A DNA stretch of 64,000 nt from Sphingomonas corticis. GTDB lineage: Bacteria; Pseudomonadota; Alphaproteobacteria; Sphingomonadales; Sphingomonadaceae. Location: the NCBI RefSeq assembly GCF_012035195.1, contig NZ_JAAVJH010000007.1:62001-126000 (forward strand). Direction: 5' to 3'. Made by a program: the position numbers and the translations under genes. The stretch's first letter is position 1; every line of letters begins with the position of its first letter. The notes under the pieces are model-generated. The model searched no databases, was not told the origin of the DNA, and saw only the letters and a list, made by a program, of their open reading frames with translations. Below are positions 1 through 64,000 of this stretch, in pieces.

Positions 1-221
1 AGATGACCAGCGAGGACGAGCGGCTGCTGGACGAGATGTACAATCTGGCCCGCCGGCTGGAGGAGCGGGTGAACACGGTGGAGCGCATCGTCGCCGCCGA
101 CAATCCCGACTTCCGCCCCGGCATCGCCGACTACCGGCAGCAGCCCGACTATCGTCTCGAAGATCCGCAGGGCGCGCGGCGCCCCTACCTCGACCGCCCG
201 CTTTCCGACAGGAGGAACTGA
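1..221 (+). CDS. pspB: Phage shock protein B (PspB), 3' part only
   Basis: This is the C-terminal part of a PspB-like protein; the gene begins before the window. The visible residues (EDERLLDEMYNLARRLEERV, then a VERIVAADNPDFRP stretch) match the cytoplasmic coiled coil of PspB, whose N-terminal membrane helix would lie upstream. The methionine codon at 3 is probably internal. After the coiled coil comes a charged tail of about 35 residues that short enterobacterial PspB lacks. In the family, PspB with PspC senses envelope stress and recruits PspA. The stop codon overlaps the next start (TGATG at 219-223), so it is translationally coupled to pspC, which supports the name. Confidence 0.8.
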   Translation, partial: MTSEDERLLDEMYNLARRLEERVNTVERIVAADNPDFRPGIADYRQQPDYRLEDPQGARRPYLDRPLSDRRN

Positions 222-601
222 TGTCCGGCAGCCGTACCAAGTTCTACCTCGACAAGCAGAACGCCAAGTGGAAGGGCGTCTGCGCCGGAATCGCCGACTA
301 TACCGGGATCGAAGTCATCTGGGTTCGCATCGCGATGATCCTGCTGACGCTGGCCGGCGGGTTCCCGTGGACGCTGGTCGCCTATGCGCTGATCGCCTGG
401 ATGGCGGAAGCCAAGCCGATCGACCTGTACCAGGACCGCGAGGACCAGAAGTTCTGGCAGGGCGTGCGCTCCAACCCGACGCGCTCCACCGCCGAGGTGC
501 GCAGCAAGTTCCGCGAGCTGGACCGTCGCCTCGCCGACATCGAGCTGCACTATACGAGCCGCAACACCGCGCTCGCCAACGAGATCGAGAGCCTGCGCTG
601 A
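221..601 (+). CDS. pspC: Phage shock protein C (PspC-domain membrane protein)
   Basis: A 126-residue protein with a PspC domain near its N-terminus: KWKGVCAGIADYTGIEVIWV followed by a hydrophobic helix (about residues 33-60, RIAMILLTLAGGFPWTLVAY). This is the arrangement of PspC, the inner-membrane partner of PspB in the envelope-stress response. The C-terminal half is charged and probably coiled coil (VRSKFRELDRRLADIELHYT) and ends in NEIESLR, a motif echoed by the small proteins downstream (EIDALR, EIESLR). The ATG overlaps the pspB stop and is preceded by AGGAGG (210-215). No pspA or pspF is visible; they may lie upstream of the window. Confidence 0.9.
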   Translation: MSGSRTKFYLDKQNAKWKGVCAGIADYTGIEVIWVRIAMILLTLAGGFPWTLVAYALIAWMAEAKPIDLYQDREDQKFWQGVRSNPTRSTAEVRSKFRELDRRLADIELHYTSRNTALANEIESLR

Positions 602-634
602 GCGGCGCAGTCGGTCGGAACGCAAGCACCATGC

Positions 635-700
635 TCCGTTCGGGCCGAGCGAAGTCGAAGCCTAAGCACCTGCCCTTCGACTTCGCTCAGGGCGAACGGA
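635..700. repeat. Intergenic inverted repeat (REP-like)
   Basis: Two 26-nt arms (635-660 and 675-700) are inverted copies with two mismatches and a 14-nt loop. The core GAGCGAAGTCGAAG is of a kind seen repeatedly between genes in sphingomonad genomes. It fills most of the 602-724 gap between pspC and the next small gene. It could act as a transcript-stabilising hairpin or weak terminator. Confidence 0.75.
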
Positions 701-724
701 GGTCGGAAGAAAGGGTCACTACCG

Positions 725-1015
725 ATGCACGGTCCCAATTTCGTGATCGCGATCATCGCCATCTGCATGACCGCATGGATCATCAACAACTTCATCCGCG
801 CCCGGCACGGCTATCCGATCAGCGACGATTGGGGCCGCAACCTGAAGAAGGACGATGCGGAGCACGACCGCCACGTCCGGCTGCTGTCCAGCGAGAACGA
901 GCGGCTGTCCGGCCAGGTCAGCCGCCTGGAGGAGCGGATCGCGGTGCTGGAGCGGATCGCCACCGATCCCGCCACGCGCACTGCCCGAGAGATCGACGCG
1001 CTGCGCGATCGCTGA
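725..1015 (+). CDS. Small membrane-anchored coiled-coil protein, PspB-like
   Basis: A 96-residue protein with an N-terminal membrane helix (about residues 5-24, FVIAIIAICMTAWIINNFI), then RARHGYPISDDWGRNLKKDD, a heptad-rich coiled coil (LSSENERLSGQVSRLEERIA, VLERIATDP) and the terminal motif AREIDALRDR. The helix-plus-coiled-coil plan and the LEERIAVLERI segment resemble PspB. It is the first of five consecutive proteins of this plan, and its nearest relative in the array is the next gene (shared HGYP/NGYP and D/NSWG motifs). Function is inferred only: membrane or envelope stress, from position behind pspBC. Confidence 0.7.
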   Translation: MHGPNFVIAIIAICMTAWIINNFIRARHGYPISDDWGRNLKKDDAEHDRHVRLLSSENERLSGQVSRLEERIAVLERIATDPATRTAREIDALRDR

Positions 1016-1041
1016 CGAAAAGAAAAAAGGGGAGCAACGAC

Positions 1042-1368
1042 ATGGAACCCGGCGTCTTCGAACTTCTCCGCTTCATCCTGCCGATCGCCGCGCTGATCGT
1101 GGCGATGGGCGTGGGCGGATCGGTGTTCAGCACCTGGCTGCGCATCCGCAACGGCTACCCGCTGGAGAACAGCTGGGGCAAGGCGATCCACCCGCAGCGC
1201 AACGAGGAGCAGGCGCAGCGCATCACGCTGCTGAGCCAGGAGAATGCGCAGCTCCGCGCGGAGCTCGGCTCGGTCAAGGACCGGCTGCAGAACGTGGAGC
1301 GGATCGTCACCGACGGCTCGTTGCGCCTCAGCCACGAGATCGACGCGTTGCGCGGCCCGGCGAACTGA
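1042..1368 (+). CDS. Small membrane-anchored coiled-coil protein, PspB-like
   Basis: A 108-residue protein starting at ATG 1042, preceded by a purine-rich AAAAAAGGGGAGCAACGAC. Residues about 6-32 form a hydrophobic helix (LLRFILPIAALIVAMGVGGS). Then come WLRIRNGYPLENSWGKAIHP, a coiled coil (LLSQENAQLRAELGSVKDRL, QNVERIVTDG) and the ending HEIDALRGPAN. The order of elements matches the gene before it, so the two look like tandem paralogues. A longer open frame upstream in the same phase overlaps pspC and the previous gene and was not used. No enzymatic motif is present; it is probably an inner-membrane adaptor or stress-response partner. Confidence 0.7.
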   Translation: MEPGVFELLRFILPIAALIVAMGVGGSVFSTWLRIRNGYPLENSWGKAIHPQRNEEQAQRITLLSQENAQLRAELGSVKDRLQNVERIVTDGSLRLSHEIDALRGPAN

Positions 1369-1380
1369 GGAGCACCAACG

Positions 1381-1677
1381 ATGGAAAAGTCCACCTTCCT
1401 GCTGTTCTTCATGATCGTCGTGGGCCTGCCGGTGATCCTCGGCGTCGGCGGCGACATGTTCAAGCGCTGGCTCAAGCACAAGGAACGGATGGCCGAGGCC
1501 CTGAACGCCCAGACGGCGGAGAAGGCGGCGCAATATGCCGCGCATACCGAGCGGCTGGAGCAGCGGGTGCGCGTGCTGGAGCGGATCGCGACCGACAAGG
1601 GCGTGGCGCTGGCGGACGAGATCGAGAGCCTGCGCACCCTCCCCGCGGATAACGCGGCCACCCGGCCGCTCAACTGA
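1381..1677 (+). CDS. Small membrane-anchored coiled-coil protein, PspB-like
   Basis: A 98-residue protein. The N-terminal helix covers about residues 5-24 (TFLLFFMIVVGLPVILGVGG), followed by a basic stretch (FKRWLKHKERMAEAL), a long coiled coil (TAEKAAQYAAHTERLEQRVR, VLERIATDKG) and DEIESLRTLP, the same closing motif as PspC here. It starts 12 nt after the previous gene, with GAGGAG at 1367-1372 as ribosome site. It belongs to the five-gene array behind pspBC. Role unknown; the architecture and VLERIATD repeat point to a PspB-type membrane stress component. Confidence 0.7.
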   Translation: MEKSTFLLFFMIVVGLPVILGVGGDMFKRWLKHKERMAEALNAQTAEKAAQYAAHTERLEQRVRVLERIATDKGVALADEIESLRTLPADNAATRPLN

Positions 1678-1700
1678 CGCCTTCGACAGGAGTAATCGAC

Positions 1701-1958
1701 GTGCCGTGGTCCGTAGCCTTCATGGTGGTCATGATCGTGATGATCGTCACGATCGGGCGGGTAAGCCGCGAGAAGCATCGCGCGATCGGGCGCGCCGGCC
1801 ATCCGCCCCAACCCGTCTTCGGCGCCGACAACCCGGCGCAGGGCGAGGAGATCAAGCAGCTGCGCGAGCGCATCCAGGTGCTCGAGCGCGTCATCACCGA
1901 CCAACACGGCGGCAGCGCCGATCTGGAACGCCAGATCGAGCGGCTGCGCGACCGCTGA
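1701..1958 (+). CDS. Small membrane-anchored coiled-coil protein, PspB-like
   Basis: An 85-residue protein starting with GTG at 1701; AGGAG at 1688-1692 sits at proper distance. A short methionine- and valine-rich helix (residues 3-18, WSVAFMVVMIVMIVTI) is followed by a basic segment, a linker with proline, and a coiled coil (EIKQLRERIQVLERVITD, then LERQIERLRDR). The VLERVITD stretch aligns with VLERIATD in the neighbours and with the PspB coiled coil. It is the fourth of the five tandem small proteins. No other family resemblance is seen. Confidence 0.65.
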   Translation: MPWSVAFMVVMIVMIVTIGRVSREKHRAIGRAGHPPQPVFGADNPAQGEEIKQLRERIQVLERVITDQHGGSADLERQIERLRDR

Positions 1959-1981
1959 CCCCGACGACAGGAGGCGATCCG

Positions 1982-2227
1982 ATGTCCGATCCGAACGTCT
2001 ATCTCACCACCGCGGTCGCGGCGCTCGCGGGTCTGGCGATGCTCACCTTCGCCGCGTTGAACGGCTGGCGCGGATGGCTTCAGCTCAAGCAGCAGCAGTT
2101 GCGGCTGGAAGGCGACCTGCACCACGCCGCCCCCGTCGCGCCCTCCGCCAGCGCGCGGATCGAGATCGCCGACCTGAAGGAGCGCATCCGCAAGCTGGAG
2201 GCGATCGCCAGCGGGGTGGACCTGTAG
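1982..2227 (+). CDS. Small membrane-anchored coiled-coil protein, PspB-like
   Basis: An 81-residue protein starting at ATG 1982, with ACAGGAGG just upstream (1966-1973). It has a hydrophobic helix at about residues 9-28 (TAVAALAGLAMLTFAALNGW), a glutamine-rich stretch (LQLKQQQLRLEG), a linker, and a short coiled coil ending EIADLKERIRKLEAIASGVD, which is PspB-like (compare ERIQALESIL in PspB). It is the last member of the array. A longer frame upstream in this phase overlaps other genes and is a shadow. Function unknown beyond its likely membrane and stress role. Confidence 0.65.
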   Translation: MSDPNVYLTTAVAALAGLAMLTFAALNGWRGWLQLKQQQLRLEGDLHHAAPVAPSASARIEIADLKERIRKLEAIASGVDL

Positions 2228-2233
2228 GCGAGA

Positions 2234-2328
2234 CGTCACTCCGGGCCTGTCCCCGGGCCCACCGAGCCGCGCGTTCGCGGGCATTGCTCCAGCAGGTCGG
2301 TGGATGCCGGGACGAGCCCGGCATGACG
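2234..2328. repeat. Intergenic inverted repeat (REP-like)
   Basis: Two imperfect inverted arms, 2234-2263 and 2299-2328, each about 30 nt, are built on the core CCGGGCTCGTCCCGGCATCC. This motif is common between genes in sphingomonads. The element occupies most of the 2228-2384 gap between the PspB-like array and sufE and may separate the two transcription units. Confidence 0.65.
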
Positions 2329-2384
2329 AGGCAGGAAGTGGTGACGCTGGAGCCTCACCCTGCCCTCTGCTACCGCCCGCGGTC

Positions 2385-2789
2385 ATGACGACCCTGGCCG
2401 ACATCCGCGACGAATACGAGTTCCTCGAAGGCGACGACCGCTATCGCCTCCTCGTCGATCTAGGCCGCGGGCTGGAGCCGATGCCGGAGGCGCTGAAGAC
2501 CGAGGCGACGCTGGTGCGCGGGTGCTCCGCGTCGGTGTGGGTGTATCCGACGATCCGCGACGACGGACGGCTCCACTTCCTCGCGGACAGCAATGCGCAC
2601 ATCACGAAGGGCATCATCGCGCTGGTGCTGCTGACCGTGCAGGACCGCACCGCCGCGCAGATCCTGGCGACCGATGTCGAGGCGGAACTCGCACCGTTCG
2701 CGCTGAAGGCGCAGCTCAGCTCCAATCGGACGCAGGGCATCCCCAACATGATCGCGCTGATCCGCGAAACGGCGGCGCGCTACGCCTGA
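2385..2789 (+). CDS. sufE: SufE family cysteine desulfurase sulfur acceptor
   Basis: A 134-residue protein of the SufE/CsdE family, which takes persulfide sulfur from the cysteine desulfurase SufS and passes it to the Fe-S scaffold. The family's sulfur-accepting cysteine is seen in LVRGCSASVWV (Cys47), and other SufE features follow: LEPMPEALKTEATLVRGC, an NAHITKGIIALVL stretch and the C-terminal LSSNRTQGIPNMIALIRETA. Length is normal. The start at ATG 2385 gives MTTLADIRDEYEFLEGDDRY; an earlier in-frame ATG at 2304 falls in the repeat and was rejected. The rest of the suf cluster is not in the window. It is convergent with the ferredoxin gene, whose stop begins at the next base. Confidence 0.93.
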   Translation: MTTLADIRDEYEFLEGDDRYRLLVDLGRGLEPMPEALKTEATLVRGCSASVWVYPTIRDDGRLHFLADSNAHITKGIIALVLLTVQDRTAAQILATDVEAELAPFALKAQLSSNRTQGIPNMIALIRETAARYA

Positions 2790-3119
2790 TTACGTCACGC
2801 CGGGATCGACGCGGCGTGACGAGAGGGAGCGCAGCGTCTCCGCCACCGCCTCGACGTTCGCGCCGGGCCGTACCAGACGCCAGCGTCCCGGCACCCTGGT
2901 GTCGACCAGCACCACCGCGTCGCGCGGACAGATGCCGAGGCAGCGGGTCTCGACCACGCCGATCGCAGCCTTGCGCCCCTTGCCGAAGCCAGGCTGGTCG
3001 CGCAGCGCCTTGGCCAGCGCGCGCTTGCCCTTCGCGCCGAAGCCGCCGTCGACCTTCTTCGAACATTTGCCGCAGACCAGCACCGCGCCCGACCATCGCG
3101 CCGCGACCGCATCCTTCAC
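2790..3119 (-). CDS. (2Fe-2S) ferredoxin domain protein, thioredoxin-like type
   Basis: A 109-residue protein of the small (2Fe-2S) ferredoxin group with a thioredoxin-like fold (COG3411 type). Four cysteines in the expected pattern are visible: VCGKC (Cys16 and Cys19) and RCLGIC (Cys60 and Cys64), the latter followed by PRDAVVLVD. The start is GTG at 3119, chosen because it overlaps the stop of the upstream J-domain gene by 4 nt (GTGA), indicating translational coupling. It probably carries electrons, but no redox partner is encoded next to it. Its proximity to sufE fits an Fe-S protein but does not prove a functional link. Confidence 0.75.
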   Translation of the reverse strand: MKDAVAARWSGAVLVCGKCSKKVDGGFGAKGKRALAKALRDQPGFGKGRKAAIGVVETRCLGICPRDAVVLVDTRVPGRWRLVRPGANVEAVAETLRSLSSRRVDPGVT

Positions 3120-3667
3120 GCCGGATCGCTCCGCGGCTTCCACTGCCGCGCATCCTCGGCGGTGCGGATCACGTCCCACGCCGCCTGGATCGCGCGGAAA
3201 CGGTCCGCCGCGGCGGCGTCGCCGGGGCGCACGTCGGGATGGTTCGCCTTGGCAAGGCGGCGCCACGCGATCTTCGCCTCGTCGAAGGTCGCGTCCGCCT
3301 CCAGCTCCAGCACCTCCAGCGCGCGCATCTCGTCCCGGCTGCGCGTACCGTCTCCGGGGCCCGCCCACGCCTGGTGACGCGACTGCGTGAAGCCCGACGC
3401 GTCGCGCCGCTCGTCCGCCTCGCGCTCCGCCGCCTCTTCCGCGGACAGGCCTTCGAAGTAGTTCCAGCCGCGGTTGTACTCGGCGGCGTGCGCCTGGCAG
3501 AAGTACCAGCGGTCGGGCGAGTTTGGCGACTTGGGCGCGGGACAGTCCCCGCGCTCGGTACAGCCGTGACGGTCGCACAGCCGCACCTTCACCGCCTCGC
3601 GCTCGGCGCCGTATGCGCGCCAGCGGGGAAAGCCCCAGTCGTTGGATCGGGTGGGTCGATGCGCCAT
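3116..3667 (-). CDS. DnaJ-like J-domain protein
   Basis: A 183-residue protein starting MAHRPTRSNDWGFPRW. The N-terminal half contains a region with several Cys and His residues (LCDRHGCTERGDCPAP and WYFCQAHAAEYN). The C-terminal 60 residues form a J domain: ALEVLELEADATFDEAKIAW, then KANHPDVRPGD containing the HPD tripeptide that stimulates DnaK ATPase, then ADRFRAIQAAWDVI. Such alphaproteobacterial J proteins are Hsp70 co-chaperones of unknown client. It is the first gene of a two-gene unit with the ferredoxin. Upstream extensions in the same frame run toward rnpB and were rejected. Confidence 0.8.
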   Translation of the reverse strand: MAHRPTRSNDWGFPRWRAYGAEREAVKVRLCDRHGCTERGDCPAPKSPNSPDRWYFCQAHAAEYNRGWNYFEGLSAEEAAEREADERRDASGFTQSRHQAWAGPGDGTRSRDEMRALEVLELEADATFDEAKIAWRRLAKANHPDVRPGDAAAADRFRAIQAAWDVIRTAEDARQWKPRSDPA

Positions 3668-3704
3668 GTGCCCTGCACATAGGGAAGCGTTGCCGCGCTG
3701 CAAA

Positions 3705-3736
3705 CTCCCCCTCCCGCGCGCGGGGCGGAAGGGGAG
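3705..3736 (-). terminator. Likely rnpB terminator hairpin
   Basis: Reading the minus strand just past the RNase P RNA, CTCCCC (3731-3736) pairs with GGGGAG (3705-3710) around an inner GC-rich stem, and TTT follows. This is the placing and shape of a factor-independent terminator for rnpB, with a short T run. Confidence 0.5.
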
Positions 3737-3741
3737 CGGAT

Positions 3742-4118
3742 GCCGGAAGGCCTGTAAGCCGGGTTCTGTCCACCGGCGCGAAGGCCGGATGGGCGACCAT
3801 TCCTCTAGGCGCGCCGTTGCCGACGCGCTCAAGCGACCAACCCGGACGCCGGGTGGAAACACACCCATGCGGCGTCCCTATTCGGTCTTGCTCCCGGTGG
3901 GGTTTGCCGTGCCGCGACCGTTACCGGCCGCGCGGTGCGCTCTTGCCGCACCCTTTCACCCTTGCCTGGCCGAGGCCGTGGCGGTCTGCTCTCTGTGGCA
4001 CTTTCCCTAACCGCGGCGCGAGGCCGCGGCCGGCGGGCGTTACCCGCCACCGTCGTTTCGTGGAGCCCGGACTTTCCTCGGCGTGACGAATCACGACGCG
4101 GCCGCCCGGCCTTCCGGC
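3742..4118 (-). ncRNA. rnpB: RNase P RNA (rnpB), bacterial type A
   Basis: The minus strand carries the hallmark sequences of RNase P RNA, the catalytic RNA that removes 5' leaders from tRNA precursors. GAGGAAAGTCCGGGCTCC (complement of 4062-4079) near the 5' end is the conserved P3-P4 region. ACAGAACCCGGCTTAC (complement of 3754-3769) near the 3' end is the other half of the conserved core. The termini are set by P1: complement of 4108-4118 pairs with complement of 3742-3752 (GCCGGAAGGCC with GGCCTTCCGGC). The resulting length of about 377 nt is normal. The exact ends could differ by a few bases. Confidence 0.93.
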
Positions 4119-4160
4119 GAAGGCGGCTGTAGCGGGGAGCGGCGGCGAGCGGAAGGGCGG

Positions 4161-4496
4161 CTAGCGGATGCCGCGGCGGAGCGTCCGCGCGATCAGCCAC
4201 AGGTGGAGGAGCTGGATCGCCACGAACAGAACGCCGGTGGCGATCAGGGCGGGAAGCACGAGATCCTCCTGCTCCGGTCGCGGCGCGACGTTGGCGGCGA
4301 GCACGACCTGGCTTCCCAGCACGATGCCGGCGAGCGCCGGGCAGAACGCCAGCGCGACCGGGCGCGGAGCGCTCCACGTCACCTCGCCCGTGAACCACCA
4401 TTGCATGGGCAGCCGCGACTCGCCCGCGAGCCGGGCATTCGCGCGACAGGCAATGATGCCCATGATCGCGACGAAGACGGCGGCGACGACGGTCAT
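4161..4496 (-). CDS. Small integral membrane protein, hypothetical
   Basis: A 111-residue protein with about three hydrophobic segments: residues 1-18 (MTVVAAVFVAIMGIIACR), about 47-70 (VALAFCPALAGIVLGSQVVL) and about 80-103 (LVLPALIATGVLFVAIQLLH). The stretch LPMQWWFTGEVTWSAPR between helices 1 and 2 resembles the short P-x-H/Q-W-x-x-x-G-E loop of DUF1648-type membrane proteins (SdpI/YhdI relatives), but the match is weak. It is the distal gene of a minus-strand run that includes the amidase and EamA transporter. Function unknown. Confidence 0.6.
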   Translation of the reverse strand: MTVVAAVFVAIMGIIACRANARLAGESRLPMQWWFTGEVTWSAPRPVALAFCPALAGIVLGSQVVLAANVAPRPEQEDLVLPALIATGVLFVAIQLLHLWLIARTLRRGIR

Positions 4497-4505
4497 GGCC
4501 GCGAT

Positions 4506-5195
4506 CTAATCATCCCCCTGCGGTCGCGGCAAGAGCAGTGCCAGCAGGATCATTCGGCATTCCGCATCCATTTCGCCATCGATCATCTCGGGCCGGAAGC
4601 GCCGCTGAAAGGCCATAATCGCCGCCATCGGATCGGTCACGTCATAGCCGAACCGTTCCAGCGCCAGGCAGAAGGCCGCGTGTCCCCACATCGGATCCAT
4701 CAGGTTCTTCGTCGGCCGCGGCAGCGCGAGGCGCAGGCGGGCGAGGCGTTGCCAGGGGAACAGCTCGCCGGGGTCGCGCTTGCGCGCGGGCGCCACGTCG
4801 GAATGGCCGACGACGTTACCGCGCGTGATCTCGTGCCGGTCCTTCACCTCCGCCACCAGCCGCACGACGGCGTCGACCTGCGCGTCGGGAAACGGGCGAT
4901 AACCGTGCTCGTGGCCGGGATTCACGATCTCGATGCCGATGGACGCGCTGTTCACGTCCTCGCACTCGCGCCAGTGCGATCGGCCGGCGTGCCAGGCGCG
5001 CTTCTCCTCGTCGACCAGGCGATAGGTGGTGCCGTCCTCGTCGACGACATAGTGGCTCGACACCTCCGCCAGCGGATCGCGCAGCCGGTCGAGCGCGACC
5101 TGCGCGCTCTCCATGCCGGTATAGTGGAGCACGATCATCGTGACCGGCAGCGCGCGGTCGTTGAAATTGGGCGACGGCCAGTCGACGAACCTCAT
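4506..5195 (-). CDS. N-acetylmuramoyl-L-alanine amidase (AmiD/AmpD family)
   Basis: A 229-residue amidase_2 (PGRP-fold) enzyme that cuts the amide between MurNAc and the stem peptide. Motifs seen: MIVLHYTGMESA (first zinc histidine), SSHYVVDEDGTTYRLVDEEK, WHAGRS, NSASIGIEIVNPGH, and GHSDVAPARKRDPGELFPW (later zinc-ligand His and catalytic region). A C-terminal peptidoglycan-binding-like helix bundle follows (LERFGYDVTDPMAAIMAFQR and FRPEMIDGEMD), the domain order of AmiD. No signal peptide is visible, so it may act in the cytoplasm on recycled anhydro-muropeptides. Its ATG overlaps the EamA stop by 4 nt. Confidence 0.9.
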   Translation of the reverse strand: MRFVDWPSPNFNDRALPVTMIVLHYTGMESAQVALDRLRDPLAEVSSHYVVDEDGTTYRLVDEEKRAWHAGRSHWRECEDVNSASIGIEIVNPGHEHGYRPFPDAQVDAVVRLVAEVKDRHEITRGNVVGHSDVAPARKRDPGELFPWQRLARLRLALPRPTKNLMDPMWGHAAFCLALERFGYDVTDPMAAIMAFQRRFRPEMIDGEMDAECRMILLALLLPRPQGDD

Positions 5196-6100
5196 GCCGC
5201 CCGCCGCCCCGTGCCTTCCTGCGCCTTGGCCGTCCGTACCGTCACGATCGCCACCCCCAGCATCGCCACCGCGCCGCCCAGCAGCATGGGCCAGGTCGGC
5301 GGCGTGCCGAACCAATAGGCCGCGGCGAAGACGGATACCACCGGCGCCGCCAGCGTCAGCGGCGTCACCGTCGAGACCGGGTGCCGCTGCAGCAGCCACA
5401 CCATCGCCCCCTGCCCCATCACCGTGCTGCCGATCGCGGAGAAGGCGATGGGGCCGAGGACCGACACCGGCAGCCGCGGCAGCGCGGCCAGCCCATGCGG
5501 CTCGAACACCGCCGCCACCGCGCCCATCACCAGCGTTCCCATCAAACCGACCCAGGCGTAGATGGTCAGCACGGGCACGCCGATCAGCCGCCGCTGGATC
5601 AGCGAGCAGATCGCCCAGATGAAGCTCGCCACCGCCGTCAGCGCCAGTCCCGGCCCCTCGCGCGCGGCGGCGGGATCGAAGGCGAGCAGGCCGACGCCGA
5701 CGAAGGCGAGCAGGATGCCCATCATCCGCGGCCAGTGGATCCGCTCCCGCAGCACGACGATGGCGAGCAGCAGCGAGAAGGGCACGCCCAGCTGCCCGGC
5801 GATGGCCAGCGCACCGACATTGTCGGCGACGGCGAGGCTCAGGTTGATCGCGACGTAGAACAACCCGCCCGACAGGATGCCCAGCGCGATCAGCGCGCGC
5901 ATCCGTCCCGGCACGATGCGCAGCGCCGCGGCGCAGACGAGGAACACGACCAGCTGGCGCAGCAGCCCCGCGGTCATCGGCGGCATCGCCTCCACCGCGG
6001 TCTTCACGGCGATGATGTTGAACCCCCACAACAGGTTCATCGCCAGCACGACCGCCAGGTCGCGCGCGCCGAAGGCGTGGGTGGGAGGGCGGTGGCTCAC
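5192..6100 (-). CDS. EamA/DMT-superfamily transporter
   Basis: A 302-residue inner-membrane protein with about ten hydrophobic helices and the two EamA repeats. Repeat 1 begins LAVVLAMNLLWGFNIIAVKT and repeat 2 begins GLALTAVASFIWAICSLIQR. The family (RhaT/YdcZ/EamA) exports metabolites such as amino acids; the substrate here cannot be told. The last residues (TAKAQEGTGRRAA) are basic and cytoplasmic. It is co-directional and 4-nt overlapped with the amidase, suggesting one operon, and starts 19 nt after cheR, so it may be read through from the che operon. Confidence 0.88.
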   Translation of the reverse strand: MSHRPPTHAFGARDLAVVLAMNLLWGFNIIAVKTAVEAMPPMTAGLLRQLVVFLVCAAALRIVPGRMRALIALGILSGGLFYVAINLSLAVADNVGALAIAGQLGVPFSLLLAIVVLRERIHWPRMMGILLAFVGVGLLAFDPAAAREGPGLALTAVASFIWAICSLIQRRLIGVPVLTIYAWVGLMGTLVMGAVAAVFEPHGLAALPRLPVSVLGPIAFSAIGSTVMGQGAMVWLLQRHPVSTVTPLTLAAPVVSVFAAAYWFGTPPTWPMLLGGAVAMLGVAIVTVRTAKAQEGTGRRAA

Positions 6101-6119
6101 GCCTTCCCCGTTGGGGTGC

Positions 6120-6983
6120 TCAGGCGCGGCTGTAAACCCGTCGCGACGCGGCGGCGGCGCGGTCGACCCGCTCGTAGAAGCCGCGCGCGCGCATGCTGGG
6201 GACGAGGAGGTCCGACTGGCCGATCACTGTCTCCCCCGCGCCGAGGAGGAGCAGGCCGTCGGGCCGCAGCGCCTTGGCGAGCCGCGCCAGCACCTGCTCG
6301 CGCAGGTCGGGCGCGAGATAGAACAGGACGTTGCGGCACAGGATCAGGTCGAACCCGCCCCCCGGCATCGGGTCGGCGACCAGATTGTGGCGGTACCAGG
6401 CGATGGCGTCGGTCAGCTCGGTCGCCACGGTCCAGCGGTCGCCCTCCCCGGCGAACCAGCGCATCAGGCGGCGGATTGGCAGGCCGCGCTGCACCTCGAA
6501 CTGCGAGTAGACGCCGGCGCGCGCGCGGGCGATGGCGCCGGCCGACACGTCGGTGGCGGTGATCTCCGGCATCGGCCCGCCCGCCTCGGCGAACAGCATG
6601 GCGAGCGACAGCGGCTCCTGCCCGGTGGCGCAGGCCGCGCTCCAGATGCGCGGGCGCCGCCCCGCGGTGGCGAGGCGCACCGCCTCCACCGCGCCCTCGA
6701 TCACCCCCGCGTCGCGGAAGAAGGAGGTTTCCTGGTTCAGCAGCGCGTCGACCACCCGTTCCTCCAGCATGGTATCGCGCGTCTCCGTCAGTCGTGCGGC
6801 CAATTCGTCGGCGTGCGACAGCCCCATCCGCGCGAGCAGCGGGCGAATGGCGGTGTCGACGCGCCAGGCGCGATCCGCCGCCAGCCGCTGACCCGTGCGC
6901 GCCTCCAGCAGCCGCGCGAACGCCTGTCCGGCGCGATCCGGTCGGGCGCCGGGACGCGGCGGCAGGTGCATTGGCGCGCTCAC
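6120..6983 (-). CDS. cheR: Chemotaxis protein methyltransferase CheR
   Basis: A 287-residue enzyme that methylates glutamates on chemoreceptors with S-adenosylmethionine. An N-terminal helical domain (RLAADRAWRVDTAIRPLLAR) is followed by NQETSFFRD, the SAM-binding loop WSAACATGQEPLSLAML, the acidic ITATDVSAGAIARAR and DLILCRNVLFYL. The start is taken as GTG 6983, which overlaps the cheB stop (GTGA); an in-frame ATG at 6971 is the alternative. It is the last gene of the chemotaxis operon. No methyl-accepting receptor gene lies in the window, so its substrate is encoded elsewhere. Confidence 0.92.
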   Translation of the reverse strand: MSAPMHLPPRPGARPDRAGQAFARLLEARTGQRLAADRAWRVDTAIRPLLARMGLSHADELAARLTETRDTMLEERVVDALLNQETSFFRDAGVIEGAVEAVRLATAGRRPRIWSAACATGQEPLSLAMLFAEAGGPMPEITATDVSAGAIARARAGVYSQFEVQRGLPIRRLMRWFAGEGDRWTVATELTDAIAWYRHNLVADPMPGGGFDLILCRNVLFYLAPDLREQVLARLAKALRPDGLLLLGAGETVIGQSDLLVPSMRARGFYERVDRAAAASRRVYSRA

Positions 6984-8017
6984 GCGGCCGTTCCCGCCCA
7001 GGCCCCGATCTCCGCGGGCGACAGCACCGCATTGGCGAGCCCGGCGGCGGCGACCGCCCCCGGCATTCCCCACACGACCGAACTCTCGGCGTCCTGCACC
7101 ACCACGGTGCCCCCCGCGGCGCGCACGGCGCGCGCGCCCTCCAGTCCGTCGCGGCCCATCCCGCTCAGCACGATCGCGAGCACGCGTGGGCCGTAGGCTG
7201 CGGCCAGACTGGCGAACATCGGATCGACGCTGGGCAGGTTGCCGGTGGGCGACGGCTCGCGCGACAGGCGCGTGGCGGCGGTGCCCTCGCCCAGCGACAC
7301 CGTCACCATGTGCGAGTCGCCGGGCGCCACCAGCACGTGGCCGGGACGGACGCGAACGCGGTCCTGCGCCACCTCGCACGGGCGGCGCGCCGACAGCGCC
7401 ACCTGCGCCGCGAAGAAGGGGGAGAAGGACGCGGGCAGATGCTGCGTAATGAGGATCGGCTGCGTCAGCGTCGCCGGGATCGCACCCAGCAAACCCGCCA
7501 GCGCGTGGATGCCGCCGGTGGAGGCGCCGATCGCGATCACGTCGAAGGTGGCGGCGGGCGCACGCGGGCGTGCGGCCGGCGCGCGGGCGTCCGCTCCCGG
7601 TGCCGTCAGAAGGTCGAGCCGCGCGATCAGGACGTCGCCGAAGCGCGAGGCGAAGGCGTTGGCGGCAGGCTTCACCAGCGTGTCCGCGGCGCCCAGCGCC
7701 AGCGCGCGCATCGTCACCGCGGCACCTTCCGCCGCCGAGCCGGAGACGACCAGCACGCGCGCGCCCTGTCCCGCGGCCAGCAGCGCGGGCAGCGCCTCGA
7801 TCCCGCTGGTGCGCGGCAGTTCCAGGTCGAGCAGAACGACGTCGACCCGCTCGCGCGCCAGGAAGGCGAGCGCGGCGTCGGCGTCCGCCACCGCCGCGGC
7901 GATGGCGTAGCGCCCGCTGGCCGTGACGAAGCGGGCGAGCACGGCGCGTGCCACGGCCGAATCGTCGACGATCAGCACGCGCGGCGCCGGATCAGGCGTG
8001 GCGTGCAGCCGGCGCAT
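6980..8017 (-). CDS. cheB: Chemotaxis protein-glutamate methylesterase CheB
   Basis: A 345-residue response regulator that removes methyl groups from receptors. The N-terminal receiver domain has Asp18/Asp19 (LIVDDS), phospho-acceptor Asp64 (LLDLELPRTSG) and Lys116 (TLVKP). After an alanine- and proline-rich linker (about 138-157) comes the methylesterase domain with the triad Ser166 (IGASTGG), His193 (ITQHLP) and Asp290 (GMGRDG). Length is typical. It lies between cheY and cheR and overlaps cheR by 4 nt. Phosphorylation would come from CheA, encoded three genes upstream. Confidence 0.95.
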   Translation of the reverse strand: MRRLHATPDPAPRVLIVDDSAVARAVLARFVTASGRYAIAAAVADADAALAFLARERVDVVLLDLELPRTSGIEALPALLAAGQGARVLVVSGSAAEGAAVTMRALALGAADTLVKPAANAFASRFGDVLIARLDLLTAPGADARAPAARPRAPAATFDVIAIGASTGGIHALAGLLGAIPATLTQPILITQHLPASFSPFFAAQVALSARRPCEVAQDRVRVRPGHVLVAPGDSHMVTVSLGEGTAATRLSREPSPTGNLPSVDPMFASLAAAYGPRVLAIVLSGMGRDGLEGARAVRAAGGTVVVQDAESSVVWGMPGAVAAAGLANAVLSPAEIGAWAGTAA

Positions 8018-8023
8018 GGGCGT

Positions 8024-8389
8024 TCAGGCGACGCCGACGATCTGCAACTTGCTCTGCAGCGTCTCGCGATCGAAGGGCTTCATCACATATTCGTCCGCAC
8101 CCGCCTCGATCGCGGTGCGGATGTGCGCCATGCCGTTCTCCGTGGTGCAGAACACCACCTTGGGCCGGTGCGTCAGCGGCTCGGTGCCCAGCGCGCGCAG
8201 GAACTCGATCCCGCTCATCACCGGCATGTTCCAGTCGAGCAGGATGACGTCCGGCGTGCTGGCGCGGCATTGCGTCAGCGCGTCGCGACCGTCCACCGCC
8301 TCGCTGACGGTGAAGTCCAGCGTCTCGAGAATGTGGCGGGCGACCTTTCGGATCACCTTCGAATCATCGACGATCAGGCAGGTCTTCAT
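8024..8389 (-). CDS. cheY: Chemotaxis response regulator CheY
   Basis: A 121-residue single-domain receiver. The acidic pocket is Asp8/Asp9 (LIVDDS), the phospho-acceptor Asp52 (LLDWNMPVMSG), the conserved Thr82 (VVFCTTEN) and Lys104 (VMKPFD). The start at ATG 8389 gives MKTCLIVDDS, the normal CheY N-terminus; a longer in-frame start 36 nt upstream overlaps cheW and was rejected. There is no output domain, so it acts by binding a partner such as the flagellar switch or another effector. Only one cheY is seen in this operon. Confidence 0.93.
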   Translation of the reverse strand: MKTCLIVDDSKVIRKVARHILETLDFTVSEAVDGRDALTQCRASTPDVILLDWNMPVMSGIEFLRALGTEPLTHRPKVVFCTTENGMAHIRTAIEAGADEYVMKPFDRETLQSKLQIVGVA

Positions 8390-8393
8390 GCGC

Positions 8394-8888
8394 TCACCCG
8401 TTGGTTGGTGCGGAGGTGTTTGCATCGCCAGGCGTAAGCTTGGCGTTAACGGGGCCGTCGATCGCGGCGATCAGGCGGTCGAGGTCGAGCGCCAGCAACG
8501 TCTCGCCCTCCCCCTCCGCCACGCCGCGCGCCACCTGCGACATCGCCGACAGGCCGGCGGGCATCGGCTCGATCTCGAACCGCGCCACGTCCTCCAGCGT
8601 GTCCACCGCGATGGCGTAGAGGTGCCCGTCCACGGCGGTGACGACGGCGCGGGTCCGCGCGTTCGGTCCAGGCGCGGGCGCGGCGCCCGGCGCGAGGCCC
8701 AGGACGCGGCGCGCATCGATCACCGTGGCGACCCGGCTGCGCATCGCCGCCAGCCCCAGCACCGCCGGCGCGGTGCCCGGGACGGGCACGAGGACGTCGA
8801 CGTCGACCACCGAATCGACCCGCGCGGTCTCGATCAGCACGCCGCAGCCGCCGACGTGCGCGACCAGGTGCAGGCTCTCGCCGCTCAT
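8394..8888 (-). CDS. cheW: Chemotaxis coupling protein CheW
   Basis: A 164-residue CheW-domain protein that links receptors to CheA. Typical features are CGVLIETARVDSVVDVDVLV, PVPGTAPAVLGLAAMRSRVA, TVIDARRVLGL and the C-terminal AVDGHLYAIAVDTLEDVARF with LLALDLDRLIAAI. It starts at ATG 8888, overlapping the cheA stop by 4 nt, and ends 4 nt before the cheY start. The tail after residue 150 (VNAKLTPGDANTSAPTNG) is a short low-complexity extension. Confidence 0.9.
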   Translation of the reverse strand: MSGESLHLVAHVGGCGVLIETARVDSVVDVDVLVPVPGTAPAVLGLAAMRSRVATVIDARRVLGLAPGAAPAPGPNARTRAVVTAVDGHLYAIAVDTLEDVARFEIEPMPAGLSAMSQVARGVAEGEGETLLALDLDRLIAAIDGPVNAKLTPGDANTSAPTNG

Positions 8889-11179
8889 GCCCTCATCTCC
8901 TGCAGCGCGGCGACCAGCGCGGCGCGATCGTAGCGATAGACCCCCTCCCCGCGCGCACGGCCCAGGCGGATCACCGTTCCCACCGGGGGATCGGCGTCGT
9001 CCGCCATGGCCAGCGCCACGCGGGCCTGCTCGCCGGGTGCGAGCTGGCGGACCGCGCGATAGCCCGCAGCCTCGATCGTGGGGCGCAGGAACACTTCCAT
9101 CCACGGCCCCTCGCCGCCGTGCAGCAGGCACAGCGGCCGCTCGCCGCCGACCGCCGCGCCCATCGCCTCCAGCAGCCGAAGCGGGTCGAGCAGCTCGACC
9201 GGGCGGCCGTCCACCAGGGCCACGCCCGAGGCGGCGCCGGCATCGGCAGGCGTCAGCTCGTCGGGCAGCGGCACGATCTCGATCGCGGTGCGCACCGGAT
9301 AGGCGAGCTCGCGGTCGTCGAGCTGGAGCCGCAGGACGGTCGTCACGTCCTCGGCCCGGTGCGCGCCCGCGCCGTCGTACACGGGGACGGAGCGCCCGTC
9401 CGACGTGAGCCACAGCGTCCCGGCGGCAAGGTTCACATGGGTCGTGCCGACGCGCTCGATCCGGTCCACCGCGTCGGCGGGGATCATCCGGCGCACGCCG
9501 TCGACGTCGTCGAACAGCAGCGCGCGGACGGGCTCCACCGCTGTCGCCTCCACCGCCTTCTCCGACACCGCCTCGAACGACAGGCCGGCGCGCTCGGCGA
9601 TGCCGGCGACGTCGAGCAACAACAGCGGCTGGCCGTCGTCGGGCAGCATCTGACCGGCGAAGATGCCGACCCGCATCACCGCGGGGGCGGCGGGCTTCAC
9701 CACCAGCTCCTGCGTGTCGGTGACATCGTCCAGCGCCAGGGCGTAGCGCCCCGCGCGGACGGACACGACCGCCAGCAGCCGCAGCCGCTCGCTCTCCGGC
9801 CGGCCCAGCAGCCGCTCCAGATTGACCAGCGGCAACCGCTGGCCGCGCACCACCACCATCGCGCTGCTGCCGAACCGGTCGACCCGCACCTGCGACTGGT
9901 CGACGGCGACGATCTCCTCCACCACCTGGCGAGACAGCGCGAAGCGGCTGCCGGCGGCGTTGACCATCACCGCGTTGAGGATGGCCAGCGTCAGCGGCAC
10001 CTCCAGCGACACCGTCAGGCCCTGCCCGGGCCGGTTCAGCAGCTGGATCCGCCCGCCGGTCTGCTCGACATTGGCCTTCACCACGTCCATGCCGACGCCG
10101 CGGCCGGATACCGACGTCGCCTCGTCGCGCGAGGACAGGCCGGGCTCGAAGACCAGGGCGGCACGATCGTGGTCGGACAGCTGCGCCAGCTGGCGCTGGC
10201 GATGCGGCTGCTCGCGCCCGATCTTCGCCACCAGACGGTCGGTGTCGATCCCGGCGCCGTCGTCGGCGATCTCGATCAGGATGAGGTTGCCGGCCTGGCG
10301 CGCGGAGACTTTCAGCACGCCGGCGGACGGCTTGCCGGCGGCGTGGCGCGCCTCCATCGTCTCGATCCCGTGGTCGATCGCGTTGCGCACCAGGTGGACC
10401 AGCGGATCGCGCAGCAGCTCGATCATCTCGCGGTCGAGCTCCACGTCGCCGCCCTCGATCGTCAGCGACACCTGCTTGCCGACCACCGCAGCGACGTCGC
10501 GCACCAGCCGCGGCAGCGGCGCGAAGAGCATCTCGATCCGCTGCATCCGCGTGCGCGTCACCGTGTCGCGCAGATTGTCGACCGTCATCGTCAGCCGCTC
10601 GAGCATCGCTTCCAGCCGCGGATCGCCCTGCTCGCGCAGGCCCCGCGCCAGCTGGTTGCGCGCCAGCACCATGTCCGACACGCCGCTCATCATGTCGTCC
10701 AGCAGGTCGACGGACAGGCGCACCGTCCGCTTGGCGGCGCGAAACGCAGGGGCGTTGTGATCCGGCGCGACGACGTCCGCCGCGTCGACGATCGCGATCA
10801 GGCCGGGCGGCGGCGCGCCGTCCAGGGCCGCGATCAGCATGTCCTCGCCGCTGTCGTCCAGCGCCGCCCCCGCGTCGATCGCCTCCACGACCTCGCCGAT
10901 ACGATCGATGATGGCGAGGATGGCGGTGACCAGTCGCGCGTCGGGGGCGCGGCGCCCGTCGCGCACCGCGGACAGCGCGTCCTCCGCGGCGTGGCTCAGC
11001 CGGGTGAGGCGCGGCAGGTCGAGGAAACCGCAGCTGCCCTTGATCGTGTGGACGAAACGGAAGATGGCATCGAGCCGCGCACGATCGTCGGGCGCGGCTT
11101 CCCAGCCGATGATCTCGCCCGATATCGCCTCCAGCGTCTCACGCGTTTCGGCGATGAATTCCTGCAGCAGGTCGTCCAT
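8885..11179 (-). CDS. cheA: Chemotaxis histidine kinase CheA with extra C-terminal domains
   Basis: A 764-residue kinase. Domain order: HPt (about 1-110) with phospho-His44 in FVHTIKGSCGF; a short linker with no recognisable P2 CheY/CheB-docking domain; the dimerisation helices (about 148-215); the ATPase with N box (HLVRNAIDHGIE), G1 (DDGAGID) and G2 (GRGVGMDVVK); and the P5 CheW-like domain (about 390-520). It then continues with a second CheW-like segment (about 545-680, LFDDVDGVRRMIPADAVDRI onward) and a terminal region (about 680-764) with receiver-like helices but no obvious phospho-Asp. It is translated before, and coupled to, cheW. Confidence 0.93.
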   Translation of the reverse strand: MDDLLQEFIAETRETLEAISGEIIGWEAAPDDRARLDAIFRFVHTIKGSCGFLDLPRLTRLSHAAEDALSAVRDGRRAPDARLVTAILAIIDRIGEVVEAIDAGAALDDSGEDMLIAALDGAPPPGLIAIVDAADVVAPDHNAPAFRAAKRTVRLSVDLLDDMMSGVSDMVLARNQLARGLREQGDPRLEAMLERLTMTVDNLRDTVTRTRMQRIEMLFAPLPRLVRDVAAVVGKQVSLTIEGGDVELDREMIELLRDPLVHLVRNAIDHGIETMEARHAAGKPSAGVLKVSARQAGNLILIEIADDGAGIDTDRLVAKIGREQPHRQRQLAQLSDHDRAALVFEPGLSSRDEATSVSGRGVGMDVVKANVEQTGGRIQLLNRPGQGLTVSLEVPLTLAILNAVMVNAAGSRFALSRQVVEEIVAVDQSQVRVDRFGSSAMVVVRGQRLPLVNLERLLGRPESERLRLLAVVSVRAGRYALALDDVTDTQELVVKPAAPAVMRVGIFAGQMLPDDGQPLLLLDVAGIAERAGLSFEAVSEKAVEATAVEPVRALLFDDVDGVRRMIPADAVDRIERVGTTHVNLAAGTLWLTSDGRSVPVYDGAGAHRAEDVTTVLRLQLDDRELAYPVRTAIEIVPLPDELTPADAGAASGVALVDGRPVELLDPLRLLEAMGAAVGGERPLCLLHGGEGPWMEVFLRPTIEAAGYRAVRQLAPGEQARVALAMADDADPPVGTVIRLGRARGEGVYRYDRAALVAALQEMRA

Positions 11180-11235
11180 GCGCCGCGCATCGCACGGCGA
11201 GGGTTAAAAGCGGCTTTACTGCGCCTTGCGCGGGA

Positions 11236-11880
11236 TCAGCGCAGCGGCAGTGTGGCACCGAACAGCAGCGCGTTCTCCACCGGCGCGCTCACCATCACCG
11301 AGCCGCCCGCCTCCTGCGCCAGCGCGTGGACGAGGAAGGCGGCGGCGGCGCGCGGCGTGACGGCGGCGCCGGGCGCGCCGTCGACCAGCGTGTCGCGCAG
11401 CTCGGGATCAAGGATGATGCGCTGCCCCTCCGCCTGAAGCACGATCTCCACCGCCTCGCCCGTCTCCTCGGCGCCGATCGTCACCGTGCCGCCGCGCGGC
11501 AGCGTGTCGCCCGCGATCAGCGCCAGGTTCAGCAGCACCTTCACCGCCGCCTTGGGCAGCTCGTTCTCGCCGACCTGCCATTGCAGGTCGAGCCGCTTGT
11601 TGTCGCCCAGCAGCCCTTCCAGCGCGATCCGCGCCTCGCGCGTGTCCACCCGCTCGCCGAAGCCGCCCGCCGCGCCGAACGCCAGGCGGAAGAACTTCAG
11701 CTTGTTCGCCGACACGCGCGCACTCTCGTGCAGCAGCGTCATGCAGCGCGCGCGCATGTCCGGATCGGTCTCGTCGGCGAGCAGTTCCAGCCCGTTGTTG
11801 AGCGCGCCGATCGGCGAGAGCAGATCGTGGCACAGCCGCGAACACAGCAGGCTGGCGAAATCGACCGGGCTGATGGTCAT
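11236..11880 (-). CDS. chpT: Histidine phosphotransferase ChpT
   Basis: A 214-residue dimeric phosphotransferase of the ChpT family, which in alphaproteobacteria relays phosphate from CckA to CtrA and CpdR. The signature region is at the N-terminus: FASLLCSRLCHDLLSPIGAL, with His18 as the phospho-acceptor, followed by NNGLELLADE and a C-terminal Bergerat-like domain that does not bind ATP (LLNLALIAGDTLPRGG and AAAFLVHALAQEAGGSVMV). Length is normal. It is the gene just upstream of cheA (56-nt gap, same strand), so it may be co-transcribed with the chemotaxis operon. cckA and ctrA are not in the window. Confidence 0.88.
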   Translation of the reverse strand: MTISPVDFASLLCSRLCHDLLSPIGALNNGLELLADETDPDMRARCMTLLHESARVSANKLKFFRLAFGAAGGFGERVDTREARIALEGLLGDNKRLDLQWQVGENELPKAAVKVLLNLALIAGDTLPRGGTVTIGAEETGEAVEIVLQAEGQRIILDPELRDTLVDGAPGAAVTPRAAAAFLVHALAQEAGGSVMVSAPVENALLFGATLPLR

Positions 11881-11938
11881 GCAATCCCCTCGGGCTATCG
11901 GTCCCTCATACCGTTCGCGAATCGCGGCGCAACCGGCG

Positions 11939-12343
11939 TCATGCCGTCACGGTGAGGTCGACCGGGTCGAAGCGGCCGTGCAGGCTCCCTTTTTCCACGG
12001 CGCGCCACGCGGTCAGCCGTCCGCCCGCGATCACGATCCACAGCGATCCGTCGGGCGCAGCGTCCGCGGCGTCGCGCGGCGAGGGCCGGGCGCGACCCGA
12101 GGGATGCGAGTGGTAATGGCCGATCACCGCCGGGCCGCCGGCCCGCGCGTCGCGGTGCGCAGCGATCAGCGCGGCGGGATCGATCTCGAAGAAGCGCGCG
12201 GGATCGGCGGCGACGTTGGCGCAGGGAACGGCCCGCTCCACCCGCGCGCCCGCACCCAGCAGCAGCCCGCACGCCTCCACCGCCGTGGAGCGCGCGTGGG
12301 CGAGCATGGCGTCGCGATCGGCGATTGAAAGTTCCAGCGTCAT
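11939..12343 (-). CDS. JAMM/Mov34-MPN+ metallopeptidase
   Basis: A 134-residue protein of the JAB/MPN+ family, zinc isopeptidases related to the RadC and Mec+ groups. The complete JAMM motif is visible: Glu23 (VEACGLLLG), then GHYHSHPSGRARPSPRDAAD giving His78-x-His80, Ser88 and Asp91. Such small bacterial JAMM proteins often trim sulfur-carrier or ubiquitin-like proteins, but no such partner is adjacent. ATG 12343 is used; an in-frame ATG two codons upstream (12349) is equally possible. It is divergent from the pseudouridine synthase gene, with only 13-19 nt between the two starts, so the promoters must overlap the coding ends. Confidence 0.85.
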   Translation of the reverse strand: MTLELSIADRDAMLAHARSTAVEACGLLLGAGARVERAVPCANVAADPARFFEIDPAALIAAHRDARAGGPAVIGHYHSHPSGRARPSPRDAADAAPDGSLWIVIAGGRLTAWRAVEKGSLHGRFDPVDLTVTA

Positions 12344-12362
12344 CCCCATTTTCGATAGAACA

Positions 12363-13310
12363 ATGAACCGGGGGGTTTCCATCATCGAGGCGCGGATCGC
12401 GCCGGCCGCCGACGGGTGGCGGCTGGATCGCGCGCTGGCGGACGCGGTGCCGACGCTGTCGCGGGAGCGGCTGAAGGTGCTGATCGCCGCCGGCCAGGTG
12501 ACGCGCGACGGCGTCGCCGTGCGCGACCCGGCGAAGCGCGCGGCGGGCGGCGACGCCTTTGCCGTGGCGGTGCCCGATCCCGCCCCCGCGCACAACGAGG
12601 CGCAGGACATCCCGCTGGTGGTCGCGTTCGAGGACGAGCATCTGATCGTGGTCGACAAGCCCGCGGGCCTCGTCGTCCATCCCGCCTGCGGGAATCCCGA
12701 CGGCACGCTCGTCAATGCGCTGCTGCACCATTGCGGCGGATCGCTGTCCGGCATCGGCGGCGTGGCGCGGCCCGGCATCGTGCACCGCATCGACAAGGAC
12801 ACCTCGGGCCTGATGGTGGCGGCAAAGACCGACCGCGCGCACGAGGGGCTGGCCAAGCAGTTCGCGGCGCACTCGATCGACCGGCGCTATCGGGCGATCG
12901 TGTCCGGCCAACCGGCCCCGCCCGCCGGCACGGTGGACGCGCCGCTGGCGCGATCGCCGCACAACCGCAAGAAGGTGGCGATCGTCGCCGGCGGCAAGCG
13001 CGCCGTGACGCATTTCCGCACGGTCGAGCGCCTGCGCGACGCCGCGCTGGTCGAATGCCGGCTGGAAACGGGACGCACCCACCAGGTGCGCGTCCACATG
13101 GCGTCGATCGGCCACGGGTTGCTCGGCGACCCGGCCTATGGTAGAACAAAACAGGCTCACAAGGGCGTATTGGAACGATTGTCGTTCCACCGGCAGGCAC
13201 TTCATGCCGCGCGCCTCGGCTTCATCCACCCGGTGACGGGCATCGACGTGTCGCTGGAGAGCGCGATGCCGCAGGACATGCAGGAACTGTTCAGTCACCT
13301 TCACGTATAA
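12363..13310 (+). CDS. rluD: RluA-family rRNA pseudouridine synthase
   Basis: A 315-residue enzyme of the RluA/RluD family that converts uridines in 23S rRNA to pseudouridine. An N-terminal S4 RNA-binding domain (LDRALADAVPTLSRERLKVL, IAAGQVTRDG) precedes the catalytic domain with GIVHRIDKDTSGLMV (catalytic Asp144), LVVDKPAGLVVHP, RRYRAIV and LETGRTHQVRVHM. Length and order fit RluD better than the shorter RluA, but the exact target is inferred. The ATG at 12363 gives MNRGVSIIEARI; longer starts overlap the divergent JAMM gene. It is followed 67 nt later by rpoH. Confidence 0.87.
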   Translation: MNRGVSIIEARIAPAADGWRLDRALADAVPTLSRERLKVLIAAGQVTRDGVAVRDPAKRAAGGDAFAVAVPDPAPAHNEAQDIPLVVAFEDEHLIVVDKPAGLVVHPACGNPDGTLVNALLHHCGGSLSGIGGVARPGIVHRIDKDTSGLMVAAKTDRAHEGLAKQFAAHSIDRRYRAIVSGQPAPPAGTVDAPLARSPHNRKKVAIVAGGKRAVTHFRTVERLRDAALVECRLETGRTHQVRVHMASIGHGLLGDPAYGRTKQAHKGVLERLSFHRQALHAARLGFIHPVTGIDVSLESAMPQDMQELFSHLHV

Positions 13311-13377
13311 CCAGGGATCACGCGGATGCGCCGCTGGCGGGCGCCGCGTTCCCGGTCAGGAAAGGGAGTTTTCGATC

Positions 13378-14280
13378 ATGGCAGGCCGCAGCAACGTCCC
13401 CGCGACGATCCCGGCGCTCGGCGGCGAGCAGAGCCTCAACCGCTATCTGTCGGAAATCAAAAAATTTCCCATCCTGGCGCCCGAGCAGGAATATATGCTC
13501 GCCAAGCGGTTCCAGGAGCATGGCGACACCGAGGCGGCGGCGCAGCTCGTCACCAGCCACCTGCGGCTCGTCGCGAAGATCGCGATGGGCTATCGCGGCT
13601 ACGGCCTGCCGGTCAGCGAGCTGATCTCCGAGGGCAACATCGGGCTGATGCAGGGCGTGAAGAAGTTCGAGCCCGATCGCGGCTTCCGCCTGGCGACCTA
13701 CGCGATGTGGTGGATCCGCGCCTCCATACAGGAGTTCATCCTGCGCTCCTGGAGCCTCGTGAAGATGGGCACCACCGCGGCGCAGAAGAAGCTGTTCTTC
13801 AACCTGCGCCGCATGAAGGCGCGGCTTGACGCGTTCGAGGACGGCGACCTCAGCCCTGAGAACGTGCAGAAGATCGCGACCGACCTGGGCGTGGCCGAGG
13901 CGGACGTCGTCAGCATGAATCGCCGCATGGCGATGGGGGGCGACACCTCGCTCAACGTCTCGATGCGCGAGGACGGCGAGGGCCAGTGGCAGGACTGGCT
14001 GCAGGACGATGCGCCGTTGCAGGACAAGGTGGTCGCCGACCAGCAGGAAGCGGACGTGCGCCATGGCATGCTGGTCGATGCGATGGACGACCTGAACGAT
14101 CGCGAGAAGCACATCCTGACCGAGCGGCGGCTGACCGACGATCCCAAGACGCTGGAGGAATTGAGCCAGGTCTATGGTGTCAGCCGCGAGCGCGTGCGCC
14201 AGATCGAGGTGCGCGCGTTCGAGAAGCTGCAGCGCGCGATGATGCGGCTGGCGGGCGAGAAGCGGCTGCTGACGGCGTAA
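13378..14280 (+). CDS. rpoH: RNA polymerase sigma-32 factor RpoH
   Basis: A 300-residue heat-shock sigma factor. It has region 2 (LVTSHLRLVAKIAMGYRGYG, LPVSELISEGNIGLMQGVKK, FEPDRGFRLATYAMWWIRAS), the RpoH box QKKLFFNLRRMK that separates RpoH from other group 3 sigmas, and region 4 (LNDREKHILTERRLTDDPKT, LEELSQVYGVSRERVRQIEV). It directs RNA polymerase to heat-shock and, in alphaproteobacteria, some oxidative-stress genes. AGGAAAGGGAG lies just ahead of ATG 13378. Many alphaproteobacteria have two RpoH copies; which this is cannot be told. Confidence 0.96.
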   Translation: MAGRSNVPATIPALGGEQSLNRYLSEIKKFPILAPEQEYMLAKRFQEHGDTEAAAQLVTSHLRLVAKIAMGYRGYGLPVSELISEGNIGLMQGVKKFEPDRGFRLATYAMWWIRASIQEFILRSWSLVKMGTTAAQKKLFFNLRRMKARLDAFEDGDLSPENVQKIATDLGVAEADVVSMNRRMAMGGDTSLNVSMREDGEGQWQDWLQDDAPLQDKVVADQQEADVRHGMLVDAMDDLNDREKHILTERRLTDDPKTLEELSQVYGVSRERVRQIEVRAFEKLQRAMMRLAGEKRLLTA

Positions 14281-14281
14281 T

Positions 14282-14339
14282 CCGTGCTCCCGCGAAGGCG
14301 GGAGCCCAGGCCGGGTCCCCTCCTTCGCGGGGACACGGG
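14282..14339. repeat. Intergenic inverted repeat (REP-like)
   Basis: Arms 14282-14307 and 14313-14339 are imperfect inverted copies on the core CTCCCGCGAAGGCGGGAGCC. Each arm is itself a small palindrome around CGCGAAGG. Placed directly after the rpoH stop, it could act as a transcript-ending or stabilising hairpin. This core is a frequent sphingomonad intergenic repeat. Confidence 0.65.
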
Positions 14340-14402
14340 TGTCGGGGCGAGATGTCCGATCGCTTCTTTCCTCCGCGCTTGGACATCGTCTAGCGTCGAC
14401 CC

Positions 14403-15077
14403 ATGATCCGCGCCGTCCGCCTCCTGTCCAAAGCCCTGCTCTGGTTCGTGATCGTCACCGTGGCGTGGGTCGGCCTCTACCGCTTCGTGCCCGTGCCGTT
14501 CACCTTCACGATGGCGGGCGACCTGATGGGCGGCCACTCGGTGACGAAGGACTGGACGCCGCTGTCGCGGATCGATCCGGACATGCCGCGCGCGGCGATC
14601 GCGGGCGAGGACTCGCGCTTCTGCGAGCATCACGGGTTCGACTACCGCGCCATCGCCAACGCCGCCTGGCGCAACGCGCAGGGCGGGCGCATCCGCGGCG
14701 GTTCGACGATCAGCCAGCAGACGGCGAAGAACGCTTTCCTGTGGCAGGGCGGCGGCTACGTCCGCAAGGCGATGGAGGCCTATTTCACCGTCCTGATCGA
14801 GCTGCTGTGGCCGAAGAAGCGGATCATGGAGGTGTACCTCAACATCGCCGAGACCGGGATCGGCACCTACGGCGCGGAGGCGGGCGCGCAGCGCTATTTC
14901 GGCCACTCCGCCGCGCGGCTCTCGCCCACCGAGGCGGGGCGGATCGCCGCGGTGCTGCCGCTACCGAAGAAGCGCGAGGCGGTGGCGCCCAAGGGCTTCG
15001 TGCGGCGGCACGGCAACGCGATCGCGCGCTATGTCGGCGTGGTGCGGCGTGGCGGCCTGGACGCCTGCCTGAAGTGA
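14403..15077 (+). CDS. mtgA: Monofunctional biosynthetic peptidoglycan transglycosylase
   Basis: A 224-residue GT51 glycosyltransferase that polymerises lipid II into glycan strands without a transpeptidase domain. An N-terminal membrane anchor (about residues 8-28, LSKALLWFVIVTVAWVGLYR) is followed by GT51 motifs: AAIAGEDSRFCEHHGFD (catalytic Glu69), RGGSTISQQTAKNAFLW, KKRIMEVYLNIAETG and GAEAGAQRYFGHSA. Length matches MtgA. It acts on the periplasmic face of the inner membrane. It stands alone between rpoH and a convergent small gene, with repeats on both sides. Confidence 0.93.
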   Translation: MIRAVRLLSKALLWFVIVTVAWVGLYRFVPVPFTFTMAGDLMGGHSVTKDWTPLSRIDPDMPRAAIAGEDSRFCEHHGFDYRAIANAAWRNAQGGRIRGGSTISQQTAKNAFLWQGGGYVRKAMEAYFTVLIELLWPKKRIMEVYLNIAETGIGTYGAEAGAQRYFGHSAARLSPTEAGRIAAVLPLPKKREAVAPKGFVRRHGNAIARYVGVVRRGGLDACLK

Positions 15078-15102
15078 GCAACAAGGCGGAAGACGAACGG
15101 CA

Positions 15103-15173
15103 CTTCGACAAGCTCAGAGCGAACGAAGGACGGTGACAGCCCACCGTCACCAGTCATGCTGAGCTTGTCGAAG
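15103..15173. repeat. Intergenic nested palindrome (REP-like), possible terminator
   Basis: CTTCGACAAGCTCAG (15103-15117) and its exact inverse CTGAGCTTGTCGAAG (15159-15173) flank a second small hairpin, GGTGAC (15132-15137) with GTCACC (15146-15151). It lies between the convergent mtgA and the small membrane gene at 15202. The outer core is a classic sphingomonad intergenic repeat and could serve as a two-way terminator. Confidence 0.7.
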
Positions 15174-15201
15174 CTTCGTCAATCGATCTTCGCAGCGAGA
15201 C

Positions 15202-15438
15202 CTACTTCGCCTCGCCGTCGATTGCCGATCCCGCCTTGTCGGCGGTCCGTTCCACGCTCTTCGCCGCGGACGTAACCGCGCTGTTCTTCGCGACCTCGCT
15301 GTCGTTGCGCACGAGCAGGAAGTACGCGGCCACCAGCACGACGATCAGCACGGCCACGCCAATCAGCAACCCACCGCCGCTGCTGCGGCGCTCGATCACG
15401 GTGGTGTGCGGGGTCTGCGTTACGCGATCATCGGACAT
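15202..15438 (-). CDS. Small single-pass membrane protein, hypothetical
   Basis: A 78-residue protein: a polar N-terminus (MSDDRVTQTPHTTVIERRSS), one membrane helix at about residues 23-42 (GLLIGVAVLIVVLVAAYFLL) and a charged alanine- and lysine-rich tail (SAAKSVERTADKAGSAIDGE). No family is recognised; the plan resembles small stress-linked membrane proteins. Its ribosome site GGAGG lies within one arm of a perfect 11-bp inverted repeat (see 15445-15486), and a candidate GGAAC stress promoter lies upstream, both hinting at regulated expression. Confidence 0.6.
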   Translation of the reverse strand: MSDDRVTQTPHTTVIERRSSGGGLLIGVAVLIVVLVAAYFLLVRNDSEVAKNSAVTSAAKSVERTADKAGSAIDGEAK

Positions 15439-15444
15439 GCCATC

Positions 15445-15486
15445 CTCCTCTCGTCTCTTCGACGCGCGACAAAGCGACGAGAGGAG
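15445..15486 (-). promoter_or_regulatory. Perfect 11-bp dyad overlapping the ribosome site
   Basis: On the minus strand CTCCTCTCGTC (15476-15486) is followed 20 nt later by its exact inverse GACGAGAGGAG (15445-15455), whose end overlaps the GGAGG ribosome site of the gene at 15202-15438. In RNA this would form a hairpin masking translation initiation. If transcription starts from the GGAAC-type promoter proposed here, the upstream arm would not be transcribed, so the dyad could instead be a DNA operator. Confidence 0.45.
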
Positions 15487-15497
15487 GGGATTGTTCC
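15472..15497 (-). promoter_or_regulatory. Candidate EcfG-type (general stress) promoter
   Basis: The minus strand reads GGAAC (15493-15497), a 17-nt spacer, then GCTT (15472-15475). The alphaproteobacterial general-stress sigma factor EcfG recognises GGAAC with a CGTT-like -10 at 16-17 nt. The -35 matches fully; the -10 matches only partly. It lies about 35 nt ahead of the small membrane protein gene. Confidence 0.35.
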
Positions 15498-15515
15498 CAA
15501 GCCGTTACAAAACCG

Positions 15516-15839
15516 TCAGAACGGCAGCTTGAACCCCGGCGGCAGCGGCAGGCCGCTGGTCATCTTCGCCATTTCCGCCGAGGACGCGGCGTCGGCCTTC
15601 GCGCGGGCGTCGTTGAAGGCGGCGACGACCAGATCCTCCAGCATCTGCTTCTCCGCGGGCACGAGCAGCGAATCGTCGATGCTGAGCGAGATGACGCGGC
15701 CCTTGGCGGACGCCTTCACCTTCACCAGCCCGCCGCCCGACGCGCCCTCCACCTCGATCGTGTCGAGCCCTTCCTGCGCCTTCGTCAGTTCCTCCTGGAC
15801 GTTCTGCGCCATGGCCAGGATGTCGTTGATATCCTTCAT
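15516..15839 (-). CDS. ybaB: YbaB/EbfC family nucleoid-associated protein
   Basis: A 107-residue DNA-binding protein of the YbaB/EbfC family. MKDINDILAMAQNVQEELTK is the usual coiled N-terminus; the core IEVEGASGGGLVKVKASAKG and VISLSIDDSLL match the family's central sheet; ALEDLVVAAFNDARAKAD-like C-terminal helices follow. Length is typical. It lies directly after dnaX with a 4-nt ATGA overlap, the arrangement found in many bacteria (dnaX-ybaB-recR), but recR is not in the window. It probably binds DNA non-specifically as a dimer. Confidence 0.93.
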   Translation of the reverse strand: MKDINDILAMAQNVQEELTKAQEGLDTIEVEGASGGGLVKVKASAKGRVISLSIDDSLLVPAEKQMLEDLVVAAFNDARAKADAASSAEMAKMTSGLPLPPGFKLPF

Positions 15840-17467
15840 TGGAAACTCCGTTGTGCTGCGGGCGGATCGATCAGTTCCGCCCCGGGAAAGGCATCCAGCG
15901 CCGCCGCCACCGTGGCGTCGGCGCGGGCTTCGTCGTGACGCGCCTGGACGGCGGCGAGTTCCGCCTCCACGAGGGTCGGCGCCCCGTCCACGTCGGCGAG
16001 CGACAGTCGCCACTGCCGCCCGGTCAGCGTGCGCAGCGCGGCGGCGAGGTCGCTCAGCGTGTCCGCCGCGATCGGGCGCGAGCCGCTGAACACGATCTCG
16101 CCGGCCGCGTAGGACACGACGCGCGCGCCCTGCTTCAGCTTGAAGGCGAGGATCGCCTGCTTCTCGTCGGATAGCAGGTCCACCAGCGCCGCGAAGGTGG
16201 CGGGCGAACGGTCGGCGGGCTCGGCCGGCGTCGGCGGCGTCGCGGCCGGCGCGGCCGCCGGCATCGCGCCGTTTGCCAGCCGTCGCGCCAGGTCGCCGGG
16301 ATCGGGCAGCGTGGAGGCGTGGATCGCGCGCAGCACCGCCATCTCCGCGGTCTCGATCGGCAGCGCGGCGCGGGCCACCTCCTCGTGGCCCTTCAGCAGC
16401 AGCTGCCAGAGGCGATGGAGCAAGGGAAAGGACAGCTTGCCCGCCCAGTCGCGATAGGCGGCGCGCTCCTCCGCGGGCAGCGCGGCGTCGTCACCGCCGC
16501 CCACCTTCACCTGCGTCACGCCGTGCACCGCCTCCAGCAGCGCGCGCATCACGCCGGCGGGATCGACGCCCAAGTCGTACTGTCGCCGGATCGCGGCCAG
16601 CGCGCCCGGCGCGTCGGCGGCGAGGACCAGGCCGAGCAGGTCGCGCACCGCGTTGCGATCGGAAAGGCCAAGCATCTCGCGCACCGCGTCCGCCTGGACG
16701 CCGCCGCCGGCAAGGTCGGCGTGCGCGATCGCCTGATCGAGGATCGACAGCCCGTCGCGCGCCGATCCCTCCGCCGCGCGCGCCACCAGCGCCAGCGCCT
16801 CCGGCTCGGCGGCGACGCCTTCCGCCTCGGCGACGTGCGCGAAATGCGTCGCCAGCGTTTCCGCCGGGATGCGGCGCAGGTCGAAGCGCTGACAGCGCGA
16901 CAGCACCGTCACCGGCACCTTGTTCACCTCCGTCGTGGCGAACAGGAACTTCACGTGCGCGGGCGGCTCCTCCAGCGTCTTCAGCAGCGCGTTGAACGCG
17001 TTCTTCGACAGCATGTGGACTTCGTCGACGATGTAGATCTTGTACCGCGCGGAGACGGCGGCATAGCGCGAGGCGTCGATGATCTCGCGCACGTCGTCGA
17101 CGCCGGTATGGCTCGCCGCATCCATCTCGATCACGTCGATGTGGCGGCCCTCGGCGATGGCGCGGCACGGCTCGCACACGCCGCACGGGTCGATCGTCGG
17201 TCCGCCCTGCCCGTCCGGGCCGATGCAGTTCAGCGCCTTCGCGATCAGCCGCGCGGTGCTGGTCTTGCCCACGCCGCGCACGCCCGTCAGCAGGAAGGCG
17301 TGGGCGATGCGATCGCGCCTGATCGCATTCTCCAGCGTGCGGACCATCGCCTCCTGACCGATCAGCGCGTTGAAGGTCTGCGGTCGGTATTTGCGCGCCA
17401 GCACGCGATAGGGCTGCGCGGCGGCGGCCGGCTGCGGCGGCTCGCCAAGGTCCAGGAAGTCGGCCAT
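15836..17467 (-). CDS. dnaX: DNA polymerase III subunit gamma/tau
   Basis: A 543-residue clamp-loader ATPase that opens and loads the beta clamp. AAA+ features: YRVLARKYRPQTFNALIGQE, Walker A GVRGVGKTST (about residues 62-71), zinc-binding CIGPDGQGGPTIDPCGVCEP and C, Walker B IYIVDEVHMLSKNAFNALLK, and sensor 1 FLFATTEVNKVPVTVLSRCQ. The C-terminal 200 residues would hold the tau part that contacts polymerase. ATG 17467 gives MADFLDLGEP; an upstream in-frame start (17497) has little support. It overlaps ybaB by 4 nt. Divergent from the helicase gene across a 90-nt gap. Confidence 0.95.
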   Translation of the reverse strand: MADFLDLGEPPQPAAAAQPYRVLARKYRPQTFNALIGQEAMVRTLENAIRRDRIAHAFLLTGVRGVGKTSTARLIAKALNCIGPDGQGGPTIDPCGVCEPCRAIAEGRHIDVIEMDAASHTGVDDVREIIDASRYAAVSARYKIYIVDEVHMLSKNAFNALLKTLEEPPAHVKFLFATTEVNKVPVTVLSRCQRFDLRRIPAETLATHFAHVAEAEGVAAEPEALALVARAAEGSARDGLSILDQAIAHADLAGGGVQADAVREMLGLSDRNAVRDLLGLVLAADAPGALAAIRRQYDLGVDPAGVMRALLEAVHGVTQVKVGGGDDAALPAEERAAYRDWAGKLSFPLLHRLWQLLLKGHEEVARAALPIETAEMAVLRAIHASTLPDPGDLARRLANGAMPAAAPAATPPTPAEPADRSPATFAALVDLLSDEKQAILAFKLKQGARVVSYAAGEIVFSGSRPIAADTLSDLAAALRTLTGRQWRLSLADVDGAPTLVEAELAAVQARHDEARADATVAAALDAFPGAELIDPPAAQRSFQ

Positions 17468-17557
17468 CGCGCGCCAACATAGGCGCTCGCGCGGCATTCG
17501 TCAGCGGCTATTCGGCCCTTGCGTTTCGTGGCGGTCGCGCCCATCTCGCCCCGCTTC

Positions 17558-19231
17558 ATGACCGTTCAAGATCTCCCGCCGCTTCTTGCCGAGGCGCTCG
17601 CCGCGCGCGGCTACGACTCGCTCACCGCCGTCCAGGCCGCCGTCGTGGCGCCGGAGGCGGAGGGGCGCGACCTCGTCGTGTCCGCGCAGACCGGGTCCGG
17701 CAAGACCGTTGCCTTCGGCCTCGCGATGTCGGGGGACCTGCTGGACGCCGGGCGCGCGCAGGCGCCGCTCGCGCTCGTCATCGCGCCGACGCGCGAGCTG
17801 GCGTTGCAGGTCAGCCGCGAGCTGATGTGGCTCTATGAGAAGGCGGGCGTGCGGATCGCGACCTGCGTCGGCGGCATGGACGCCAGCCGGGAGCGCCGCG
17901 CGCTGAACGCGGGCGCGCACGTCGTGGTCGGCACGCCGGGGCGGCTGCGCGATCACCTGGAGCGCGGCGCGCTGGAGCTCGGGTCCTTGCGCACGGCCGT
18001 CCTCGACGAGGCGGACGAGATGCTCGACATGGGCTTTCGCGAGGATCTCGAAGAGCTGCTCGACGCCACGCCGGGGGAGCGCCGTACGCTCCTGTTCTCC
18101 GCGACGATGCCCAAGCCGATCGTGGCGCTGGCCCGGCGGTACCAGCGCGACGCGCTGCGCATCTCGACCGTCGGCGAGGATCGCGGCCACGGCGACATCG
18201 CCTATCAGGCGATGGCGGTCGCGCCCGCGGACATCGAGCATGCCGCCATCAACCTGCTGCGGCTGCACGAGGCGGAGACGGCGATCCTGTTCTGCGCCAC
18301 GCGCGACAACGTGCGGCACCTGCACGCCAGCCTGGTCGACCGCGGCTTCGCGGCGGTGGCGCTATCGGGCGAGCATTCGCAGAACGAGCGGAATTCCGCG
18401 CTCCAGGCGCTGCGCGACGGCCGCGCCCGCGTCTGCGTGGCCACCGACGTTGCGGCGCGTGGCATCGACCTGCCGACGCTGAGCCTGGTCATCCACGTCG
18501 AGCTGCCGCGCGACGCGGAGACGCTCCAGCACCGTTCCGGCCGGACCGGCCGCGCGGGCAAGAAGGGGACGGCGGTGCTGATCGTCCCGTACCCGCGCCG
18601 CCGCCGTGTCGACATGATGCTGAAGGGCGCGCGCATCGCCGCCGAATGGATCGACGTGCCCAGCGTGGAGGATATCCGCGCGCGCGACCGCGAGCGGCTG
18701 CTGGAGACGCTGCTGGCGCCGATCGAGGTGGACGAGGAGGATCGCGCGCTGGCGCAGCGGTTGCTGGCCGAGCGCTCGGCCGAGGACCTGGCCGCCGCGC
18801 TGGTCCGCGCGCATCGCGCCGCCCTGCCCGCACCCGAGGAACTGATCGCCGCCACGCCTCAGTCGCGCGAGGAGCGGCACCGGCCGGGCTTCGACGACAC
18901 GGTCTGGTTCCGCATGAACGTCGGGCGGCGCCAGCGGGCGGAGGCGCGCTGGATCCTGCCGGTGCTGTGCCGCCGCGGGCACATCACGAAGAACGAGATC
19001 GGCGCGATCCGCATCGGCGGCGCGGAGACGTGGTTCCAGGTGCCGCGCGCGGTCGCGCCCAGGTTCGCCCAGGCCGTGGCACGCAGCGCCGACCCCCAGG
19101 GCGAGGACGAGAGCGGCATCCGCATCGAGCGCGCGCCCGAGGGCATGCCCCCGCCCGCGCAGGGCGGCGGCGGCGGCGCGCCGCGCGGCAGCGGTCCGCC
19201 GCGCCCGCGCAAGGGGCCGCCGCGGCACTGA
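17558..19231 (+). CDS. DEAD-box ATP-dependent RNA helicase (DeaD/DbpA-like)
   Basis: A 557-residue RNA helicase. Motifs in order: Q motif region GYDSLTAVQAAVV, motif I AQTGSGKT (43-50), Ia APTRELALQ, Ib TPGRL, motif II LDEADEML, motif III SATMP, motif V VATDVAARGIDLP and motif VI HRSGRTGRAG. A C-terminal DbpA-type RNA-binding domain follows (WFRMNVGRRQRAEARWILPV, LCRRGHITKNEIGAIRI), then a Gly/Pro/Arg-rich tail. It likely acts in ribosome assembly or cold-stress RNA remodelling. ATG 17558 gives MTVQDLPPLLAEAL; an upstream TTG in frame was rejected. Confidence 0.92.
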   Translation: MTVQDLPPLLAEALAARGYDSLTAVQAAVVAPEAEGRDLVVSAQTGSGKTVAFGLAMSGDLLDAGRAQAPLALVIAPTRELALQVSRELMWLYEKAGVRIATCVGGMDASRERRALNAGAHVVVGTPGRLRDHLERGALELGSLRTAVLDEADEMLDMGFREDLEELLDATPGERRTLLFSATMPKPIVALARRYQRDALRISTVGEDRGHGDIAYQAMAVAPADIEHAAINLLRLHEAETAILFCATRDNVRHLHASLVDRGFAAVALSGEHSQNERNSALQALRDGRARVCVATDVAARGIDLPTLSLVIHVELPRDAETLQHRSGRTGRAGKKGTAVLIVPYPRRRRVDMMLKGARIAAEWIDVPSVEDIRARDRERLLETLLAPIEVDEEDRALAQRLLAERSAEDLAAALVRAHRAALPAPEELIAATPQSREERHRPGFDDTVWFRMNVGRRQRAEARWILPVLCRRGHITKNEIGAIRIGGAETWFQVPRAVAPRFAQAVARSADPQGEDESGIRIERAPEGMPPPAQGGGGGAPRGSGPPRPRKGPPRH

Positions 19232-19277
19232 TCGCCGCCCGGCGCCGGCCCGCACGCTCCAGCGCACGACTCTCCGC

Positions 19278-20402
19278 TCAGAGGTAGCGCAGCCACCAGC
19301 GATGGCTGCGCTGCTTCACCTGCGCGAACCAGCGCGTCGCCCACCACAAGGGCGGCGCCGCGACCGCAGCGATCAGCCACACCCACGCTACCGAGGGCAC
19401 CTCCCCTTCGCCACCCGCCAGCGCGACCCACGCGACCTTCGCGAGGTGAAGCACGTAAAGGTGCAGCAGGTAGAAGAACAGCGGCGCACCGCCCATCACC
19501 GCCAGCGCCCCGCCCGGCTGCGCATCCCACGCCGCCAACAGCAGCGCGCCGATTCCGAGCGTCAGCAGCAGGAAATCGAGCGAGGGCGGGTATTTGGTAA
19601 GGTTGACGAACGCCATGGCGGTTTGACCCATGCCGCCCTCCGCGCCCCAGGGCACCGAATCGCCGTACAGGTTCAACGCGCGCAGGGCGACGAACGCGCC
19701 CAGCATCGCCACGCCGGCGATCGCCAGCCGCCGTCGCCGCGCCCCGCGCTCCAGCACGAACCACGGGCCGACGGTGTAGCCGAGCGCGATCACGCCGATC
19801 CACGGCAGCACCGGATAGGAGGTCCGCGCCCGCAACCCGTCGCCGAGCGCGATGTAGCCGCGATCGTGCAGGACGGCCCAGACCGCATGCCCGGCTCCCC
19901 CCGGGGGCAGGCTGACCGGATCGAGGAGATTGTGCCCCGCCACGATCCCCACGCCGATCGCGGCGACGGCGGCGCGCGGCAGGTACACCAGCGCCGCCAG
20001 CGCGACCATCGACATGCCGATCGCGAAGATCACCTGAAGGTAGATGGTCGTCGGCGGCAGCGCGAAGCTCCAGGCGAAGCCGACCAGCGTGACCTCCAGC
20101 ACGATCAGGAACGCACCCCGCTTCAGCAGGAAAGCGGCCGTGTCGGCGGTGGAGCGTCCCTGCCCGTAGAGCCAGGCGGCGAGTCCCGTCAGCGCCACGA
20201 ACACCGGCGCGCACAGATGCGCCGCCAGTCGGGTGAGGAACAGCGCGGGCGAGGTCGCCGCGAGGTCCATCGGGTCCGCCACCTGGTGTCCGATGAAGAA
20301 GAACTCGCGCGCATGATCGACCAGCATCAGCAGCATGACGAGCCCGCGCAGCCGGTCGATCGATTCGATGCGCTGCGGCCGATGGGGCGGGTCGGGCGGC
20401 AT
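19278..20402 (-). CDS. DUF1624/heparan-alpha-glucosaminide acetyltransferase-like membrane protein
   Basis: A 374-residue polytopic membrane protein with about ten helices. The opening motif RIESIDRLRGLVMLLMLVDH followed by AREFFF is typical of the acyltransferase-3-like DUF1624/YeiB group (the family also contains human HGSNAT), and PLFFYLLHLYVLHLA near the C-terminus is the second conserved block. Members are thought to move acyl groups across the membrane onto sugars; the substrate is unknown. ATG 20402 gives MPPDPPHRPQRIESIDRLRG; a GTG at 20441 would add 13 residues. Divergent from the TonB-dependent receptor gene. Confidence 0.8.
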   Translation of the reverse strand: MPPDPPHRPQRIESIDRLRGLVMLLMLVDHAREFFFIGHQVADPMDLAATSPALFLTRLAAHLCAPVFVALTGLAAWLYGQGRSTADTAAFLLKRGAFLIVLEVTLVGFAWSFALPPTTIYLQVIFAIGMSMVALAALVYLPRAAVAAIGVGIVAGHNLLDPVSLPPGGAGHAVWAVLHDRGYIALGDGLRARTSYPVLPWIGVIALGYTVGPWFVLERGARRRRLAIAGVAMLGAFVALRALNLYGDSVPWGAEGGMGQTAMAFVNLTKYPPSLDFLLLTLGIGALLLAAWDAQPGGALAVMGGAPLFFYLLHLYVLHLAKVAWVALAGGEGEVPSVAWVWLIAAVAAPPLWWATRWFAQVKQRSHRWWLRYL

Positions 20403-20576
20403 GGCGGCGCCATGTAATAATATCACATCTGCGTCAACCACCCGGGCGTTCCGCTAGCTGGTTGCGATAACGGCCCGGCCGGCGTTTTCTATCGCCGCCG
20501 CCGATTTGTTATTGCAGCGCTTTTCGCAAGCCGTTAGGAATGGAGGACGAGTAGCGCACGCAAGCCGGGCTTGTGA

Positions 20577-20592
20577 ATGATAGCGCTAACGT
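20577..20592. promoter_or_regulatory. LacI-family-like operator upstream of the TonB receptor
   Basis: ATGATAGCGCTAACGT is centred on the palindrome TAGCGCTA (20581-20588), the form of operators used by LacI-family sugar regulators controlling TonB-receptor loci in this and related groups. It lies 14 nt before the receptor's ATG, between likely promoter and ribosome site. The rest of the 20403-20605 gap shows AT-rich stretches and a weak inverted repeat (GCGATA 20464-20469 with TATCGC 20490-20495) but no clear promoter. No LacI gene is in the window. Confidence 0.4.
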
Positions 20593-20605
20593 AGGGGAGG
20601 ATAGA

Positions 20606-23600
20606 ATGAAGACAGGGGTCGTCACTCGCGTGCCCGCGCTTCCGCGGTTCGTCGGCAGCACGTCGTTGATCGCGATCGCCAGCATGATGAGCGCCCAGCC
20701 CGCCGCGGCGCAGGCCACCGACGCTCCCGATACGCAGACCGAGGCAGCGACGACGCCGGCCACCGAGGGCAAGGTCGTGACCACCACCTCCTCCGCCCAG
20801 GCGCAGATTGGCGCCAGCGGCGGCGGCACCGACCAGGCGCAGTCGACGCCGACGCTCCAGGCCACCGACGCCAGCGGCAACGACCTGATCGTCACCGGCT
20901 ATCGCCAGTCGCTGCAGAGCGCGCAGAGCCTGAAGCGCAACTCCGATTCGATCGTCGACTCGGTCACGGCCGAGGACATCGGCGCGCTGCCCGACCGCTC
21001 CGTGGTCGAGACGTTGCAGCGCATCCCGGGTGTATCGATCTCGCGCTTCGCGGCGGGCGTCGATCCGGACCACTTCTCCGTCGAGGGTTCGCAGGCGACC
21101 GTCCGCGGCCTCACCTACGTCCGTTCCGAGTTCAATGGCCGCGAGGCGTTCTCCGCGCTGAACGGCCGCTCGCTCGGCTTCCAGGACGTGCCGTCGGAGC
21201 TGCTGGGCGGCGTGGACGTGTTCAAGTCGCCGACCGCCGACCGGATCGAGGGCGGCATCTCCGGCATCGTCAACCTGCGCACGCGCAAGCCGTTCGACGC
21301 CAAGGGCACGTACATCGCCGGTTCCGCGGAGATGAACTACGGCGATTTCGTCGCCAAGTCCGCACCGACGCTGTCGATCCTCGGCAGCACGCGCTGGGAC
21401 ACGCCGATCGGCGAGATCGGTGTGCTGGGCAGCGTGGTCTATTCCAAGCTGTTCACCCGCAACGACCGGTTGCAGGTGTCCAGCTTCCGCACCCGCCCGG
21501 TCTATTCGGACGGCACCCGCACCGACGTCGTCCCCTTCACCGGCGCGACGCAGCGCGGCAGCGCGCTGTTCCCGCGCGGCGCCGTGGTCGGCTCGCAGCA
21601 GTTCGAGCGCGAGCGCGAGGGTTATTCGGGGGCGCTGCAATGGCGCTCGCCCGACCGGTCGATGGAGGCGACGTTCCAGTTCCTGCGCTCCGACGCGCGG
21701 CAGAACTGGATCGAGCACACGATCGAGATCGCGACGGACAACGTCACCTCGAACGGCGACAGCCGGGCGCGCGCGGGCACGTCGATCAGCTTCGACGGGG
21801 ACGATCTGTTCGACCAGGGCCTCATCACCGGGCCGACCGGCTGGCGCGCGGACCAGAACACCCCGCCGACCGCGGCCACCCCGGCCGGGCTCCGCACGCC
21901 CGCCTTCGGCCTGCAATCGAACAACCAGTACCGCGAGCATCGCGAGCGCAGCGTCACCGAGGATTACGGCTTCAACTTCAAGTGGAACGTCAACGAGCGG
22001 ATCGGCATCACGCTCGACTACGACCACGTGACGTCGACCGGCGAGATGCTGGACAACGGCATTTGGGGTACGACGTATCAGGACGCCTTCATCAAGCTGA
22101 ACGGCAAGGACCTGCCCGTCGTGCAGTTCGTCGCACCGCAATCGTGCGAGGGCGCGTCGCTGAATGCGCAGGGTCAATGCGTGGGCACGCCGGGCGCGGT
22201 GAGCACCTATCCGACGTACACGACCGGGGCGAACAGCAATTTCGCCGATCCGTTCAACAACTTCTGGCGCGCGGCGATGGACCATGCGGAGGAATCGTCC
22301 GGCAATTCCGACGCCTTCCGCATCGACGGCGAGCTGACTTTCCCCGACAGCAACTTCCTGAAGGCGGTGCGGGCGGGCTACCGCTTCGCCGACCGCGACC
22401 AGATTGCGCGCAATTCCACCTACAATTGGGGCGTGCTGTCGGAGCAATGGGGCAACGGCGGCCCGGTGTGGATGGACGAGCAGATCGGCGGTGCCGGCGG
22501 CGACCAGACCGGCACTCTCTCGCAGGTCGGCCAGTATGAGGCCCATCCCTACGCCAACTTCTTCCGCGGGCAGGTGGCCGATCCCACCGGCAACCAGCCG
22601 CGGCTCTACTGGTCGGGCAACCCGGCGCGCGACTATGCGCAGTACATCGCCTTCGCCAAGTCGATCCGCGACGAGTGGCTGCCCGCCGGCACGGTGCCGA
22701 CCGGCGGTTCGGGCGGGTGGCTGCCGCTGGCCGAGCGGCCCGGCATCGTCAACGGCAGCTACTATCTGCCGGGCGAGGTGAATCCGATCCAGGAGCGCAA
22801 CAACGCCGGCTACGTCATGGCCCAGATCGACACGCGCTTCGACAACGACTGGCGCCTGTCGGGCAACCTGGGCGTCCGCTACAGCAGCACGCAGCGCACC
22901 AGCAGCGGCTTCCTGCAATTCCGGCAGACCGAGCCGCTGACACCCGACGACACCTGCCGCACCACGATCCAGCAGATCGTGAATCCGCAGGCGGGGCAGA
23001 CGCCGCCGGCGACGCCGACGGTGCCCGCGGGCTGCGCCTTCCTGTACAGCAACCCCGGCCTGCGCGCGAACGTCCGTGCGTTCCAGAACGGCGCACTGGT
23101 GCCGAACGACTACAAGCTGACGTACGATTACTGGCTGCCGGCGATCAACCTGAAGCTGGAAGTCAACGACGAGCTCCAGTTCCGCGCCGCCTATTTCAAG
23201 GGCATCTCGCCGCCGAACACGACGCAGATCCGCAACTATTTCGACGTGGCGATCGGCGCGCAGACCGATCCCGGCACCGTGCTGACGGTGGTGCCGAACC
23301 TGGCCACCGCGGATCCCAACGACGGCATCATCCAGAATGAGGGCGCCGTCCGGTTCGAGGGCGCGAACCTGCGCGCCGGATCGCCCGACCTGCGACCGGT
23401 GACGGCGGACAATTTCGACCTGACCGCGGAATGGTATTTCAACAAGGTCGGCTCGCTGACCCTCTCCGCCTTCTACAAGGAGGTGAAGGGCGTCGTCGTG
23501 TTCGCCACGGACCGGCAGACCTTCACCAACAACGGCCAGTCGTTCGATGCCGTGGTGACGCGCGAGTTCAACTCGCCCGACACCGGCAAGGTGAAGGGGT

Positions 23601-24130
23601 TCGAACTCGCCTACCAGCAGACCTACGACTTCCTGCCCGGCCCCCTCGCCGGCCTCGGCCTCCAGGCGAACTACACCCACGTGCGCAGCAGCGGCGTGCC
23701 GCAACCCTCGCTCGATCCCGGCGATCCTGCGGTGGCCGAGGGGCTGACGTCCAACGTCAACGTCTCCGGCTTCGGCCTGCAGGGACTGTCGAAGCACAAT
23801 TTCAACGTCACCCCCTTCTACGACTACAAGGGGCTGTCGCTGCGTGCTTCCTACGCCTGGCGCTCGCGCTACCTGCTGACGACGCGCGACGTCATCACGC
23901 CGTTCGACCCGGTGTTCCAGGAAGATTACGGCCAGCTCGACGCGTCCGTCTTCATCCAGGCGTCGAAGAACCTGCGGCTCGGCATTCAGGGCGTGAACCT
24001 GACGAACTCGATCACGAAGACGTCGGTGGCGGTGCAGGGGCCGGGCGGGGTGGACGACGTGCGTATCGTGCCGCGCGGCTGGTTCATGAACGACCGCCGT
24101 TTCAGCGCGATCGCGCGGTTCAACTTCTGA
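20606..24130 (+). CDS. TonB-dependent outer-membrane receptor (Caulobacter type)
   Basis: A 1174-residue receptor that imports a ligand across the outer membrane using TonB energy. A signal peptide (residues 1 to about 35, ending MMSAQPAAAQA) is followed by a Thr/Ala/Gln-rich linker, the TonB-box-like DLIVTGYRQSLQSA, a plug domain (AEDIGALPDRSVVETLQRIP, GVSISRF, then VRGL and GISGIVNLRTRKPFD) and a long beta barrel ending in RRFSAIARFNF with terminal Phe. Its length and plug are those of the large sphingomonad/Caulobacter receptors for plant-polysaccharide oligosaccharides. GGGGAGG (20594-20600) precedes ATG 20606. The xylanase and cellulase downstream suggest xylo- or gluco-oligosaccharides as ligand. 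Confidence 0.93.
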   Translation: MKTGVVTRVPALPRFVGSTSLIAIASMMSAQPAAAQATDAPDTQTEAATTPATEGKVVTTTSSAQAQIGASGGGTDQAQSTPTLQATDASGNDLIVTGYRQSLQSAQSLKRNSDSIVDSVTAEDIGALPDRSVVETLQRIPGVSISRFAAGVDPDHFSVEGSQATVRGLTYVRSEFNGREAFSALNGRSLGFQDVPSELLGGVDVFKSPTADRIEGGISGIVNLRTRKPFDAKGTYIAGSAEMNYGDFVAKSAPTLSILGSTRWDTPIGEIGVLGSVVYSKLFTRNDRLQVSSFRTRPVYSDGTRTDVVPFTGATQRGSALFPRGAVVGSQQFEREREGYSGALQWRSPDRSMEATFQFLRSDARQNWIEHTIEIATDNVTSNGDSRARAGTSISFDGDDLFDQGLITGPTGWRADQNTPPTAATPAGLRTPAFGLQSNNQYREHRERSVTEDYGFNFKWNVNERIGITLDYDHVTSTGEMLDNGIWGTTYQDAFIKLNGKDLPVVQFVAPQSCEGASLNAQGQCVGTPGAVSTYPTYTTGANSNFADPFNNFWRAAMDHAEESSGNSDAFRIDGELTFPDSNFLKAVRAGYRFADRDQIARNSTYNWGVLSEQWGNGGPVWMDEQIGGAGGDQTGTLSQVGQYEAHPYANFFRGQVADPTGNQPRLYWSGNPARDYAQYIAFAKSIRDEWLPAGTVPTGGSGGWLPLAERPGIVNGSYYLPGEVNPIQERNNAGYVMAQIDTRFDNDWRLSGNLGVRYSSTQRTSSGFLQFRQTEPLTPDDTCRTTIQQIVNPQAGQTPPATPTVPAGCAFLYSNPGLRANVRAFQNGALVPNDYKLTYDYWLPAINLKLEVNDELQFRAAYFKGISPPNTTQIRNYFDVAIGAQTDPGTVLTVVPNLATADPNDGIIQNEGAVRFEGANLRAGSPDLRPVTADNFDLTAEWYFNKVGSLTLSAFYKEVKGVVVFATDRQTFTNNGQSFDAVVTREFNSPDTGKVKGFELAYQQTYDFLPGPLAGLGLQANYTHVRSSGVPQPSLDPGDPAVAEGLTSNVNVSGFGLQGLSKHNFNVTPFYDYKGLSLRASYAWRSRYLLTTRDVITPFDPVFQEDYGQLDASVFIQASKNLRLGIQGVNLTNSITKTSVAVQGPGGVDDVRIVPRGWFMNDRRFSAIARFNF

Positions 24131-24137
24131 TGCGCGT

Positions 24138-24165
24138 GGGGCCGCCGATGATCGTCGGCGGTCCC
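24138..24165. terminator. Hairpin between convergent genes
   Basis: An 11-bp stem, arms 24138-24148 and 24155-24165 (GGGGCCGCCGA with TCGGCGGTCCC, one G-U pair) and a 6-nt loop, lies between the convergent receptor and DUF6445-like genes. Only a weak T run follows (TCGTTTCG), so it would be a modest two-way terminator. Confidence 0.5.
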
Positions 24166-24180
24166 TCGTTTCGAAAGATG

Positions 24181-24876
24181 CTATCGCAGCGTCAGGAAGA
24201 TGTTCGCCGTCAGCCGGCCGGTCCGCGGATCGTCGGTCAGCAGCGACGGCTCACGGATGATGCCCGAATGCAGCAGCCGGCTGCGATAGACGACCACGCG
24301 GTCGAACGCCGCCTCCACCGCGTCGATGCGCCGGAAGGCGGCGTCGTCACCCGCATATCCCTGCCCCACCGCCTCGGCGGCGCGGGCCGCCTCGTACGCG
24401 GGCAGCCGATCGGGCGTCAGCGCCTCGAAACCGGTGGCGCGATGGCGGAAGAAGGCGGTGCCGCCGAACGCAGGGTCGCACAGGTAGTGCAGGATCGCGA
24501 ACTGGTGCGGATCGGCCGTGTCGACGTGCGGCGCGCGCTGCGTCGGCACGAGCCGGTCGGGCGGCAGCGTGACCAGCGAGAAGTTGCACTCGGCCCGGCG
24601 AGGTCGCGCAGCGGGATCGAGCGCGAAGGCCGCGACGATCCCCCGCGCCAGCACGCGCACCATGTCGCCGACATAGTCGAGCGGCGCGGCCGCACGCAGC
24701 CCGGGATAGCCCCCCGCGGGGCCGTAGGCCGGCTGGAAGTCCGAGGCGGCGGCCGCCTCCACCAGCGCCGCGGGCTGCGCCATCGCGCCATCGATCACGA
24801 GCAGCGGCTCGCGCTCGTGCCCGATCCGGCGCACGCCGGTGCGGGCGAGGTCGGAAAGTGGGAAACGGACCGGCAT
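24181..24876 (-). CDS. DUF6445-like protein, possible 2-oxoglutarate/iron oxygenase fold
   Basis: A 231-residue protein resembling the DUF6445 group often found beside TonB receptors and halogenase-like genes in sphingomonads and Caulobacter relatives. The core is CNFSLVTLPPDRLVPTQRAP, then HVDTADPHQFAILHYLCDP and GGTAFFRHRATGFE. His117-x-Asp119 and His203 (VVVYRSRLLHSGII) are in the order and spacing of the iron-binding triad of 2-oxoglutarate oxygenases, and an Arg precedes the last His. Function is unproven. It is convergent with the receptor and divergent from the xylanase, with 87 nt before the latter. Confidence 0.7.
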   Translation of the reverse strand: MPVRFPLSDLARTGVRRIGHEREPLLVIDGAMAQPAALVEAAAASDFQPAYGPAGGYPGLRAAAPLDYVGDMVRVLARGIVAAFALDPAARPRRAECNFSLVTLPPDRLVPTQRAPHVDTADPHQFAILHYLCDPAFGGTAFFRHRATGFEALTPDRLPAYEAARAAEAVGQGYAGDDAAFRRIDAVEAAFDRVVVYRSRLLHSGIIREPSLLTDDPRTGRLTANIFLTLR

Positions 24877-24963
24877 ATCAACGATATACTTGGCGGCTGA
24901 CGGCACCGGCAAGCGATCGCGACAGCGGAGATGGCAGTGACTTCGATACGGGACGACAAGACG

Positions 24964-26103
24964 ATGGTCGATCGTCGCACGATGCTGGCGGGTGGTGCGG
25001 GCGTCGCGATCGGGGCGCTCGGTTCTTCCCCGGCGGCGGCGGCGGCGGGCGGGCTTCACGCCCTGGCGGCGACGCGCGGGCTGTCGTTCGGCACGTGCCT
25101 CGCCGCGCCGCGGCGGGACAACGGCTCGCTCGGCAATCCGCGCTTCGCCGCGCTGGTGGAGCGCGACTGCGGCATGGCGGTGCCGGAGAATGCGATGAAG
25201 TGGCAGGCGATCCGCCCGTCCGCCGACCGCTACGACTTCGCCGCCTTCGACGCGATCGTCGATGCCGCGATTAGGCGGGGCCTGCGGCTGCGCGGGCACA
25301 CCCTGCTGTGGCATTACGACCGCTGGTTCCCCCGCTGGCTGGTCGACTACGACTTCGGCTCGCAGAAGCGCGCCACCGCCGAGCGCCTGCTGCAAACGCA
25401 CATCCGCACCGTCGCGGCGCGTTACGGCCGGCGGATCGGCAGCTACGACGTGGTGAACGAGGCGGTGGACCCCGCAGACGGCTCGCTGCGCTCCACCGCG
25501 CTGTCGCGGGCGATGGGCGGGGCGGAGCCGGTGCTGGACCTCGCCTTCCACGCCGCCAGGGCGGCGGCGCCGCACGCCGAGCTGGTCTACAACGACTATA
25601 TGAGCTGGGAGGACGGCAACCAGAAGCATCGCGACGGCGTGCTCCGGCTCCTGGAAGGCTTCCGCACGCGCGGCACGCCGGTCCATGCGCTGGGCGTGCA
25701 ATCGCACATCGGCGTGTTCGAGCCGACGGACTCGATCGAGCGGCTGGTCGTGCGGCTGACCCCGGCGTGGCGCGGGTTCCTCGACCAGGTGACGGGCATG
25801 GGCTATCGCCTCGTCGTGACCGAGTTCGACGTGCGCGACCGCGGCCTGCCCGCCGACATCGCCCGCCGCGATCGCGACGTGGCGGCGTTCGCGCGCGGCT
25901 ACCTCGACGTCATGCTGTCCTACCCGCAGCTTCGCGACGTGCTCGCCTGGGGCATCACCGACCGGTTCAGCTGGCTGCGCGGGTTCGAGCCGCGACCCGA
26001 CGGCAAGATCACCCGCGGCCTGCCCTATGACGAGGAATACGCGCCCAAGCCGCTCTACGGTGCGATCCGTGATGCGCTGGCGGCGGCGACGCCGCGACGC
26101 TGA
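24964..26103 (+). CDS. GH10 endo-1,4-beta-xylanase, Tat-exported
   Basis: A 379-residue glycoside hydrolase family 10 enzyme that cuts the xylan backbone. The twin-arginine signal is clear (MVDRRTMLAGGAGVAIGALG, then SSPAAAAAG). GH10 motifs: ENAMKWQAIRPSADRYDFAA, RGHTLLWH, YDVVNEAVD with acid/base Glu166, YNDYMSW, GVQSHIG and VVTEFDVR with nucleophile Glu287, then DRFSWLRGF. Being Tat-dependent it is folded before export, to periplasm or outside. An in-frame ATG 11 codons upstream (24931) is the alternative start. It is the first gene of a run ending at 33546. Confidence 0.92.
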   Translation: MVDRRTMLAGGAGVAIGALGSSPAAAAAGGLHALAATRGLSFGTCLAAPRRDNGSLGNPRFAALVERDCGMAVPENAMKWQAIRPSADRYDFAAFDAIVDAAIRRGLRLRGHTLLWHYDRWFPRWLVDYDFGSQKRATAERLLQTHIRTVAARYGRRIGSYDVVNEAVDPADGSLRSTALSRAMGGAEPVLDLAFHAARAAAPHAELVYNDYMSWEDGNQKHRDGVLRLLEGFRTRGTPVHALGVQSHIGVFEPTDSIERLVVRLTPAWRGFLDQVTGMGYRLVVTEFDVRDRGLPADIARRDRDVAAFARGYLDVMLSYPQLRDVLAWGITDRFSWLRGFEPRPDGKITRGLPYDEEYAPKPLYGAIRDALAAATPRR

Positions 26104-26104
26104 C

Positions 26105-27559
26105 GTGGCCGCGGGGGCGACCATCGGCTCGGTCCTGATCGTCGGCGGCGGCACCGCCGGCTGGATGACCGCGGTCGCGCTGTCGCACAAGCTGCGCCAC
26201 GCGCGGGTCGAGGTGACGCTGGTCGAGAGCGAGGCGATCGGCACGGTGGGCGTGGGCGAGGCGACGGTGCCGCCGATCCGCGCGTTCAACGCCGCGCTGG
26301 GGCTGGACGAGGCCGCGTTCATGCGCCCCACCCACGCGACCTACAAGCTGGGCATCGAATTCCGCGACTGGGCCCGCCGGGGCGACCGCTACTTCCACCC
26401 GTTCGGCCCCTTCGGCGAGCCGATCGGCGGCGTCCCCTTCCATCAGCATTGGCTCGCCGCCGGCGCGCTCGCCGGCGCGTTCGACGATTACTCGCTCGCC
26501 GCGCGCATGGCCCACCACGGCCGCTTCGCCGCACCGGGGCCGGCATCCCCCTACGGCTATGCCTATCAGTTCGACGCGGCGGGCTATGCCGCCTATCTGC
26601 GCGGCGTGGCAGAGGCACGCGGGGTCGTCCGCGTCGAGGGACGGATCGTCGACGTGGTGCGCGGCGCCGGCGACGATCTCGCCGCGGTGGTGACGGACGA
26701 CGGGCGCCGGTTGGCCGCGGACCTGTTCGTCGACTGCTCCGGCTTTCGCGGCCTGCTGATCGCCGAGGCGCTCGGCGCGGGGTGGGACGACTGGCGGCAC
26801 TGGCTGCCGTGCGACCGCGCCTGGGCGATGCCGACGGAGCGGACCGGTCCACCGGCACCCTATACGCGCGCGACCGCGCTCGACGCCGGCTGGGCGTGGC
26901 GCATCCCGCTGACGCATCGCACCGGTAACGGCCACGTCTTTGCCAGCGACTTCCTGTCGGAGGACGCAGCGCGCGACAGCCTGATCGCTCTGCTCGACGC
27001 CCCAGCCCTCGCCGAACCCCGCCTGCTTCGCTTCGCCGCGGGCAAGCGGCGGCGGCAGTGGATCGGCAATACCGTCGCGATCGGCCTTTCCGCCGGCTTC
27101 CTGGAACCGCTCGAATCCACGTCGATCCATCTGGCGCAGGTCGCGATCGAGCGGCTGCTCGACCTGTTCCCCACGGGCGACGGCGACCCCGCCGACGCCG
27201 CCGAGTTCGACCGCGTGATGGCGAACGAATATGAGCGCGTGCGCGACCTCATCATCCTGCACTACGCCGCGACCGAGCGCGACGACACGCCGTTCTTCCG
27301 CCATGTCCGCACCATGGCGCTGCCCGACAGCCTGGCGGAGAAGCTGGCGCTGTTCCGCGCGCGTGGCGTCGTGATGCCCTATCGCCACGGCCTGTTCGCA
27401 GAGCCGAGCTGGCTCGCCGTCTACCTCGGCCAGCGCGTGCGCCCCGCCGGGCACGATCCACGCGCGACCGGCGACGCGGCGGTGCTGGCGCAGATGCGCG
27501 CCGCGATCGAGGCGGAGGCGCTGGGGATGCCGCGTCACGAAGAGGTGTTGGCGCGATGA
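26105..27559 (+). CDS. Flavin-dependent tryptophan halogenase-like protein 1
   Basis: A 484-residue FAD protein of the tryptophan halogenase family, which uses FADH2 and oxygen to make hypohalous acid and direct it onto an aromatic substrate. Visible: GGGTAGWM dinucleotide motif (14-21), GVGEATVPPI, the halide-channel lysine region TYKLGIEF (Lys81), GWAWRIP (262-268, the WxWxIP signature) and LEPLESTS with Glu337, the second catalytic residue. All expected catalytic residues are present, but the substrate need not be tryptophan. The start is GTG 26105, one base after the xylanase stop; an ATG at 26072 inside the xylanase gene is possible. Confidence 0.85.
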   Translation: MAAGATIGSVLIVGGGTAGWMTAVALSHKLRHARVEVTLVESEAIGTVGVGEATVPPIRAFNAALGLDEAAFMRPTHATYKLGIEFRDWARRGDRYFHPFGPFGEPIGGVPFHQHWLAAGALAGAFDDYSLAARMAHHGRFAAPGPASPYGYAYQFDAAGYAAYLRGVAEARGVVRVEGRIVDVVRGAGDDLAAVVTDDGRRLAADLFVDCSGFRGLLIAEALGAGWDDWRHWLPCDRAWAMPTERTGPPAPYTRATALDAGWAWRIPLTHRTGNGHVFASDFLSEDAARDSLIALLDAPALAEPRLLRFAAGKRRRQWIGNTVAIGLSAGFLEPLESTSIHLAQVAIERLLDLFPTGDGDPADAAEFDRVMANEYERVRDLIILHYAATERDDTPFFRHVRTMALPDSLAEKLALFRARGVVMPYRHGLFAEPSWLAVYLGQRVRPAGHDPRATGDAAVLAQMRAAIEAEALGMPRHEEVLAR

Positions 27560-28878
27560 GGATCGCGGTGGCGGGAGACGGGATCGCGGCGCATTTGGCC
27601 GCACTGATGCTGGCGCGCGTGGCCAGCGTGGTGAGCGTGCCGGTCGGCGCCGGCGGGCACGGCCTGGGTCCCGTCGGCGAGACGGTGCTGGGCACGCCCG
27701 CGTGGATGGAGGGCGAGGTCGCCGCGGCGATCGGCGATCTGCCCGGCGCGGTGCCGGCGCTGGGCATCGCGTTCGCCGGCTGGAGCGCGGAGCCGTGGTT
27801 CCTTCCCTACGGCGACGTCGGCGCCCCGCTGGACGACGTGCCCTTCGCGCAGCTCGCGGCGCGGGTACGCGCGGAGGGCACGCCGGTGCGCGCGAGCGAC
27901 TTCTCGCTCGCCGCCATGGCCGCGCAGGCCGGGCGGTTCGCGCCGCGCTCCGCCGACCCGCGCTCGCCCTTGTCGACCCTGCGCCCCGGCGCGATCTATC
28001 CCGCCGCGGCGCTCGCCGGCCGCCTCGCCGACATGGCCGCGCGTGCCGGGGTGGAGCGGGCCGCCCCGCTCGCCGCGCCCATGGGGTCGGACGATCGCCT
28101 GACGCTGACCAACGGGACGCAGCTCAGCGCCGACCTGTTCGTCGACGCCAGCGGCGGCGCCGCGGGGATCGCGGCGGCCGGGTGGGTGAGCTGGCGCGAC
28201 TGGCTGCCGTGCTGCCGCGTCGCCTCGCGCCGGATCGCCGACGCGGGCGGTCCGGCCGCCTACCCGCTCCACGCCGCGACGCCGTCGGGCTGGCAGGCGA
28301 CGGTCGCGCTTGGCGGCACGCGGGTGGAGACCCGCTACACCGCAGCTGGCGAGGGCGAGCCATACGAGAACGGTCGCCGCACCAAGACGTGGACGGGGCG
28401 CCGCGTCGCCATCGGCGCGGCGGCGGGGGTGATCGAGCCGAGCCTGGGCCACGCGCTCCAGCACGCGCACGACGCGGTCCTTCGGCTGATTGCGCTGCTG
28501 CCCGCGGCGGGGTCGGACGGCGGCGCGGAGGCGACGGAATACCACCGGCTGACCGCGCAGCAATACGACCGCGCCCGCGACGCGGCGGTGGCGCTGTGGC
28601 TGACCGCCGGACGCCCCGCCGCCGCCCCGTCGACGGAGCTGGCCCGCAAGCTGGCGCTGCACCGCCGGCGCGGCTACCTGCCGCTGGAGGACGGCGAGTG
28701 CCTGTCGCGCGACGAATGGGCCGTGCTGCTGGACGGACAGGGCGTGCGACAGGAGCGGCCGGACCCGCTCGCCGCCGCGCTGCCGCCTCCCGCCGTCGCC
28801 GCGCACCTGGCACGACTGCGCGAGCGGCTGGTCGCGACGGTCGCCGCGATGCCGCCGCTCGCAGGGGGAGGACGATGA
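27556..28878 (+). CDS. Degenerate halogenase-like flavoprotein lacking catalytic residues
   Basis: A 440-residue relative of the halogenases on either side, with key motifs changed. The dinucleotide motif is GDGIAAHLAA rather than GGGTAGWM; GVGEATIP has become GPVGETVLG; the catalytic lysine in YKLGI is replaced (PALGIAF, Ala68); WxWxIP is absent; and LEPLEST reads IEPSLGHALQ, losing the catalytic Glu-Ser. Conserved scaffold remains: DLFVDASGG, WRDWLPC, VAIGAAAGVIEP. The frame is intact, coupled to both neighbours by ATGA overlaps, so it is not an obvious pseudogene. It may be a structural or regulatory partner. Halogenation by it is unlikely. Confidence 0.8.
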   Translation: MRIAVAGDGIAAHLAALMLARVASVVSVPVGAGGHGLGPVGETVLGTPAWMEGEVAAAIGDLPGAVPALGIAFAGWSAEPWFLPYGDVGAPLDDVPFAQLAARVRAEGTPVRASDFSLAAMAAQAGRFAPRSADPRSPLSTLRPGAIYPAAALAGRLADMAARAGVERAAPLAAPMGSDDRLTLTNGTQLSADLFVDASGGAAGIAAAGWVSWRDWLPCCRVASRRIADAGGPAAYPLHAATPSGWQATVALGGTRVETRYTAAGEGEPYENGRRTKTWTGRRVAIGAAAGVIEPSLGHALQHAHDAVLRLIALLPAAGSDGGAEATEYHRLTAQQYDRARDAAVALWLTAGRPAAAPSTELARKLALHRRRGYLPLEDGECLSRDEWAVLLDGQGVRQERPDPLAAALPPPAVAAHLARLRERLVATVAAMPPLAGGGR

Positions 28879-30398
28879 TCGAGACGAGTACCGCCGACCG
28901 CCGCATCCGCTCCATCGCCATCGTCGGCGGGGGCAGCGCGGGCTGGATGGCCGCCGCCACGCTCGCGCGGCTGCTCGGCCCGCATTACGCGCGCATCACG
29001 CTGGTCGAGAGCGAGGAGATCGGCACCGTCGGCGTCGGCGAGGCGACGATCCCGCAGATGGCCACCTTCAACCGGATGCTCGGCATCGACGAGGACGCCT
29101 TCGTCCGGGAGACGAAGGGCAGCTTCAAGCTGGGCATCCAGTTCGTCGATTGGGCGCGCGAGGGGCACACCTATTTCCACCCGTTCGGCGGGTACGGCGT
29201 CAACATGGCGGGCGTCAGCTTCCACGCCTTCTTCCTGCGGCTCCACGCGGCCGGCGAGGCGCCGGACATCGACGCCTTCTCGCTGCAGGCAATGGCGGCG
29301 CGGGCGGACAAGTTCATGCGCCCGATCGACGCGGGCAATTCGCCGCTTTCCGACATCGCCTACGCCTACCACTTCGACGCCGGGCTCTACGCGCGCTTCC
29401 TGCGCCGCTACGCCGAGGCGCGCGGCGTCGAGCGGCGCGAGGGACGGATCGTCGGCGTGGCGCGCGACGGCGAGAGCGGCCTCGTCTCGCACGTGACGCT
29501 CGCCGATGGGGGCGAGGTGGCGGCGGACCTGTTCGTCGACTGCTCGGGCTTCCGCTCGCTGCTGATCGGCGAGGCGATGGGGAACGGCTTCGTCGACTGG
29601 TCCCACTGGCTGCCGTGCGACCGCGCCGTGGCGGTGCCGTGCGAGGGGCAGGCGGAGATGACGCCCTACACGCGCTCCACCGCGCGCGAGGCCGGATGGC
29701 AGTGGCGCATCCCGCTCCAGCACCGCACCGGCAACGGCCATGTCTACGCCAGCGCCCACCTGTCCGACGACGCGGCGGTGGCCACGCTGCTGGCCAACCT
29801 GGACGGCGCGCCGACCGCCGACCCGCGGCTGATCCGCTTCCGTACCGGACATCGCGCCCGCTTTTGGGACGGCAACGTCGTCGCACTGGGGCTGGCCGCC
29901 GGGTTCATGGAGCCGCTGGAATCGACCAGCCTGTGGCTGGTGCAGAGCGGGCTCGCGCGGCTGATGGCGATGTTTCCGGACCGCGACTTCGATCCCGCCA
30001 CGATCGCGCGCTACAACCGCATCCTGACGACCGAGTTCGAGGAGATCAGGGACTTTCTGATCCTCCACTATCACGCGACCCAGCGGCGCGACACGCCGTT
30101 CTGGCAATATTGCGCGGCGATGGAGGTGCCCGAGCGGTTGCAGGAGAAGATGCGCGTCTATGCCGCGCACGGCCGCGTCTTTCGCGAGAACGAGGAATTG
30201 TTCAACGACACCAGCTGGTTCGCCGTCATGCACGGCCAGCTGCTGCCGACCCGCGGTTACGATCCCGTGGCCGATGCGATGGATCTGCCGACCACGCGTG
30301 CGCGGCTGGCGGAAATCGCCGGCGCGGTCGCGGCGTCGGCGGACTACATGCCCGGCCACCGCGACTTCGTGAACCGCCACTGCCGGGCCGCGGCATGA
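28875..30398 (+). CDS. Flavin-dependent tryptophan halogenase-like protein 2
   Basis: A 507-residue member of the same family with the catalytic set complete: VGGGSAGWM, GVGEATIPQM, SFKLGIQF (Lys85), GWQWRIP (274-280) and MEPLESTS (Glu349). DLFVDCSGFRSLLIGEAM and DWSHWLPCDRAVAVP are shared nearly word for word with the protein at 32050, showing recent paralogy. There is no signal peptide, so it is cytoplasmic, unlike the polysaccharide enzymes in the same run. A flavin reductase, which such enzymes need, is not encoded nearby. It overlaps both neighbours by 4 nt. Confidence 0.87.
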   Translation: MIETSTADRRIRSIAIVGGGSAGWMAAATLARLLGPHYARITLVESEEIGTVGVGEATIPQMATFNRMLGIDEDAFVRETKGSFKLGIQFVDWAREGHTYFHPFGGYGVNMAGVSFHAFFLRLHAAGEAPDIDAFSLQAMAARADKFMRPIDAGNSPLSDIAYAYHFDAGLYARFLRRYAEARGVERREGRIVGVARDGESGLVSHVTLADGGEVAADLFVDCSGFRSLLIGEAMGNGFVDWSHWLPCDRAVAVPCEGQAEMTPYTRSTAREAGWQWRIPLQHRTGNGHVYASAHLSDDAAVATLLANLDGAPTADPRLIRFRTGHRARFWDGNVVALGLAAGFMEPLESTSLWLVQSGLARLMAMFPDRDFDPATIARYNRILTTEFEEIRDFLILHYHATQRRDTPFWQYCAAMEVPERLQEKMRVYAAHGRVFRENEELFNDTSWFAVMHGQLLPTRGYDPVADAMDLPTTRARLAEIAGAVAASADYMPGHRDFVNRHCRAAA

Positions 30399-32053
30399 TC
30401 GCCGCGCTGCTGCTGGCCGCCGCGATCCGCATCGGCGGCGTCGGTGCGGCGCCTCTCGATCCGAAGATCGCGACGATCGAGACGGAGGATCGGGCGCCGC
30501 TCGTTTGGCGCGTCACCGACACGGGTGGGCGCGTGGTCCTGTCCGGTCGCAGCGTGCCGATGGGGCGCGACGAGGCCGCGGGCCGCGCAGTGCATCGCGC
30601 CGACCTGACCGCCCTTCGCGTGCCCGGCACCTATCGCCTGAACGCGGGAGGGGCGATCGGCGAGGTAACGATCGGCCGCGGTCTCACCCGCGCCCTCGCG
30701 CGCGATGCGCTGCGCTACTTCCATCACAACCGCGCGGGAGTCCCGATCGAGGCGCGCGTGGTCGGCGCGCGATGGGCGCGCCCCGCCGGCCATCCGCGGG
30801 AGAGCGCGACCTGCTTCGCCGGGATGGACGAGAAGGGCGTGCGCTGGCCCGGCTGCGGCTACGCGCTGGAGGTGACCGGCGGCTGGTACGACGCGGGCGA
30901 CCACGGCAAGTACGTCGTCAACGGCGGCATCGCGCTGTGGACGCTGCTGAACATGGCCGAGCGGGGGCGAACGCTTCCGGGCCTGCTGGAGGAAGCGCGG
31001 TGGGAGATGGAGTTCCTGCTGCGGATGCAGGTTCCCGCCGGCACCCGCTATGCCTTCCCGAGCGGACCGGCCGTCGATGTCTCCGGCATGGCGCACCACA
31101 AGGTCGCCGACGCACGCTGGACCGCGCTGCCGATGCGGCCGGACCGCGATCCGGGGCCGCGCCTGCTCTATCCGCCGACCACCGCCGCGACGCTGAACCT
31201 CGCCGCCGTCGCGGCGCAGGGCGCGCGGGTGTGGCGCACGATCGACCCCGCCTTCGCGCGCCGCTGCGCCCACGCCTCGGCGCGGGCGTGGCGGGCCGCG
31301 CTGCGCAACCCGGCGGTGCTCGCGCCCGACGCCTTCACCGGCAGCGGAGCCTATGGCGACGCGGACGTGTCCGACGAGTTCTTCTGGGCGGCGGCGGAAC
31401 GCCATGCGCTCACGCGGGATCGTGCGCTGCGCGCGCGCCTCACCGCCAGTCCGCACTACCGGGCGACGCCCGCCGAGCCGGGCTGGCCCGCCACCGCCGC
31501 GCTGGGCCTCGCGACGCTGGCGCAGCACGGCGACGGCGAAGCCCGGGCGCGGCTCGTGGCGGCGGCGGACGGCTATCGTGCGGCGGCGGCGCACAGCGGC
31601 TACGGCGTTCCCGTTGCGGGCAAGACCTTCGTGTGGGGGTCGAACGCGGTGCTGCTGAACCGCGCGATGATCCTCGCCCTCGCCGCCGACTGGAGCGGCG
31701 ACCGCACCTACCGCGCGCCGGTGGTGGCCACGCTCGACTATCTCACCGGCCGCAATCCGCTCGGCCGCTCCTACGTGGCGGGCTACGGCCCCGATCCGAT
31801 GCGCCACCCGCATCATCGCCACTGGGCAAACGGGATCGACCCGGCCTATCCCGCCGCCCCGCCCGGTGCGCTGTCCGGCGGGCCGAACGCGACGCCGGGG
31901 ACGGAGGCCGCGGCGGTGCTGGGCCGGTGCGCGCCGATGACCTGCTGGCGCGACGATGCGCGGCTATTCTCGCTGAACGAGGTGGCGATCAACTGGAACG
32001 CGCCGCTGGTGTGGGTCGCCGCATGGCGCGACGCGACGGAAGTGCCGCGATGA
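30395..32053 (+). CDS. GH9 endoglucanase/cellulase with N-terminal Ig-like domain
   Basis: A 552-residue glycoside hydrolase family 9 enzyme acting on beta-1,4-glucan. The N-terminal segment MIAALLLAAAIRIGGVGAAP looks like a short signal, followed by a CelD-type Ig-like domain (about 25-95, VWRVTDTGGRVVLSG, LRVPGTYRLN). The catalytic domain shows GGWYDAGDHGKYVVNGG, holding the paired aspartates, HHRHWANGIDP and SLNEVAINWNAPLVW with the general-acid Glu near the C-terminus. GH9 beta-glucosidases also exist, so the exact substrate is inferred. It lies between two halogenase-like genes, with ATGA overlaps on both sides. Confidence 0.9.
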   Translation: MIAALLLAAAIRIGGVGAAPLDPKIATIETEDRAPLVWRVTDTGGRVVLSGRSVPMGRDEAAGRAVHRADLTALRVPGTYRLNAGGAIGEVTIGRGLTRALARDALRYFHHNRAGVPIEARVVGARWARPAGHPRESATCFAGMDEKGVRWPGCGYALEVTGGWYDAGDHGKYVVNGGIALWTLLNMAERGRTLPGLLEEARWEMEFLLRMQVPAGTRYAFPSGPAVDVSGMAHHKVADARWTALPMRPDRDPGPRLLYPPTTAATLNLAAVAAQGARVWRTIDPAFARRCAHASARAWRAALRNPAVLAPDAFTGSGAYGDADVSDEFFWAAAERHALTRDRALRARLTASPHYRATPAEPGWPATAALGLATLAQHGDGEARARLVAAADGYRAAAAHSGYGVPVAGKTFVWGSNAVLLNRAMILALAADWSGDRTYRAPVVATLDYLTGRNPLGRSYVAGYGPDPMRHPHHRHWANGIDPAYPAAPPGALSGGPNATPGTEAAAVLGRCAPMTCWRDDARLFSLNEVAINWNAPLVWVAAWRDATEVPR

Positions 32054-33546
32054 CCGCGCCGCCGGTCCGCGAGCTGGTGATCGTCGGCGGCGGCACCGCC
32101 GGCTGGATGATGGCCGCCGCCGCCGCTTTGTACCTCTCCGACGGCACGCGCCGCATCACGCTGGTCGAGAGCGAGACGATCGGCACCGTGGGCGTCGGCG
32201 AGGCGACGATCCCGCCGATCCGGGACTTCAACGCGATGCTGGGCATCGACGAGCGCGAGTTCCTGCGTGCGACCGGCGGCACGTACAAGCTCGGCATCGC
32301 CTTCGACGGCTGGGGCGCGGCGGGCGAGACGTATGTCCACCCGTTCGGCCGCGCCGGGCACGACCTGAACGGCGTGGACTTCCACATGGCGTGGCTGAAG
32401 CATCGCGCGGCGACGGGCGTGGGCCCGCTCGGCGACTATTGGATGGCGGCGGTGGCCGCTCGCGACGCCCGCTTCGCGCATCCCGCTGCCGATCCGCGCA
32501 CGCCGCAGGGGCAGCTCGCCTACGCCTTCCACTTCGACGCGGGCCGCTACGCCGCCTTCCTGCGGGCGCGTGCCGAGGCGGGTGGCGTGGTGCGCGTCGA
32601 GGGCAAGGTTGCCGGCGTCGAGCGCGACGCGCGCGGCCATGTCGCGGCGCTGCTGCTGGAGGACGGACGCCGCGTCGCCGGCGACCTGTTCGTCGACTGT
32701 TCGGGCTTCCGCAGCCTGCTGCTGGGTGCGGAGATGGGCGTGCCCTTCGTCGACTGGAGCCACTGGCTGCCGTGCGACCGCGCGGTGGCCGTGGCGTCGG
32801 AGCGGCGCGACCCGCTGATGCCGCTGACGCGCGCCACGGCGCATGACGCGGGCTGGCGCTGGCGCATCCCGCTGCAGCACCGCACCGGCAACGGGCTGGT
32901 CTATGCCAGCGCGCACCTCTCCGACGACGCGGCCGCCGCGCGCCTGCTCGCCGGGCTGGACGCCCCCGCGACGGACGATCCGCGCGTCATCCGCTTCGCC
33001 ACCGGCCGGCACGAACGCGCGTGGGAGGGGAATGTGGTGGCGCTGGGCCTTGCCGGCGGGTTCCTGGAGCCGTTGGAATCGACCAGCATCCACCTGATCC
33101 AGTCGGGCATCTCGAAGCTGCTGGCGCTTTTCCCCGACACCGGCTTCGCGCCGGTGCTGCGCGACGAGTACAACCGGCTGATGGCCGCGCAATACGACGC
33201 GGTGCGCGACTTCGTTATCCTGCACTATCACGCCAACGGGCGGGTGGGCGAGCCGTTTTGGGATGCGCTGCGCGACATGGCGCTGCCCGACACGCTCGCC
33301 ACCCGCCTGGCGCTGTTCCGCGAGAAGGGACGCGTGCTACGCTACGACGACGACCTGTTCTCGATCGCCAGCTGGGTGGCGGTGCTGGTCGGCCAGGGCG
33401 TGCTGCCCAAGGGGTACGACCCGATGGTGGACGCGCTGGACGACGCCGCGGTGGCCGCGGCGCTGCGGCGCTGGCGCGCGGACTATGCCGGGGCCGCGGC
33501 GGCGATGCCCGACCATGCGGCCTATGTGGCGCGCATGGTGGGCTGA
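32050..33546 (+). CDS. Flavin-dependent tryptophan halogenase-like protein 3
   Basis: A 498-residue family member with complete motifs: VGGGTAGWMM, GVGEATIPPI, TYKLGIAF (Lys80), GWRWRIP and LEPLESTS (Glu343). It shares the DWSHWLPCDRAVAV and LQHRTGNG segments with the protein at 28875. As in related sphingomonad loci, it sits with a TonB receptor and polysaccharide hydrolases rather than a natural-product cluster, so its role in glycan use is unknown; brominating activity on indoles is known for a relative from such a setting. It is the last gene of the run and faces the glycan operon across 4 nt. Confidence 0.87.
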   Translation: MTAPPVRELVIVGGGTAGWMMAAAAALYLSDGTRRITLVESETIGTVGVGEATIPPIRDFNAMLGIDEREFLRATGGTYKLGIAFDGWGAAGETYVHPFGRAGHDLNGVDFHMAWLKHRAATGVGPLGDYWMAAVAARDARFAHPAADPRTPQGQLAYAFHFDAGRYAAFLRARAEAGGVVRVEGKVAGVERDARGHVAALLLEDGRRVAGDLFVDCSGFRSLLLGAEMGVPFVDWSHWLPCDRAVAVASERRDPLMPLTRATAHDAGWRWRIPLQHRTGNGLVYASAHLSDDAAAARLLAGLDAPATDDPRVIRFATGRHERAWEGNVVALGLAGGFLEPLESTSIHLIQSGISKLLALFPDTGFAPVLRDEYNRLMAAQYDAVRDFVILHYHANGRVGEPFWDALRDMALPDTLATRLALFREKGRVLRYDDDLFSIASWVAVLVGQGVLPKGYDPMVDALDDAAVAAALRRWRADYAGAAAAMPDHAAYVARMVG

Positions 33547-33550
33547 ACCG

Positions 33551-35617
33551 CTACGCCGCGGCGGCGACGCGCGGCGCCGCCAGTTCCCCGGCGAACCATG
33601 CGCAGGTCCGCTCCAGCCCCTCGCGCAGGTCGACGCGCGGTTCCCAGCCGAGCAGCGCCGCCGCGCGGCTGATGTCGGGACGGCGGCGGCGCGGATCGTC
33701 GACGGGCAGCGGACGATATTCCACCCCGGCGCCGCTGCCGGTCAGCTCGACGATGTGGCCCAGCAGCTCGTTGACCGTCATCTCGTTGGGATTGCCGAGG
33801 TTGATCGGCTCCATCCCGTCGATGTCGCTCTCCATCAACCGCATCAGGCCGTCGACCAGGTCGGAGACGTAGCAGAAGCTGCGCGTCTGCGTGCCGTCGC
33901 CGTAGATGGTGATCGGCCGGCCCGACAGCGCCTGGCAGATCAGGTTGGAGACGACGCGCCCGTCGTCGGGATGCATCTGCGGCCCGTAGGTGTTGAAGAT
34001 GCGCGCCACGCGCACGTCGGCCCGGCCGGTGCGCGCGAAGTCGAACGTCATCGCCTCCGCCGCGCGCTTGCCCTCGTCGTAGCAGGCACGCGGGCCGGTG
34101 CAGTTCACGAAGCCGCGGTAATCCTCGCGCTGTGGGTGGATCTCCGGATCGCCATAGACCTCGCTGGTCGACGTCAGCAGGAAGCGCGCGCCCGCCTGCT
34201 CGGCCAGGCGCAGCAGATGGTCGGTGCCGACGACGCAGGTCAGCATCGTATGCTCCGGATCCTCCTGATATTGCGGCGGCGACGCGGCGCAGGCGAGATT
34301 GTAGACGCGCGTGAACCGGCCGGCGCGCGAGGTGATCGACGCGGGCAGCGGATCGACCACGTCGGCCTTCACGAACTCGAAGCGCGGGTGGCCTTCCAGC
34401 AGCTTCAGGTTCGACGCGCGCGCGGTCTGCAGATTGTCGAGGCACACCACATGGTCGCCCCGCGCCAGGAGCGCCGCGCACAGGTGCGAGCCGATGAACC
34501 CGGCTCCCCCCGCGACCAGGGTGAGCGGTGCATTCTGGTTCTTCATGCGCTTCCCCTCCGTTCTCTCGTTCTGCATCGCCTCGGCGAGGTGCGCCTCCAG
34601 CTCCGCCGCGCGGTGGTGCGCGGTGTGCGCGGCCAGCACGCGCGCGCGCGCCGCCTCGCCCACCGCGGCAGCGTCGCGTGACAGCGCGGCGAGCGTGTCC
34701 TCGCTCGTATCCGCCAGCACGATCTCGCTCTCCGGCGTCAGCAGCGTCTCGATCCCGTCCCAACGGTCGGACAGGATCGGCGTCCCGCACGCCGCCGCCT
34801 CGAACAGGCGGACCGACGGCGACCAGCCCGCCGCGATCATGTCCGCCCGCGTGACGTTCAGCGTCCAGCGCGAGGCGGAATAGAAGGCGGCGTGTTCGGC
34901 GGGCGGCAGATGCTCGATCCGCTCGACGTTGGCCGGCCAGTCGATCGTGTCGGGATATTGCGGCCCCGCCACGGCGAAGCGCTTTTCCGGCGCGCGGCGT
35001 GCCGGCTCGATCAGCAACCGTTCCAGCGTCGGCTGGCGATCGTCGCTGTAGGTGCCGAGGTAGGTGAGATCCCACTTCTTCCCGACCGGCAGCGGGCGAT
35101 ACGCCTCGGCATCGACGGAGCAGTAGAGCGCCCGCGCGCGCGGCGCGCCGAACTGCCGCTCGATCCGCTCCAGCGTCGGCCCGCCGGTGAAGGAGAGATA
35201 GACGTCGAAGCCGGGGATCACCTCCGCCGACACATATCTGGTATCGCCGCGCTCCAGCCGTGCGAGCGTGACGGGAGTGTCGATATCGTAGAAGGCGGTC
35301 GCCCCGCGCGCGTGCGCCTGGACGTAGCGCGCCACTTCGACGCCGTCGGGCACGTAGGAACCGACGATCACCGCGTCCGCCGCCGCGATCTCGCCGCGCC
35401 AGTCGTCCAGCGCGGCGAGCGTGCGGTAATAGGCGAGCCGGCAATAGGCCGGGTCGGAGAGGTCGCGGTGCGCGCCCGCGTACCAGGGCACCTCGCGCTC
35501 GAGGAACAGGATGTCGTGCCCGCGCGCGGCGAAGGCCGACAGCAGTGCGCGGAACGTGGTGGCGTGCCCGTTCCCCCATGAGGACCCGAGGCTGAGGCCG
35601 AGGACGACGATCTTCAT
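33551..35617 (-). CDS. CgeB-like glycosyltransferase fused to UDP-glucuronate decarboxylase
   Basis: A 688-residue two-domain protein. Residues 1-350 are a glycosyltransferase of the CgeB/GT-B type (MKIVVLGLSLGSSWGNGHAT; WSPSVRLFEAAACGTPILSD; DRWDGIETLL). Residues 358-688 are a complete short-chain nucleotide-sugar enzyme: LVAGGAGFIGSHLCAA, NLACAASPPQYQEDP, TSTSEVYGDP, and the catalytic pair Tyr513/Lys517 in GPRACYDEGKR, the signature of UDP-xylose synthase. Joining occurs at an internal ATG (34546) preceded by GGAGGGG, as if a former ribosome site remains, so the second domain might also be made separately. It probably makes UDP-xylose and uses it, or a related donor, for transfer. Confidence 0.85.
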   Translation of the reverse strand: MKIVVLGLSLGSSWGNGHATTFRALLSAFAARGHDILFLEREVPWYAGAHRDLSDPAYCRLAYYRTLAALDDWRGEIAAADAVIVGSYVPDGVEVARYVQAHARGATAFYDIDTPVTLARLERGDTRYVSAEVIPGFDVYLSFTGGPTLERIERQFGAPRARALYCSVDAEAYRPLPVGKKWDLTYLGTYSDDRQPTLERLLIEPARRAPEKRFAVAGPQYPDTIDWPANVERIEHLPPAEHAAFYSASRWTLNVTRADMIAAGWSPSVRLFEAAACGTPILSDRWDGIETLLTPESEIVLADTSEDTLAALSRDAAAVGEAARARVLAAHTAHHRAAELEAHLAEAMQNERTEGKRMKNQNAPLTLVAGGAGFIGSHLCAALLARGDHVVCLDNLQTARASNLKLLEGHPRFEFVKADVVDPLPASITSRAGRFTRVYNLACAASPPQYQEDPEHTMLTCVVGTDHLLRLAEQAGARFLLTSTSEVYGDPEIHPQREDYRGFVNCTGPRACYDEGKRAAEAMTFDFARTGRADVRVARIFNTYGPQMHPDDGRVVSNLICQALSGRPITIYGDGTQTRSFCYVSDLVDGLMRLMESDIDGMEPINLGNPNEMTVNELLGHIVELTGSGAGVEYRPLPVDDPRRRRPDISRAAALLGWEPRVDLREGLERTCAWFAGELAAPRVAAAA

Positions 35618-36702
35618 GCCGCTTCCCTCCCCTGCGCCGCCCGATCGCGAAGGATCGCGTCCACCTGCACCCCGCGCAGTTCATAGGTGTGCTCGGCCAG
35701 CACGCGCCGCAGCGCCGCCTCGCCGATCGCCTGTGCCCGCTCGCCCGTCAGCGCCGCGAGGTGGTCCGCCACGTCCTGCCCGTCGCGCGCGACCAGCACC
35801 TCCTCGTCGGGAACGAGGAACTGCTCGATCCCCTCCCACGCGTCGGTGATGAGGCACGCCGCCGCGCCTGCCGCCTCGAACACGCGGGTCGCGGGGGAGA
35901 AGCCGACATTCGCCATGCTGTCGCGCGCCACGTTGAGCACGGCGCGCGGCGTGCAGTTGAAGGCGTTGTGCTCGCGCGTGCCGACATGGCCGATGTCGCG
36001 CACGTTCGCGGGCATCGCCTTGTCGTGCCAGCCGTTGCCGCCGATCAGGAACGCGGCGTCGGGCGCGTCGGCGGCGGCGCGCAGGAAGAACTCCTCCACC
36101 CGCGCCTCGCGGTCCGGCAGGCGGTTGCCGAGGAAAGCGAGGTCGCAGGCGAAGCGCGGGTCGGGCGCGACCGGATGGTGAGTCTCCGGATCGAGCGCGT
36201 TGTAGACCGGCACGCACTCGCGCGCGCCGAACCCTTCGTAGGCGTTCACGACGGGCGGCCCGCCGCCGTAGGTGAGCACCATGTCGAGATCGGGCAACGC
36301 GCGGCGTACCGGATGGTCCGCGTCCCCCCGCATCTCGTCCAGCGTGGCGGCGGCGTCGACATCCCAGAACAGCTTCAGCGCCCCCGGCCGCGCCTGCGCG
36401 ATCACGCCGTCCAGCAGCTCGGCATCGAACACGCCCACGCCGTTCGCCTTGACGACCACGTCCGCCGCGCGTGCCTCCGCCAGCACGCCGCGCATCGCCT
36501 CAACAGTGGCGGGATAGACGACGACCTTCGCCCATTCCGGCGGGTCAATGTCGCGATGCTGCTGTCTGTCGAAGGCGTCGGGTTCGTAAAAGGTGATCTG
36601 ATGCCCGTGCGCCGCCAGCGCCTTCAGGATGCCGCGGTAATAGGTCGCGGCGCCGTTCCAGTAGGAGGAGAGGAGGCTCGATCCGTAGAAGGCGATCTTC
36701 AT
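35614..36702 (-). CDS. CgeB-like glycosyltransferase
   Basis: A 362-residue GT-B fold protein of the CgeB (spore-maturation-like) family. MKIAFYGSSLLSSYWNGAAT matches the opening of its two neighbours. LTYGGGPPVVNAYEGFGARE, the ACDLAFLGNRLPDREARVEE stretch and FSPATRVFEAAGAAACLITD followed by AWEGIEQFLVPDEE, are the nucleotide-binding C-domain features. Donor and acceptor cannot be read. It overlaps both neighbours by 4 nt, and with them forms a set of three paralogous transferases likely adding successive sugars. Confidence 0.8.
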   Translation of the reverse strand: MKIAFYGSSLLSSYWNGAATYYRGILKALAAHGHQITFYEPDAFDRQQHRDIDPPEWAKVVVYPATVEAMRGVLAEARAADVVVKANGVGVFDAELLDGVIAQARPGALKLFWDVDAAATLDEMRGDADHPVRRALPDLDMVLTYGGGPPVVNAYEGFGARECVPVYNALDPETHHPVAPDPRFACDLAFLGNRLPDREARVEEFFLRAAADAPDAAFLIGGNGWHDKAMPANVRDIGHVGTREHNAFNCTPRAVLNVARDSMANVGFSPATRVFEAAGAAACLITDAWEGIEQFLVPDEEVLVARDGQDVADHLAALTGERAQAIGEAALRRVLAEHTYELRGVQVDAILRDRAAQGREAA

Positions 36703-37811
36703 GCGGCATCCTTGGTCGCAAGGGGGAGGTCGAGCTGGCGCGCGATCGCTTCCAGCTCGTCGACGCGGTGGGCGCAGCTATGCCGCGCGCGAACGGTTTC
36801 GAGGCCGCTGGCGACCAGCGCGGCACGAAGGGCCGCATCGTCGCGCAGCGCGGCGAGGTGGCGGGCCATCTCCGCGCCGTCGCGCGCGACGAGATAGTCG
36901 GTGCCGGGGCGGAACAGCCCCTCGGCATCGTCCCACGGCGCGGAGACCAGCGGGATCCCGCAGGCCAGCGCCTCGAAGACGCGGATCGTTGGGATACCGG
37001 GGAGGATCGTCGAGTAATAGCGCCGCGGCACGTGGACGGTGGCGAGGTGGCGCGCGAAGATGTCCGGCGCACCGGCGTTGGGCGCCCAGCCGTGATAGCG
37101 CGCACCGTACCGCGCCAGCATGGCCTTCGCCTCGTCCGGGTAGCGCACGCCGTAGATGTCGAGCGGCAGCGCGGCGTCACGCGCGGGGGCGAGCAGGAAG
37201 CGCTCGATCTCCTCGGTCCGTTCGCCGTCGCCCCAATTGCCGATCCACACGATCCCCTCGCGCGGACCCTCGCGCTCCGGCGGGTGGAAGCGGGTGAGGT
37301 CCGCGGCCTCGTGCCAGGTCCACACGCGGTCGCCCCAGCCCCAGCCGCGGTACACCTCCGACAGCGTCTCGCCGAACGCCAGCACGCCGTCGTAGGCGGA
37401 CAGGTCGTAGGCGCGCATCTCCTCCGGTGCGCTGACGGCGCGGTGGTGCGTGTCGTGGAACAGCAGGCGGAAGCGCCCGCCGCCGGCGCGCAGGCGGCCG
37501 ATGCGCGCGACCAGATCGTGGTCGTTCCACTCGTGCACGATGACCAGCTCGGCGTCGCCGATCAGCGCGGCCACGTCCGCGTCCGCGGCGAAGGTGGTGG
37601 ACGACAGGTCCGGATAGGCCCCGCGCCACGCCTCCAGCCCTGCCTCGCCGTGGTCGGTCAGCAGGTTCTGGAGGCTCCAGGCGCCTTCCGGCTCGTAGAC
37701 GCGCACGTCGTGGCCGCGCCGCTGCAGTTCGCGCATCACCCCGCGCAGGAAGTGGGCGTTGCCGTGGTTCCAGCAGGACGCGAGACTGTGCGTGAAATAG
37801 GCGATCCTCAT
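36699..37811 (-). CDS. CgeB-like glycosyltransferase
   Basis: A 370-residue third CgeB-like transferase. MRIAYFTHSLASCWNHGNAH, FLRGVMRELQRRGHDVRVYE, then the C-domain block IVWIGNWGDGERTEEIERFL and ILPGIPTIRVFEALACGIPL with VSAPWDDAEGLFRPGTDYLV. These follow the same plan as the proteins at 35614 and 33551, with moderate identity, so they are old paralogues rather than recent copies. Cytoplasmic; no membrane segment. It is coupled by 4-nt overlaps to the GT4 gene upstream and the other transferase downstream. Confidence 0.8.
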   Translation of the reverse strand: MRIAYFTHSLASCWNHGNAHFLRGVMRELQRRGHDVRVYEPEGAWSLQNLLTDHGEAGLEAWRGAYPDLSSTTFAADADVAALIGDAELVIVHEWNDHDLVARIGRLRAGGGRFRLLFHDTHHRAVSAPEEMRAYDLSAYDGVLAFGETLSEVYRGWGWGDRVWTWHEAADLTRFHPPEREGPREGIVWIGNWGDGERTEEIERFLLAPARDAALPLDIYGVRYPDEAKAMLARYGARYHGWAPNAGAPDIFARHLATVHVPRRYYSTILPGIPTIRVFEALACGIPLVSAPWDDAEGLFRPGTDYLVARDGAEMARHLAALRDDAALRAALVASGLETVRARHSCAHRVDELEAIARQLDLPLATKDAA

Positions 37812-38887
37812 GCCGCCACCTCGCGCATCGCCGGCGCCGCGACGCGCGCGTACAGACGCGCCATCGCGCGCGCGGTGGCGGTGGGCGTGTAGCGCGCCGC
37901 CCGTGCGGCGGCGGCGTCGCCGAGCCGGCACGCCTCGGCGGGATCGTCCGCCAGCCGCGCGATCGCATCGGCCCAGTGCGCCGGATCCTCGCCGGCGACG
38001 AACAGCGCCGCATCCTGCCACAGCTCGCGGAACACCGGCATGTCGGCGAGCACCAGCGGGCATCCCGCCCCCGCGGCCTCGAGCACGGCGAGGCCGAACG
38101 GCTCGAACCGCGCCGCGGACACGAACATCGGCCGTGCGGACAACCGCTCGGCCAGCGCCGCGGCGCCGAGCGTACCGAGGTGCGCCAGATGCGCGGGCGC
38201 CACCGTCTCGCCGTGGGGCGCGATCAGCGGTCCGGCCGCCTCGAAGGCGAAGGGCAGCCGTGCCGCCACCGCATCGAGCAGCGGCGTCGCCTTTGCGGCA
38301 TCCCACAGCCGTCCCGCGGTGAAGGCGCGGCGCGCGGGCGTCGCGCCAGATTTCGGCGGCACCGCGCGGCCGTTGTGCACGGCGACGGGATCGACCGGCA
38401 GACCGTAGCGCCGCCGCACCGCCGCGCCGTAGGCGGCGCTCGGCACCACCACCGCGTCGGCGCGGCGCAGGCCGTCGGCCGCCAGGGCGGCGTGCCAGGC
38501 GTATCGCGCGGGCAGCGGCTCGCCCGGGCGCGTCGCCTCCCACCAGGTCGCGATCGCGCCGTGATCCACCGCCACCACCGGCACGTCGAATGTGGCCGCG
38601 GCGGCCAGCGCGGGCGAGTTCAGCTGCACGACCTCGGCACGCCCGGATCGCGCCAGGTCAACGATCGCCGCGGCCGCGGCGCGGACCGCCGCGGCGTCCT
38701 CCGCCAGCCAGTCGAGCGGCAGCCCGGTGGCGATCACGCGCACGCCCGCCACCTCGTCGACCGATCCCGGCCCCATGTGCGCGATCGTGACGTCGTGGTC
38801 GCCCGACAGCGCAACGGCGAGGTCGGTGGCATATTGCCACACCCCGCCGACCGAATCCGCCGTCATCAGGACGCGGCGCTTCCTCAT
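37808..38887 (-). CDS. Glycosyltransferase family 4 protein
   Basis: A 359-residue GT-B transferase. MRKRRVLMTADSVGGVWQYA, TDLAVALSGDHDV is the typical N-terminus of a retaining GT4 enzyme. ADAVVVPSAAYGAAVRRRYG, PVAVHNGRAVPPKSGATPAR and MFVSAARFEPFGLAVLEAAG with AGCPLVLADMPVFRE give the E-x7-E donor-site region (FEPFGLAVLE). It probably acts after the CgeB-like enzymes or starts the chain; order cannot be known. Overlaps with neighbours (ATGA) place it in the same operon. Confidence 0.85.
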   Translation of the reverse strand: MRKRRVLMTADSVGGVWQYATDLAVALSGDHDVTIAHMGPGSVDEVAGVRVIATGLPLDWLAEDAAAVRAAAAAIVDLARSGRAEVVQLNSPALAAAATFDVPVVAVDHGAIATWWEATRPGEPLPARYAWHAALAADGLRRADAVVVPSAAYGAAVRRRYGLPVDPVAVHNGRAVPPKSGATPARRAFTAGRLWDAAKATPLLDAVAARLPFAFEAAGPLIAPHGETVAPAHLAHLGTLGAAALAERLSARPMFVSAARFEPFGLAVLEAAGAGCPLVLADMPVFRELWQDAALFVAGEDPAHWADAIARLADDPAEACRLGDAAAARAARYTPTATARAMARLYARVAAPAMREVAA

Positions 38888-39945
38888 CGCGCCGCGGCCC
38901 GCACCGCCGTCGCGCCGGGCAACGACAGGCCGCGCTCCGCCGCCAGCCACTGCGCCAGCGCGGCCACGCCGTCGCGCCAGTCCACCGCGGTACCAAGGCC
39001 GAGCGCGCCGCGCACGGCGCGCGTGTCCGCGACGAAGTAGCGCTGGTCGCCCGCCCGCCAATCCTCGAACGCGATGTCGGGCGCCCCGCCCGTCAGCTCG
39101 CCGATATACGCCAGCAGCGTGCGCAGGCTGACGGCATTGCCCGCCCCGCCGCCCAGGTTCAGCGCGCGCCCCGCCACCCGATCGATCCGCCGCCACGCCG
39201 CGAGATACGCGTCGACCGCATCGGAGACGTCGAGGATGTCGCGCACCTGATGCCCGTCGCCGTACAGCGTGATGCGCTCGCCCGTCAGCGCGCGGATCAG
39301 GAAGTGCGCGACCCACCCCTGGTCCTCGGTCCCCATCTGCCGCTGGCCGTAGATGCAGCTCATCCGCAGCACCGCCGCGGGCACGCCGTAGCTGCGCGCG
39401 TAATCGAGCACATACTGGTCCGCCGCCCCCTTGGAGCAGCCGTAGGGCGTGTGGAAGTCGAGCGGCCGGTCCTCGCCGATGCCATGCGCGCGCAGGCCCG
39501 GGTCGGCGGGCAGATAGCCCGCGTCGGTCGCGACGAAGGCGACATCGGCGAGGTCGCCGTAGACCTTGTTGGTCGAGGCGAAGACGACGGGCGTGGTCGC
39601 GCCCTTCGCGCGGATCGCCTCCAGCAGGTTGAACGTGCCGAGGATGTTGATCGTCAGATCGTCGCGCGGATCGGCCAGGCTGGTCGTCACCGCCACCTGC
39701 GCCGCCATGTGGAACACCGCGTCGGTATCCGCCACCGCGCGCCGCAGCGCGTCCTCGTCGCGGATGTCGGCGACGACGTCGACGATGCGCGCGCCGTGCC
39801 GGTCCTTCAGCCACGCGAGGTTCCGCTCCACGCCGGCGCGGGACAGCGCGTCGTAGACGATGACGTCGTGCCCCTCCCCCGCCAGCCGGTCGGCGATGTT
39901 CGACCCGATGAAGCCGGCCCCGCCGGTGACGAGGACCGTGCTCAC
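38884..39945 (-). CDS. NAD-dependent sugar epimerase, CDP-tyvelose 2-epimerase-like
   Basis: A 353-residue short-chain dehydrogenase of the nucleotide-sugar epimerase group. GGAGFIGSNIADRL is the NAD motif; FASTNKVYGDL, PYGCSKGAADQYVLDYARSY (Tyr-x3-Lys as YGCSK) and SCIYGQRQMGTEDQGWVAHF match the CDP-paratose/tyvelose 2-epimerase branch. The substrate here may differ. The start is GTG 39945, overlapping the stop of the gene before (GTGA). It supplies a modified nucleotide sugar to the transferases downstream. Confidence 0.82.
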   Translation of the reverse strand: MSTVLVTGGAGFIGSNIADRLAGEGHDVIVYDALSRAGVERNLAWLKDRHGARIVDVVADIRDEDALRRAVADTDAVFHMAAQVAVTTSLADPRDDLTINILGTFNLLEAIRAKGATTPVVFASTNKVYGDLADVAFVATDAGYLPADPGLRAHGIGEDRPLDFHTPYGCSKGAADQYVLDYARSYGVPAAVLRMSCIYGQRQMGTEDQGWVAHFLIRALTGERITLYGDGHQVRDILDVSDAVDAYLAAWRRIDRVAGRALNLGGGAGNAVSLRTLLAYIGELTGGAPDIAFEDWRAGDQRYFVADTRAVRGALGLGTAVDWRDGVAALAQWLAAERGLSLPGATAVRAAAR

Positions 39946-41057
39946 GCGACCAGGCCCCGGCGTTCCAGCTCGGCCCGCGCCTCGCCGACGCGATCCACCG
40001 CGGTCTGCTGGCCCACCCAGTCGGCGAGGACGGCGAGCCCCTCCTCGAAATCCTGCCGCGGCGCGAAGTCGATCGTCGCGCCCGCGCGGGCGATGTCGCC
40101 GAAGCAGTGGCGGATGTCGCCGATCCGCGCCTTGCCGACCACCTCGGGCGCGGCGTCGTTGCGCCCCATCGCGCGCGCCAGCGCCTCCGCCACCTCGGTC
40201 ACGGAACGATCGCGGCCGGACCCGATGTTCAGCGTCTCGCCCACCGCACGCGGATCGACCAGCGCGTCGCAGAAGGCGCGCGCCACGTCGGACACGTGGA
40301 CGAAGTCGCGACGCTGCTGCCCGTCCTCGAACACCATCGGCCGCTGACCGTTGAGCAGCCGCGAGGCGAAGATCGCGAGGACGCCGGTATAGGGATTGGA
40401 GAGCGCCTGCCCCGGCCCGTAGACGTTGAAGAGGCGCAGGCACGTCGTCTCGATGCCGTAGGGCGCGCCCATGATGTGCGTGGTGCGCTCCTGCACGTAT
40501 TTGTTGAGCGCGTAGATCGAGGCGAGCGTCGGCCGCTTCGTCTCGGGGGTCGGCACCGGCACCAGCGGTCGGCCCGCCGTATCGACCGGATCCCACACCG
40601 CCTGCCCGTCGCGCACCGTGCCGCGCTCGGCATCCTCTACCAGATTGCCGTCGGCGTCCCGGTACAACCCCTCACCGTAGATGCTCATCGAAGACGCGGT
40701 GACGACGCGGCGCACCGGGCGGTCGATCAGGCGTTCGAAGAGCACGGCGGTGCCGACATCGTTGGTCGAGGTGTAGCGCTCCACCTCGTACATCGATTGG
40801 CCGACGCCCACTTCCGCGGCGAGGTGGACGACCGCATCGACACCTTCGAGCGCGCGCGCCACGGCGTCGCCGTCGCGCACGTCGCCGCGGATCAGCTCGA
40901 CCTCGTCGTTCAGCATCGCCGATCCGTCCACGTGGCCATGCACCTGTTCGATCAGCGCATCGAGCGCGCGCACGCGATGGCCGCGGCGCAGCAGTTCCTG
41001 GCATACGGAACGACCGATGAAGCCGGCCCCGCCGGTCACGAGAATATGTTCGGCCAC
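39942..41057 (-). CDS. NAD-dependent epimerase, dTDP-L-rhamnose 4-epimerase-like
   Basis: A 371-residue epimerase/dehydratase. MAEHILVTGGAGFIGRSVCQ gives the NAD site; DALIEQVHGHVDGSAML is a feature of the dTDP-L-rhamnose 4-epimerase branch; ASSMSIYGEG and SIYALNKYVQE (Tyr/Lys) form the active site; RLFNVYGPGQALSNPYTGVL closes the substrate pocket. The true substrate is not proven. It is the first gene of the six-gene minus-strand glycan operon; the near-perfect dyad at 41082-41112 lies 25 nt ahead of its ATG. Confidence 0.82.
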   Translation of the reverse strand: MAEHILVTGGAGFIGRSVCQELLRRGHRVRALDALIEQVHGHVDGSAMLNDEVELIRGDVRDGDAVARALEGVDAVVHLAAEVGVGQSMYEVERYTSTNDVGTAVLFERLIDRPVRRVVTASSMSIYGEGLYRDADGNLVEDAERGTVRDGQAVWDPVDTAGRPLVPVPTPETKRPTLASIYALNKYVQERTTHIMGAPYGIETTCLRLFNVYGPGQALSNPYTGVLAIFASRLLNGQRPMVFEDGQQRRDFVHVSDVARAFCDALVDPRAVGETLNIGSGRDRSVTEVAEALARAMGRNDAAPEVVGKARIGDIRHCFGDIARAGATIDFAPRQDFEEGLAVLADWVGQQTAVDRVGEARAELERRGLVA

Positions 41058-41081
41058 GTCTCCCCTTCCCCACCTTGCGAG

Positions 41082-41112
41082 TTGATCCGCATCAAGAATT
41101 GATGAGGATCAA
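41082..41112. promoter_or_regulatory. 31-bp nested palindrome, likely operator of the glycan operon
   Basis: TTGATCC (41082-41088) pairs with GGATCAA (41106-41112) and, inside it, CATCAA (41090-41095) pairs with TTGATG (41099-41104); only one flank pair and a 3-nt centre break symmetry. Further GATC half-sites follow toward the phosphatase gene (near 41129, 41152 and 41162). The 41058-41243 gap is unusually AT-rich for the window and should hold divergent promoters. The dyad may bind a regulator or form an RNA hairpin in the operon leader. Confidence 0.55.
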
Positions 41113-41243
41113 TATCAATTTCTGACTTGGATCAGCTGCAGCTTTATACCTTGATCTTCATCGATCGTTTCGTTCACAACTCGATTGCCAATGCTTCTTC
41201 TTCATCTTTGTTCCCGTTGAACTTTCCGGCCGGATCGGACGAA

Positions 41244-41831
41244 ATGACGAACACGATCCTGCTGGCGCGGCACGGCACGCACGATGAAGTCGGACGGGTA
41301 TTGAGCGGCCGGTCAGAGATCGCGCTGAACGTCGCCGGCCGCGAAGAGGCGGAGGCGATGGCGCGCACACTGCGCGACGTGCCGCTCGGCTCGATCCACG
41401 CCAGCCCCCGCCGCCGCACGATGGAGACCGCACTGCCGGTGGCGCACGAACACGGACTTTCGGTGGTTCGGGCCGCGGCCCTGGACGAAATCGATTTCGG
41501 CCGCTTCACCGGCCTTGCCTTCGACGCGCTGGAGAGCGACGCCGACTGGCGCGCGTGGAACGAGCACCGGGGCACCGCGCGCTGCCCGGGAGGCGAGACG
41601 ATGGCGGAGGTGATCGCGCGCGCGGGCGCCTACCTGCGCGCGTTGCCCGTTTCGGAGGCGCCGATCCTGTGCGTGACGCACTGCGACGTGATCCGCGGGC
41701 TGGTGGCGGACGCGCGCGGCGACGGGCTGGACCGCCTGTACGCGCTACCCTGCGATCCCGGCTCGCTGACCGAAGTGGTGGTGACCGGCGAGCGCCTGTG
41801 CGTCGTGGCGCTCAACCGGCGGCCAGGCTGA
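41244..41831 (+). CDS. Histidine phosphatase (phosphoglycerate mutase-like)
   Basis: A 195-residue protein of the histidine phosphatase superfamily. The RHG motif LLARHGTHDEVGR at the N-terminus holds the phospho-accepting His; IHASPRRRTMETA gives the second Arg; DEIDFGRFTGLAFDAL and CVTHCDVIRGLVAD carry the remaining catalytic Glu and His. Its substrate could be a sugar phosphate of the glycan pathway, but that is inferred from position only. ATG 41244 gives MTNTILLARHG; an upstream in-frame ATG lies in the promoter region. Its 3' end overlaps the convergent DUF6165 gene by 20 nt. Confidence 0.85.
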   Translation: MTNTILLARHGTHDEVGRVLSGRSEIALNVAGREEAEAMARTLRDVPLGSIHASPRRRTMETALPVAHEHGLSVVRAAALDEIDFGRFTGLAFDALESDADWRAWNEHRGTARCPGGETMAEVIARAGAYLRALPVSEAPILCVTHCDVIRGLVADARGDGLDRLYALPCDPGSLTEVVVTGERLCVVALNRRPG

Positions 41832-42234
41832 TCGCGGGCGCCGTGTCCGCGTAGCTCTTCTCCTCGACAAGGTCCGATTCCAGCTCCTCGTTGATCGCAC
41901 GCTTGATCGCGGCGCGCCGGTCGTTCTGTTGGTAGACGGCGCGCGCCAGCGCGACGAAGTCGGTGCCGAAGTCGGTCGCCGCCTCGCGCTCGCGGATGGC
42001 GTCCTCGATATCCCACAACCGCTCGTTCACCTGCTTCAGCGCGACGACCAGCGTGGCCACCGCATCCTGACGCATCACCTCGGCACCGATGCGGCGGAGC
42101 AGCCCGTACTCGCGCAGCACGTTCGCGCGAGCCTCCGCCTTCGCAATCCGGTCGCGCTTGATCTCGAGGATCGTGATCTTGTCGAGCAATTCACCCCAGG
42201 AGACGGGGACCGAGGGAGTCGCGATGCTGGCCAT
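41812..42234 (-). CDS. DUF6165 family protein
   Basis: A 140-residue mainly helical protein. PVSWGELLDKITILEIKRDR near the N-terminus, then a heptad-like helix (LLRRIGAEVMRQDAVATLVV) and LWDIEDAIREREAATDFG, match the DUF6165 group, which occurs beside lipopolysaccharide and glycan transferase genes. No catalytic motif is visible; a scaffolding role is possible. Its start at 42234 lies inside the end of the heptosyltransferase-like gene, overlapping by 43 nt, so the two are co-transcribed. Confidence 0.7.
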   Translation of the reverse strand: MASIATPSVPVSWGELLDKITILEIKRDRIAKAEARANVLREYGLLRRIGAEVMRQDAVATLVVALKQVNERLWDIEDAIREREAATDFGTDFVALARAVYQQNDRRAAIKRAINEELESDLVEEKSYADTAPAISLAAG

Positions 42235-43132
42235 GGTTTGCCCTTTTGACGCAAGGAGAAGAAGCGTGCCCCGGCAGGTCGCGCCGAAGACGGGAGACGG
42301 CGCCCGCCCAGTCGCCGGGGCGCGGCTGCGCGTAGAGGCGGGCATGCGGGTACCAGGGCGTGTCGCGCGCGGCCGGATCCCAGCGCCAGTCGGGTTCGGC
42401 CTTCAGCAGCAGCCAGGTCGGCCGGCCCAACGCGCCGGCGAGATGCGCGATCATCGTGTCCACCGTGACGACCAGCGCGCACCCGGCGACCAGCGCCGCG
42501 GTCTGCTCCATGTCGAAGGGGCAGCCGCCCGGGTTCAGCACCGGAAGCGCGCTCGCCGCCGCGACCAGCGTGACGCACGGATACGCGCGCGCGACCGGTC
42601 CCAGCAGGGCGGGCGACAGCGACCGTGACGGATCCCATCCTCCAGCAGCATGGCACAGGCCGATCGCGCCCGACGGCAGCGGCACGGGGGGGACCGACAG
42701 ATACGCCGCCGGTGCATCCTGCGGCCGCGCGCGCAGGACGAGCGGCAGGTCGCCGATCTCCACGTCGCAGCCGCGCGGCGGCAGCGGATGCGCCGGATCG
42801 AAGGGGTGGAAGGCGATCGACGGAAAGGCGCGCGACACCAGCGGCAGCAAGCTCTCCTGCACCTCCACCGCCACGCTCGCGGCGCGGGCGGCGAGCAGCG
42901 GCAGGAAGCGCGCGAACTGCAACGTGTCGCCCAGCCCGTGGTAGCAGCGCACCAGCACGTCGCGCCCGTCCACCGGCTCGCCGCTCCACACCCAGCGCAG
43001 GTGATAGGGAAGGGCCGGATCGTCGCGCGTCGCCGGATCGCGGGCGACGAGGCTGGCCAGTGCCATGTCCCACGCGCGCTCGTACGCGCCGCTGCGCATC
43101 GCCGCCGTCCAGTCGTCCACACCCGCCGCCAT
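42191..43132 (-). CDS. Heptosyltransferase-like (GT9/GT41-like) protein
   Basis: A 313-residue protein with a GT-B donor domain of the ADP-heptose transferase type seen at the end of many TPR proteins: LVRCYHGLGDTLQFARFLPL at the N-terminal domain and QTAALVAGCALVVTVDTMIA, HLAGALGRPTWLLLKAEPDW in the C-terminal domain. The TPR repeats usual in such proteins are short or absent (MAAGVDDWTAAMRSGAYERA only). Donor and acceptor are unknown. ATG 43132 is used; 16 further upstream codons are open but poorly supported. It is the upstream gene of the pair with DUF6165 and divergent from the methyltransferase. Confidence 0.75.
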   Translation of the reverse strand: MAAGVDDWTAAMRSGAYERAWDMALASLVARDPATRDDPALPYHLRWVWSGEPVDGRDVLVRCYHGLGDTLQFARFLPLLAARAASVAVEVQESLLPLVSRAFPSIAFHPFDPAHPLPPRGCDVEIGDLPLVLRARPQDAPAAYLSVPPVPLPSGAIGLCHAAGGWDPSRSLSPALLGPVARAYPCVTLVAAASALPVLNPGGCPFDMEQTAALVAGCALVVTVDTMIAHLAGALGRPTWLLLKAEPDWRWDPAARDTPWYPHARLYAQPRPGDWAGAVSRLRRDLPGHASSPCVKRANHGQHRDSLGPRLLG

Positions 43133-43291
43133 GATGGCGCCAAAGCCGCGAGGGCAGTGGCGGTTCCGTCGCCCGGTCAAGGAACGTAGCCCGGATCCGA
43201 ACGTTCGCGAAACGATGATCCAGCTTCAATAAAGCTTGGATTGACCTGTATTAATTGCCAACGATCGCCGATCGGGCGAAACCCGGGGGAC

Positions 43292-44110
43292 ATGAGTGTG
43301 ACCGCCGAACCCACGCCGCACGACGACGCGATGGTCCATGCGCTGCGCCAGCGCGTGGGCGCACTCGGCCCGTGGTTCCACAACATCGATCTCGGCGGGG
43401 TGAAGACTGCGCCCGACCATTTTCTGGGCGATTATCCCGCGGAGAAGTATGCGCGCTTCGCCGATGCGGTCCCGCGCGACCTGACGGGCAAGAGCGTGCT
43501 CGACATCGGCTGCAACGCCGGCTTCTACTCGGTGGAGATGAAGCGCCGCGGCGCCGCGCGGGTGGTCGGCATCGACAGCGACGACCGCTACCTCGCGCAG
43601 GCGCGGCTGGCGATCGACACGCTCGGCTTCGACGGCGTCGAGTTCCGCAACCTCTCCGTCTACGACGTGGGCGCGCTGGGCGAGCGGTTCGACCTCGTGA
43701 TCTTCATGGGCGTGCTCTATCACCTGCGCCACCCGCTGCTGGCGATGGATCTGATCCGCGAGCACGTCGCGGGCGACCTGATGCTCTTCCAGACGATGCA
43801 GCAGGGATCGACCGAGGTGGAGGCGGTGCCGGAGGATCATCCCTTCTACGCGCCCGGCACCTTCGTGCCCCCGGCCTATTTCGACGCTCCCGGCTATCCG
43901 AAGATGCACTTCATCGAGCGGCGCTTCGCCGGCGACTGGACCAATTGGTGGGCGCCCAATGCCGCCTGCACCCAGGCGATGCTGCGCGCGGCCGGGTTCG
44001 CCGTGGAGCCCACGGCGGAAGCCGACGTCTACCTGTGCCGCACCGCGCCGGTTCCGTTCGCGAAATTCGGGCCGGCCGCGGTGTATCCTGCGAAAGGGAA
44101 TCTTGCGTGA
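43292..44110 (+). CDS. SAM-dependent methyltransferase, TIGR04290-like
   Basis: A 272-residue class I methyltransferase. GKSVLDIGCNAGFYSVEMKR is the SAM motif I, with VVGIDSDDRYLAQARLAID, FDLVIFMGVLYHLRHPLLAM and a C-terminal segment rich in aromatic residues (FIERRFAGDWTNWWAPNAAC). The arrangement and the GPWFHNIDL opening resemble the tRNA-cmo5U-like methyltransferases grouped as TIGR04290 (Rta_06860 family), which sit in glycan clusters. GGGGGAC precedes ATG 43292. The stop overlaps the next gene's GTG. It probably methylates a sugar or glycan intermediate. Confidence 0.8.
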   Translation: MSVTAEPTPHDDAMVHALRQRVGALGPWFHNIDLGGVKTAPDHFLGDYPAEKYARFADAVPRDLTGKSVLDIGCNAGFYSVEMKRRGAARVVGIDSDDRYLAQARLAIDTLGFDGVEFRNLSVYDVGALGERFDLVIFMGVLYHLRHPLLAMDLIREHVAGDLMLFQTMQQGSTEVEAVPEDHPFYAPGTFVPPAYFDAPGYPKMHFIERRFAGDWTNWWAPNAACTQAMLRAAGFAVEPTAEADVYLCRTAPVPFAKFGPAAVYPAKGNLA

Positions 44111-45027
44111 TCGAAGCGGCGATGATCTGGAACGAGCCGAACAACAAGTCGCACTGGGACCCCGAACTCGATCCCGACTGGTCGATCTACGCCGACACCG
44201 TCATCCGCGCCGGCGCCGCCATTCGCGCGATGAACCCCGCGGTCACCCGCGTGCTCGGCGGCATGTCGCCGATCGACCCGCAATGGGTGAACCGGATGCG
44301 CGGGCACGGCGCGCTGAACGCGGTGGACGTGGTCGCCGTCCACGGCTTCCCGCTGGACTGGAACCTGTGGTCGATCCACGACTGGCCGGCGAAGATCGCG
44401 GAGATCGAGGCGGTGGTTCCCGACAAGCCGGTGTGGGTGACCGAGGTCGGCGTCGGCAGCTTCGGTGCGGAGGAGGTGCAGGTATTCGGCGTGGAGAAGA
44501 CCGCCGAGCTGCTCGTCGGCCGCGTACCCAACATCTACTGGTATTCCCTCTTCGACCTGCCGCACGAATGGGGTGCGACGACGCGGCACCGCGAGGCGGA
44601 AGGATCGAGCTACTATCGCCACTTCTACATGGGGCTGATCCGCGCCGACGGCACGCCCAAGCCGTCGCTTGAAGCGTACGCCCGCCACGCCGCGGACATG
44701 GGGCTGATGCAGTGGTTCCATTTCGAGGATCCGCGGCTGGACGACGCCGTCGCGTGGATGCGGCGGCTCGGGGTGCGCAAGCTGCGCACGGGCCTCAGTT
44801 GGGCGGACCGCCTCCGGCCGGGCGCGCTCGACTGGTTCGACCGGATGATGGGCGCGCTGGAGGAGTTCGACGTCACCGTCACCTTCTGCTTCACGCCCGA
44901 GCATCTCGGCGTCCAGCCGCACCACACCAGTCCGGCGCGCGAGCCGCAGCTGTTCGCCGACTTCTGTGCTGAGATGATCGACCGCTACGCGCCGGCGCCC
45001 GCGCTTCCCCTCGTCGCCACCGCGTGA
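44107..45027 (+). CDS. Xylosidase-like clan A glycosidase with permuted barrel halves
   Basis: A 306-residue protein with clan A TIM-barrel glycosidase motifs in an unusual order. It opens directly on the acid/base strand (MIWNEPNNKSHW, Glu10) and then the nucleophile strand (PVWVTEVGVGSFG, Glu113), which in GH39 or GH5 enzymes follow three earlier strands. Those missing parts appear at the end: QWFHFEDPRLDDAVAWMRRL, GVRKLRTGLSWAD, FDVTVTFCFTPEHLG and TSPAREPQLFADFCAEMIDR (residues 202-292). It has no signal peptide. GTG 44107 overlaps the methyltransferase stop; ATG 44122 is the only close alternative. Relatives are annotated beta-xylosidase; activity is unproven. Confidence 0.7.
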   Translation: MIEAAMIWNEPNNKSHWDPELDPDWSIYADTVIRAGAAIRAMNPAVTRVLGGMSPIDPQWVNRMRGHGALNAVDVVAVHGFPLDWNLWSIHDWPAKIAEIEAVVPDKPVWVTEVGVGSFGAEEVQVFGVEKTAELLVGRVPNIYWYSLFDLPHEWGATTRHREAEGSSYYRHFYMGLIRADGTPKPSLEAYARHAADMGLMQWFHFEDPRLDDAVAWMRRLGVRKLRTGLSWADRLRPGALDWFDRMMGALEEFDVTVTFCFTPEHLGVQPHHTSPAREPQLFADFCAEMIDRYAPAPALPLVATA

Positions 45028-45035
45028 TGCCCGCC

Positions 45036-45566
45036 TCATTCCTTGCGGCGCGCGTCCAGCGCATCCATCACCTGCGTCGGCTGCACGTCGCGCGTGACCT
45101 CGCGATAGTCGGGCGCATCGGCGTCGATCTCCAGCCGGCGCGCGATCCGCGCCACCATGTCGGCGACCTTGGTCAGCTCGTGCTCGGCCAGCAGGTTGAT
45201 GTGGAGGTCCAGCTCCGCGCGGCGCCGCGCCTCGGCGGACTCGCGGTTCTGACTGATGAGGACAAAGGTGGAGAGGAAGATCGCCTCCACCGACGCCACC
45301 ATCGCCAGCACGACGAACGTCGGATCGAAGCGTGGCAGCAGCGGCAGCCAGCCGAGGTTGACGAGGATCCACAAGCCGTAGAGCGACAGGTGAATCGCGA
45401 CGAAGGTCATCGATCCGGTGAAGCCGGTGATGGCGTCCGCGATCCGCTGCGACCAGGGCGCGCGCGCCGCCTCGTTGCGCCGGCGCCGCGTCAGCGACTC
45501 GATATTGCCCCGCAGGGTTTCCTGCATTCCCGTTTCGATCGAAGGACTTGCCTGATGATCCGTCAT
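45036..45566 (-). CDS. DUF1003 membrane protein
   Basis: A 176-residue protein of the DUF1003 family. Two membrane helices (about residues 52-72, ITGFTGSMTFVAIHLSLYGL, and about 85-107, FDPTFVVLAMVASVEAIFLS) are followed by the family's QNRESAEARRRAELDLHINL stretch and a coiled C-terminus. Function is unknown. ATG 45566 gives MTDHQASPSIETG; 13 more codons are open upstream. It interrupts the plus-strand glycan run, facing the xylosidase-like gene and divergent from the dehydrogenase gene. Confidence 0.82.
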   Translation of the reverse strand: MTDHQASPSIETGMQETLRGNIESLTRRRRNEAARAPWSQRIADAITGFTGSMTFVAIHLSLYGLWILVNLGWLPLLPRFDPTFVVLAMVASVEAIFLSTFVLISQNRESAEARRRAELDLHINLLAEHELTKVADMVARIARRLEIDADAPDYREVTRDVQPTQVMDALDARRKE

Positions 45567-45610
45567 GCCGTCGCCAATCGCTGGCGCGCGCCGAAGTTGC
45601 AGCATCCGTG

Positions 45611-46567
45611 ATGCGCGCCGCCATTCTTTCCGCCCCCGGGCAGATCGATCTCGCCGATGCGCCGCTACCCGAGCCCGCCGCGGGCGAGGTGCGGCTGCGG
45701 CTGGAGGGCTGCGGCGTGTGCGCCTCCAACCTGGAACCGTGGCAGGGACTGGAATGGATGACCTACCCCGGCGAAGCCGGCGGGCTGGGGCACGAGGGCT
45801 GGGGCGTGGTCGACGCGCTCGGCGACGGCGTGGAGGGGCTGGCCCCCGGCGACCGCGTGGCGGCGCTGTCCACCCGCAGCCTCGCCGATTACGACGTGGC
45901 CGCCGCCGACATGGTGGCGAAGCTGCCCGCCGCGCTCGACGGGCACCCCTTCCCGGGCGAGCCGCTCGGCTGCGCCTTCAACATCTTCCGCCGCAGCGAC
46001 GTGCAGCCAGGGCAGACCGTGGCGATCGTCGGCATCGGCTTCCTGGGTGCGGTCCTCACGCGGCTGTGCACCGCCGCGGGGGCGCGGGTGATCGCCATCT
46101 CGCGCCGGCGGGAATCGCTCGACCTCGCGCGCCACTACGGCGCGGCGGAGACGATCGCGATGCACGATCATTACGAGATCATCGATCGCGTGAAGGCGCT
46201 GACCGGCGAGGCGATGTGCGAGCGCGTGATCGAGGCGGTGGGCAAGCAATGGCCGCTCGACCTCGCCGGCGAGCTGGTGGCGTTCGGCGGCCGGCTCGTC
46301 ATCGCCGGCTACCATCAGGACGGGCCGCGTCAGGTGTCGATGCAGATGTGGAACTGGAAGGGGATCGACGTCGCCAACGCGCACGAGCGCGATCCCGCGG
46401 TGCAGATGCGCGGCCTGCGCGAGGCGATCGAGTGGGTCGCCGACGGGCGGCTCGACCCCACGCCGCTCTACTCGCACCTTTATCCGCTGGAACGCCTCGG
46501 CGAGGCGCTGAACGCCACGCGCGACAAGCCGCAGGGCTTCGTCAAGGCCCTGGTGATGCTGTCGTGA
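45611..46567 (+). CDS. Zinc-type alcohol dehydrogenase-like (MDR) oxidoreductase
   Basis: A 318-residue medium-chain dehydrogenase. LRLEGCGVCASNLEPWQGLE holds the first zinc-ligand Cys, GGLGHEGWGVV the His-Glu pair, and VAIVGIGFLGAVLTRLCTAA is the GxGxxG nucleotide motif. The structural-zinc four-cysteine loop is absent, as in short members. Together with the Gfo/Idh/MocA gene directly following (GTGA overlap), it looks like a two-step sugar oxidoreduction unit such as a keto-sugar pathway. Substrate unknown. It starts after a 44-nt gap divergent from DUF1003. Confidence 0.82.
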   Translation: MRAAILSAPGQIDLADAPLPEPAAGEVRLRLEGCGVCASNLEPWQGLEWMTYPGEAGGLGHEGWGVVDALGDGVEGLAPGDRVAALSTRSLADYDVAAADMVAKLPAALDGHPFPGEPLGCAFNIFRRSDVQPGQTVAIVGIGFLGAVLTRLCTAAGARVIAISRRRESLDLARHYGAAETIAMHDHYEIIDRVKALTGEAMCERVIEAVGKQWPLDLAGELVAFGGRLVIAGYHQDGPRQVSMQMWNWKGIDVANAHERDPAVQMRGLREAIEWVADGRLDPTPLYSHLYPLERLGEALNATRDKPQGFVKALVMLS

Positions 46568-47553
46568 AGCCCGCATCCGCCAAGCCGCGTGTGGGATTCC
46601 TCGGCACCGGCTGGATCGGGCGGCACCGCATGGCGGGGATGCTGGCGACCGGTGCGATCGAGGCGGCGGCGGTGTGCGATCCCTCGCCCGACGGCATTGC
46701 CGAGGCGCGCGCGCTCGCACCCGACGCCGCGGTCGTCTCCTCGCTGGACGAGATGCTCGCGCTGGAACTGGACGGTGTCGTCATCGCGACGCCCAGCGCG
46801 CTCCACGCCGAACAGGCGATCCGCGCGCTCGACGCGGGCGCAGCCGTGTTCTGTCAGAAGCCGGTGGGGCGCACCGCGGCGGAAGTGGCGGCGGTGATCG
46901 CGGCGGCGCGGCGCAGCGACCGGCGGCTCGGCGTCGACCTGTCCTACCGCCACACCGCCGGCATGGCGGCCATCGCGCCGCTGGTGCAGGGCGGCGCGCT
47001 GGGGCGGGTGTTCGCGGTCGATCTCACTTTCCACAACGCCTACGGCCCAGACAAGCCGTGGTTTTACGACGCGGCGCAGTCGGGTGGCGGGTGCGTGATC
47101 GACCTGGGCGTCCACCTCGTCGACCTCGCGCTGTGGACGCTCGGCTTCCCGCCGGCGGACGGGGCGCACGCCGCGCTGCGTGCAGGCGGCGCGCCGCTCG
47201 CACCGGGCCAGGTGGAGGATTACGCCACCGCCGCCTTCCGCGCGGGCGACGTCGACGTGCGGCTCGCCTGTTCGTGGCGGCTCCACGCCGGGCAGGAAGC
47301 GGTGATCGAGGCGGCGTTCTACGGCACCAACGGCGGCGCCGCGCTACGCAACGTCGGCGGCAGCTTCTACGATTTCACCGCGCACCGCTTCGACGGTACC
47401 GGCACGACCGTGCTGGCGGACGGTCCCGACGAATGGGGTGCGCGCGCCGCCGCCGAGTGGGCGACGAGCCTTGCCGCCGATCCGCGCTACGATGCCGCGG
47501 CGGACGATTATGTCCGCTCGGCGCAGGTGCTCGACCTGATCTACGGCCGCTGA
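46564..47553 (+). CDS. Gfo/Idh/MocA family oxidoreductase
   Basis: A 329-residue NAD(P)-dependent sugar oxidoreductase. RVGFLGTGWIGRHRMAGMLA is the N-terminal dinucleotide site; FCQKPVGRTAAEVAAVI contains the conserved EKP-like Lys (here QKP, so Glu is replaced by Gln); GGGCVIDLGVHLVDLALWTL carries the catalytic D-x-x-x-H. Enzymes of this family oxidise or reduce hydroxyl or keto groups of sugars and inositols. GTG 46564 overlaps the stop of the dehydrogenase. It probably acts on the same intermediate as that enzyme. Confidence 0.87.
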   Translation: MKPASAKPRVGFLGTGWIGRHRMAGMLATGAIEAAAVCDPSPDGIAEARALAPDAAVVSSLDEMLALELDGVVIATPSALHAEQAIRALDAGAAVFCQKPVGRTAAEVAAVIAAARRSDRRLGVDLSYRHTAGMAAIAPLVQGGALGRVFAVDLTFHNAYGPDKPWFYDAAQSGGGCVIDLGVHLVDLALWTLGFPPADGAHAALRAGGAPLAPGQVEDYATAAFRAGDVDVRLACSWRLHAGQEAVIEAAFYGTNGGAALRNVGGSFYDFTAHRFDGTGTTVLADGPDEWGARAAAEWATSLAADPRYDAAADDYVRSAQVLDLIYGR

Positions 47554-47557
47554 CGCG

Positions 47558-48619
47558 ATGGCGTCCCATCCCCGGGTCGGCGTGCTGACCTTCCACCGCT
47601 CGATCAACTACGGCTCCTACTGGCAGGCGCGCTGCCTGGTGGAGGGGCTGCGCGCGCGTGGCTGCGATGCGGAACTGGTCGACCACCGCTCCGTCGCCGT
47701 GGAGCGGCGCGAGCTGCGCTGCGCGTTCCAGCCCGCGCTGCCGATCCGCACGCCGCGCGACCAGCATCCCGCGCTCGGCCGCAAGGCGCGCGCGCTGGAG
47801 GCGGCGGTCGATGCGCTGCCGCTGTCCGCCCCCTTCCCGCTCGACGATCCCGCCGTGATGCCGCGCTACGACACCGTCGTCGTCGGCAGCGACGAGGTGT
47901 GGAACTTCCGCCATCCCTGGTACGGTGGCCAGCCGCTGTTCTTCGGCGAGGGGTTGCGCGCCGACCGGCTCGTCTCCTACGCCGCCAGCTTCGGCAATCA
48001 CGATGCCGCGGATGGGCTGGACCAGGTCTCCGTCGCGCGGCTGCGGCGGTTCGCCGCGCTGTCGGTGCGCGACGACAATGCGCGTGACCTGCTGTCGGAG
48101 GCGCTGGGCGAGGTGCCGCCGCTGGTGCTCGATCCGTGCCTGCAATTCGCCGATGTGATCCCCACGGATACCGCGCCGGGCCGCTACCTGCTGCTCTACG
48201 GTCACAGCTTTCCCACCGGTTTCGCCGCTGCGGTGCGCCGATACGCCGACAAGGCCGGGCTGCCGATCGTCAGCGTCGGCTACGGCAATTCCATCGCCGA
48301 CCGGCAGCGGATCGACGCCGACCCCGCTGAGTTCGCGGCGCTGTTCGCCGGGGCGCACGCGGTGGCGACCAATTTCTTCCACGGTTGCGTCTTCGCGCTG
48401 CGCTTCGGCAAGCCGCTCGTCGCCGCCGCCATGCCCTACCGTCGCAACAAGCTGCGCGACCTCACGCGCAAGCTGGCCGTCGAGCACTGCCTCGTCGGTG
48501 AGGAGGCGGACGAAGCCACCGTCTCGGCGCGCCTGTCCGCCGCGCCGGAGGGCGTGGCGGAACGGCTGGTCGTGCTGCGCGCCGCCTCCACCCGCTACCT
48601 GGACGCCGCGCTTGGCTGA
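47558..48619 (+). CDS. Polysaccharide pyruvyl transferase family protein
   Basis: A 353-residue protein of the polysaccharide pyruvyl transferase (CsaB-like) family, which adds ketal-linked pyruvate to sugars of surface polymers. RVGVLTFHRSINYGSYWQAR at the start, VVVGSDEVWNFRHPWYGGQP, LVSYAASFGNH, VRDDNARDLL, LLLYGHSFPTGFA and TNFFHGCVFALRFGKPLV are family landmarks. It starts 4 nt after the Gfo/Idh/MocA stop. The adjacent F420-hydrogenase-beta-like gene is a frequent partner of such transferases in glycan loci. Confidence 0.85.
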   Translation: MASHPRVGVLTFHRSINYGSYWQARCLVEGLRARGCDAELVDHRSVAVERRELRCAFQPALPIRTPRDQHPALGRKARALEAAVDALPLSAPFPLDDPAVMPRYDTVVVGSDEVWNFRHPWYGGQPLFFGEGLRADRLVSYAASFGNHDAADGLDQVSVARLRRFAALSVRDDNARDLLSEALGEVPPLVLDPCLQFADVIPTDTAPGRYLLLYGHSFPTGFAAAVRRYADKAGLPIVSVGYGNSIADRQRIDADPAEFAALFAGAHAVATNFFHGCVFALRFGKPLVAAAMPYRRNKLRDLTRKLAVEHCLVGEEADEATVSARLSAAPEGVAERLVVLRAASTRYLDAALG

Positions 48620-49967
48620 CGCGCCGGCGCCCGCGGACATCGTCGCGTCCGGCCTGTGCATCGGCTGCGGCGGCTGCGCGACGGGGCCGACGCGGCGCAT
48701 GGCATGGGACCGCTACGGCCAGCGCAAGCCGACCGGCGCCGACCTGACCCTCGCCGATGCCGCGTTCGCGCGCACCTGCCCCTTCTCGCCCGCGGCGGGT
48801 GACGAGGACGCCATCGCGGCGGCGCGCTTTCCCGCTGCGCCGCACGTCGACGCGCGGCTCGGCCGGTACGAGGCCAATTACGTCGGCCATGTCGCCGAGG
48901 GCGAGTTCCGCGCGATCGGCAGCTCGGGCGGGATGGTCAGCTGGGTCGCGGCGGAGCTGCTGCGCACCGGCGCGGTGGACGGCGTTGCGCACGTCGTCCC
49001 GTCGACGGACGACCGCCTGTTCCGCTATCGCATCTCCCGCGACGCGGCCGCGATCGCGGAGGGCGCGCGCTCGCGCTACTATCCGGTCGATCTCGCCGAG
49101 GTGCTGGCGGCAATCCGCTCGACGCCCGGCCGCTACGCGATCGTCGGCGTTCCCTGCTTCATGAAGGCGGTGGCGCTGCAACGCGCCGAGGACCCGGTGC
49201 TGGCGGAGCGGATCACCCACCTCCTCGGCCTGTTCTGCGGCCACATGAAGAGCGCCGCCTTCGTGGACAGCTTCGCCTGGCAGCTGGACGCGCCGCGCGA
49301 GGAGGTGCGGGCGGTGGAATATCGCCGCAAGGACCCGGGCCGGCCGGCCAACTGGTACACTGCGCACCTCGACCTGGCCGACGGCAGCTCGCGCTCGCAG
49401 GACTGGTGGCATCTCGCCGACGGCGACTGGGGTGCGGGCTTCTTTCAGAACGCCGCCTGCAACTTCTGCGACGACGTGGTCGGCGAGTGCGCCGACATCT
49501 CTTTCGGCGACGCGTGGGTGGAGCCCTATTCCTCCGACGGGCGCGGTACCAACGTGGTCGTCGTCCGCTCGGCGGCGATCGCCGGGATGGTGGCGGACGC
49601 GGCGGCCGCGGGACGGCTGGCGCTGGAGGGCGTCGACTCGGACTTCATCGCGAACACCCAGGCCGCGGGCTTCCGGCAGCGGCGCGAAGGGCTGGCCTAT
49701 CGTTTGACGTGGGCGAAGCGTGGCATCCGCCCGCGCAAGCGGGTCGCGCCCGGCGCCGCCGGGCTGCCGTGGCGCCGCCGCGCGATCTACCGCATGCGCG
49801 CGGGCATCTCGCGCTGGAGCCACCGCATGGCGTGGGCGGCGAAGCGCCTCGGTGCGCCCGCATTGTACGTCCGCTGGGCACGCGCCAGCCTCTACCTCTA
49901 CCAGGCGCTGGCCTATCATCGCGGTCGCCTGGGCGAATGGCTGCGGCGCTTCGACGGGCGCGAGTAA
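48612..49967 (+). CDS. Coenzyme F420 hydrogenase/dehydrogenase beta-subunit-like protein
   Basis: A 451-residue protein with a ferredoxin-like cysteine cluster at the N-terminus (SGLCIGCGGCATG, Cys16, Cys19, Cys22), the FrhB N-domain (GEFRAIGSSGGMVSWVAAEL, LLRTGAVDGVAH) and C-domain (YAIVGVPCFMKAVALQRAED, LFCGHMKSAAF, NFCDDVVGECADISFGDAW). Such proteins beside pyruvyl transferases occur in bacteria that lack F420, so the name reflects fold only; a reductase or scaffold function in glycan assembly is inferred. The only reasonable start is TTG 48612, overlapping the previous gene by 8 nt. The C-terminal 100 residues are Arg-rich. Confidence 0.78.
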   Translation: MADAPAPADIVASGLCIGCGGCATGPTRRMAWDRYGQRKPTGADLTLADAAFARTCPFSPAAGDEDAIAAARFPAAPHVDARLGRYEANYVGHVAEGEFRAIGSSGGMVSWVAAELLRTGAVDGVAHVVPSTDDRLFRYRISRDAAAIAEGARSRYYPVDLAEVLAAIRSTPGRYAIVGVPCFMKAVALQRAEDPVLAERITHLLGLFCGHMKSAAFVDSFAWQLDAPREEVRAVEYRRKDPGRPANWYTAHLDLADGSSRSQDWWHLADGDWGAGFFQNAACNFCDDVVGECADISFGDAWVEPYSSDGRGTNVVVVRSAAIAGMVADAAAAGRLALEGVDSDFIANTQAAGFRQRREGLAYRLTWAKRGIRPRKRVAPGAAGLPWRRRAIYRMRAGISRWSHRMAWAAKRLGAPALYVRWARASLYLYQALAYHRGRLGEWLRRFDGRE

Positions 49968-50016
49968 CGCTCCGCCGCTATCGGCCTAACCTGCGATAAT
50001 CACGTCTTCTTTTCGC

Positions 50017-50040
50017 GGAACGTCGATCCCGGCGACGCTT
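50017..50040 (+). promoter_or_regulatory. Candidate EcfG-type stress promoter
   Basis: GGAAC (50017-50021) is followed after 15 nt by GCTT (50037-50040). The -35 fits the EcfG general-stress consensus and the -10 only loosely. It lies 26 nt ahead of the SDR gene at 50066 and would drive the SDR and YciF-like genes, whose relatives are usual members of that regulon. The remainder of the 49968-50065 gap shows nothing else. Confidence 0.3.
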
Positions 50041-50065
50041 TCCTTCGCGGCAGAGGAGACGTGCG

Positions 50066-50923
50066 ATGACCCAGCATCCCGAGCCGCCGCAGCCCGCCCA
50101 GCAACAGGACATGCCCGGCACGACCGAGGCGATGGACCCGCGGCCCGACCACGGCGAACACAGCTACGTCGGCCACGGCCGCCTGCTGGACAAAAAGGTC
50201 ATCATCACCGGCGCGGACAGCGGCATCGGCCGCGCCGTGGCGCTGGCCTATGCGCGCGAGGGCGCGGACGTGTGCGTCGCCTACCTCAGCGAGGACGATG
50301 ACGCGGCGGAGACGCAGCGGCTGATCGAGGAAGCCGGACGCCGCGCGCTCCTGATCCGCGGCGACATCGCCGATCCCGCGCACTGCCGCCAGCTGGTCGA
50401 GCAGGCGGTGGCCGCGTTCGGCCGCGTCGACGTGCTGGTCAACAACGCCGCGCACCAGGCGACCTTCGCCGCGGCGGAGGACATCAGCGACGAAGAATGG
50501 CAGACCACTTTCGCCGTGAACATCCACGCGATGTTCTACCTGACCAAGGCGGTGCTGCCGCACATGCGCGCGGGCTCGTCGATCATCAACACCACGTCCA
50601 TCAACGCCGACAAGCCGAGCGAGCAGCTCCTCGCCTATGCGACGACGAAGGGCGCCATCCACAATTACACTGCCGGGCTGGCGCAGATGCTGGCGGAGCG
50701 GAAGATCCGCGTGAACGCGGTCGCGCCCGGCCCGGTGTGGACGCCGCTGATCCCCTCGACGATGCCCGAGGACAAGGTAGTCAGCTTCGGCAAGCAGACC
50801 CCGCTCGGCCGAGCCGCGCAGCCGGCGGAACTCGCCCCCGCCTACGTGCTGCTGGCCAGCGACGAGGCGAGCTACATCCTGGGCGCCACCATCCCCGTCA
50901 CCGGCGGAACCCCCTTCCTCTGA
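50066..50923 (+). CDS. Short-chain dehydrogenase/reductase, YghA-like
   Basis: A 285-residue SDR oxidoreductase. After a Pro/Gln-rich N-terminus (PEPPQPAQQQDMPGTTEAMD) comes KVIITGADSGIGRAVALAYA (TGxxxGIG NADP site), VNNAAHQATF, INTTSINADKPSEQLLAYAT with the catalytic Ser and TKGA-type lysine (YATTKGAIH) and PGPVWTPLIPST. This long N-terminal form is the YghA group, commonly under general-stress control. Its substrate is unknown. Followed by the YciF-like gene after 26 nt, with an AAGGAG ribosome site (50935-50940) for the latter. Confidence 0.9.
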   Translation: MTQHPEPPQPAQQQDMPGTTEAMDPRPDHGEHSYVGHGRLLDKKVIITGADSGIGRAVALAYAREGADVCVAYLSEDDDAAETQRLIEEAGRRALLIRGDIADPAHCRQLVEQAVAAFGRVDVLVNNAAHQATFAAAEDISDEEWQTTFAVNIHAMFYLTKAVLPHMRAGSSIINTTSINADKPSEQLLAYATTKGAIHNYTAGLAQMLAERKIRVNAVAPGPVWTPLIPSTMPEDKVVSFGKQTPLGRAAQPAELAPAYVLLASDEASYILGATIPVTGGTPFL

Positions 50924-50949
50924 ACCCCTCACGCAAGGAGAAACGATCC

Positions 50950-51471
50950 ATGGCCTCCCTTCCCAACGACGTCGTGTCCTCCGTCTTCATCACCGGTCTG
51001 AAGAACGCGCACGGCGTTGAGCACCAGGCGCTGGCGCTGATCGACCGCCAGCTCGATCACCTCGCCAACTATCCCGACGTCGCCGACCGCCTGCGCGCGC
51101 ATCGCGGGGAGACCGAGCAGCAGATCGGGCGGCTGGAGGAAATCCTCGACGGCTTCAACGAGACGCGTTCGGTGCTGAAGGACGCCGCGCTGACGCTGTC
51201 GGGCAATCTCGCCGCGATCGCGCACGTCTTCGCGCCGGACGAGATCCTGAAGAACAGCTTCGCCAACTACGCCTTCGAGAATTTCGAGGCGGCCAGCTAC
51301 AAGTCGCTGCTGACGCTGGCGGACGTCGGCGGCTTCGGCAGTGCCACGCCGCTGCTCACGCAGTCGCTGAACGAGGAGCTGGCGATGGCGGCCTGGGTGG
51401 ACGAGAACAACGCGGACCTTACCCGCCGCTACTTGGAGCGCCGCGCCGCGGGTGAGACGGCCAGCCACTGA
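50950..51471 (+). CDS. YciF-like ferritin-fold protein (DUF892)
   Basis: A 173-residue four-helix protein of the DUF892/YciF group. GLKNAHGVEHQALALIDRQL, ETEQQIGRLEEILDGF and ANYAFENFEAASYKSLLTLA carry the Glu/His pairs that bind di-iron in ferritin-like folds. These proteins accumulate in stationary phase and stress. It lies downstream of the SDR gene and upstream of a manganese catalase, a combination that suggests oxidative or osmotic stress protection. No export signal. Confidence 0.85.
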   Translation: MASLPNDVVSSVFITGLKNAHGVEHQALALIDRQLDHLANYPDVADRLRAHRGETEQQIGRLEEILDGFNETRSVLKDAALTLSGNLAAIAHVFAPDEILKNSFANYAFENFEAASYKSLLTLADVGGFGSATPLLTQSLNEELAMAAWVDENNADLTRRYLERRAAGETASH

Positions 51472-51576
51472 TTTCTACCTATGTTATTCAGATAGCTGAT
51501 ATTTTTGTCCGTCATCGGTAAACTTCGGCGGGTCTCGCTGGTTGAAAGCGTGCAGCAATCAGCAGTGAGGCCCGCC

Positions 51577-52431
51577 ATGTACTATCACGACAAGCGCCTT
51601 CAATATCCCGTCCGCGTGGAGACGCCCGACCCGCTCTTCGCTCGCATGCTCCAGCAGGCGATCGGCGGCGTGGAGGGCGAGATCCGCGTCTGCATGCAGT
51701 ACTTCTTCCAGGCGTGGGGCAATCGCGCACCCAATCCGAAATATCGCGACATGCTGCTGAACACCGCCACGGAGGAGATCGGCCACATCGAGATGCTGGC
51801 CACCGCGGTCGCGCTTAACCTCGACAAGGCGCCCGCCTCGCTGCAGGAGGAAGGCGCCGCCGACGGCATCGTCGGCGCGGTGATGGGCGGCGAGAAGCCG
51901 CGTCATGCCATTGAGGGTCTGATCCACAAGAACCTGTTGTCCAGTGGCCTCGCCGCGATGCCGATCGACAGCGACGGCGTGCCGTTCAACATGTCGCACA
52001 TCTACGCCAGCGGGAACGTGGCGGCGGACATGTACGCCAACGTCGCGGCGGAGAGCACCGGCCGCGTCCTCGCCGTGCGGCTCTACAATGCCGCGCACGA
52101 CAAGGGCATGAAGGACATGCTCCACTACATGATCGCGCGCGACACGATGCACCAGAACCAATGGCTCGCCGCGATAGAGGACCTCGGCGGCAAGGAGGCG
52201 CAGGTGCCGATCCCCAATTCCTTCCCGCAGACCGAGGAAGACCAGAAGAACAACTACAATTACTATGTCACCTCGCTCGACGGCAGCTATCCGGAGGGGC
52301 GCTGGACGCAGGGTCCGAGCGTCGATGGCAAGGGCGAGTTCACCGTGTTCCGCAACGAGCCGCTGGGCGAGGAACCCATCCTCGGCCCCGCGCGGCCGGA
52401 CAGCGGCGCGCAGAAGGAACAGATCGGCTGA
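51577..52431 (+). CDS. Manganese (non-heme) catalase
   Basis: A 284-residue dimanganese catalase that breaks down hydrogen peroxide. MYYHDKRLQYPVRVETPDPL is the typical N-terminus; metal ligands lie in VEGEIRVCMQYFFQAWG, TATEEIGHIEMLATAVA and AAESTGRVLAVRLYN, with HDKGMKDMLHYMIARDTMHQ. The polar tail (DGSYPEGRWTQGPSVDGKGE onward) is usual. ATG 51577 is preceded by AGTGAGG. The 51472-51576 gap is AT-rich at its start (TTATTCAGATAGCTGATATT) and probably holds a separate promoter. Confidence 0.93.
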   Translation: MYYHDKRLQYPVRVETPDPLFARMLQQAIGGVEGEIRVCMQYFFQAWGNRAPNPKYRDMLLNTATEEIGHIEMLATAVALNLDKAPASLQEEGAADGIVGAVMGGEKPRHAIEGLIHKNLLSSGLAAMPIDSDGVPFNMSHIYASGNVAADMYANVAAESTGRVLAVRLYNAAHDKGMKDMLHYMIARDTMHQNQWLAAIEDLGGKEAQVPIPNSFPQTEEDQKNNYNYYVTSLDGSYPEGRWTQGPSVDGKGEFTVFRNEPLGEEPILGPARPDSGAQKEQIG

Positions 52432-52446
52432 GGCTCGCGTCCGTGG

Positions 52447-52476
52447 TTCCATGGCGGCTATAGCGCCGCCATGGAA
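52447..52476. promoter_or_regulatory. Perfect 12-bp dyad spanning the kynA start codon
   Basis: TTCCATGGCGGC (52447-52458) and its exact inverse GCCGCCATGGAA (52465-52476) are separated by 6 nt, and the second arm contains the kynA ATG (52471-52473). No purine-rich ribosome site is visible ahead of the ATG. As RNA it would sequester the start codon; as DNA it is a good operator candidate for a tryptophan or kynurenine regulator. Confidence 0.6.
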
Positions 52477-53283
52477 TCGCGCGCTACCGCCGGCACGGCC
52501 GGTCCCACCTACGGCAGCTATCTCGCGCTCGACGCGATCCTGTCGGCGCAGCACCCGCTGTCCGATACGCACGACGAGATGCTGTTCATCGTCATCCACC
52601 AGGCGTCCGAGCTGTGGATGAAATTGTGCCTCCACGAACTCGCCGCCGCGCGCGGGGCGATCGTGGAGGATCGCATGGACATGGCCTTCAAGATGATGGC
52701 CCGTGTCGCGCGCATCCAGGCGCAGCTGATCCAGAGCTGGGAAGTGCTCGCGACGATCACTCCCGCCGACTATAGCGCGATGCGCGCGAAGCTGGGCACC
52801 AGCTCGGGCTTCCAGTCGTATCAGTATCGCGCGCTCGAGTTCATCATGGGGAACAAGAATCCGGCGATGGTGGACGTCCACGGCGAGGCGCCGGCGGTGC
52901 AGGCCGCGCTGCGCGAGGAACTGGCGCGCCCCAGCCTCTACGACGAGGCGCTGCGCGCGATGGCGCGCGCGGGCCTGCCCGTTCCCGCCGATCGGCTGGA
53001 GCGCGACTTTACGAAAGGCTACGAGGCGTCGCCGCAGGTGGAGGCGTGCTGGCGCGCCGTCTACGCCGAGCCCGAGCGATACTGGGACCTCTACGAACTG
53101 GCGGAGAAACTGGTCGACCTGGAGTATCGCGTGCAATTGTGGCGTTTCGGGCACCTGAAGACGGTGGAGCGCGTGATCGGCTTCAAGCGCGGGACCGGTG
53201 GAACGGCGGGCGTGCCGTACCTCGCCAAAGTGATCGACCAGGTGTTCTTTCCCGAGCTGCTGACCGTGCGGGTGGCGCTGTGA
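52471..53283 (+). CDS. kynA: Tryptophan 2,3-dioxygenase
   Basis: A 270-residue heme enzyme opening the indole ring of L-tryptophan to give N-formylkynurenine. Family landmarks: YGSYLALDAILSAQHPLSDT, HDEMLFIVIHQASELWMKLC, LGTSSGFQSYQYRALEFIMG and WRFGHLKTVERVIGFKRGTG, whose His is the heme ligand. Length is normal for bacterial TDO. It is followed directly by kynU (GTGA overlap). The formamidase (KynB) that acts between them is not in the window. Confidence 0.95.
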   Translation: MESRATAGTAGPTYGSYLALDAILSAQHPLSDTHDEMLFIVIHQASELWMKLCLHELAAARGAIVEDRMDMAFKMMARVARIQAQLIQSWEVLATITPADYSAMRAKLGTSSGFQSYQYRALEFIMGNKNPAMVDVHGEAPAVQAALREELARPSLYDEALRAMARAGLPVPADRLERDFTKGYEASPQVEACWRAVYAEPERYWDLYELAEKLVDLEYRVQLWRFGHLKTVERVIGFKRGTGGTAGVPYLAKVIDQVFFPELLTVRVAL

Positions 53284-54518
53284 CGGCGATGACGCTGGAG
53301 GACGCGCGCGTGCTGGACGCGGCCGATCCACTGCGCGACCGCCGCGCGCTCTTCGCGTTGCCGGACGGCGTGATCTACCTCGACGGCAATTCGCTGGGCG
53401 CGATGCCCGCGGCGACGCCCGCGCGCGTGGCGGAGACGGTGGTGGCGGAATGGGGCCGCGACCTCATCACCAGCTGGAACGCGCACGGCTGGATCGACGC
53501 GCCGCGCCGGCTGGGCGCCGCCATCGCGCGGCTGGTCGGCGCGCGCGAGGACGAGGTGATCGTCGCCGACAGCACGTCGGCGAACCTGTTCAAGCTGCTC
53601 GCCGCCGCCTGCGCCGCCAGACCGGGGCGCACGACGATCCTGTCGGAGCCGGGCAATTTCCCCACCGACCTCTACGTCGCCGACGGCGTCGCGCGGATGC
53701 TGCCCGGCCGACGGGTCCGCACCGCCGCGGTCGACGACATCGCGAGCGCCATCGACGCGGACACCGCGGTCGTGATGCTCACCCACGTCCACTACAAGAC
53801 GGGGCGCAGGCTCGACATGGCGGCGATCACTGCCGCGGCACATGCCCGCGGCGCGCTGATGCTGTGGGATCTCAGCCACAGCGTCGGCGCGGTGGAGCTG
53901 GACCTCGCCGGCTGCGACGTCGATCTCGCCGTCGGCTGCGGCTACAAATATCTGAACGGCGGGCCGGGCGCGCCCGCCTTCCTCCACGTCGCGCGGCGCC
54001 TGCACGGCGAGCTGCGCTCCCCGCTCAGCGGCTGGATGGGGCATGGCGAACCCTTCGCCTTCCGCGACGACTATGCCCCCGCGGAGGGGATGGCACGTTT
54101 CCTGTGCGGCACGCCGCCGATCCTGGCCATGGCGGCGCTGGAGCGCGGCATCGCCACTTTCGACGGCGTGACGATGCGCCAGGTGGCGGCGAAGTCGCGC
54201 GGGCTGATCGACCTGTTCGTCGCCGAGGTGGAGCGGCGCGGTCTCGATACCGAGCTGACCCTGCTGTCGCCTCGCGACGCCGGGTCGCGCGGCAGCCACG
54301 TGTCCTACGCGCATCGCGACGCCCACGCCGTCTGTCAGGCGCTGATCGCGCGCGGCGTGATCGGCGATTTTCGCGCGCCCGACGCGGTTCGCTTCGGCTT
54401 CACGCCGCTCTACCTCGGCTACGCGAACGTGTGGCGCGCGGTCGAGATCCTCGCCGACGTGCTCGCCACCGGCGCGTGGCGGGACGAGCGCTACCGCGTG
54501 CGCTCCGCGGTGACGTGA
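53280..54518 (+). CDS. kynU: Kynureninase
   Basis: A 412-residue PLP enzyme that cleaves kynurenine to anthranilate and alanine. LPDGVIYLDGNSLGAMP, SEPGNFPTDLYVADG, HVHYKTGRRLDMAAI, LWDLSHSVGAVELDL and CGYKYLNGGPGAPAFL, whose Lys is the PLP Schiff-base residue, identify it. The start is GTG 53280, overlapping the kynA stop; ATG 53289 is in frame 3 codons later. With kynA it forms the anthranilate branch of tryptophan degradation. Confidence 0.94.
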   Translation: MTAMTLEDARVLDAADPLRDRRALFALPDGVIYLDGNSLGAMPAATPARVAETVVAEWGRDLITSWNAHGWIDAPRRLGAAIARLVGAREDEVIVADSTSANLFKLLAAACAARPGRTTILSEPGNFPTDLYVADGVARMLPGRRVRTAAVDDIASAIDADTAVVMLTHVHYKTGRRLDMAAITAAAHARGALMLWDLSHSVGAVELDLAGCDVDLAVGCGYKYLNGGPGAPAFLHVARRLHGELRSPLSGWMGHGEPFAFRDDYAPAEGMARFLCGTPPILAMAALERGIATFDGVTMRQVAAKSRGLIDLFVAEVERRGLDTELTLLSPRDAGSRGSHVSYAHRDAHAVCQALIARGVIGDFRAPDAVRFGFTPLYLGYANVWRAVEILADVLATGAWRDERYRVRSAVT

Positions 54519-54522
54519 GCGG

Positions 54523-56541
54523 TCAGAACAGCTTCAGCTCGACCAGCCGCATCGCGCGGTTCGGTGCCAGGTCGAACGTCACCCGCACCCGCGACGTCGT
54601 CGTCGCCGGCCACCGTGCGTGGGTGATGCCGTTGGCCAGCGGCGCGTCGGCCCGCGCGCGCAGGTCCTGCCACGTGCCGTCGACCCACGCCTGCACGCGA
54701 TAGCCCCGCGGCACCGCATACCGACCGCCGTCTGCGAAGAAGGCGAGTTCCGCGCGCGACAGCGACACCGGCTTGCCGAAATCGACCGCATACCATTGTG
54801 CCGCCGGGGCGGGAGCGGAGGACCAGCCGTTGCCGAGCTCGGGCATGAACCATACCCGCCCGTCGATCGCATCGTGCACCTTCTCCGCGTCGGTGCCGGT
54901 GGAGGCGCTGCCCTTCGGGAAGGCGCCGCGCACCAGTTGCACCGCGCGGTCGACCGGCCGCTCGATCGCGGGCAGCGCGGCGCGGCGCAGCGGCAGGACG
55001 ATCCGTTCCAGCCCCGGCCGTCGCGCCACCTCGCGCCCGTCCACCTCGATCGCCAGACCACGCCGGCCGTAGTGCGATCCGTCCGCGTCCCACGTCACCG
55101 CCACGCGATGCCCGTGGTAGGGCACGTCCTGCACGCGGAACCACGCCAGCGCCTGCGGCTCGCCCGCGGCGGGAAGCAGCGGGTTCACTTCCAGCACGTC
55201 GTCCGCGCGCGGGCGGATGCCGACCAGCCCGGTCAGGATCAGGTCGACGTAGCCGGAGTGGAAATAATGGTGGCTGCGCGCCAGCCCGACGATCGGCAGC
55301 CCGGTGTCGGGCTCGTAATTCTCTTCTAGATCCAGCCGACCGCCCTGCTGGTGCAGTGCCGTATATTGGCGCAGCAAGCGCAGATAGTCGCCGCGCGTCA
55401 CCGGCGAGTGGCGGTAATGGTCGAGCAGATTGGCCATGCCGGTCAGCACCTGCGTGGTCTGGTAGGGCCACACCGGGCCGTTCCATTGGCACTCGCGCCG
55501 CCCTCCGTCGTGCCCGCCGCCGTCGTAGCGATACTGGCGCATGTAATGTTCGTAGGACGGCTCCACCGTGCGCATCCCGAACCGGCCGCCCAGCTCCTCG
55601 GCGGACAGCAGGTGCCGCCACGCCGCTGCCAGCTGCGGATCGTCGCGCGCGACGTCGAAGGTCCACGGCAGGTAGCCGACCAGCTCGCGCCCGCGGATCG
55701 GCGCGAAGGCGCGGACATGGGCGTTGGTCGAGCGGTGGCGATCCGCGAAATGGCCGAGCGCGGGAATGAACAGCGCCTCCTCCATCCGCCCGGCCAGCGT
55801 GGCGGCCCTGCGGTCGTAATCGGCGGCGATGGCGGGCTCCTCCCCCGCCAGCCGGCTCAGCCGTGCGATCGCGCGGGCGTTGGCGACCATATAGGCGTTG
55901 ATCGAGGGGCGAAACGCGTCGCCGCCGGTGAAGCCGTCCAACCCGCCCGACGCGTCGATCGAGCTGATCGTATATTCGGTCGCATCCAGCAGCGGCTCGA
56001 CCCAGTAGAGCCCCCTCGCCGCGTCGAAATGGTCGTCCCACTGCGTGTAGAGCGTCCGCATGGCCGGCAGGTGGCGGATCGCGGCGGCGCGGTCGCCGTC
56101 GACGAGGTAGCGGTCGTAGACCGAGGCGGCGAGATAGTCGGTGAAGTGCCGGTCGTTGCCGCCGGTGTACATGAAGGCGATGTAATCGTCCGCGGGGCGG
56201 CGATCGTGCATCCACCGCGCCTCGCCCAGGTGGAAACCGGTGGCGTCGTTCAGGCTGGCCCAGGGTTCCAGCTGCCAGCCCACGTCGTCGAGGAACTCGG
56301 TGGTGATGAAGCCGCGCTCGCCGAGGTCGCGCTGGTGCGCGCGCACGATCATCCAGCGATAGTAATAGACGCGGTCGATCGCCGGATCGGCGCTCTCGAA
56401 GAAGGGGATGCGCGCCTCATACCAGGGCGCGTCGTTGCCGTAATGCGCGGTCGCGACCCGATGCGTGTCGATCGCGGCCGGGGCCGGCACGGGCGCGAGC
56501 GCGGCCAGCGCCGTCAGCAGCGCGGCGAGTGGACGTGGCAT
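54523..56541 (-). CDS. Secreted six-hairpin glycosidase (MGH1-like) with C-terminal F5/8-type domain
   Basis: A 672-residue exported protein. A signal peptide (residues 1-22, MPRPLAALLTALAALAPVPA) is followed by an (alpha/alpha)6 barrel of the MGH1/GH63-like group: FLDDVGWQLEPWASLNDATG, GGLDGFTGGDAFRPSINAYM, VEPSYEHYMRQYRYDGGGHD, CQWNGPVWPYQTTQVLTGMA. The last about 130 residues look like a discoidin/F5-8 carbohydrate-binding domain (AAQWYAVDFGKPVSLSRAEL). Exact glycosidic bond is unknown. It stands alone, convergent with kynU (4-nt gap). Confidence 0.8.
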   Translation of the reverse strand: MPRPLAALLTALAALAPVPAPAAIDTHRVATAHYGNDAPWYEARIPFFESADPAIDRVYYYRWMIVRAHQRDLGERGFITTEFLDDVGWQLEPWASLNDATGFHLGEARWMHDRRPADDYIAFMYTGGNDRHFTDYLAASVYDRYLVDGDRAAAIRHLPAMRTLYTQWDDHFDAARGLYWVEPLLDATEYTISSIDASGGLDGFTGGDAFRPSINAYMVANARAIARLSRLAGEEPAIAADYDRRAATLAGRMEEALFIPALGHFADRHRSTNAHVRAFAPIRGRELVGYLPWTFDVARDDPQLAAAWRHLLSAEELGGRFGMRTVEPSYEHYMRQYRYDGGGHDGGRRECQWNGPVWPYQTTQVLTGMANLLDHYRHSPVTRGDYLRLLRQYTALHQQGGRLDLEENYEPDTGLPIVGLARSHHYFHSGYVDLILTGLVGIRPRADDVLEVNPLLPAAGEPQALAWFRVQDVPYHGHRVAVTWDADGSHYGRRGLAIEVDGREVARRPGLERIVLPLRRAALPAIERPVDRAVQLVRGAFPKGSASTGTDAEKVHDAIDGRVWFMPELGNGWSSAPAPAAQWYAVDFGKPVSLSRAELAFFADGGRYAVPRGYRVQAWVDGTWQDLRARADAPLANGITHARWPATTTSRVRVTFDLAPNRAMRLVELKLF

Positions 56542-56562
56542 GGCATTCCCCTTCGTGCCGGC

Positions 56563-56952
56563 TCAGCCGGTGGCGTGCGCCGCCATCCGTCGCATCGCGG
56601 CGACGACCTCCGCGTGCAGGATCGGCTTGGCATAGAATTCGGCGCGGACCGGCAGGTCCAGGTCCGCCTTGGCGAAGCTCGCCGCGGTCAGCACGATCTC
56701 GATGGGCGGCCAGCGGTTGCGGATCGCGGCGGCGATCTCGATCCCGCGCACGCCGCGCGGCATGTCCAGGTCGATGAAGACGATGCGGATGTCGGTGCGC
56801 CGTTCGAGGATGCCGATCGCGTCCTCGACGCTGGTCGTCTCCACCGCTTCGAAGCCGGCGCGCTCGACCATGTCGATGGCGTCGAGGCGCAGGATCGGCT
56901 CGTCCTCGATGATGAGCACCGGCAGGCGCGCGGTCGGTGTCGACTGGCCCAT
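56563..56952 (-). CDS. Single-domain response regulator
   Basis: A 129-residue receiver protein. VLIIEDEPILRLDAIDMVER has the acidic pair, IVFIDLDMPRG the phospho-acceptor Asp61, LTAAS the conserved Thr, and EFYAKPI the Lys. It has no output domain. Its partner is almost certainly the HWE kinase whose gene lies 21 nt upstream on the same strand. ATG 56952 gives MGQSTPTARLP; a GTG five codons upstream is possible. Confidence 0.88.
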   Translation of the reverse strand: MGQSTPTARLPVLIIEDEPILRLDAIDMVERAGFEAVETTSVEDAIGILERRTDIRIVFIDLDMPRGVRGIEIAAAIRNRWPPIEIVLTAASFAKADLDLPVRAEFYAKPILHAEVVAAMRRMAAHATG

Positions 56953-56973
56953 AGTATCCCCTGCCACGGCCGC

Positions 56974-58968
56974 TCAGCCCTGACCGATCTGATCGATCGG
57001 CGCGCGCATCTCGACCGACAGCCCCGAAGTATCATAGCGAACCTGAACCCCACCCGACCCGGTCAGCCCCATGCGGATGATGCGCGATCCGAACCCGGTG
57101 CGGGTGGGCGGCGTCACCGGCGGCCCGCCCCGCTCGGTCCAGCGCAGCGTCAGCATCTCCACCCCACCCTCGCACGCGATCGCCCAGGCAAGCTCGACCT
57201 CCCCCTCGGGTACGCGCAGGGCGCCGTATTTCACCGCATTGGTCGCCAGTTCGTGCAGCAGCAGCGACAGCGACATCGCCGGGCGGGAGCCGATCATCAG
57301 CTCCGGTCCGGACAGCGTGACGCGGTTGCCCGCTACGGTCGACAGCGCGCCCTGTGCCACTTCGCGCAGCCCCGCCGCGGACCAGCTGCGCGTCAGCAGC
57401 ACGTCGTGCGCGGAGGACAATGCCTTAAGGCGGCTGCCGAACTCCTCCACGCTGGTCGCGTCCGCCTTGCCGGCCAGCGTCTGCATCGCGATCGCCTGCA
57501 CCACGCTCAGCGTGTTCTTGATGCGGTGCGCCAGTTCGCCGTTCAGCACCTCCTGCTGCTCCTCCGCGCGCGTGCGCCCGATGGCGAGGCGCAGCCGGTC
57601 CGCCACCTCGCCGACGAAATGCAGCTCCTCGCGGGTCCACGCACGCGGCCGGCGCGTGCCGAGATAGAGGATCGCTGCCGGCACACCACGCTCGATGATC
57701 GGCGCCAGCACCATGGCGCCCTCGCCGCACGCCTGGCGGACGCGCCCGCGCAGCGGTGCGTCGGCGCGGTCGAGAAGGCGCCCCTCCGCCAGTTCCTCCA
57801 CCGACGTCGCGAAGTCGGCGATCGGCCAGGTGCCCGCCAGCGACACCTCGTCCCCAGCGGCCCATTCCTGCGCGATCGTCACGGTCCCTGCCACCGCATC
57901 CACCTCGCCGTAGCCGCCGCAGTCGGCGTGAAGCGCGGCGGCCAGGATCGCGCTGGCTGCGGACGCGATCGCGGCGACCGTGGTCTCCTCGTGAAGCCGA
58001 TCGTTCAGGTCGATCAGCGCCGCCTGCCGCCGCTCCCGCAGCACGCGCTCGGTCACTTCGGTGAAGATGACGGTGAAGCGGTCGCCGCCGGCGCGCTGCG
58101 TCACGCCGTCGTACCACCGGCCCGACGATCCCAGCTGCCGGGTAAAACGGACCGAGCGATCGCGCTCGACCACCTGCGCCATTTCGCGCACCCACGCTTC
58201 CTCGATGCCGGGGAAGACCTGACGGATGGTGCGTCCCACGGCCTGCCCGCGGGGCACGCCCATCAGGTCGTACCACGCGTCGTTGACCTCGTCGTAGCGC
58301 CAGTCCACGACGTGGCCGTGCTCGTCGCGGACCAGTTCCCCCAGGACGAAGCCCTCCTGCAGCGTCTCGAAGACAGATCGCCACTTCGCCTCGCTGTCTC
58401 GCAGGTCGCGCGTCGCCGCGTCGCGCTCGCGCTCCACCAGCACGCGGCTCGTCGTCTCCAGCGTCACGTTCAGCAGGCCCGCCACCGCGCCCGTCTCGTC
58501 ACGCACCGGCGAGTAGGAGAAGCTCCACCACGTCTCCTCCGGATAGCCGTTGCGCGTCATCATCAGCGGCATGTCGTCAAAGGTCGACGTCTCGCCCGCG
58601 AAGGTGCGGTCCACCAAAGGCTCGATCTCCGACCAGACCTCGGGCCACACGTCGACGAAGGGCGCGCCGAACACCCGCGGGTGGCGCCTTCCCAGGATCC
58701 CGGCATAGGCCTGATTGTAGAGGAAGGTCCGGTCGGGTCCCCAGGCGAGGCACATGGCGTAGCCCGACGCGATCATCAGGTCGACGGCGGTGCGCAGGCT
58801 CTGCGGCCAGTCCGCCACCGGGCCCAGCGGCGTGGCTGCCCAATCGCGCGTCCGCAGCAGATCCTTCACGTCCGTCGCCGGAGCGTGCTCGCTTCCCCCC
58901 TGCACCACGTCGTTCCCGCACCCGTGCTCGATTGCGCCCACCCCACCGCGATGCGGCCGTTGCGGCAT
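56974..58968 (-). CDS. HWE-family sensor histidine kinase with PAS and GAF domains
   Basis: A 664-residue cytoplasmic kinase. Two PAS-like regions (about 35-165, CLAWGPDRTFLYNQAYAGIL; about 180-290, WYDLMGVPRGQAVGRTIRQV) are followed by a GAF-like domain (about 310-450, HEETTVAAIASAASAILAAA) and the HWE kinase core: LNGELAHRIKNTLSVVQAIA with phospho-His, LLLHELATNAVKYGAL (N box) and GFGSRIIRMGL. No membrane helix is present, so the signal is internal or diffusible; the PAS plan would suit light or redox sensing, but cofactor residues were not identified. ATG 58968 is preferred over a TTG at 58992. Confidence 0.9.
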   Translation of the reverse strand: MPQRPHRGGVGAIEHGCGNDVVQGGSEHAPATDVKDLLRTRDWAATPLGPVADWPQSLRTAVDLMIASGYAMCLAWGPDRTFLYNQAYAGILGRRHPRVFGAPFVDVWPEVWSEIEPLVDRTFAGETSTFDDMPLMMTRNGYPEETWWSFSYSPVRDETGAVAGLLNVTLETTSRVLVERERDAATRDLRDSEAKWRSVFETLQEGFVLGELVRDEHGHVVDWRYDEVNDAWYDLMGVPRGQAVGRTIRQVFPGIEEAWVREMAQVVERDRSVRFTRQLGSSGRWYDGVTQRAGGDRFTVIFTEVTERVLRERRQAALIDLNDRLHEETTVAAIASAASAILAAALHADCGGYGEVDAVAGTVTIAQEWAAGDEVSLAGTWPIADFATSVEELAEGRLLDRADAPLRGRVRQACGEGAMVLAPIIERGVPAAILYLGTRRPRAWTREELHFVGEVADRLRLAIGRTRAEEQQEVLNGELAHRIKNTLSVVQAIAMQTLAGKADATSVEEFGSRLKALSSAHDVLLTRSWSAAGLREVAQGALSTVAGNRVTLSGPELMIGSRPAMSLSLLLHELATNAVKYGALRVPEGEVELAWAIACEGGVEMLTLRWTERGGPPVTPPTRTGFGSRIIRMGLTGSGGVQVRYDTSGLSVEMRAPIDQIGQG

Positions 58969-59085
58969 CGAATAGAGCACGATCAGTCGCAAGCAAAGAC
59001 CTGGAAGGTCTAAGCAAGATCAGGAAAGCTCACCATTGGCGGGGCGCCGCCCCGGGGTCTCGCCCGCCGCCCGGCGTAGCGCGCC

Positions 59086-60768
59086 CTACGCGCGCCGCAA
59101 CTGCTTCACCGCATGATCCGCCGCGCGCGCGGTCAGCGCCATGAACGTCAGCGACGGGTTGACGCACGCGACCGATGCCATCTGCGCCCCGTCGGTGACG
59201 TACAGGTTCGCCGCGTCGTGCGCCTGGCTCCACCCGTTCAGCACGGAGGCACGCGGGTCGGCGCCCATGCGCGCGCCGCCCATCTCGTGGATCGCGTCCC
59301 CGGGCACGTGTTCGTCCTCCCACCCGGTGACGTTCGTCAGCCCGGCCTGGCGCAGCATCGCCTCGCCCTGCTCGCGCGCGTCGGCCATCATCTTCAGCTC
59401 GTTTTCGCGGAAGGTGACGTCGAAGCGCATCAGCGGAACACCGAAGCGGTCCACCTTGCTCGCGTGCAGCGAGACGCGATTGTCCTTGTACGGCAGGCAC
59501 TCGCCGAACGCGCCCATGCTGAACTGCCACGGACCGTAGCGGCGCATGGCGTGCTTCATCGACGCACCGAAGCCTTCCGGCTTCACCGGATCGCGCCGCG
59601 CGCTGCCCTGGTAGCCGTAGCCGCGGCGGAAGCCGACGCCTTCCTCGTCCTTGCCGATGTTGCGGAAGCGCGGCACGTACACGCCGCCCGGCCGCCGCCC
59701 GTACTCGATCAGATCCTCCATGCCGGGGATGTCGCCGCGCACGCCGACGCGGAAGATGTGGTCCATCACGTAGCGGCCCAGCGTGCCGCTGTTGTCGAAG
59801 TGGCTGCGGCCGGTGCCCGCCGCACGGCTGTTCATCATGATCTGCACCGACGCCATCGCCGACGCGCAGAGGAAGACAAGGTCCGCCGCGACGACCTGCG
59901 CCTGGCCCGTCTTCGCATCGACGTAGCGCACGCCCGTCACCTTCTTCGCGCGCGGGTCGTATTCCAGATTGGTGACGACCGCGTCGGAGACGAGCGTCAG
60001 CTTGCCCGTCGCCCGCGCCGCGGGCAGCGTCACCGCCTGCGTCGAGAAATAGGCGCCGAACGAGCAGCCGTTGCTGCACTGGTTGCGGAACTGGCACTTG
60101 GTGCGGTTCTGGTCGGGCTTGTCCTCGGTCAGGTTGGATAGCCGCGTATTGATGAGCTTGCGCCCGGGGAATTGCGTCTCCAGCCGCTGCTTCAGCCACG
60201 TCTCCGCCGCGTTCATCGGGATCGGCGGCTGGAACTCGCTGTCGGGCAGGTAGGGCAGGTTCTCGCGGCTGCCGGACACACCGATGTACTTTTCGACGTA
60301 GCTGTACCAGGGCGCCACGTCGTCGTAGCCGATCGGCCACGCGCCATCCACGCCCTCGCGCTTGTTCGCCTCGAAGTCGCCAGGCGCCCAGCGAAAGCTC
60401 CAGCGCCCCCAGATCAGCGACTTGCCGCCCACCGTGGCGGGACGGATCCAGTAGAACTTCTCCCCCTCGTCATAGGCGTAGGGGTTCAGCCGGTCGTCGT
60501 TGTAGAAGGATTGATTGCTGGGCGCGACGTAGCCGTGCTTGGAGATGAAATAGTCGCTCTCCTTCAGCGGCTCGGGCATCACGTTGCGCGCGGGAACCTC
60601 GAACGCGGGCTTCCCGTCATAGGGATAGCCTTCGCCATGCTCGACCATGCGCCCGCGATCGAGCATCAGGACGCGCAGTCCCTTCTCCGTCAGCTCCTTC
60701 GCCGCGAAGCCGCCGCTGACGCCGGAGCCGACGACGATCGCGTCGAACCTGTTCGTTGCTGCCATCAT
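59086..60768 (-). CDS. GMC oxidoreductase (putative sugar 3-dehydrogenase catalytic subunit)
   Basis: A 560-residue FAD enzyme. DAIVVGSGVSGGFAAKELTE is the FAD site; KSLIWGRWSFRW, QFRNQCSNGCSFGAYFSTQA (cysteine-rich, as in the sugar-dehydrogenase branch), HEMGGARMGADPRASV and CVNPSLTFMALTARAADHAV (catalytic His region) complete the family pattern. With the small subunit-3-like protein and a cytochrome c encoded in the same operon it matches membrane-linked sugar dehydrogenases, and the DUF1080 gene suggests oxidation at C3 of glycosides. No signal on this subunit; it would be co-exported with the Tat partner. Confidence 0.88.
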   Translation of the reverse strand: MMAATNRFDAIVVGSGVSGGFAAKELTEKGLRVLMLDRGRMVEHGEGYPYDGKPAFEVPARNVMPEPLKESDYFISKHGYVAPSNQSFYNDDRLNPYAYDEGEKFYWIRPATVGGKSLIWGRWSFRWAPGDFEANKREGVDGAWPIGYDDVAPWYSYVEKYIGVSGSRENLPYLPDSEFQPPIPMNAAETWLKQRLETQFPGRKLINTRLSNLTEDKPDQNRTKCQFRNQCSNGCSFGAYFSTQAVTLPAARATGKLTLVSDAVVTNLEYDPRAKKVTGVRYVDAKTGQAQVVAADLVFLCASAMASVQIMMNSRAAGTGRSHFDNSGTLGRYVMDHIFRVGVRGDIPGMEDLIEYGRRPGGVYVPRFRNIGKDEEGVGFRRGYGYQGSARRDPVKPEGFGASMKHAMRRYGPWQFSMGAFGECLPYKDNRVSLHASKVDRFGVPLMRFDVTFRENELKMMADAREQGEAMLRQAGLTNVTGWEDEHVPGDAIHEMGGARMGADPRASVLNGWSQAHDAANLYVTDGAQMASVACVNPSLTFMALTARAADHAVKQLRRA

Positions 60769-60777
60769 CGTATCCGA

Positions 60778-61614
60778 TCAGAACCGCAGGCCGCGGAGGG
60801 TGGTGAAGCTGGTGGTGATGTCCGGCAGGTAGGGCGCCGGCGCCCGATCGTTCTCGACGTAGAAGTGGCGGACGCCGGCGCTGCCCTTCAGCCTGAATAG
60901 CCGAGCGAAGTCGGTCTGTCCGGCGCCGACCGCCGCCATGTCGCGGTTCGCGCGCATGTCCTTCACGTGGAAGGCGTAGAGCCGCGCACCCAGCCGATCG
61001 ATCAGCGCGGGCACGTCCTTGCCCGCGAACGCCGCCCAGTACAGGTCGAGCTCGATGCGGACCAGCGCGGGGTCGGTCTCCTTCAGCAGCCGCTCGAACA
61101 GGCTGACGCCCTCCGGCTTCGCCGTGAACTCGAAGTCGTGGTTGTGATAGGCAAAGCCGAGGCCTGCCCGGCGCAGCTCCGCGGCGAAGCGGTTCATGTT
61201 CGGCAGCGCCGCGGTCCATCCGGCCAGCGTGCGATGCTCGTCGGTCATGTACGGCAGCACGACCGTGTCCGCGCCCAGCGTCTTCGCCATCTGCACCGAC
61301 TTGGCGAAATCGTTCAGCAGCGCGTCGTAGCCGATGTGGACCGAGGGCGCGCGCAGACGAAGCCGGTCCATCGTGCGGCGCAGCAGCGCGTGGTCCATCG
61401 CGTCATACCCGCCCCCGCCGAACTCGACCTCGCGATAGCCGATGCGCGCCACCTGCTCCAGCGTGCGCACGGGATCCTGCTGGAACAGCTCGCGTACCGT
61501 GTAGAGCTGGAGGCCGATCGGCCCCAGCTGCCTCGCCGCCGCCGCGCGCGGGATCAGCGCCAGCGCGCCGGCGCCGGCGAGCAGGATGCGGCGGTCCATC
61601 GTCGTGTCGATCAT
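60778..61614 (-). CDS. Sugar isomerase/epimerase-like TIM barrel, exported
   Basis: A 278-residue xylose-isomerase-like TIM barrel. MDRRILLAGAGALALIPRAA near the N-terminus is a twin-arginine signal. IGYREVEFGGGGYDAMDHAL, PSVHIGYDALLNDFAKSVQM, AYHNHDFEF with metal-ligand residues, and RIELDLYWAAFAGKD and YAFHVKDM carry the Glu/His/Asp set. Proteins of this group act on keto-sugars, as isomerases or as part of 3-keto-glycoside cleavage. It lies between the GMC gene and the subunit-3 gene, with an ATGA overlap to the latter. Confidence 0.82.
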   Translation of the reverse strand: MIDTTMDRRILLAGAGALALIPRAAAARQLGPIGLQLYTVRELFQQDPVRTLEQVARIGYREVEFGGGGYDAMDHALLRRTMDRLRLRAPSVHIGYDALLNDFAKSVQMAKTLGADTVVLPYMTDEHRTLAGWTAALPNMNRFAAELRRAGLGFAYHNHDFEFTAKPEGVSLFERLLKETDPALVRIELDLYWAAFAGKDVPALIDRLGARLYAFHVKDMRANRDMAAVGAGQTDFARLFRLKGSAGVRHFYVENDRAPAPYLPDITTSFTTLRGLRF

Positions 61615-62195
61615 GCGCTATAGACCTTGTTGACCTTGGCATAGGGGAAGGCGCCGTCATACTCGCCCGGCACCGGCAGATATTCGCGCTCCTGCGTCAT
61701 GCCGATCTCCGACGTGTAATAGCCGGTGACGACGAGCTGCCGGAACGCTTCGAAGAAATCGTCCGCGGTGCCCAGCTGCCGGTTCATCGCCAGCGTCAGC
61801 AGCGCGTCCTGCTGCGCCGGGGTCGCGCGTGCGGCGGAGACGCGATGGTCGGCCATGCTGCGCTTCTCGATCGCATCCAGCCCGGCCAGGATCGGCACGC
61901 GGTCCGCCGGCAGGGCCCAGTCGGCCAGCAGCTTCTCGATATAGGCGGGCACGCCCGCGGCGATCGCGCCGGGCGTGTCGGTGGTCGGCAGCACCCGTTC
62001 CGACAACGCGGCGACGAGCGCGCGCTGCGCCGGCGTGAAGACCGCCACGCTGGGCGGGCCGTCGCTGATGACCGGCACGCCCGCCGCCGCGGCGTTCCCC
62101 GCGGCGCGCGCGATCGGCGCATAGAGCGCGGCACCGAACATGGCGGCCACGCCGGCAAGGGCAGTACGGCGGTCGATCGTTCCTCTGACGCTCAC
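61611..62195 (-). CDS. Gluconate 2-dehydrogenase subunit 3-like protein, Tat signal
   Basis: A 194-residue small subunit. The N-terminus has a twin-arginine signal (IDRRTALAGVAAMFGAALYA), followed by FTPAQRALVAALSERVLPTT, DTPGAIAAGVPAYIEKLLAD and TGYYTSEIGMTQEREYLPVP, which are typical of the gluconate-dehydrogenase subunit 3 family. Its Tat signal would carry the GMC flavoprotein across the membrane. The start is GTG 62195, overlapping the DUF1080 stop (GTGA). Confidence 0.86.
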   Translation of the reverse strand: MSVRGTIDRRTALAGVAAMFGAALYAPIARAAGNAAAAGVPVISDGPPSVAVFTPAQRALVAALSERVLPTTDTPGAIAAGVPAYIEKLLADWALPADRVPILAGLDAIEKRSMADHRVSAARATPAQQDALLTLAMNRQLGTADDFFEAFRQLVVTGYYTSEIGMTQEREYLPVPGEYDGAFPYAKVNKVYSA

Positions 62196-63013
62196 TTGGC
62201 TTCTCCCGGCAGGTCCTGCGCCACCGCCGCGGCGGGCAGCGGACGGACCCAGATATTGCGATACGACACCGGCGAATCGTGATCCTGCAACTGGATCGGC
62301 GCGGCATCGCCGTGCGCCTCGTACGCCGCCACCTTGCGCCATACCGTGGTGCCCAGCATCGCCTGATGGTTCTGCACCAGCACCCCGTTCAGGAAGGCGG
62401 TGACATAGGCGGGTCGCAGCAGCTTGCCGTCCGCGCCGAAGCGGGGCCGCTCGAAGATGACATCGTAGCTCTGCCATTGCCCCGGCGCGCGCGCTGCGTT
62501 CGCCAGCGGCGGCTTCCAGCCGTAGACCGCGCCGACCGTGCCGTCGGCGTAGGTGGGGTTGCGATAGCCGTCCAGGATCTGCAGCTCGTAGCGCTGCATG
62601 AACCAGATCCCGCTGTTGCCGCGGTCCTGCGACGACTTCGTCGGCGGATTGGGCGAACGGAACTCCAGGTGCAGCTGCACGTCGCCAAAGCTCTGCCGGC
62701 TGACCAGCGCGCTCTCGCCGCCGCCAGGGGTTCGCGCGGGCACGGTGAAGGCACCGTCCTTCACTGGCCAGGGCGCCCCCTGCGGCTGCCACGCGTCGAG
62801 CGAGCGCCCGTCGAACAGCACCACGGCATCCGACGGCGCACCCCCGGTCGCGGCGGCGGGCGTCACCACCACGGGCGCGGGCCGGTCGGCGTCGTGGACG
62901 CGCCAGCGCCCGTCGGGCAGCAGCGGCGTGTCCTTGAACCCGGGCCTCTCCTGCGCCGACACCGCCGTGGCGAGACCCGCCGACAGCAGGATCAGCGAAC
63001 GCGCGATCATCAT
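62192..63013 (-). CDS. DUF1080 protein (3-keto-disaccharide hydrolase family)
   Basis: A 273-residue exported protein. The signal peptide is MMIARSLILLSAGLATAVSA. The DUF1080 lectin-like fold is shown by VVLFDGRSLDAWQPQG, DVQLHLEFRSPNPP, GNSGIWFMQRYELQILDGYR, WQSYDVIFERPRF and PIQLQDHDSPVSYRNIWVRP. Family members have been assigned as 3-keto-glycoside hydrolases or lyases, matching the GMC dehydrogenase in the operon. It overlaps both neighbours by 4 nt. Confidence 0.88.
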   Translation of the reverse strand: MMIARSLILLSAGLATAVSAQERPGFKDTPLLPDGRWRVHDADRPAPVVVTPAAATGGAPSDAVVLFDGRSLDAWQPQGAPWPVKDGAFTVPARTPGGGESALVSRQSFGDVQLHLEFRSPNPPTKSSQDRGNSGIWFMQRYELQILDGYRNPTYADGTVGAVYGWKPPLANAARAPGQWQSYDVIFERPRFGADGKLLRPAYVTAFLNGVLVQNHQAMLGTTVWRKVAAYEAHGDAAPIQLQDHDSPVSYRNIWVRPLPAAAVAQDLPGEAK

Positions 63014-63927
63014 GCCTCTCCTCCGCTGCGGTCGATGGCGCGATAGGCGGCGACGAGTCGCTCCTCCCCCGCGCGTCCGGCCACCGAATTGCCGTGCTCC
63101 ATGCCGATCACCCCGTTATAGCGCTTAGCGCGCAACCAGCGGACGATGCTGGCATAGTTGATCTCGCCCGTCCCCGGCTCCTTGCGGCCGGGATTGTCGC
63201 CGAACTGGATGTAGCCGATCTCGTCCCAGCAGGTGTCGAGCGTGGGGATCAGGTTCCCCGACTGGATCTGCTCGTGGTACAGGTCCGCCAGCACCTTCAC
63301 CGCCGCGCTGTTCGCGCCGCGCGCCACGGCATATCCCTGCGCCACCGTCTGCATGTAGACGCCGGGGTGATCGCGGCGGGTGTTCAGCGGCTCCATCACC
63401 ATCGCGATGCCGTGGGGCGCGACGATGTCGCCTGCGCGGCGCATCACGTCGATGACGCGCGCGGTCTGGATGTCCACCGGCACGCGCGGGTCCATGAAGC
63501 CGGTGACGACGGTCATCCGGCGCGCGTCCAGCCGCTTCGCCACCTCGATCGCGCCGCGGATGTCTTTCAGGAACGCCTCGCGCTCCTCACCGTTCGCCGC
63601 GCCCAGCAGCGGGCGCGATTCGCGCCAGCGTGGCATGCTGGCGACGAATACGCCCATCGTCATGCCGCGGGACGACAGCGCGTTGGCCATGCGCGTCTGC
63701 TCGGCAATCGGGCGCGCCGCCGCCTCGTTGTCCTCCCAGGCGGTGAAGCCTTGGTCGGCGGCATAGGCGATCTGCTCGATCAGCCCGCCGCGACTGGCGA
63801 AGCTGCCTTCGTGCGGCGCGTATTTCAGGGAGAAACGCGCCGCATTCGACGTGCCGGCGACCTGCGCACTCGCCGCCAGCGGCGCGGCCGAGGCGGCCGC
63901 CAGAACGGTGCGGCGCGTCACGTCCAT
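63010..63927 (-). CDS. Hydroxypyruvate-isomerase-like TIM barrel, exported
   Basis: A 305-residue xylose-isomerase-like TIM barrel with a twin-arginine signal (MDVTRRTVLAAASAAPLAAS). GFTAWEDNEAAARPIAEQTR, MTVVTGFMDPRVP, VMEPLNTRRDHPGVYMQTV, LADLYHEQIQ, FGDNPGRKEPGTGEINYASI and IGMEHGN carry the metal-binding Glu/Asp/His set of the hydroxypyruvate isomerase branch. It differs from the second barrel in the operon (60778), so the two likely do separate steps on keto-sugars. It begins 3 nt after the cytochrome gene stop. Confidence 0.84.
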   Translation of the reverse strand: MDVTRRTVLAAASAAPLAASAQVAGTSNAARFSLKYAPHEGSFASRGGLIEQIAYAADQGFTAWEDNEAAARPIAEQTRMANALSSRGMTMGVFVASMPRWRESRPLLGAANGEEREAFLKDIRGAIEVAKRLDARRMTVVTGFMDPRVPVDIQTARVIDVMRRAGDIVAPHGIAMVMEPLNTRRDHPGVYMQTVAQGYAVARGANSAAVKVLADLYHEQIQSGNLIPTLDTCWDEIGYIQFGDNPGRKEPGTGEINYASIVRWLRAKRYNGVIGMEHGNSVAGRAGEERLVAAYRAIDRSGGEA

Positions 63928-63930
63928 CGC

Positions 63931-64000
63931 TTACTTCGCCCCTTCGGCACGCAGATAGGCGATGATCTGCGCGCGCTTCGCCGGGTCGGCCATGCCGATC
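63931..64000 (-). CDS. c-type cytochrome, C-terminal end only
   Basis: The last 22 codons of a gene that continues beyond the window: it reads IGMADPAKRAQIIAYLRAEG, AK, stop at 63931-63933. The GMADPAKRAQIIAYL pattern, with the axial-ligand Met, is the C-terminal helix of small class I cytochromes c. It lies 3 nt upstream of the TIM-barrel gene, in the right place to be the electron acceptor of the GMC dehydrogenase complex. The heme-binding CxxCH is outside the window. Confidence 0.75.
   Translation of the reverse strand, partial: IGMADPAKRAQIIAYLRAEGAK

Follow-up and report, generated by a model that had tools for sequence, protein, structure and literature searches.

By sequence, the best solved relative of the glycosidase described here is PslG (GH39; PDB 4zn2, 5bx9) of the Pseudomonas aeruginosa Psl operon, which is likewise encoded inside a polysaccharide synthesis operon but differs in its ordinary strand order, in a solved chain about 110 residues longer and in being only remotely similar. 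A PslG study places most of the protein at the inner membrane and a smaller share in the periplasm, and names E165 and E276 as its key residues (PMC9075953). From the residue spacing we infer that these two are the same positions as the Glu pair of the PslG motifs WNEPN and WSTEWG. Natural circular permutants are known among carbohydrate enzymes: PMC10223318 names the GH70 glucansucrases and E. coli MalS (GH13_19), and the title of a reference in PMC10485009 gives the deacetylase domain (CE4) of PgaB as another. These share natural permutation with the protein examined here, but they are of other families with other chemistry. To our knowledge, none of the three belongs to clan GH-A, which ranks among the largest groups of sugar-cleaving enzymes and whose hallmark is an acid/base Asn-Glu where strand 4 ends and a nucleophilic Glu where strand 7 ends. 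No natural permutant of this clan was named in the open-access titles and beginnings of abstracts searched, a scope from which subscription journals mostly fall out.

A second counterpart, RLEG_RS30775 on pR132503 of Rhizobium leguminosarum, is annotated only as an NAD-dependent epimerase/dehydratase family protein and carries a glycosidase (GH) domain in front of a CDP-tyvelose-2-epimerase-like SDR (epi2). Both parts of the permuted protein match it at about 31% identity, and the catalytic motifs are the same. Its cluster also resembles the one described below in containing a further epimerase gene (epi1), glycosyltransferases, a UDP-glucuronate decarboxylase and a TIGR04290 methyltransferase, the order being Gfo/Idh, dehydrogenase, epi1, GH-epi2 fusion, glycosyltransferases, UDP-glucuronate decarboxylase and methyltransferase. 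It differs, however, in its ordinary strand order, in the fusion to the epimerase and in that the GH does not adjoin the methyltransferase.

The gene and the order of its two parts

In the window (the whole stretch of Sphingomonas corticis DNA analysed, 64,000 nucleotides), the gene for a circularly permuted GH-A-type glycosidase lies at 44107..45027 (+), directly behind a TIGR04290 family methyltransferase gene (43292..44110, +; 360.4 bits, cut-off 300). It has a GTG start and a protein-coding part of 44107-45024, and its 306-residue translation has the N-terminus VIEAAMIWNEPNN / VIEAAMIWNEPNNKSHW. The GTG overlaps the stop of the methyltransferase gene by 4 nt and is preceded by a Shine-Dalgarno-like AAAGGGA (44093..44099, +), read by eye. 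No export signal was seen on the protein by eye, and within its own genome the gene itself was the single match at E 1 or better. A sequence-only reading had proposed swapped barrel halves from Glu10, from WVTEVG with Glu113, and from GVRKLRTGLSWAD, FDVTVTFCFTPEHLG and FADFCAEMIDRY in the last third, and all of these landmarks are present.

A hidden N-terminal part, or a frameshift, was considered and ruled out, because similarity starts at residue 1 or 2 in 95 loci (the start comparison covered 95 of 106 loci, with 11 skipped that matched on the minus strand). The missing upstream part in another frame that would have spoken against swapped halves was thus not found, given also the 4-nt overlap and the frames of L081 and L084, which are closed directly before the start; that of L018 is closed one codon earlier. 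In L058, L061 and L076 the codon at the start position of the window protein is not a start codon, so the true start must lie slightly upstream there.

Alignments, model and rotation scan assign residues 1-190 (44107..44676, +) to strands 4-8 of an ordinary barrel, and residues 197-306 (44695..45024, +) correspond to ordinary strands 1-3 plus a variable tail. Similarity to PslG is weak throughout. Residues 3-192 match PslG 132-326 (E 9.7e-4, or 2.1e-5 with a profile), and residues 204-295 align to PslG 28-129 with 0.9 bits, which is not significant alone; in a copy with the parts swapped, one match covers positions 13-300 of the copy (E 2.8e-5). GH39-type beta-xylosidases gave weaker matches than PslG, over about 80 residues. 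Much stronger similarity exists in genomes of the same class, 6 of 385 having a frame that matches both parts in ordinary order, with E values down to 2.5e-25 and 7.3e-11. In one of them (G212), residues 3-194 match at E 2.5e-25 and residues 198-295 at E 1.8e-10, in reversed order, and identity of both parts to ordinary-order GH domains is about 30-37%. That ordinary-order relatives significantly match both parts in reverse upholds the swapped halves of the sequence-only reading.

With a profile built from seven ordinary domains, the native window protein was found as two swapped pieces of 95.1 and 52.9 bits. When all 306 rotations of the protein were scanned, rotation 192 gave one piece of 151.2 bits spanning model positions 3-286 of 294, rotations near 192 likewise gave a single nearly full-length piece, and three shuffled copies of the window protein gave no positive score against this profile. 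Reciprocally, three of four ordinary domains became one long match to the permuted-family profile once rotated; the fourth, L113, did not, perhaps due to its segment having been cut about 20 residues longer. In pairwise alignments, the C-terminal part runs out at residue 295 (RYA), the point from which strand 4 follows in the ordinary domain, and the N-terminal part resumes 2-3 residues on at residue 2 (L113) or, in other relatives, some residues on at residue 7. Both parts are thus homologous to one contiguous domain but swapped, with the old ends joined and a single cut made elsewhere. On these alignments the protein almost certainly arose by natural circular permutation of a clan GH-A-type glycosidase.

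Active-site residues and the predicted barrel

The expected acid/base, Glu10 of WNEPN on strand 4 (codon 44134..44136, +), aligns with WNEPN of PslG, and the expected nucleophile, Glu113 of WVTEVG on strand 7 (44443..44445, +), aligns with WSTEWG. The expected active-site Arg of strand 2, Arg227 (44785..44787, +), lies in the C-terminal part, so that a working pocket would need both parts of the chain. All 118 distinct permuted proteins retain these three residues along with Asn9, His79 and Trp145, and both catalytic Glu, the Asn preceding the first and the Arg aligned to Arg227 are invariant in the seven ordinary-order relatives aligned. Using strand numbers from the alignment to the ordinary form, the Asn9-Glu10 pair follows the strand at residues 2-7 and Glu113 falls within that at 109-117, as in clan GH-A, and the predicted structure supplies the eight strands of a (beta/alpha)8 barrel, the whole chain aligning on complete barrels. 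The strands, however, run 4-8 and then 1-3 instead of 1-8. The protein carries the catalytic signature and predicted fold of clan GH-A without its strand order.

Family assignment is less clear-cut. Pfam recognized only the N-terminal part, with Glyco_hydro_cc (PF11790, which we take to be CAZy family GH128) over residues 3-123 at 24.6 bits (cut-off 21); the match covers profile positions 67-184 of 237, or 63-184 after swapping, and is thus not full-length. No GH39 model was listed in the Pfam result for the permuted protein, an NCBIfam search with it gave no match, and no Pfam model matched three ordinary-order relatives. Database records label such proteins as glycosyl hydrolase, beta-xylosidase or hypothetical protein.

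Judged by these residues, the permuted barrel is probably catalytically active, though we hold this with less assurance than the permutation. An alternative is that the permuted barrel no longer catalyses a reaction and instead binds or scaffolds a partner, such as the methyltransferase or the epimerase to which its ordinary-order relatives are fused. The apparent lack of an export signal, the soluble synthetic partners and the gene overlap with the methyltransferase would all suit such a subunit, but the invariance of both catalytic Glu and of the Asn before Glu10, in 118 of 118 permuted and 7 of 7 aligned ordinary proteins, argues against it, and we consider it unlikely.

AlphaFold2, given 57 sequences (the window protein and 56 others, 77-88% identical to it), predicted one closed eight-stranded barrel with a mean pLDDT of 81.8 and a pTM of 0.85. 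The predicted strands are at residues 2-7, 47-50, 75-81, 109-117, 143-148, 199-201, 225-231 and 255-261, and by alignment to the ordinary form they would be numbered 4-5-6-7-8-1-2-3 in chain order. Two loops have pLDDT below 50, one at residues 11-15, adjoining Glu10, and one at 158-170. In sequential comparison by VIA-align, residues 3..295 of the model were placed on a 228-residue designed barrel, 7uek (214 aligned, Z 13.3, rmsd 3.5), and 232 residues on 9fyl_A (Z 13.3, rmsd 3.3). Sequential Foldseek matches were weak, the best having E 1.0e-4 and a TM-score of 0.45. The 50 matches listed for each of these sequential comparisons with the PDB include no PslG and no chain with GH39 in its name; those listed were GH84, GH20, aldolases and designed barrels, as expected if a rotated barrel is aligned in order, with one endoglucanase among them (6t9g_B, rank 44 in VIA-align, Z 12.1). 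That PslG and GH39 are missing from these lists is not evidence in itself.

The sequence order alone would also allow an exchange of half-barrels, with the half domains of two chains pairing into a swapped dimer as the active form, and each of the two parts can indeed be matched separately. This arrangement is nevertheless very unlikely. The model closes within one chain, although the prediction was given a single chain only, VIA-align covers the whole barrel in one chain, and about six residues (193-198), an ordinary loop length, hold the parts together by joining helix 8 (186-192) to strand 1 (199-201), so pairing between subunits is not needed. In the model, residues 1-190 supply five of the eight strands and do not form a full barrel by themselves, and the structure prediction that the sequence-only reading had called for supports permutation, since the closed barrel is built from the whole chain. 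Going by the model, closure of a complete barrel by one chain is highly probable.

Distribution and gene neighbourhood

A contig scan found 437 relatives among 444 candidate stretches, the best 80 of these being 76-89% identical. In genome samples that overlap and include the window's own genome, matches occurred in 26 of 199 genomes of the family, all in permuted order (E up to 1e-5), in 14 of 385 genomes of the class (8 permuted and 6 ordinary; E up to 1e-6) and in 16 of 398 genomes of the phylum (12 permuted, 2 ordinary and 2 weak partial matches). Among 72,556 plasmid records 147 matched, the match reaching 80% or more of the query length in 99, and phage records held no match to the permuted GH. 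The loci compared, some of which overlap, comprise 136 permuted, 21 ordinary and 6 with one part only, or 118 distinct permuted proteins (the window's own included) and 9 distinct ordinary-order ones. The permuted proteins are spread across several alphaproteobacterial families and have the same order in all 118 cases, so that the check on homologues called for by the sequence-only reading also came out in favour of permutation. No tandem or partly permuted form was seen among these loci. A chance fusion or remnant, in which a deletion between tandem copies fused the tail of one glycosidase gene to the head of a second and left no working barrel, is one possible route to a permutant and would fit the lack of an intermediate among the loci compared, but such a remnant would decay, and the retention of the order and of six active-site-type residues in 118 of 118 proteins of several alphaproteobacterial families makes it extremely improbable.

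A tree of 101 of the 118 distinct permuted and 8 of the 9 distinct ordinary proteins places the two labels on opposite sides of one very long branch (support 100/100), although its root is arbitrary and its bootstrap not settled, and for these reasons it says little on how the permutation came about. It left out 17 permuted proteins that did not fit the cutting pattern, several of them among the most divergent, and the Xanthomonas one, whose match is interrupted. The latter comes from a Xanthomonas sacchari plasmid (L129:12004-12845), where the match of the GH-epimerase homologue spans more than one reading frame; its GH part looks interrupted, or the record is in error. The permuted and ordinary forms differ at about 65% of their sequence, which together with the long branch leaves the route between them to inference.

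Upstream of the permuted gene the window carries a histidine phosphatase gene (41244..41831, +) and, on the minus strand, epi1 (39942..41057), an NAD-dependent epimerase gene that is a neighbour in both cluster types. Epi2 (38884..39918, -, 5' end approximate) is unfused here, its best solved match being CDP-tyvelose 2-epimerase (E 1.3e-74). The stretch 33551..38890 (-) holds four glycosyltransferase genes, of which Pfam identified three and synteny the fourth, together with another NAD-dependent epimerase/dehydratase gene, whose syntenic counterpart in R. leguminosarum is a UDP-glucuronate decarboxylase gene. Downstream are genes for a Zn-dependent dehydrogenase and a Gfo/Idh/MocA oxidoreductase (45611..47553, +), for which the highest-scoring NCBIfam models are inositol-type dehydrogenases, every one of them scoring far below its cut-off. 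At the cluster end, pyruvyl-transferase-like and F420-hydrogenase-beta-like genes stand side by side (47558-49967, +), each of them present in 26 of 68 related loci. At 28800-33546, to judge by eye, two proteins resembling flavin-dependent tryptophan halogenases flank a probable GH9-type glycosidase. No paper was found on this gene combination, nor any that uses TIGR04290 as a term.

Gene neighbours were counted in 81 permuted loci (68 of the 80 named-genome loci, those longer than 15.5 kb, plus L127 and L144-L155) and 8 ordinary ones; flank lengths differ, the loci share descent, and the counts of the three SDR genes may confound one another. The methyltransferase adjoins the GH in 77 of 81 permuted loci and in none of the 8 ordinary ones, and the gene immediately behind the GH is epi2 in 7 of 8 ordinary loci and in none of the 81 permuted ones. 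Unlike the permuted loci, the ordinary ones had no histidine phosphatase or inositol-3-phosphate synthase gene nearby (0/8 for each, against 63/81 and 42/81, respectively). The synthase gene (for example L015:8941-10062, L127:13230-14333 and L153:9102-10205) occurs in 10 of the 13 more diverse permuted loci (L127, L144-L155) and was identified by Pfam PF01658 in five examples checked (E 2.5e-34 or better); that of the window's genome is on another contig.

All seven ordinary-order proteins that were read have a GH domain of about 290 residues followed by the epimerase, the annotated R. leguminosarum protein having 680 residues and the stop-to-stop frames of two class genomes 703 and 708. The two cluster types thus differ in their GH, one having an ordinary domain fused to epi2 and the other a permuted, separate protein. 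TIGR04290 is found in 16 of 385 class genomes, and all 14 with either GH form are among those 16. This coupling is the main reason to think that the permuted and ordinary forms do the same kind of work. The other two genomes (G268 and G334, 82-83% complete) gave no match to the ordinary-domain profile at E 0.01, in a search that had no positive control. One genome, G542, has the permuted gene and also a second cluster (L161), in which a partial GH match, detected for strands 4-8 only, is in the ordinary position before epi2.

Upstream of the methyltransferase, at 43181..43205 (+), lies GGAAC-N16-CGTT, a pattern that we take to be the promoter motif of EcfG (general stress response). In the window alone this stricter CGTT pattern is not significant, with 3 matches against 1.04 expected and 8 of 100 shuffles as high. 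In 25 of 78 loci, among them that of the window, GGAAC-N15-18-YGTT lies no more than 250 nt ahead of the methyltransferase, whereas single-base shuffles predict 0.4. As the motif was not found in the other 53 and the loci are related by descent, we propose control by the general stress sigma factor for the window locus and its close relatives only.

Proposed origin and role

We consider it very likely, overall, that the gene encodes a closed, one-chain permuted (beta/alpha)8 barrel, which would derive from a GH-epimerase fusion and probably acts as a cytosolic enzyme in glycan synthesis. The chain would run from strand 4 to just past helix 3, with an ordinary short loop bridging the former N and C termini, and Glu10 and Glu113 of the N-terminal part would meet Arg227 of the C-terminal part in a single barrel. 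As to origin, the GH domain may have been lost from a GH-epimerase fusion and re-established as a separate, permuted gene. In the cytosol the enzyme would work with the TIGR04290 methyltransferase, the epimerases and the glycosyltransferases to make a glycan or glycoside, possibly trimming or transferring a sugar on an intermediate by the usual two-Glu retaining chemistry. Any given choice of substrate is doubtful at best; that the cluster product is an inositol-containing glycoside is a guess from the neighbour genes.

It is also conceivable, but improbable, that the GH changed its job after leaving the epimerase fusion. The permuted GH-A enzyme would then have joined a module with the methyltransferase, the histidine phosphatase and the inositol-3-phosphate synthase, as a cytosolic transglycosidase or trimming enzyme on an inositol-containing glycoside, under general stress control in the relatives of the window. 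If this were true, the permutation would have opened a new chain end beside the acid/base Glu, altering the pocket or the partner.

Pfam expects one order and sees the N-terminal part only, and the records carry various labels, so similar permutants may be missed. The permuted and ordinary forms occur in matching clusters of related bacteria and thus make natural pairs, which allow one to test how permutation affects folding, stability and catalysis. Each pair is a natural test of how far a fold can be rewired while keeping its active site, and the permuted GH gives a biochemical handle on the cluster that TIGR04290 marks.
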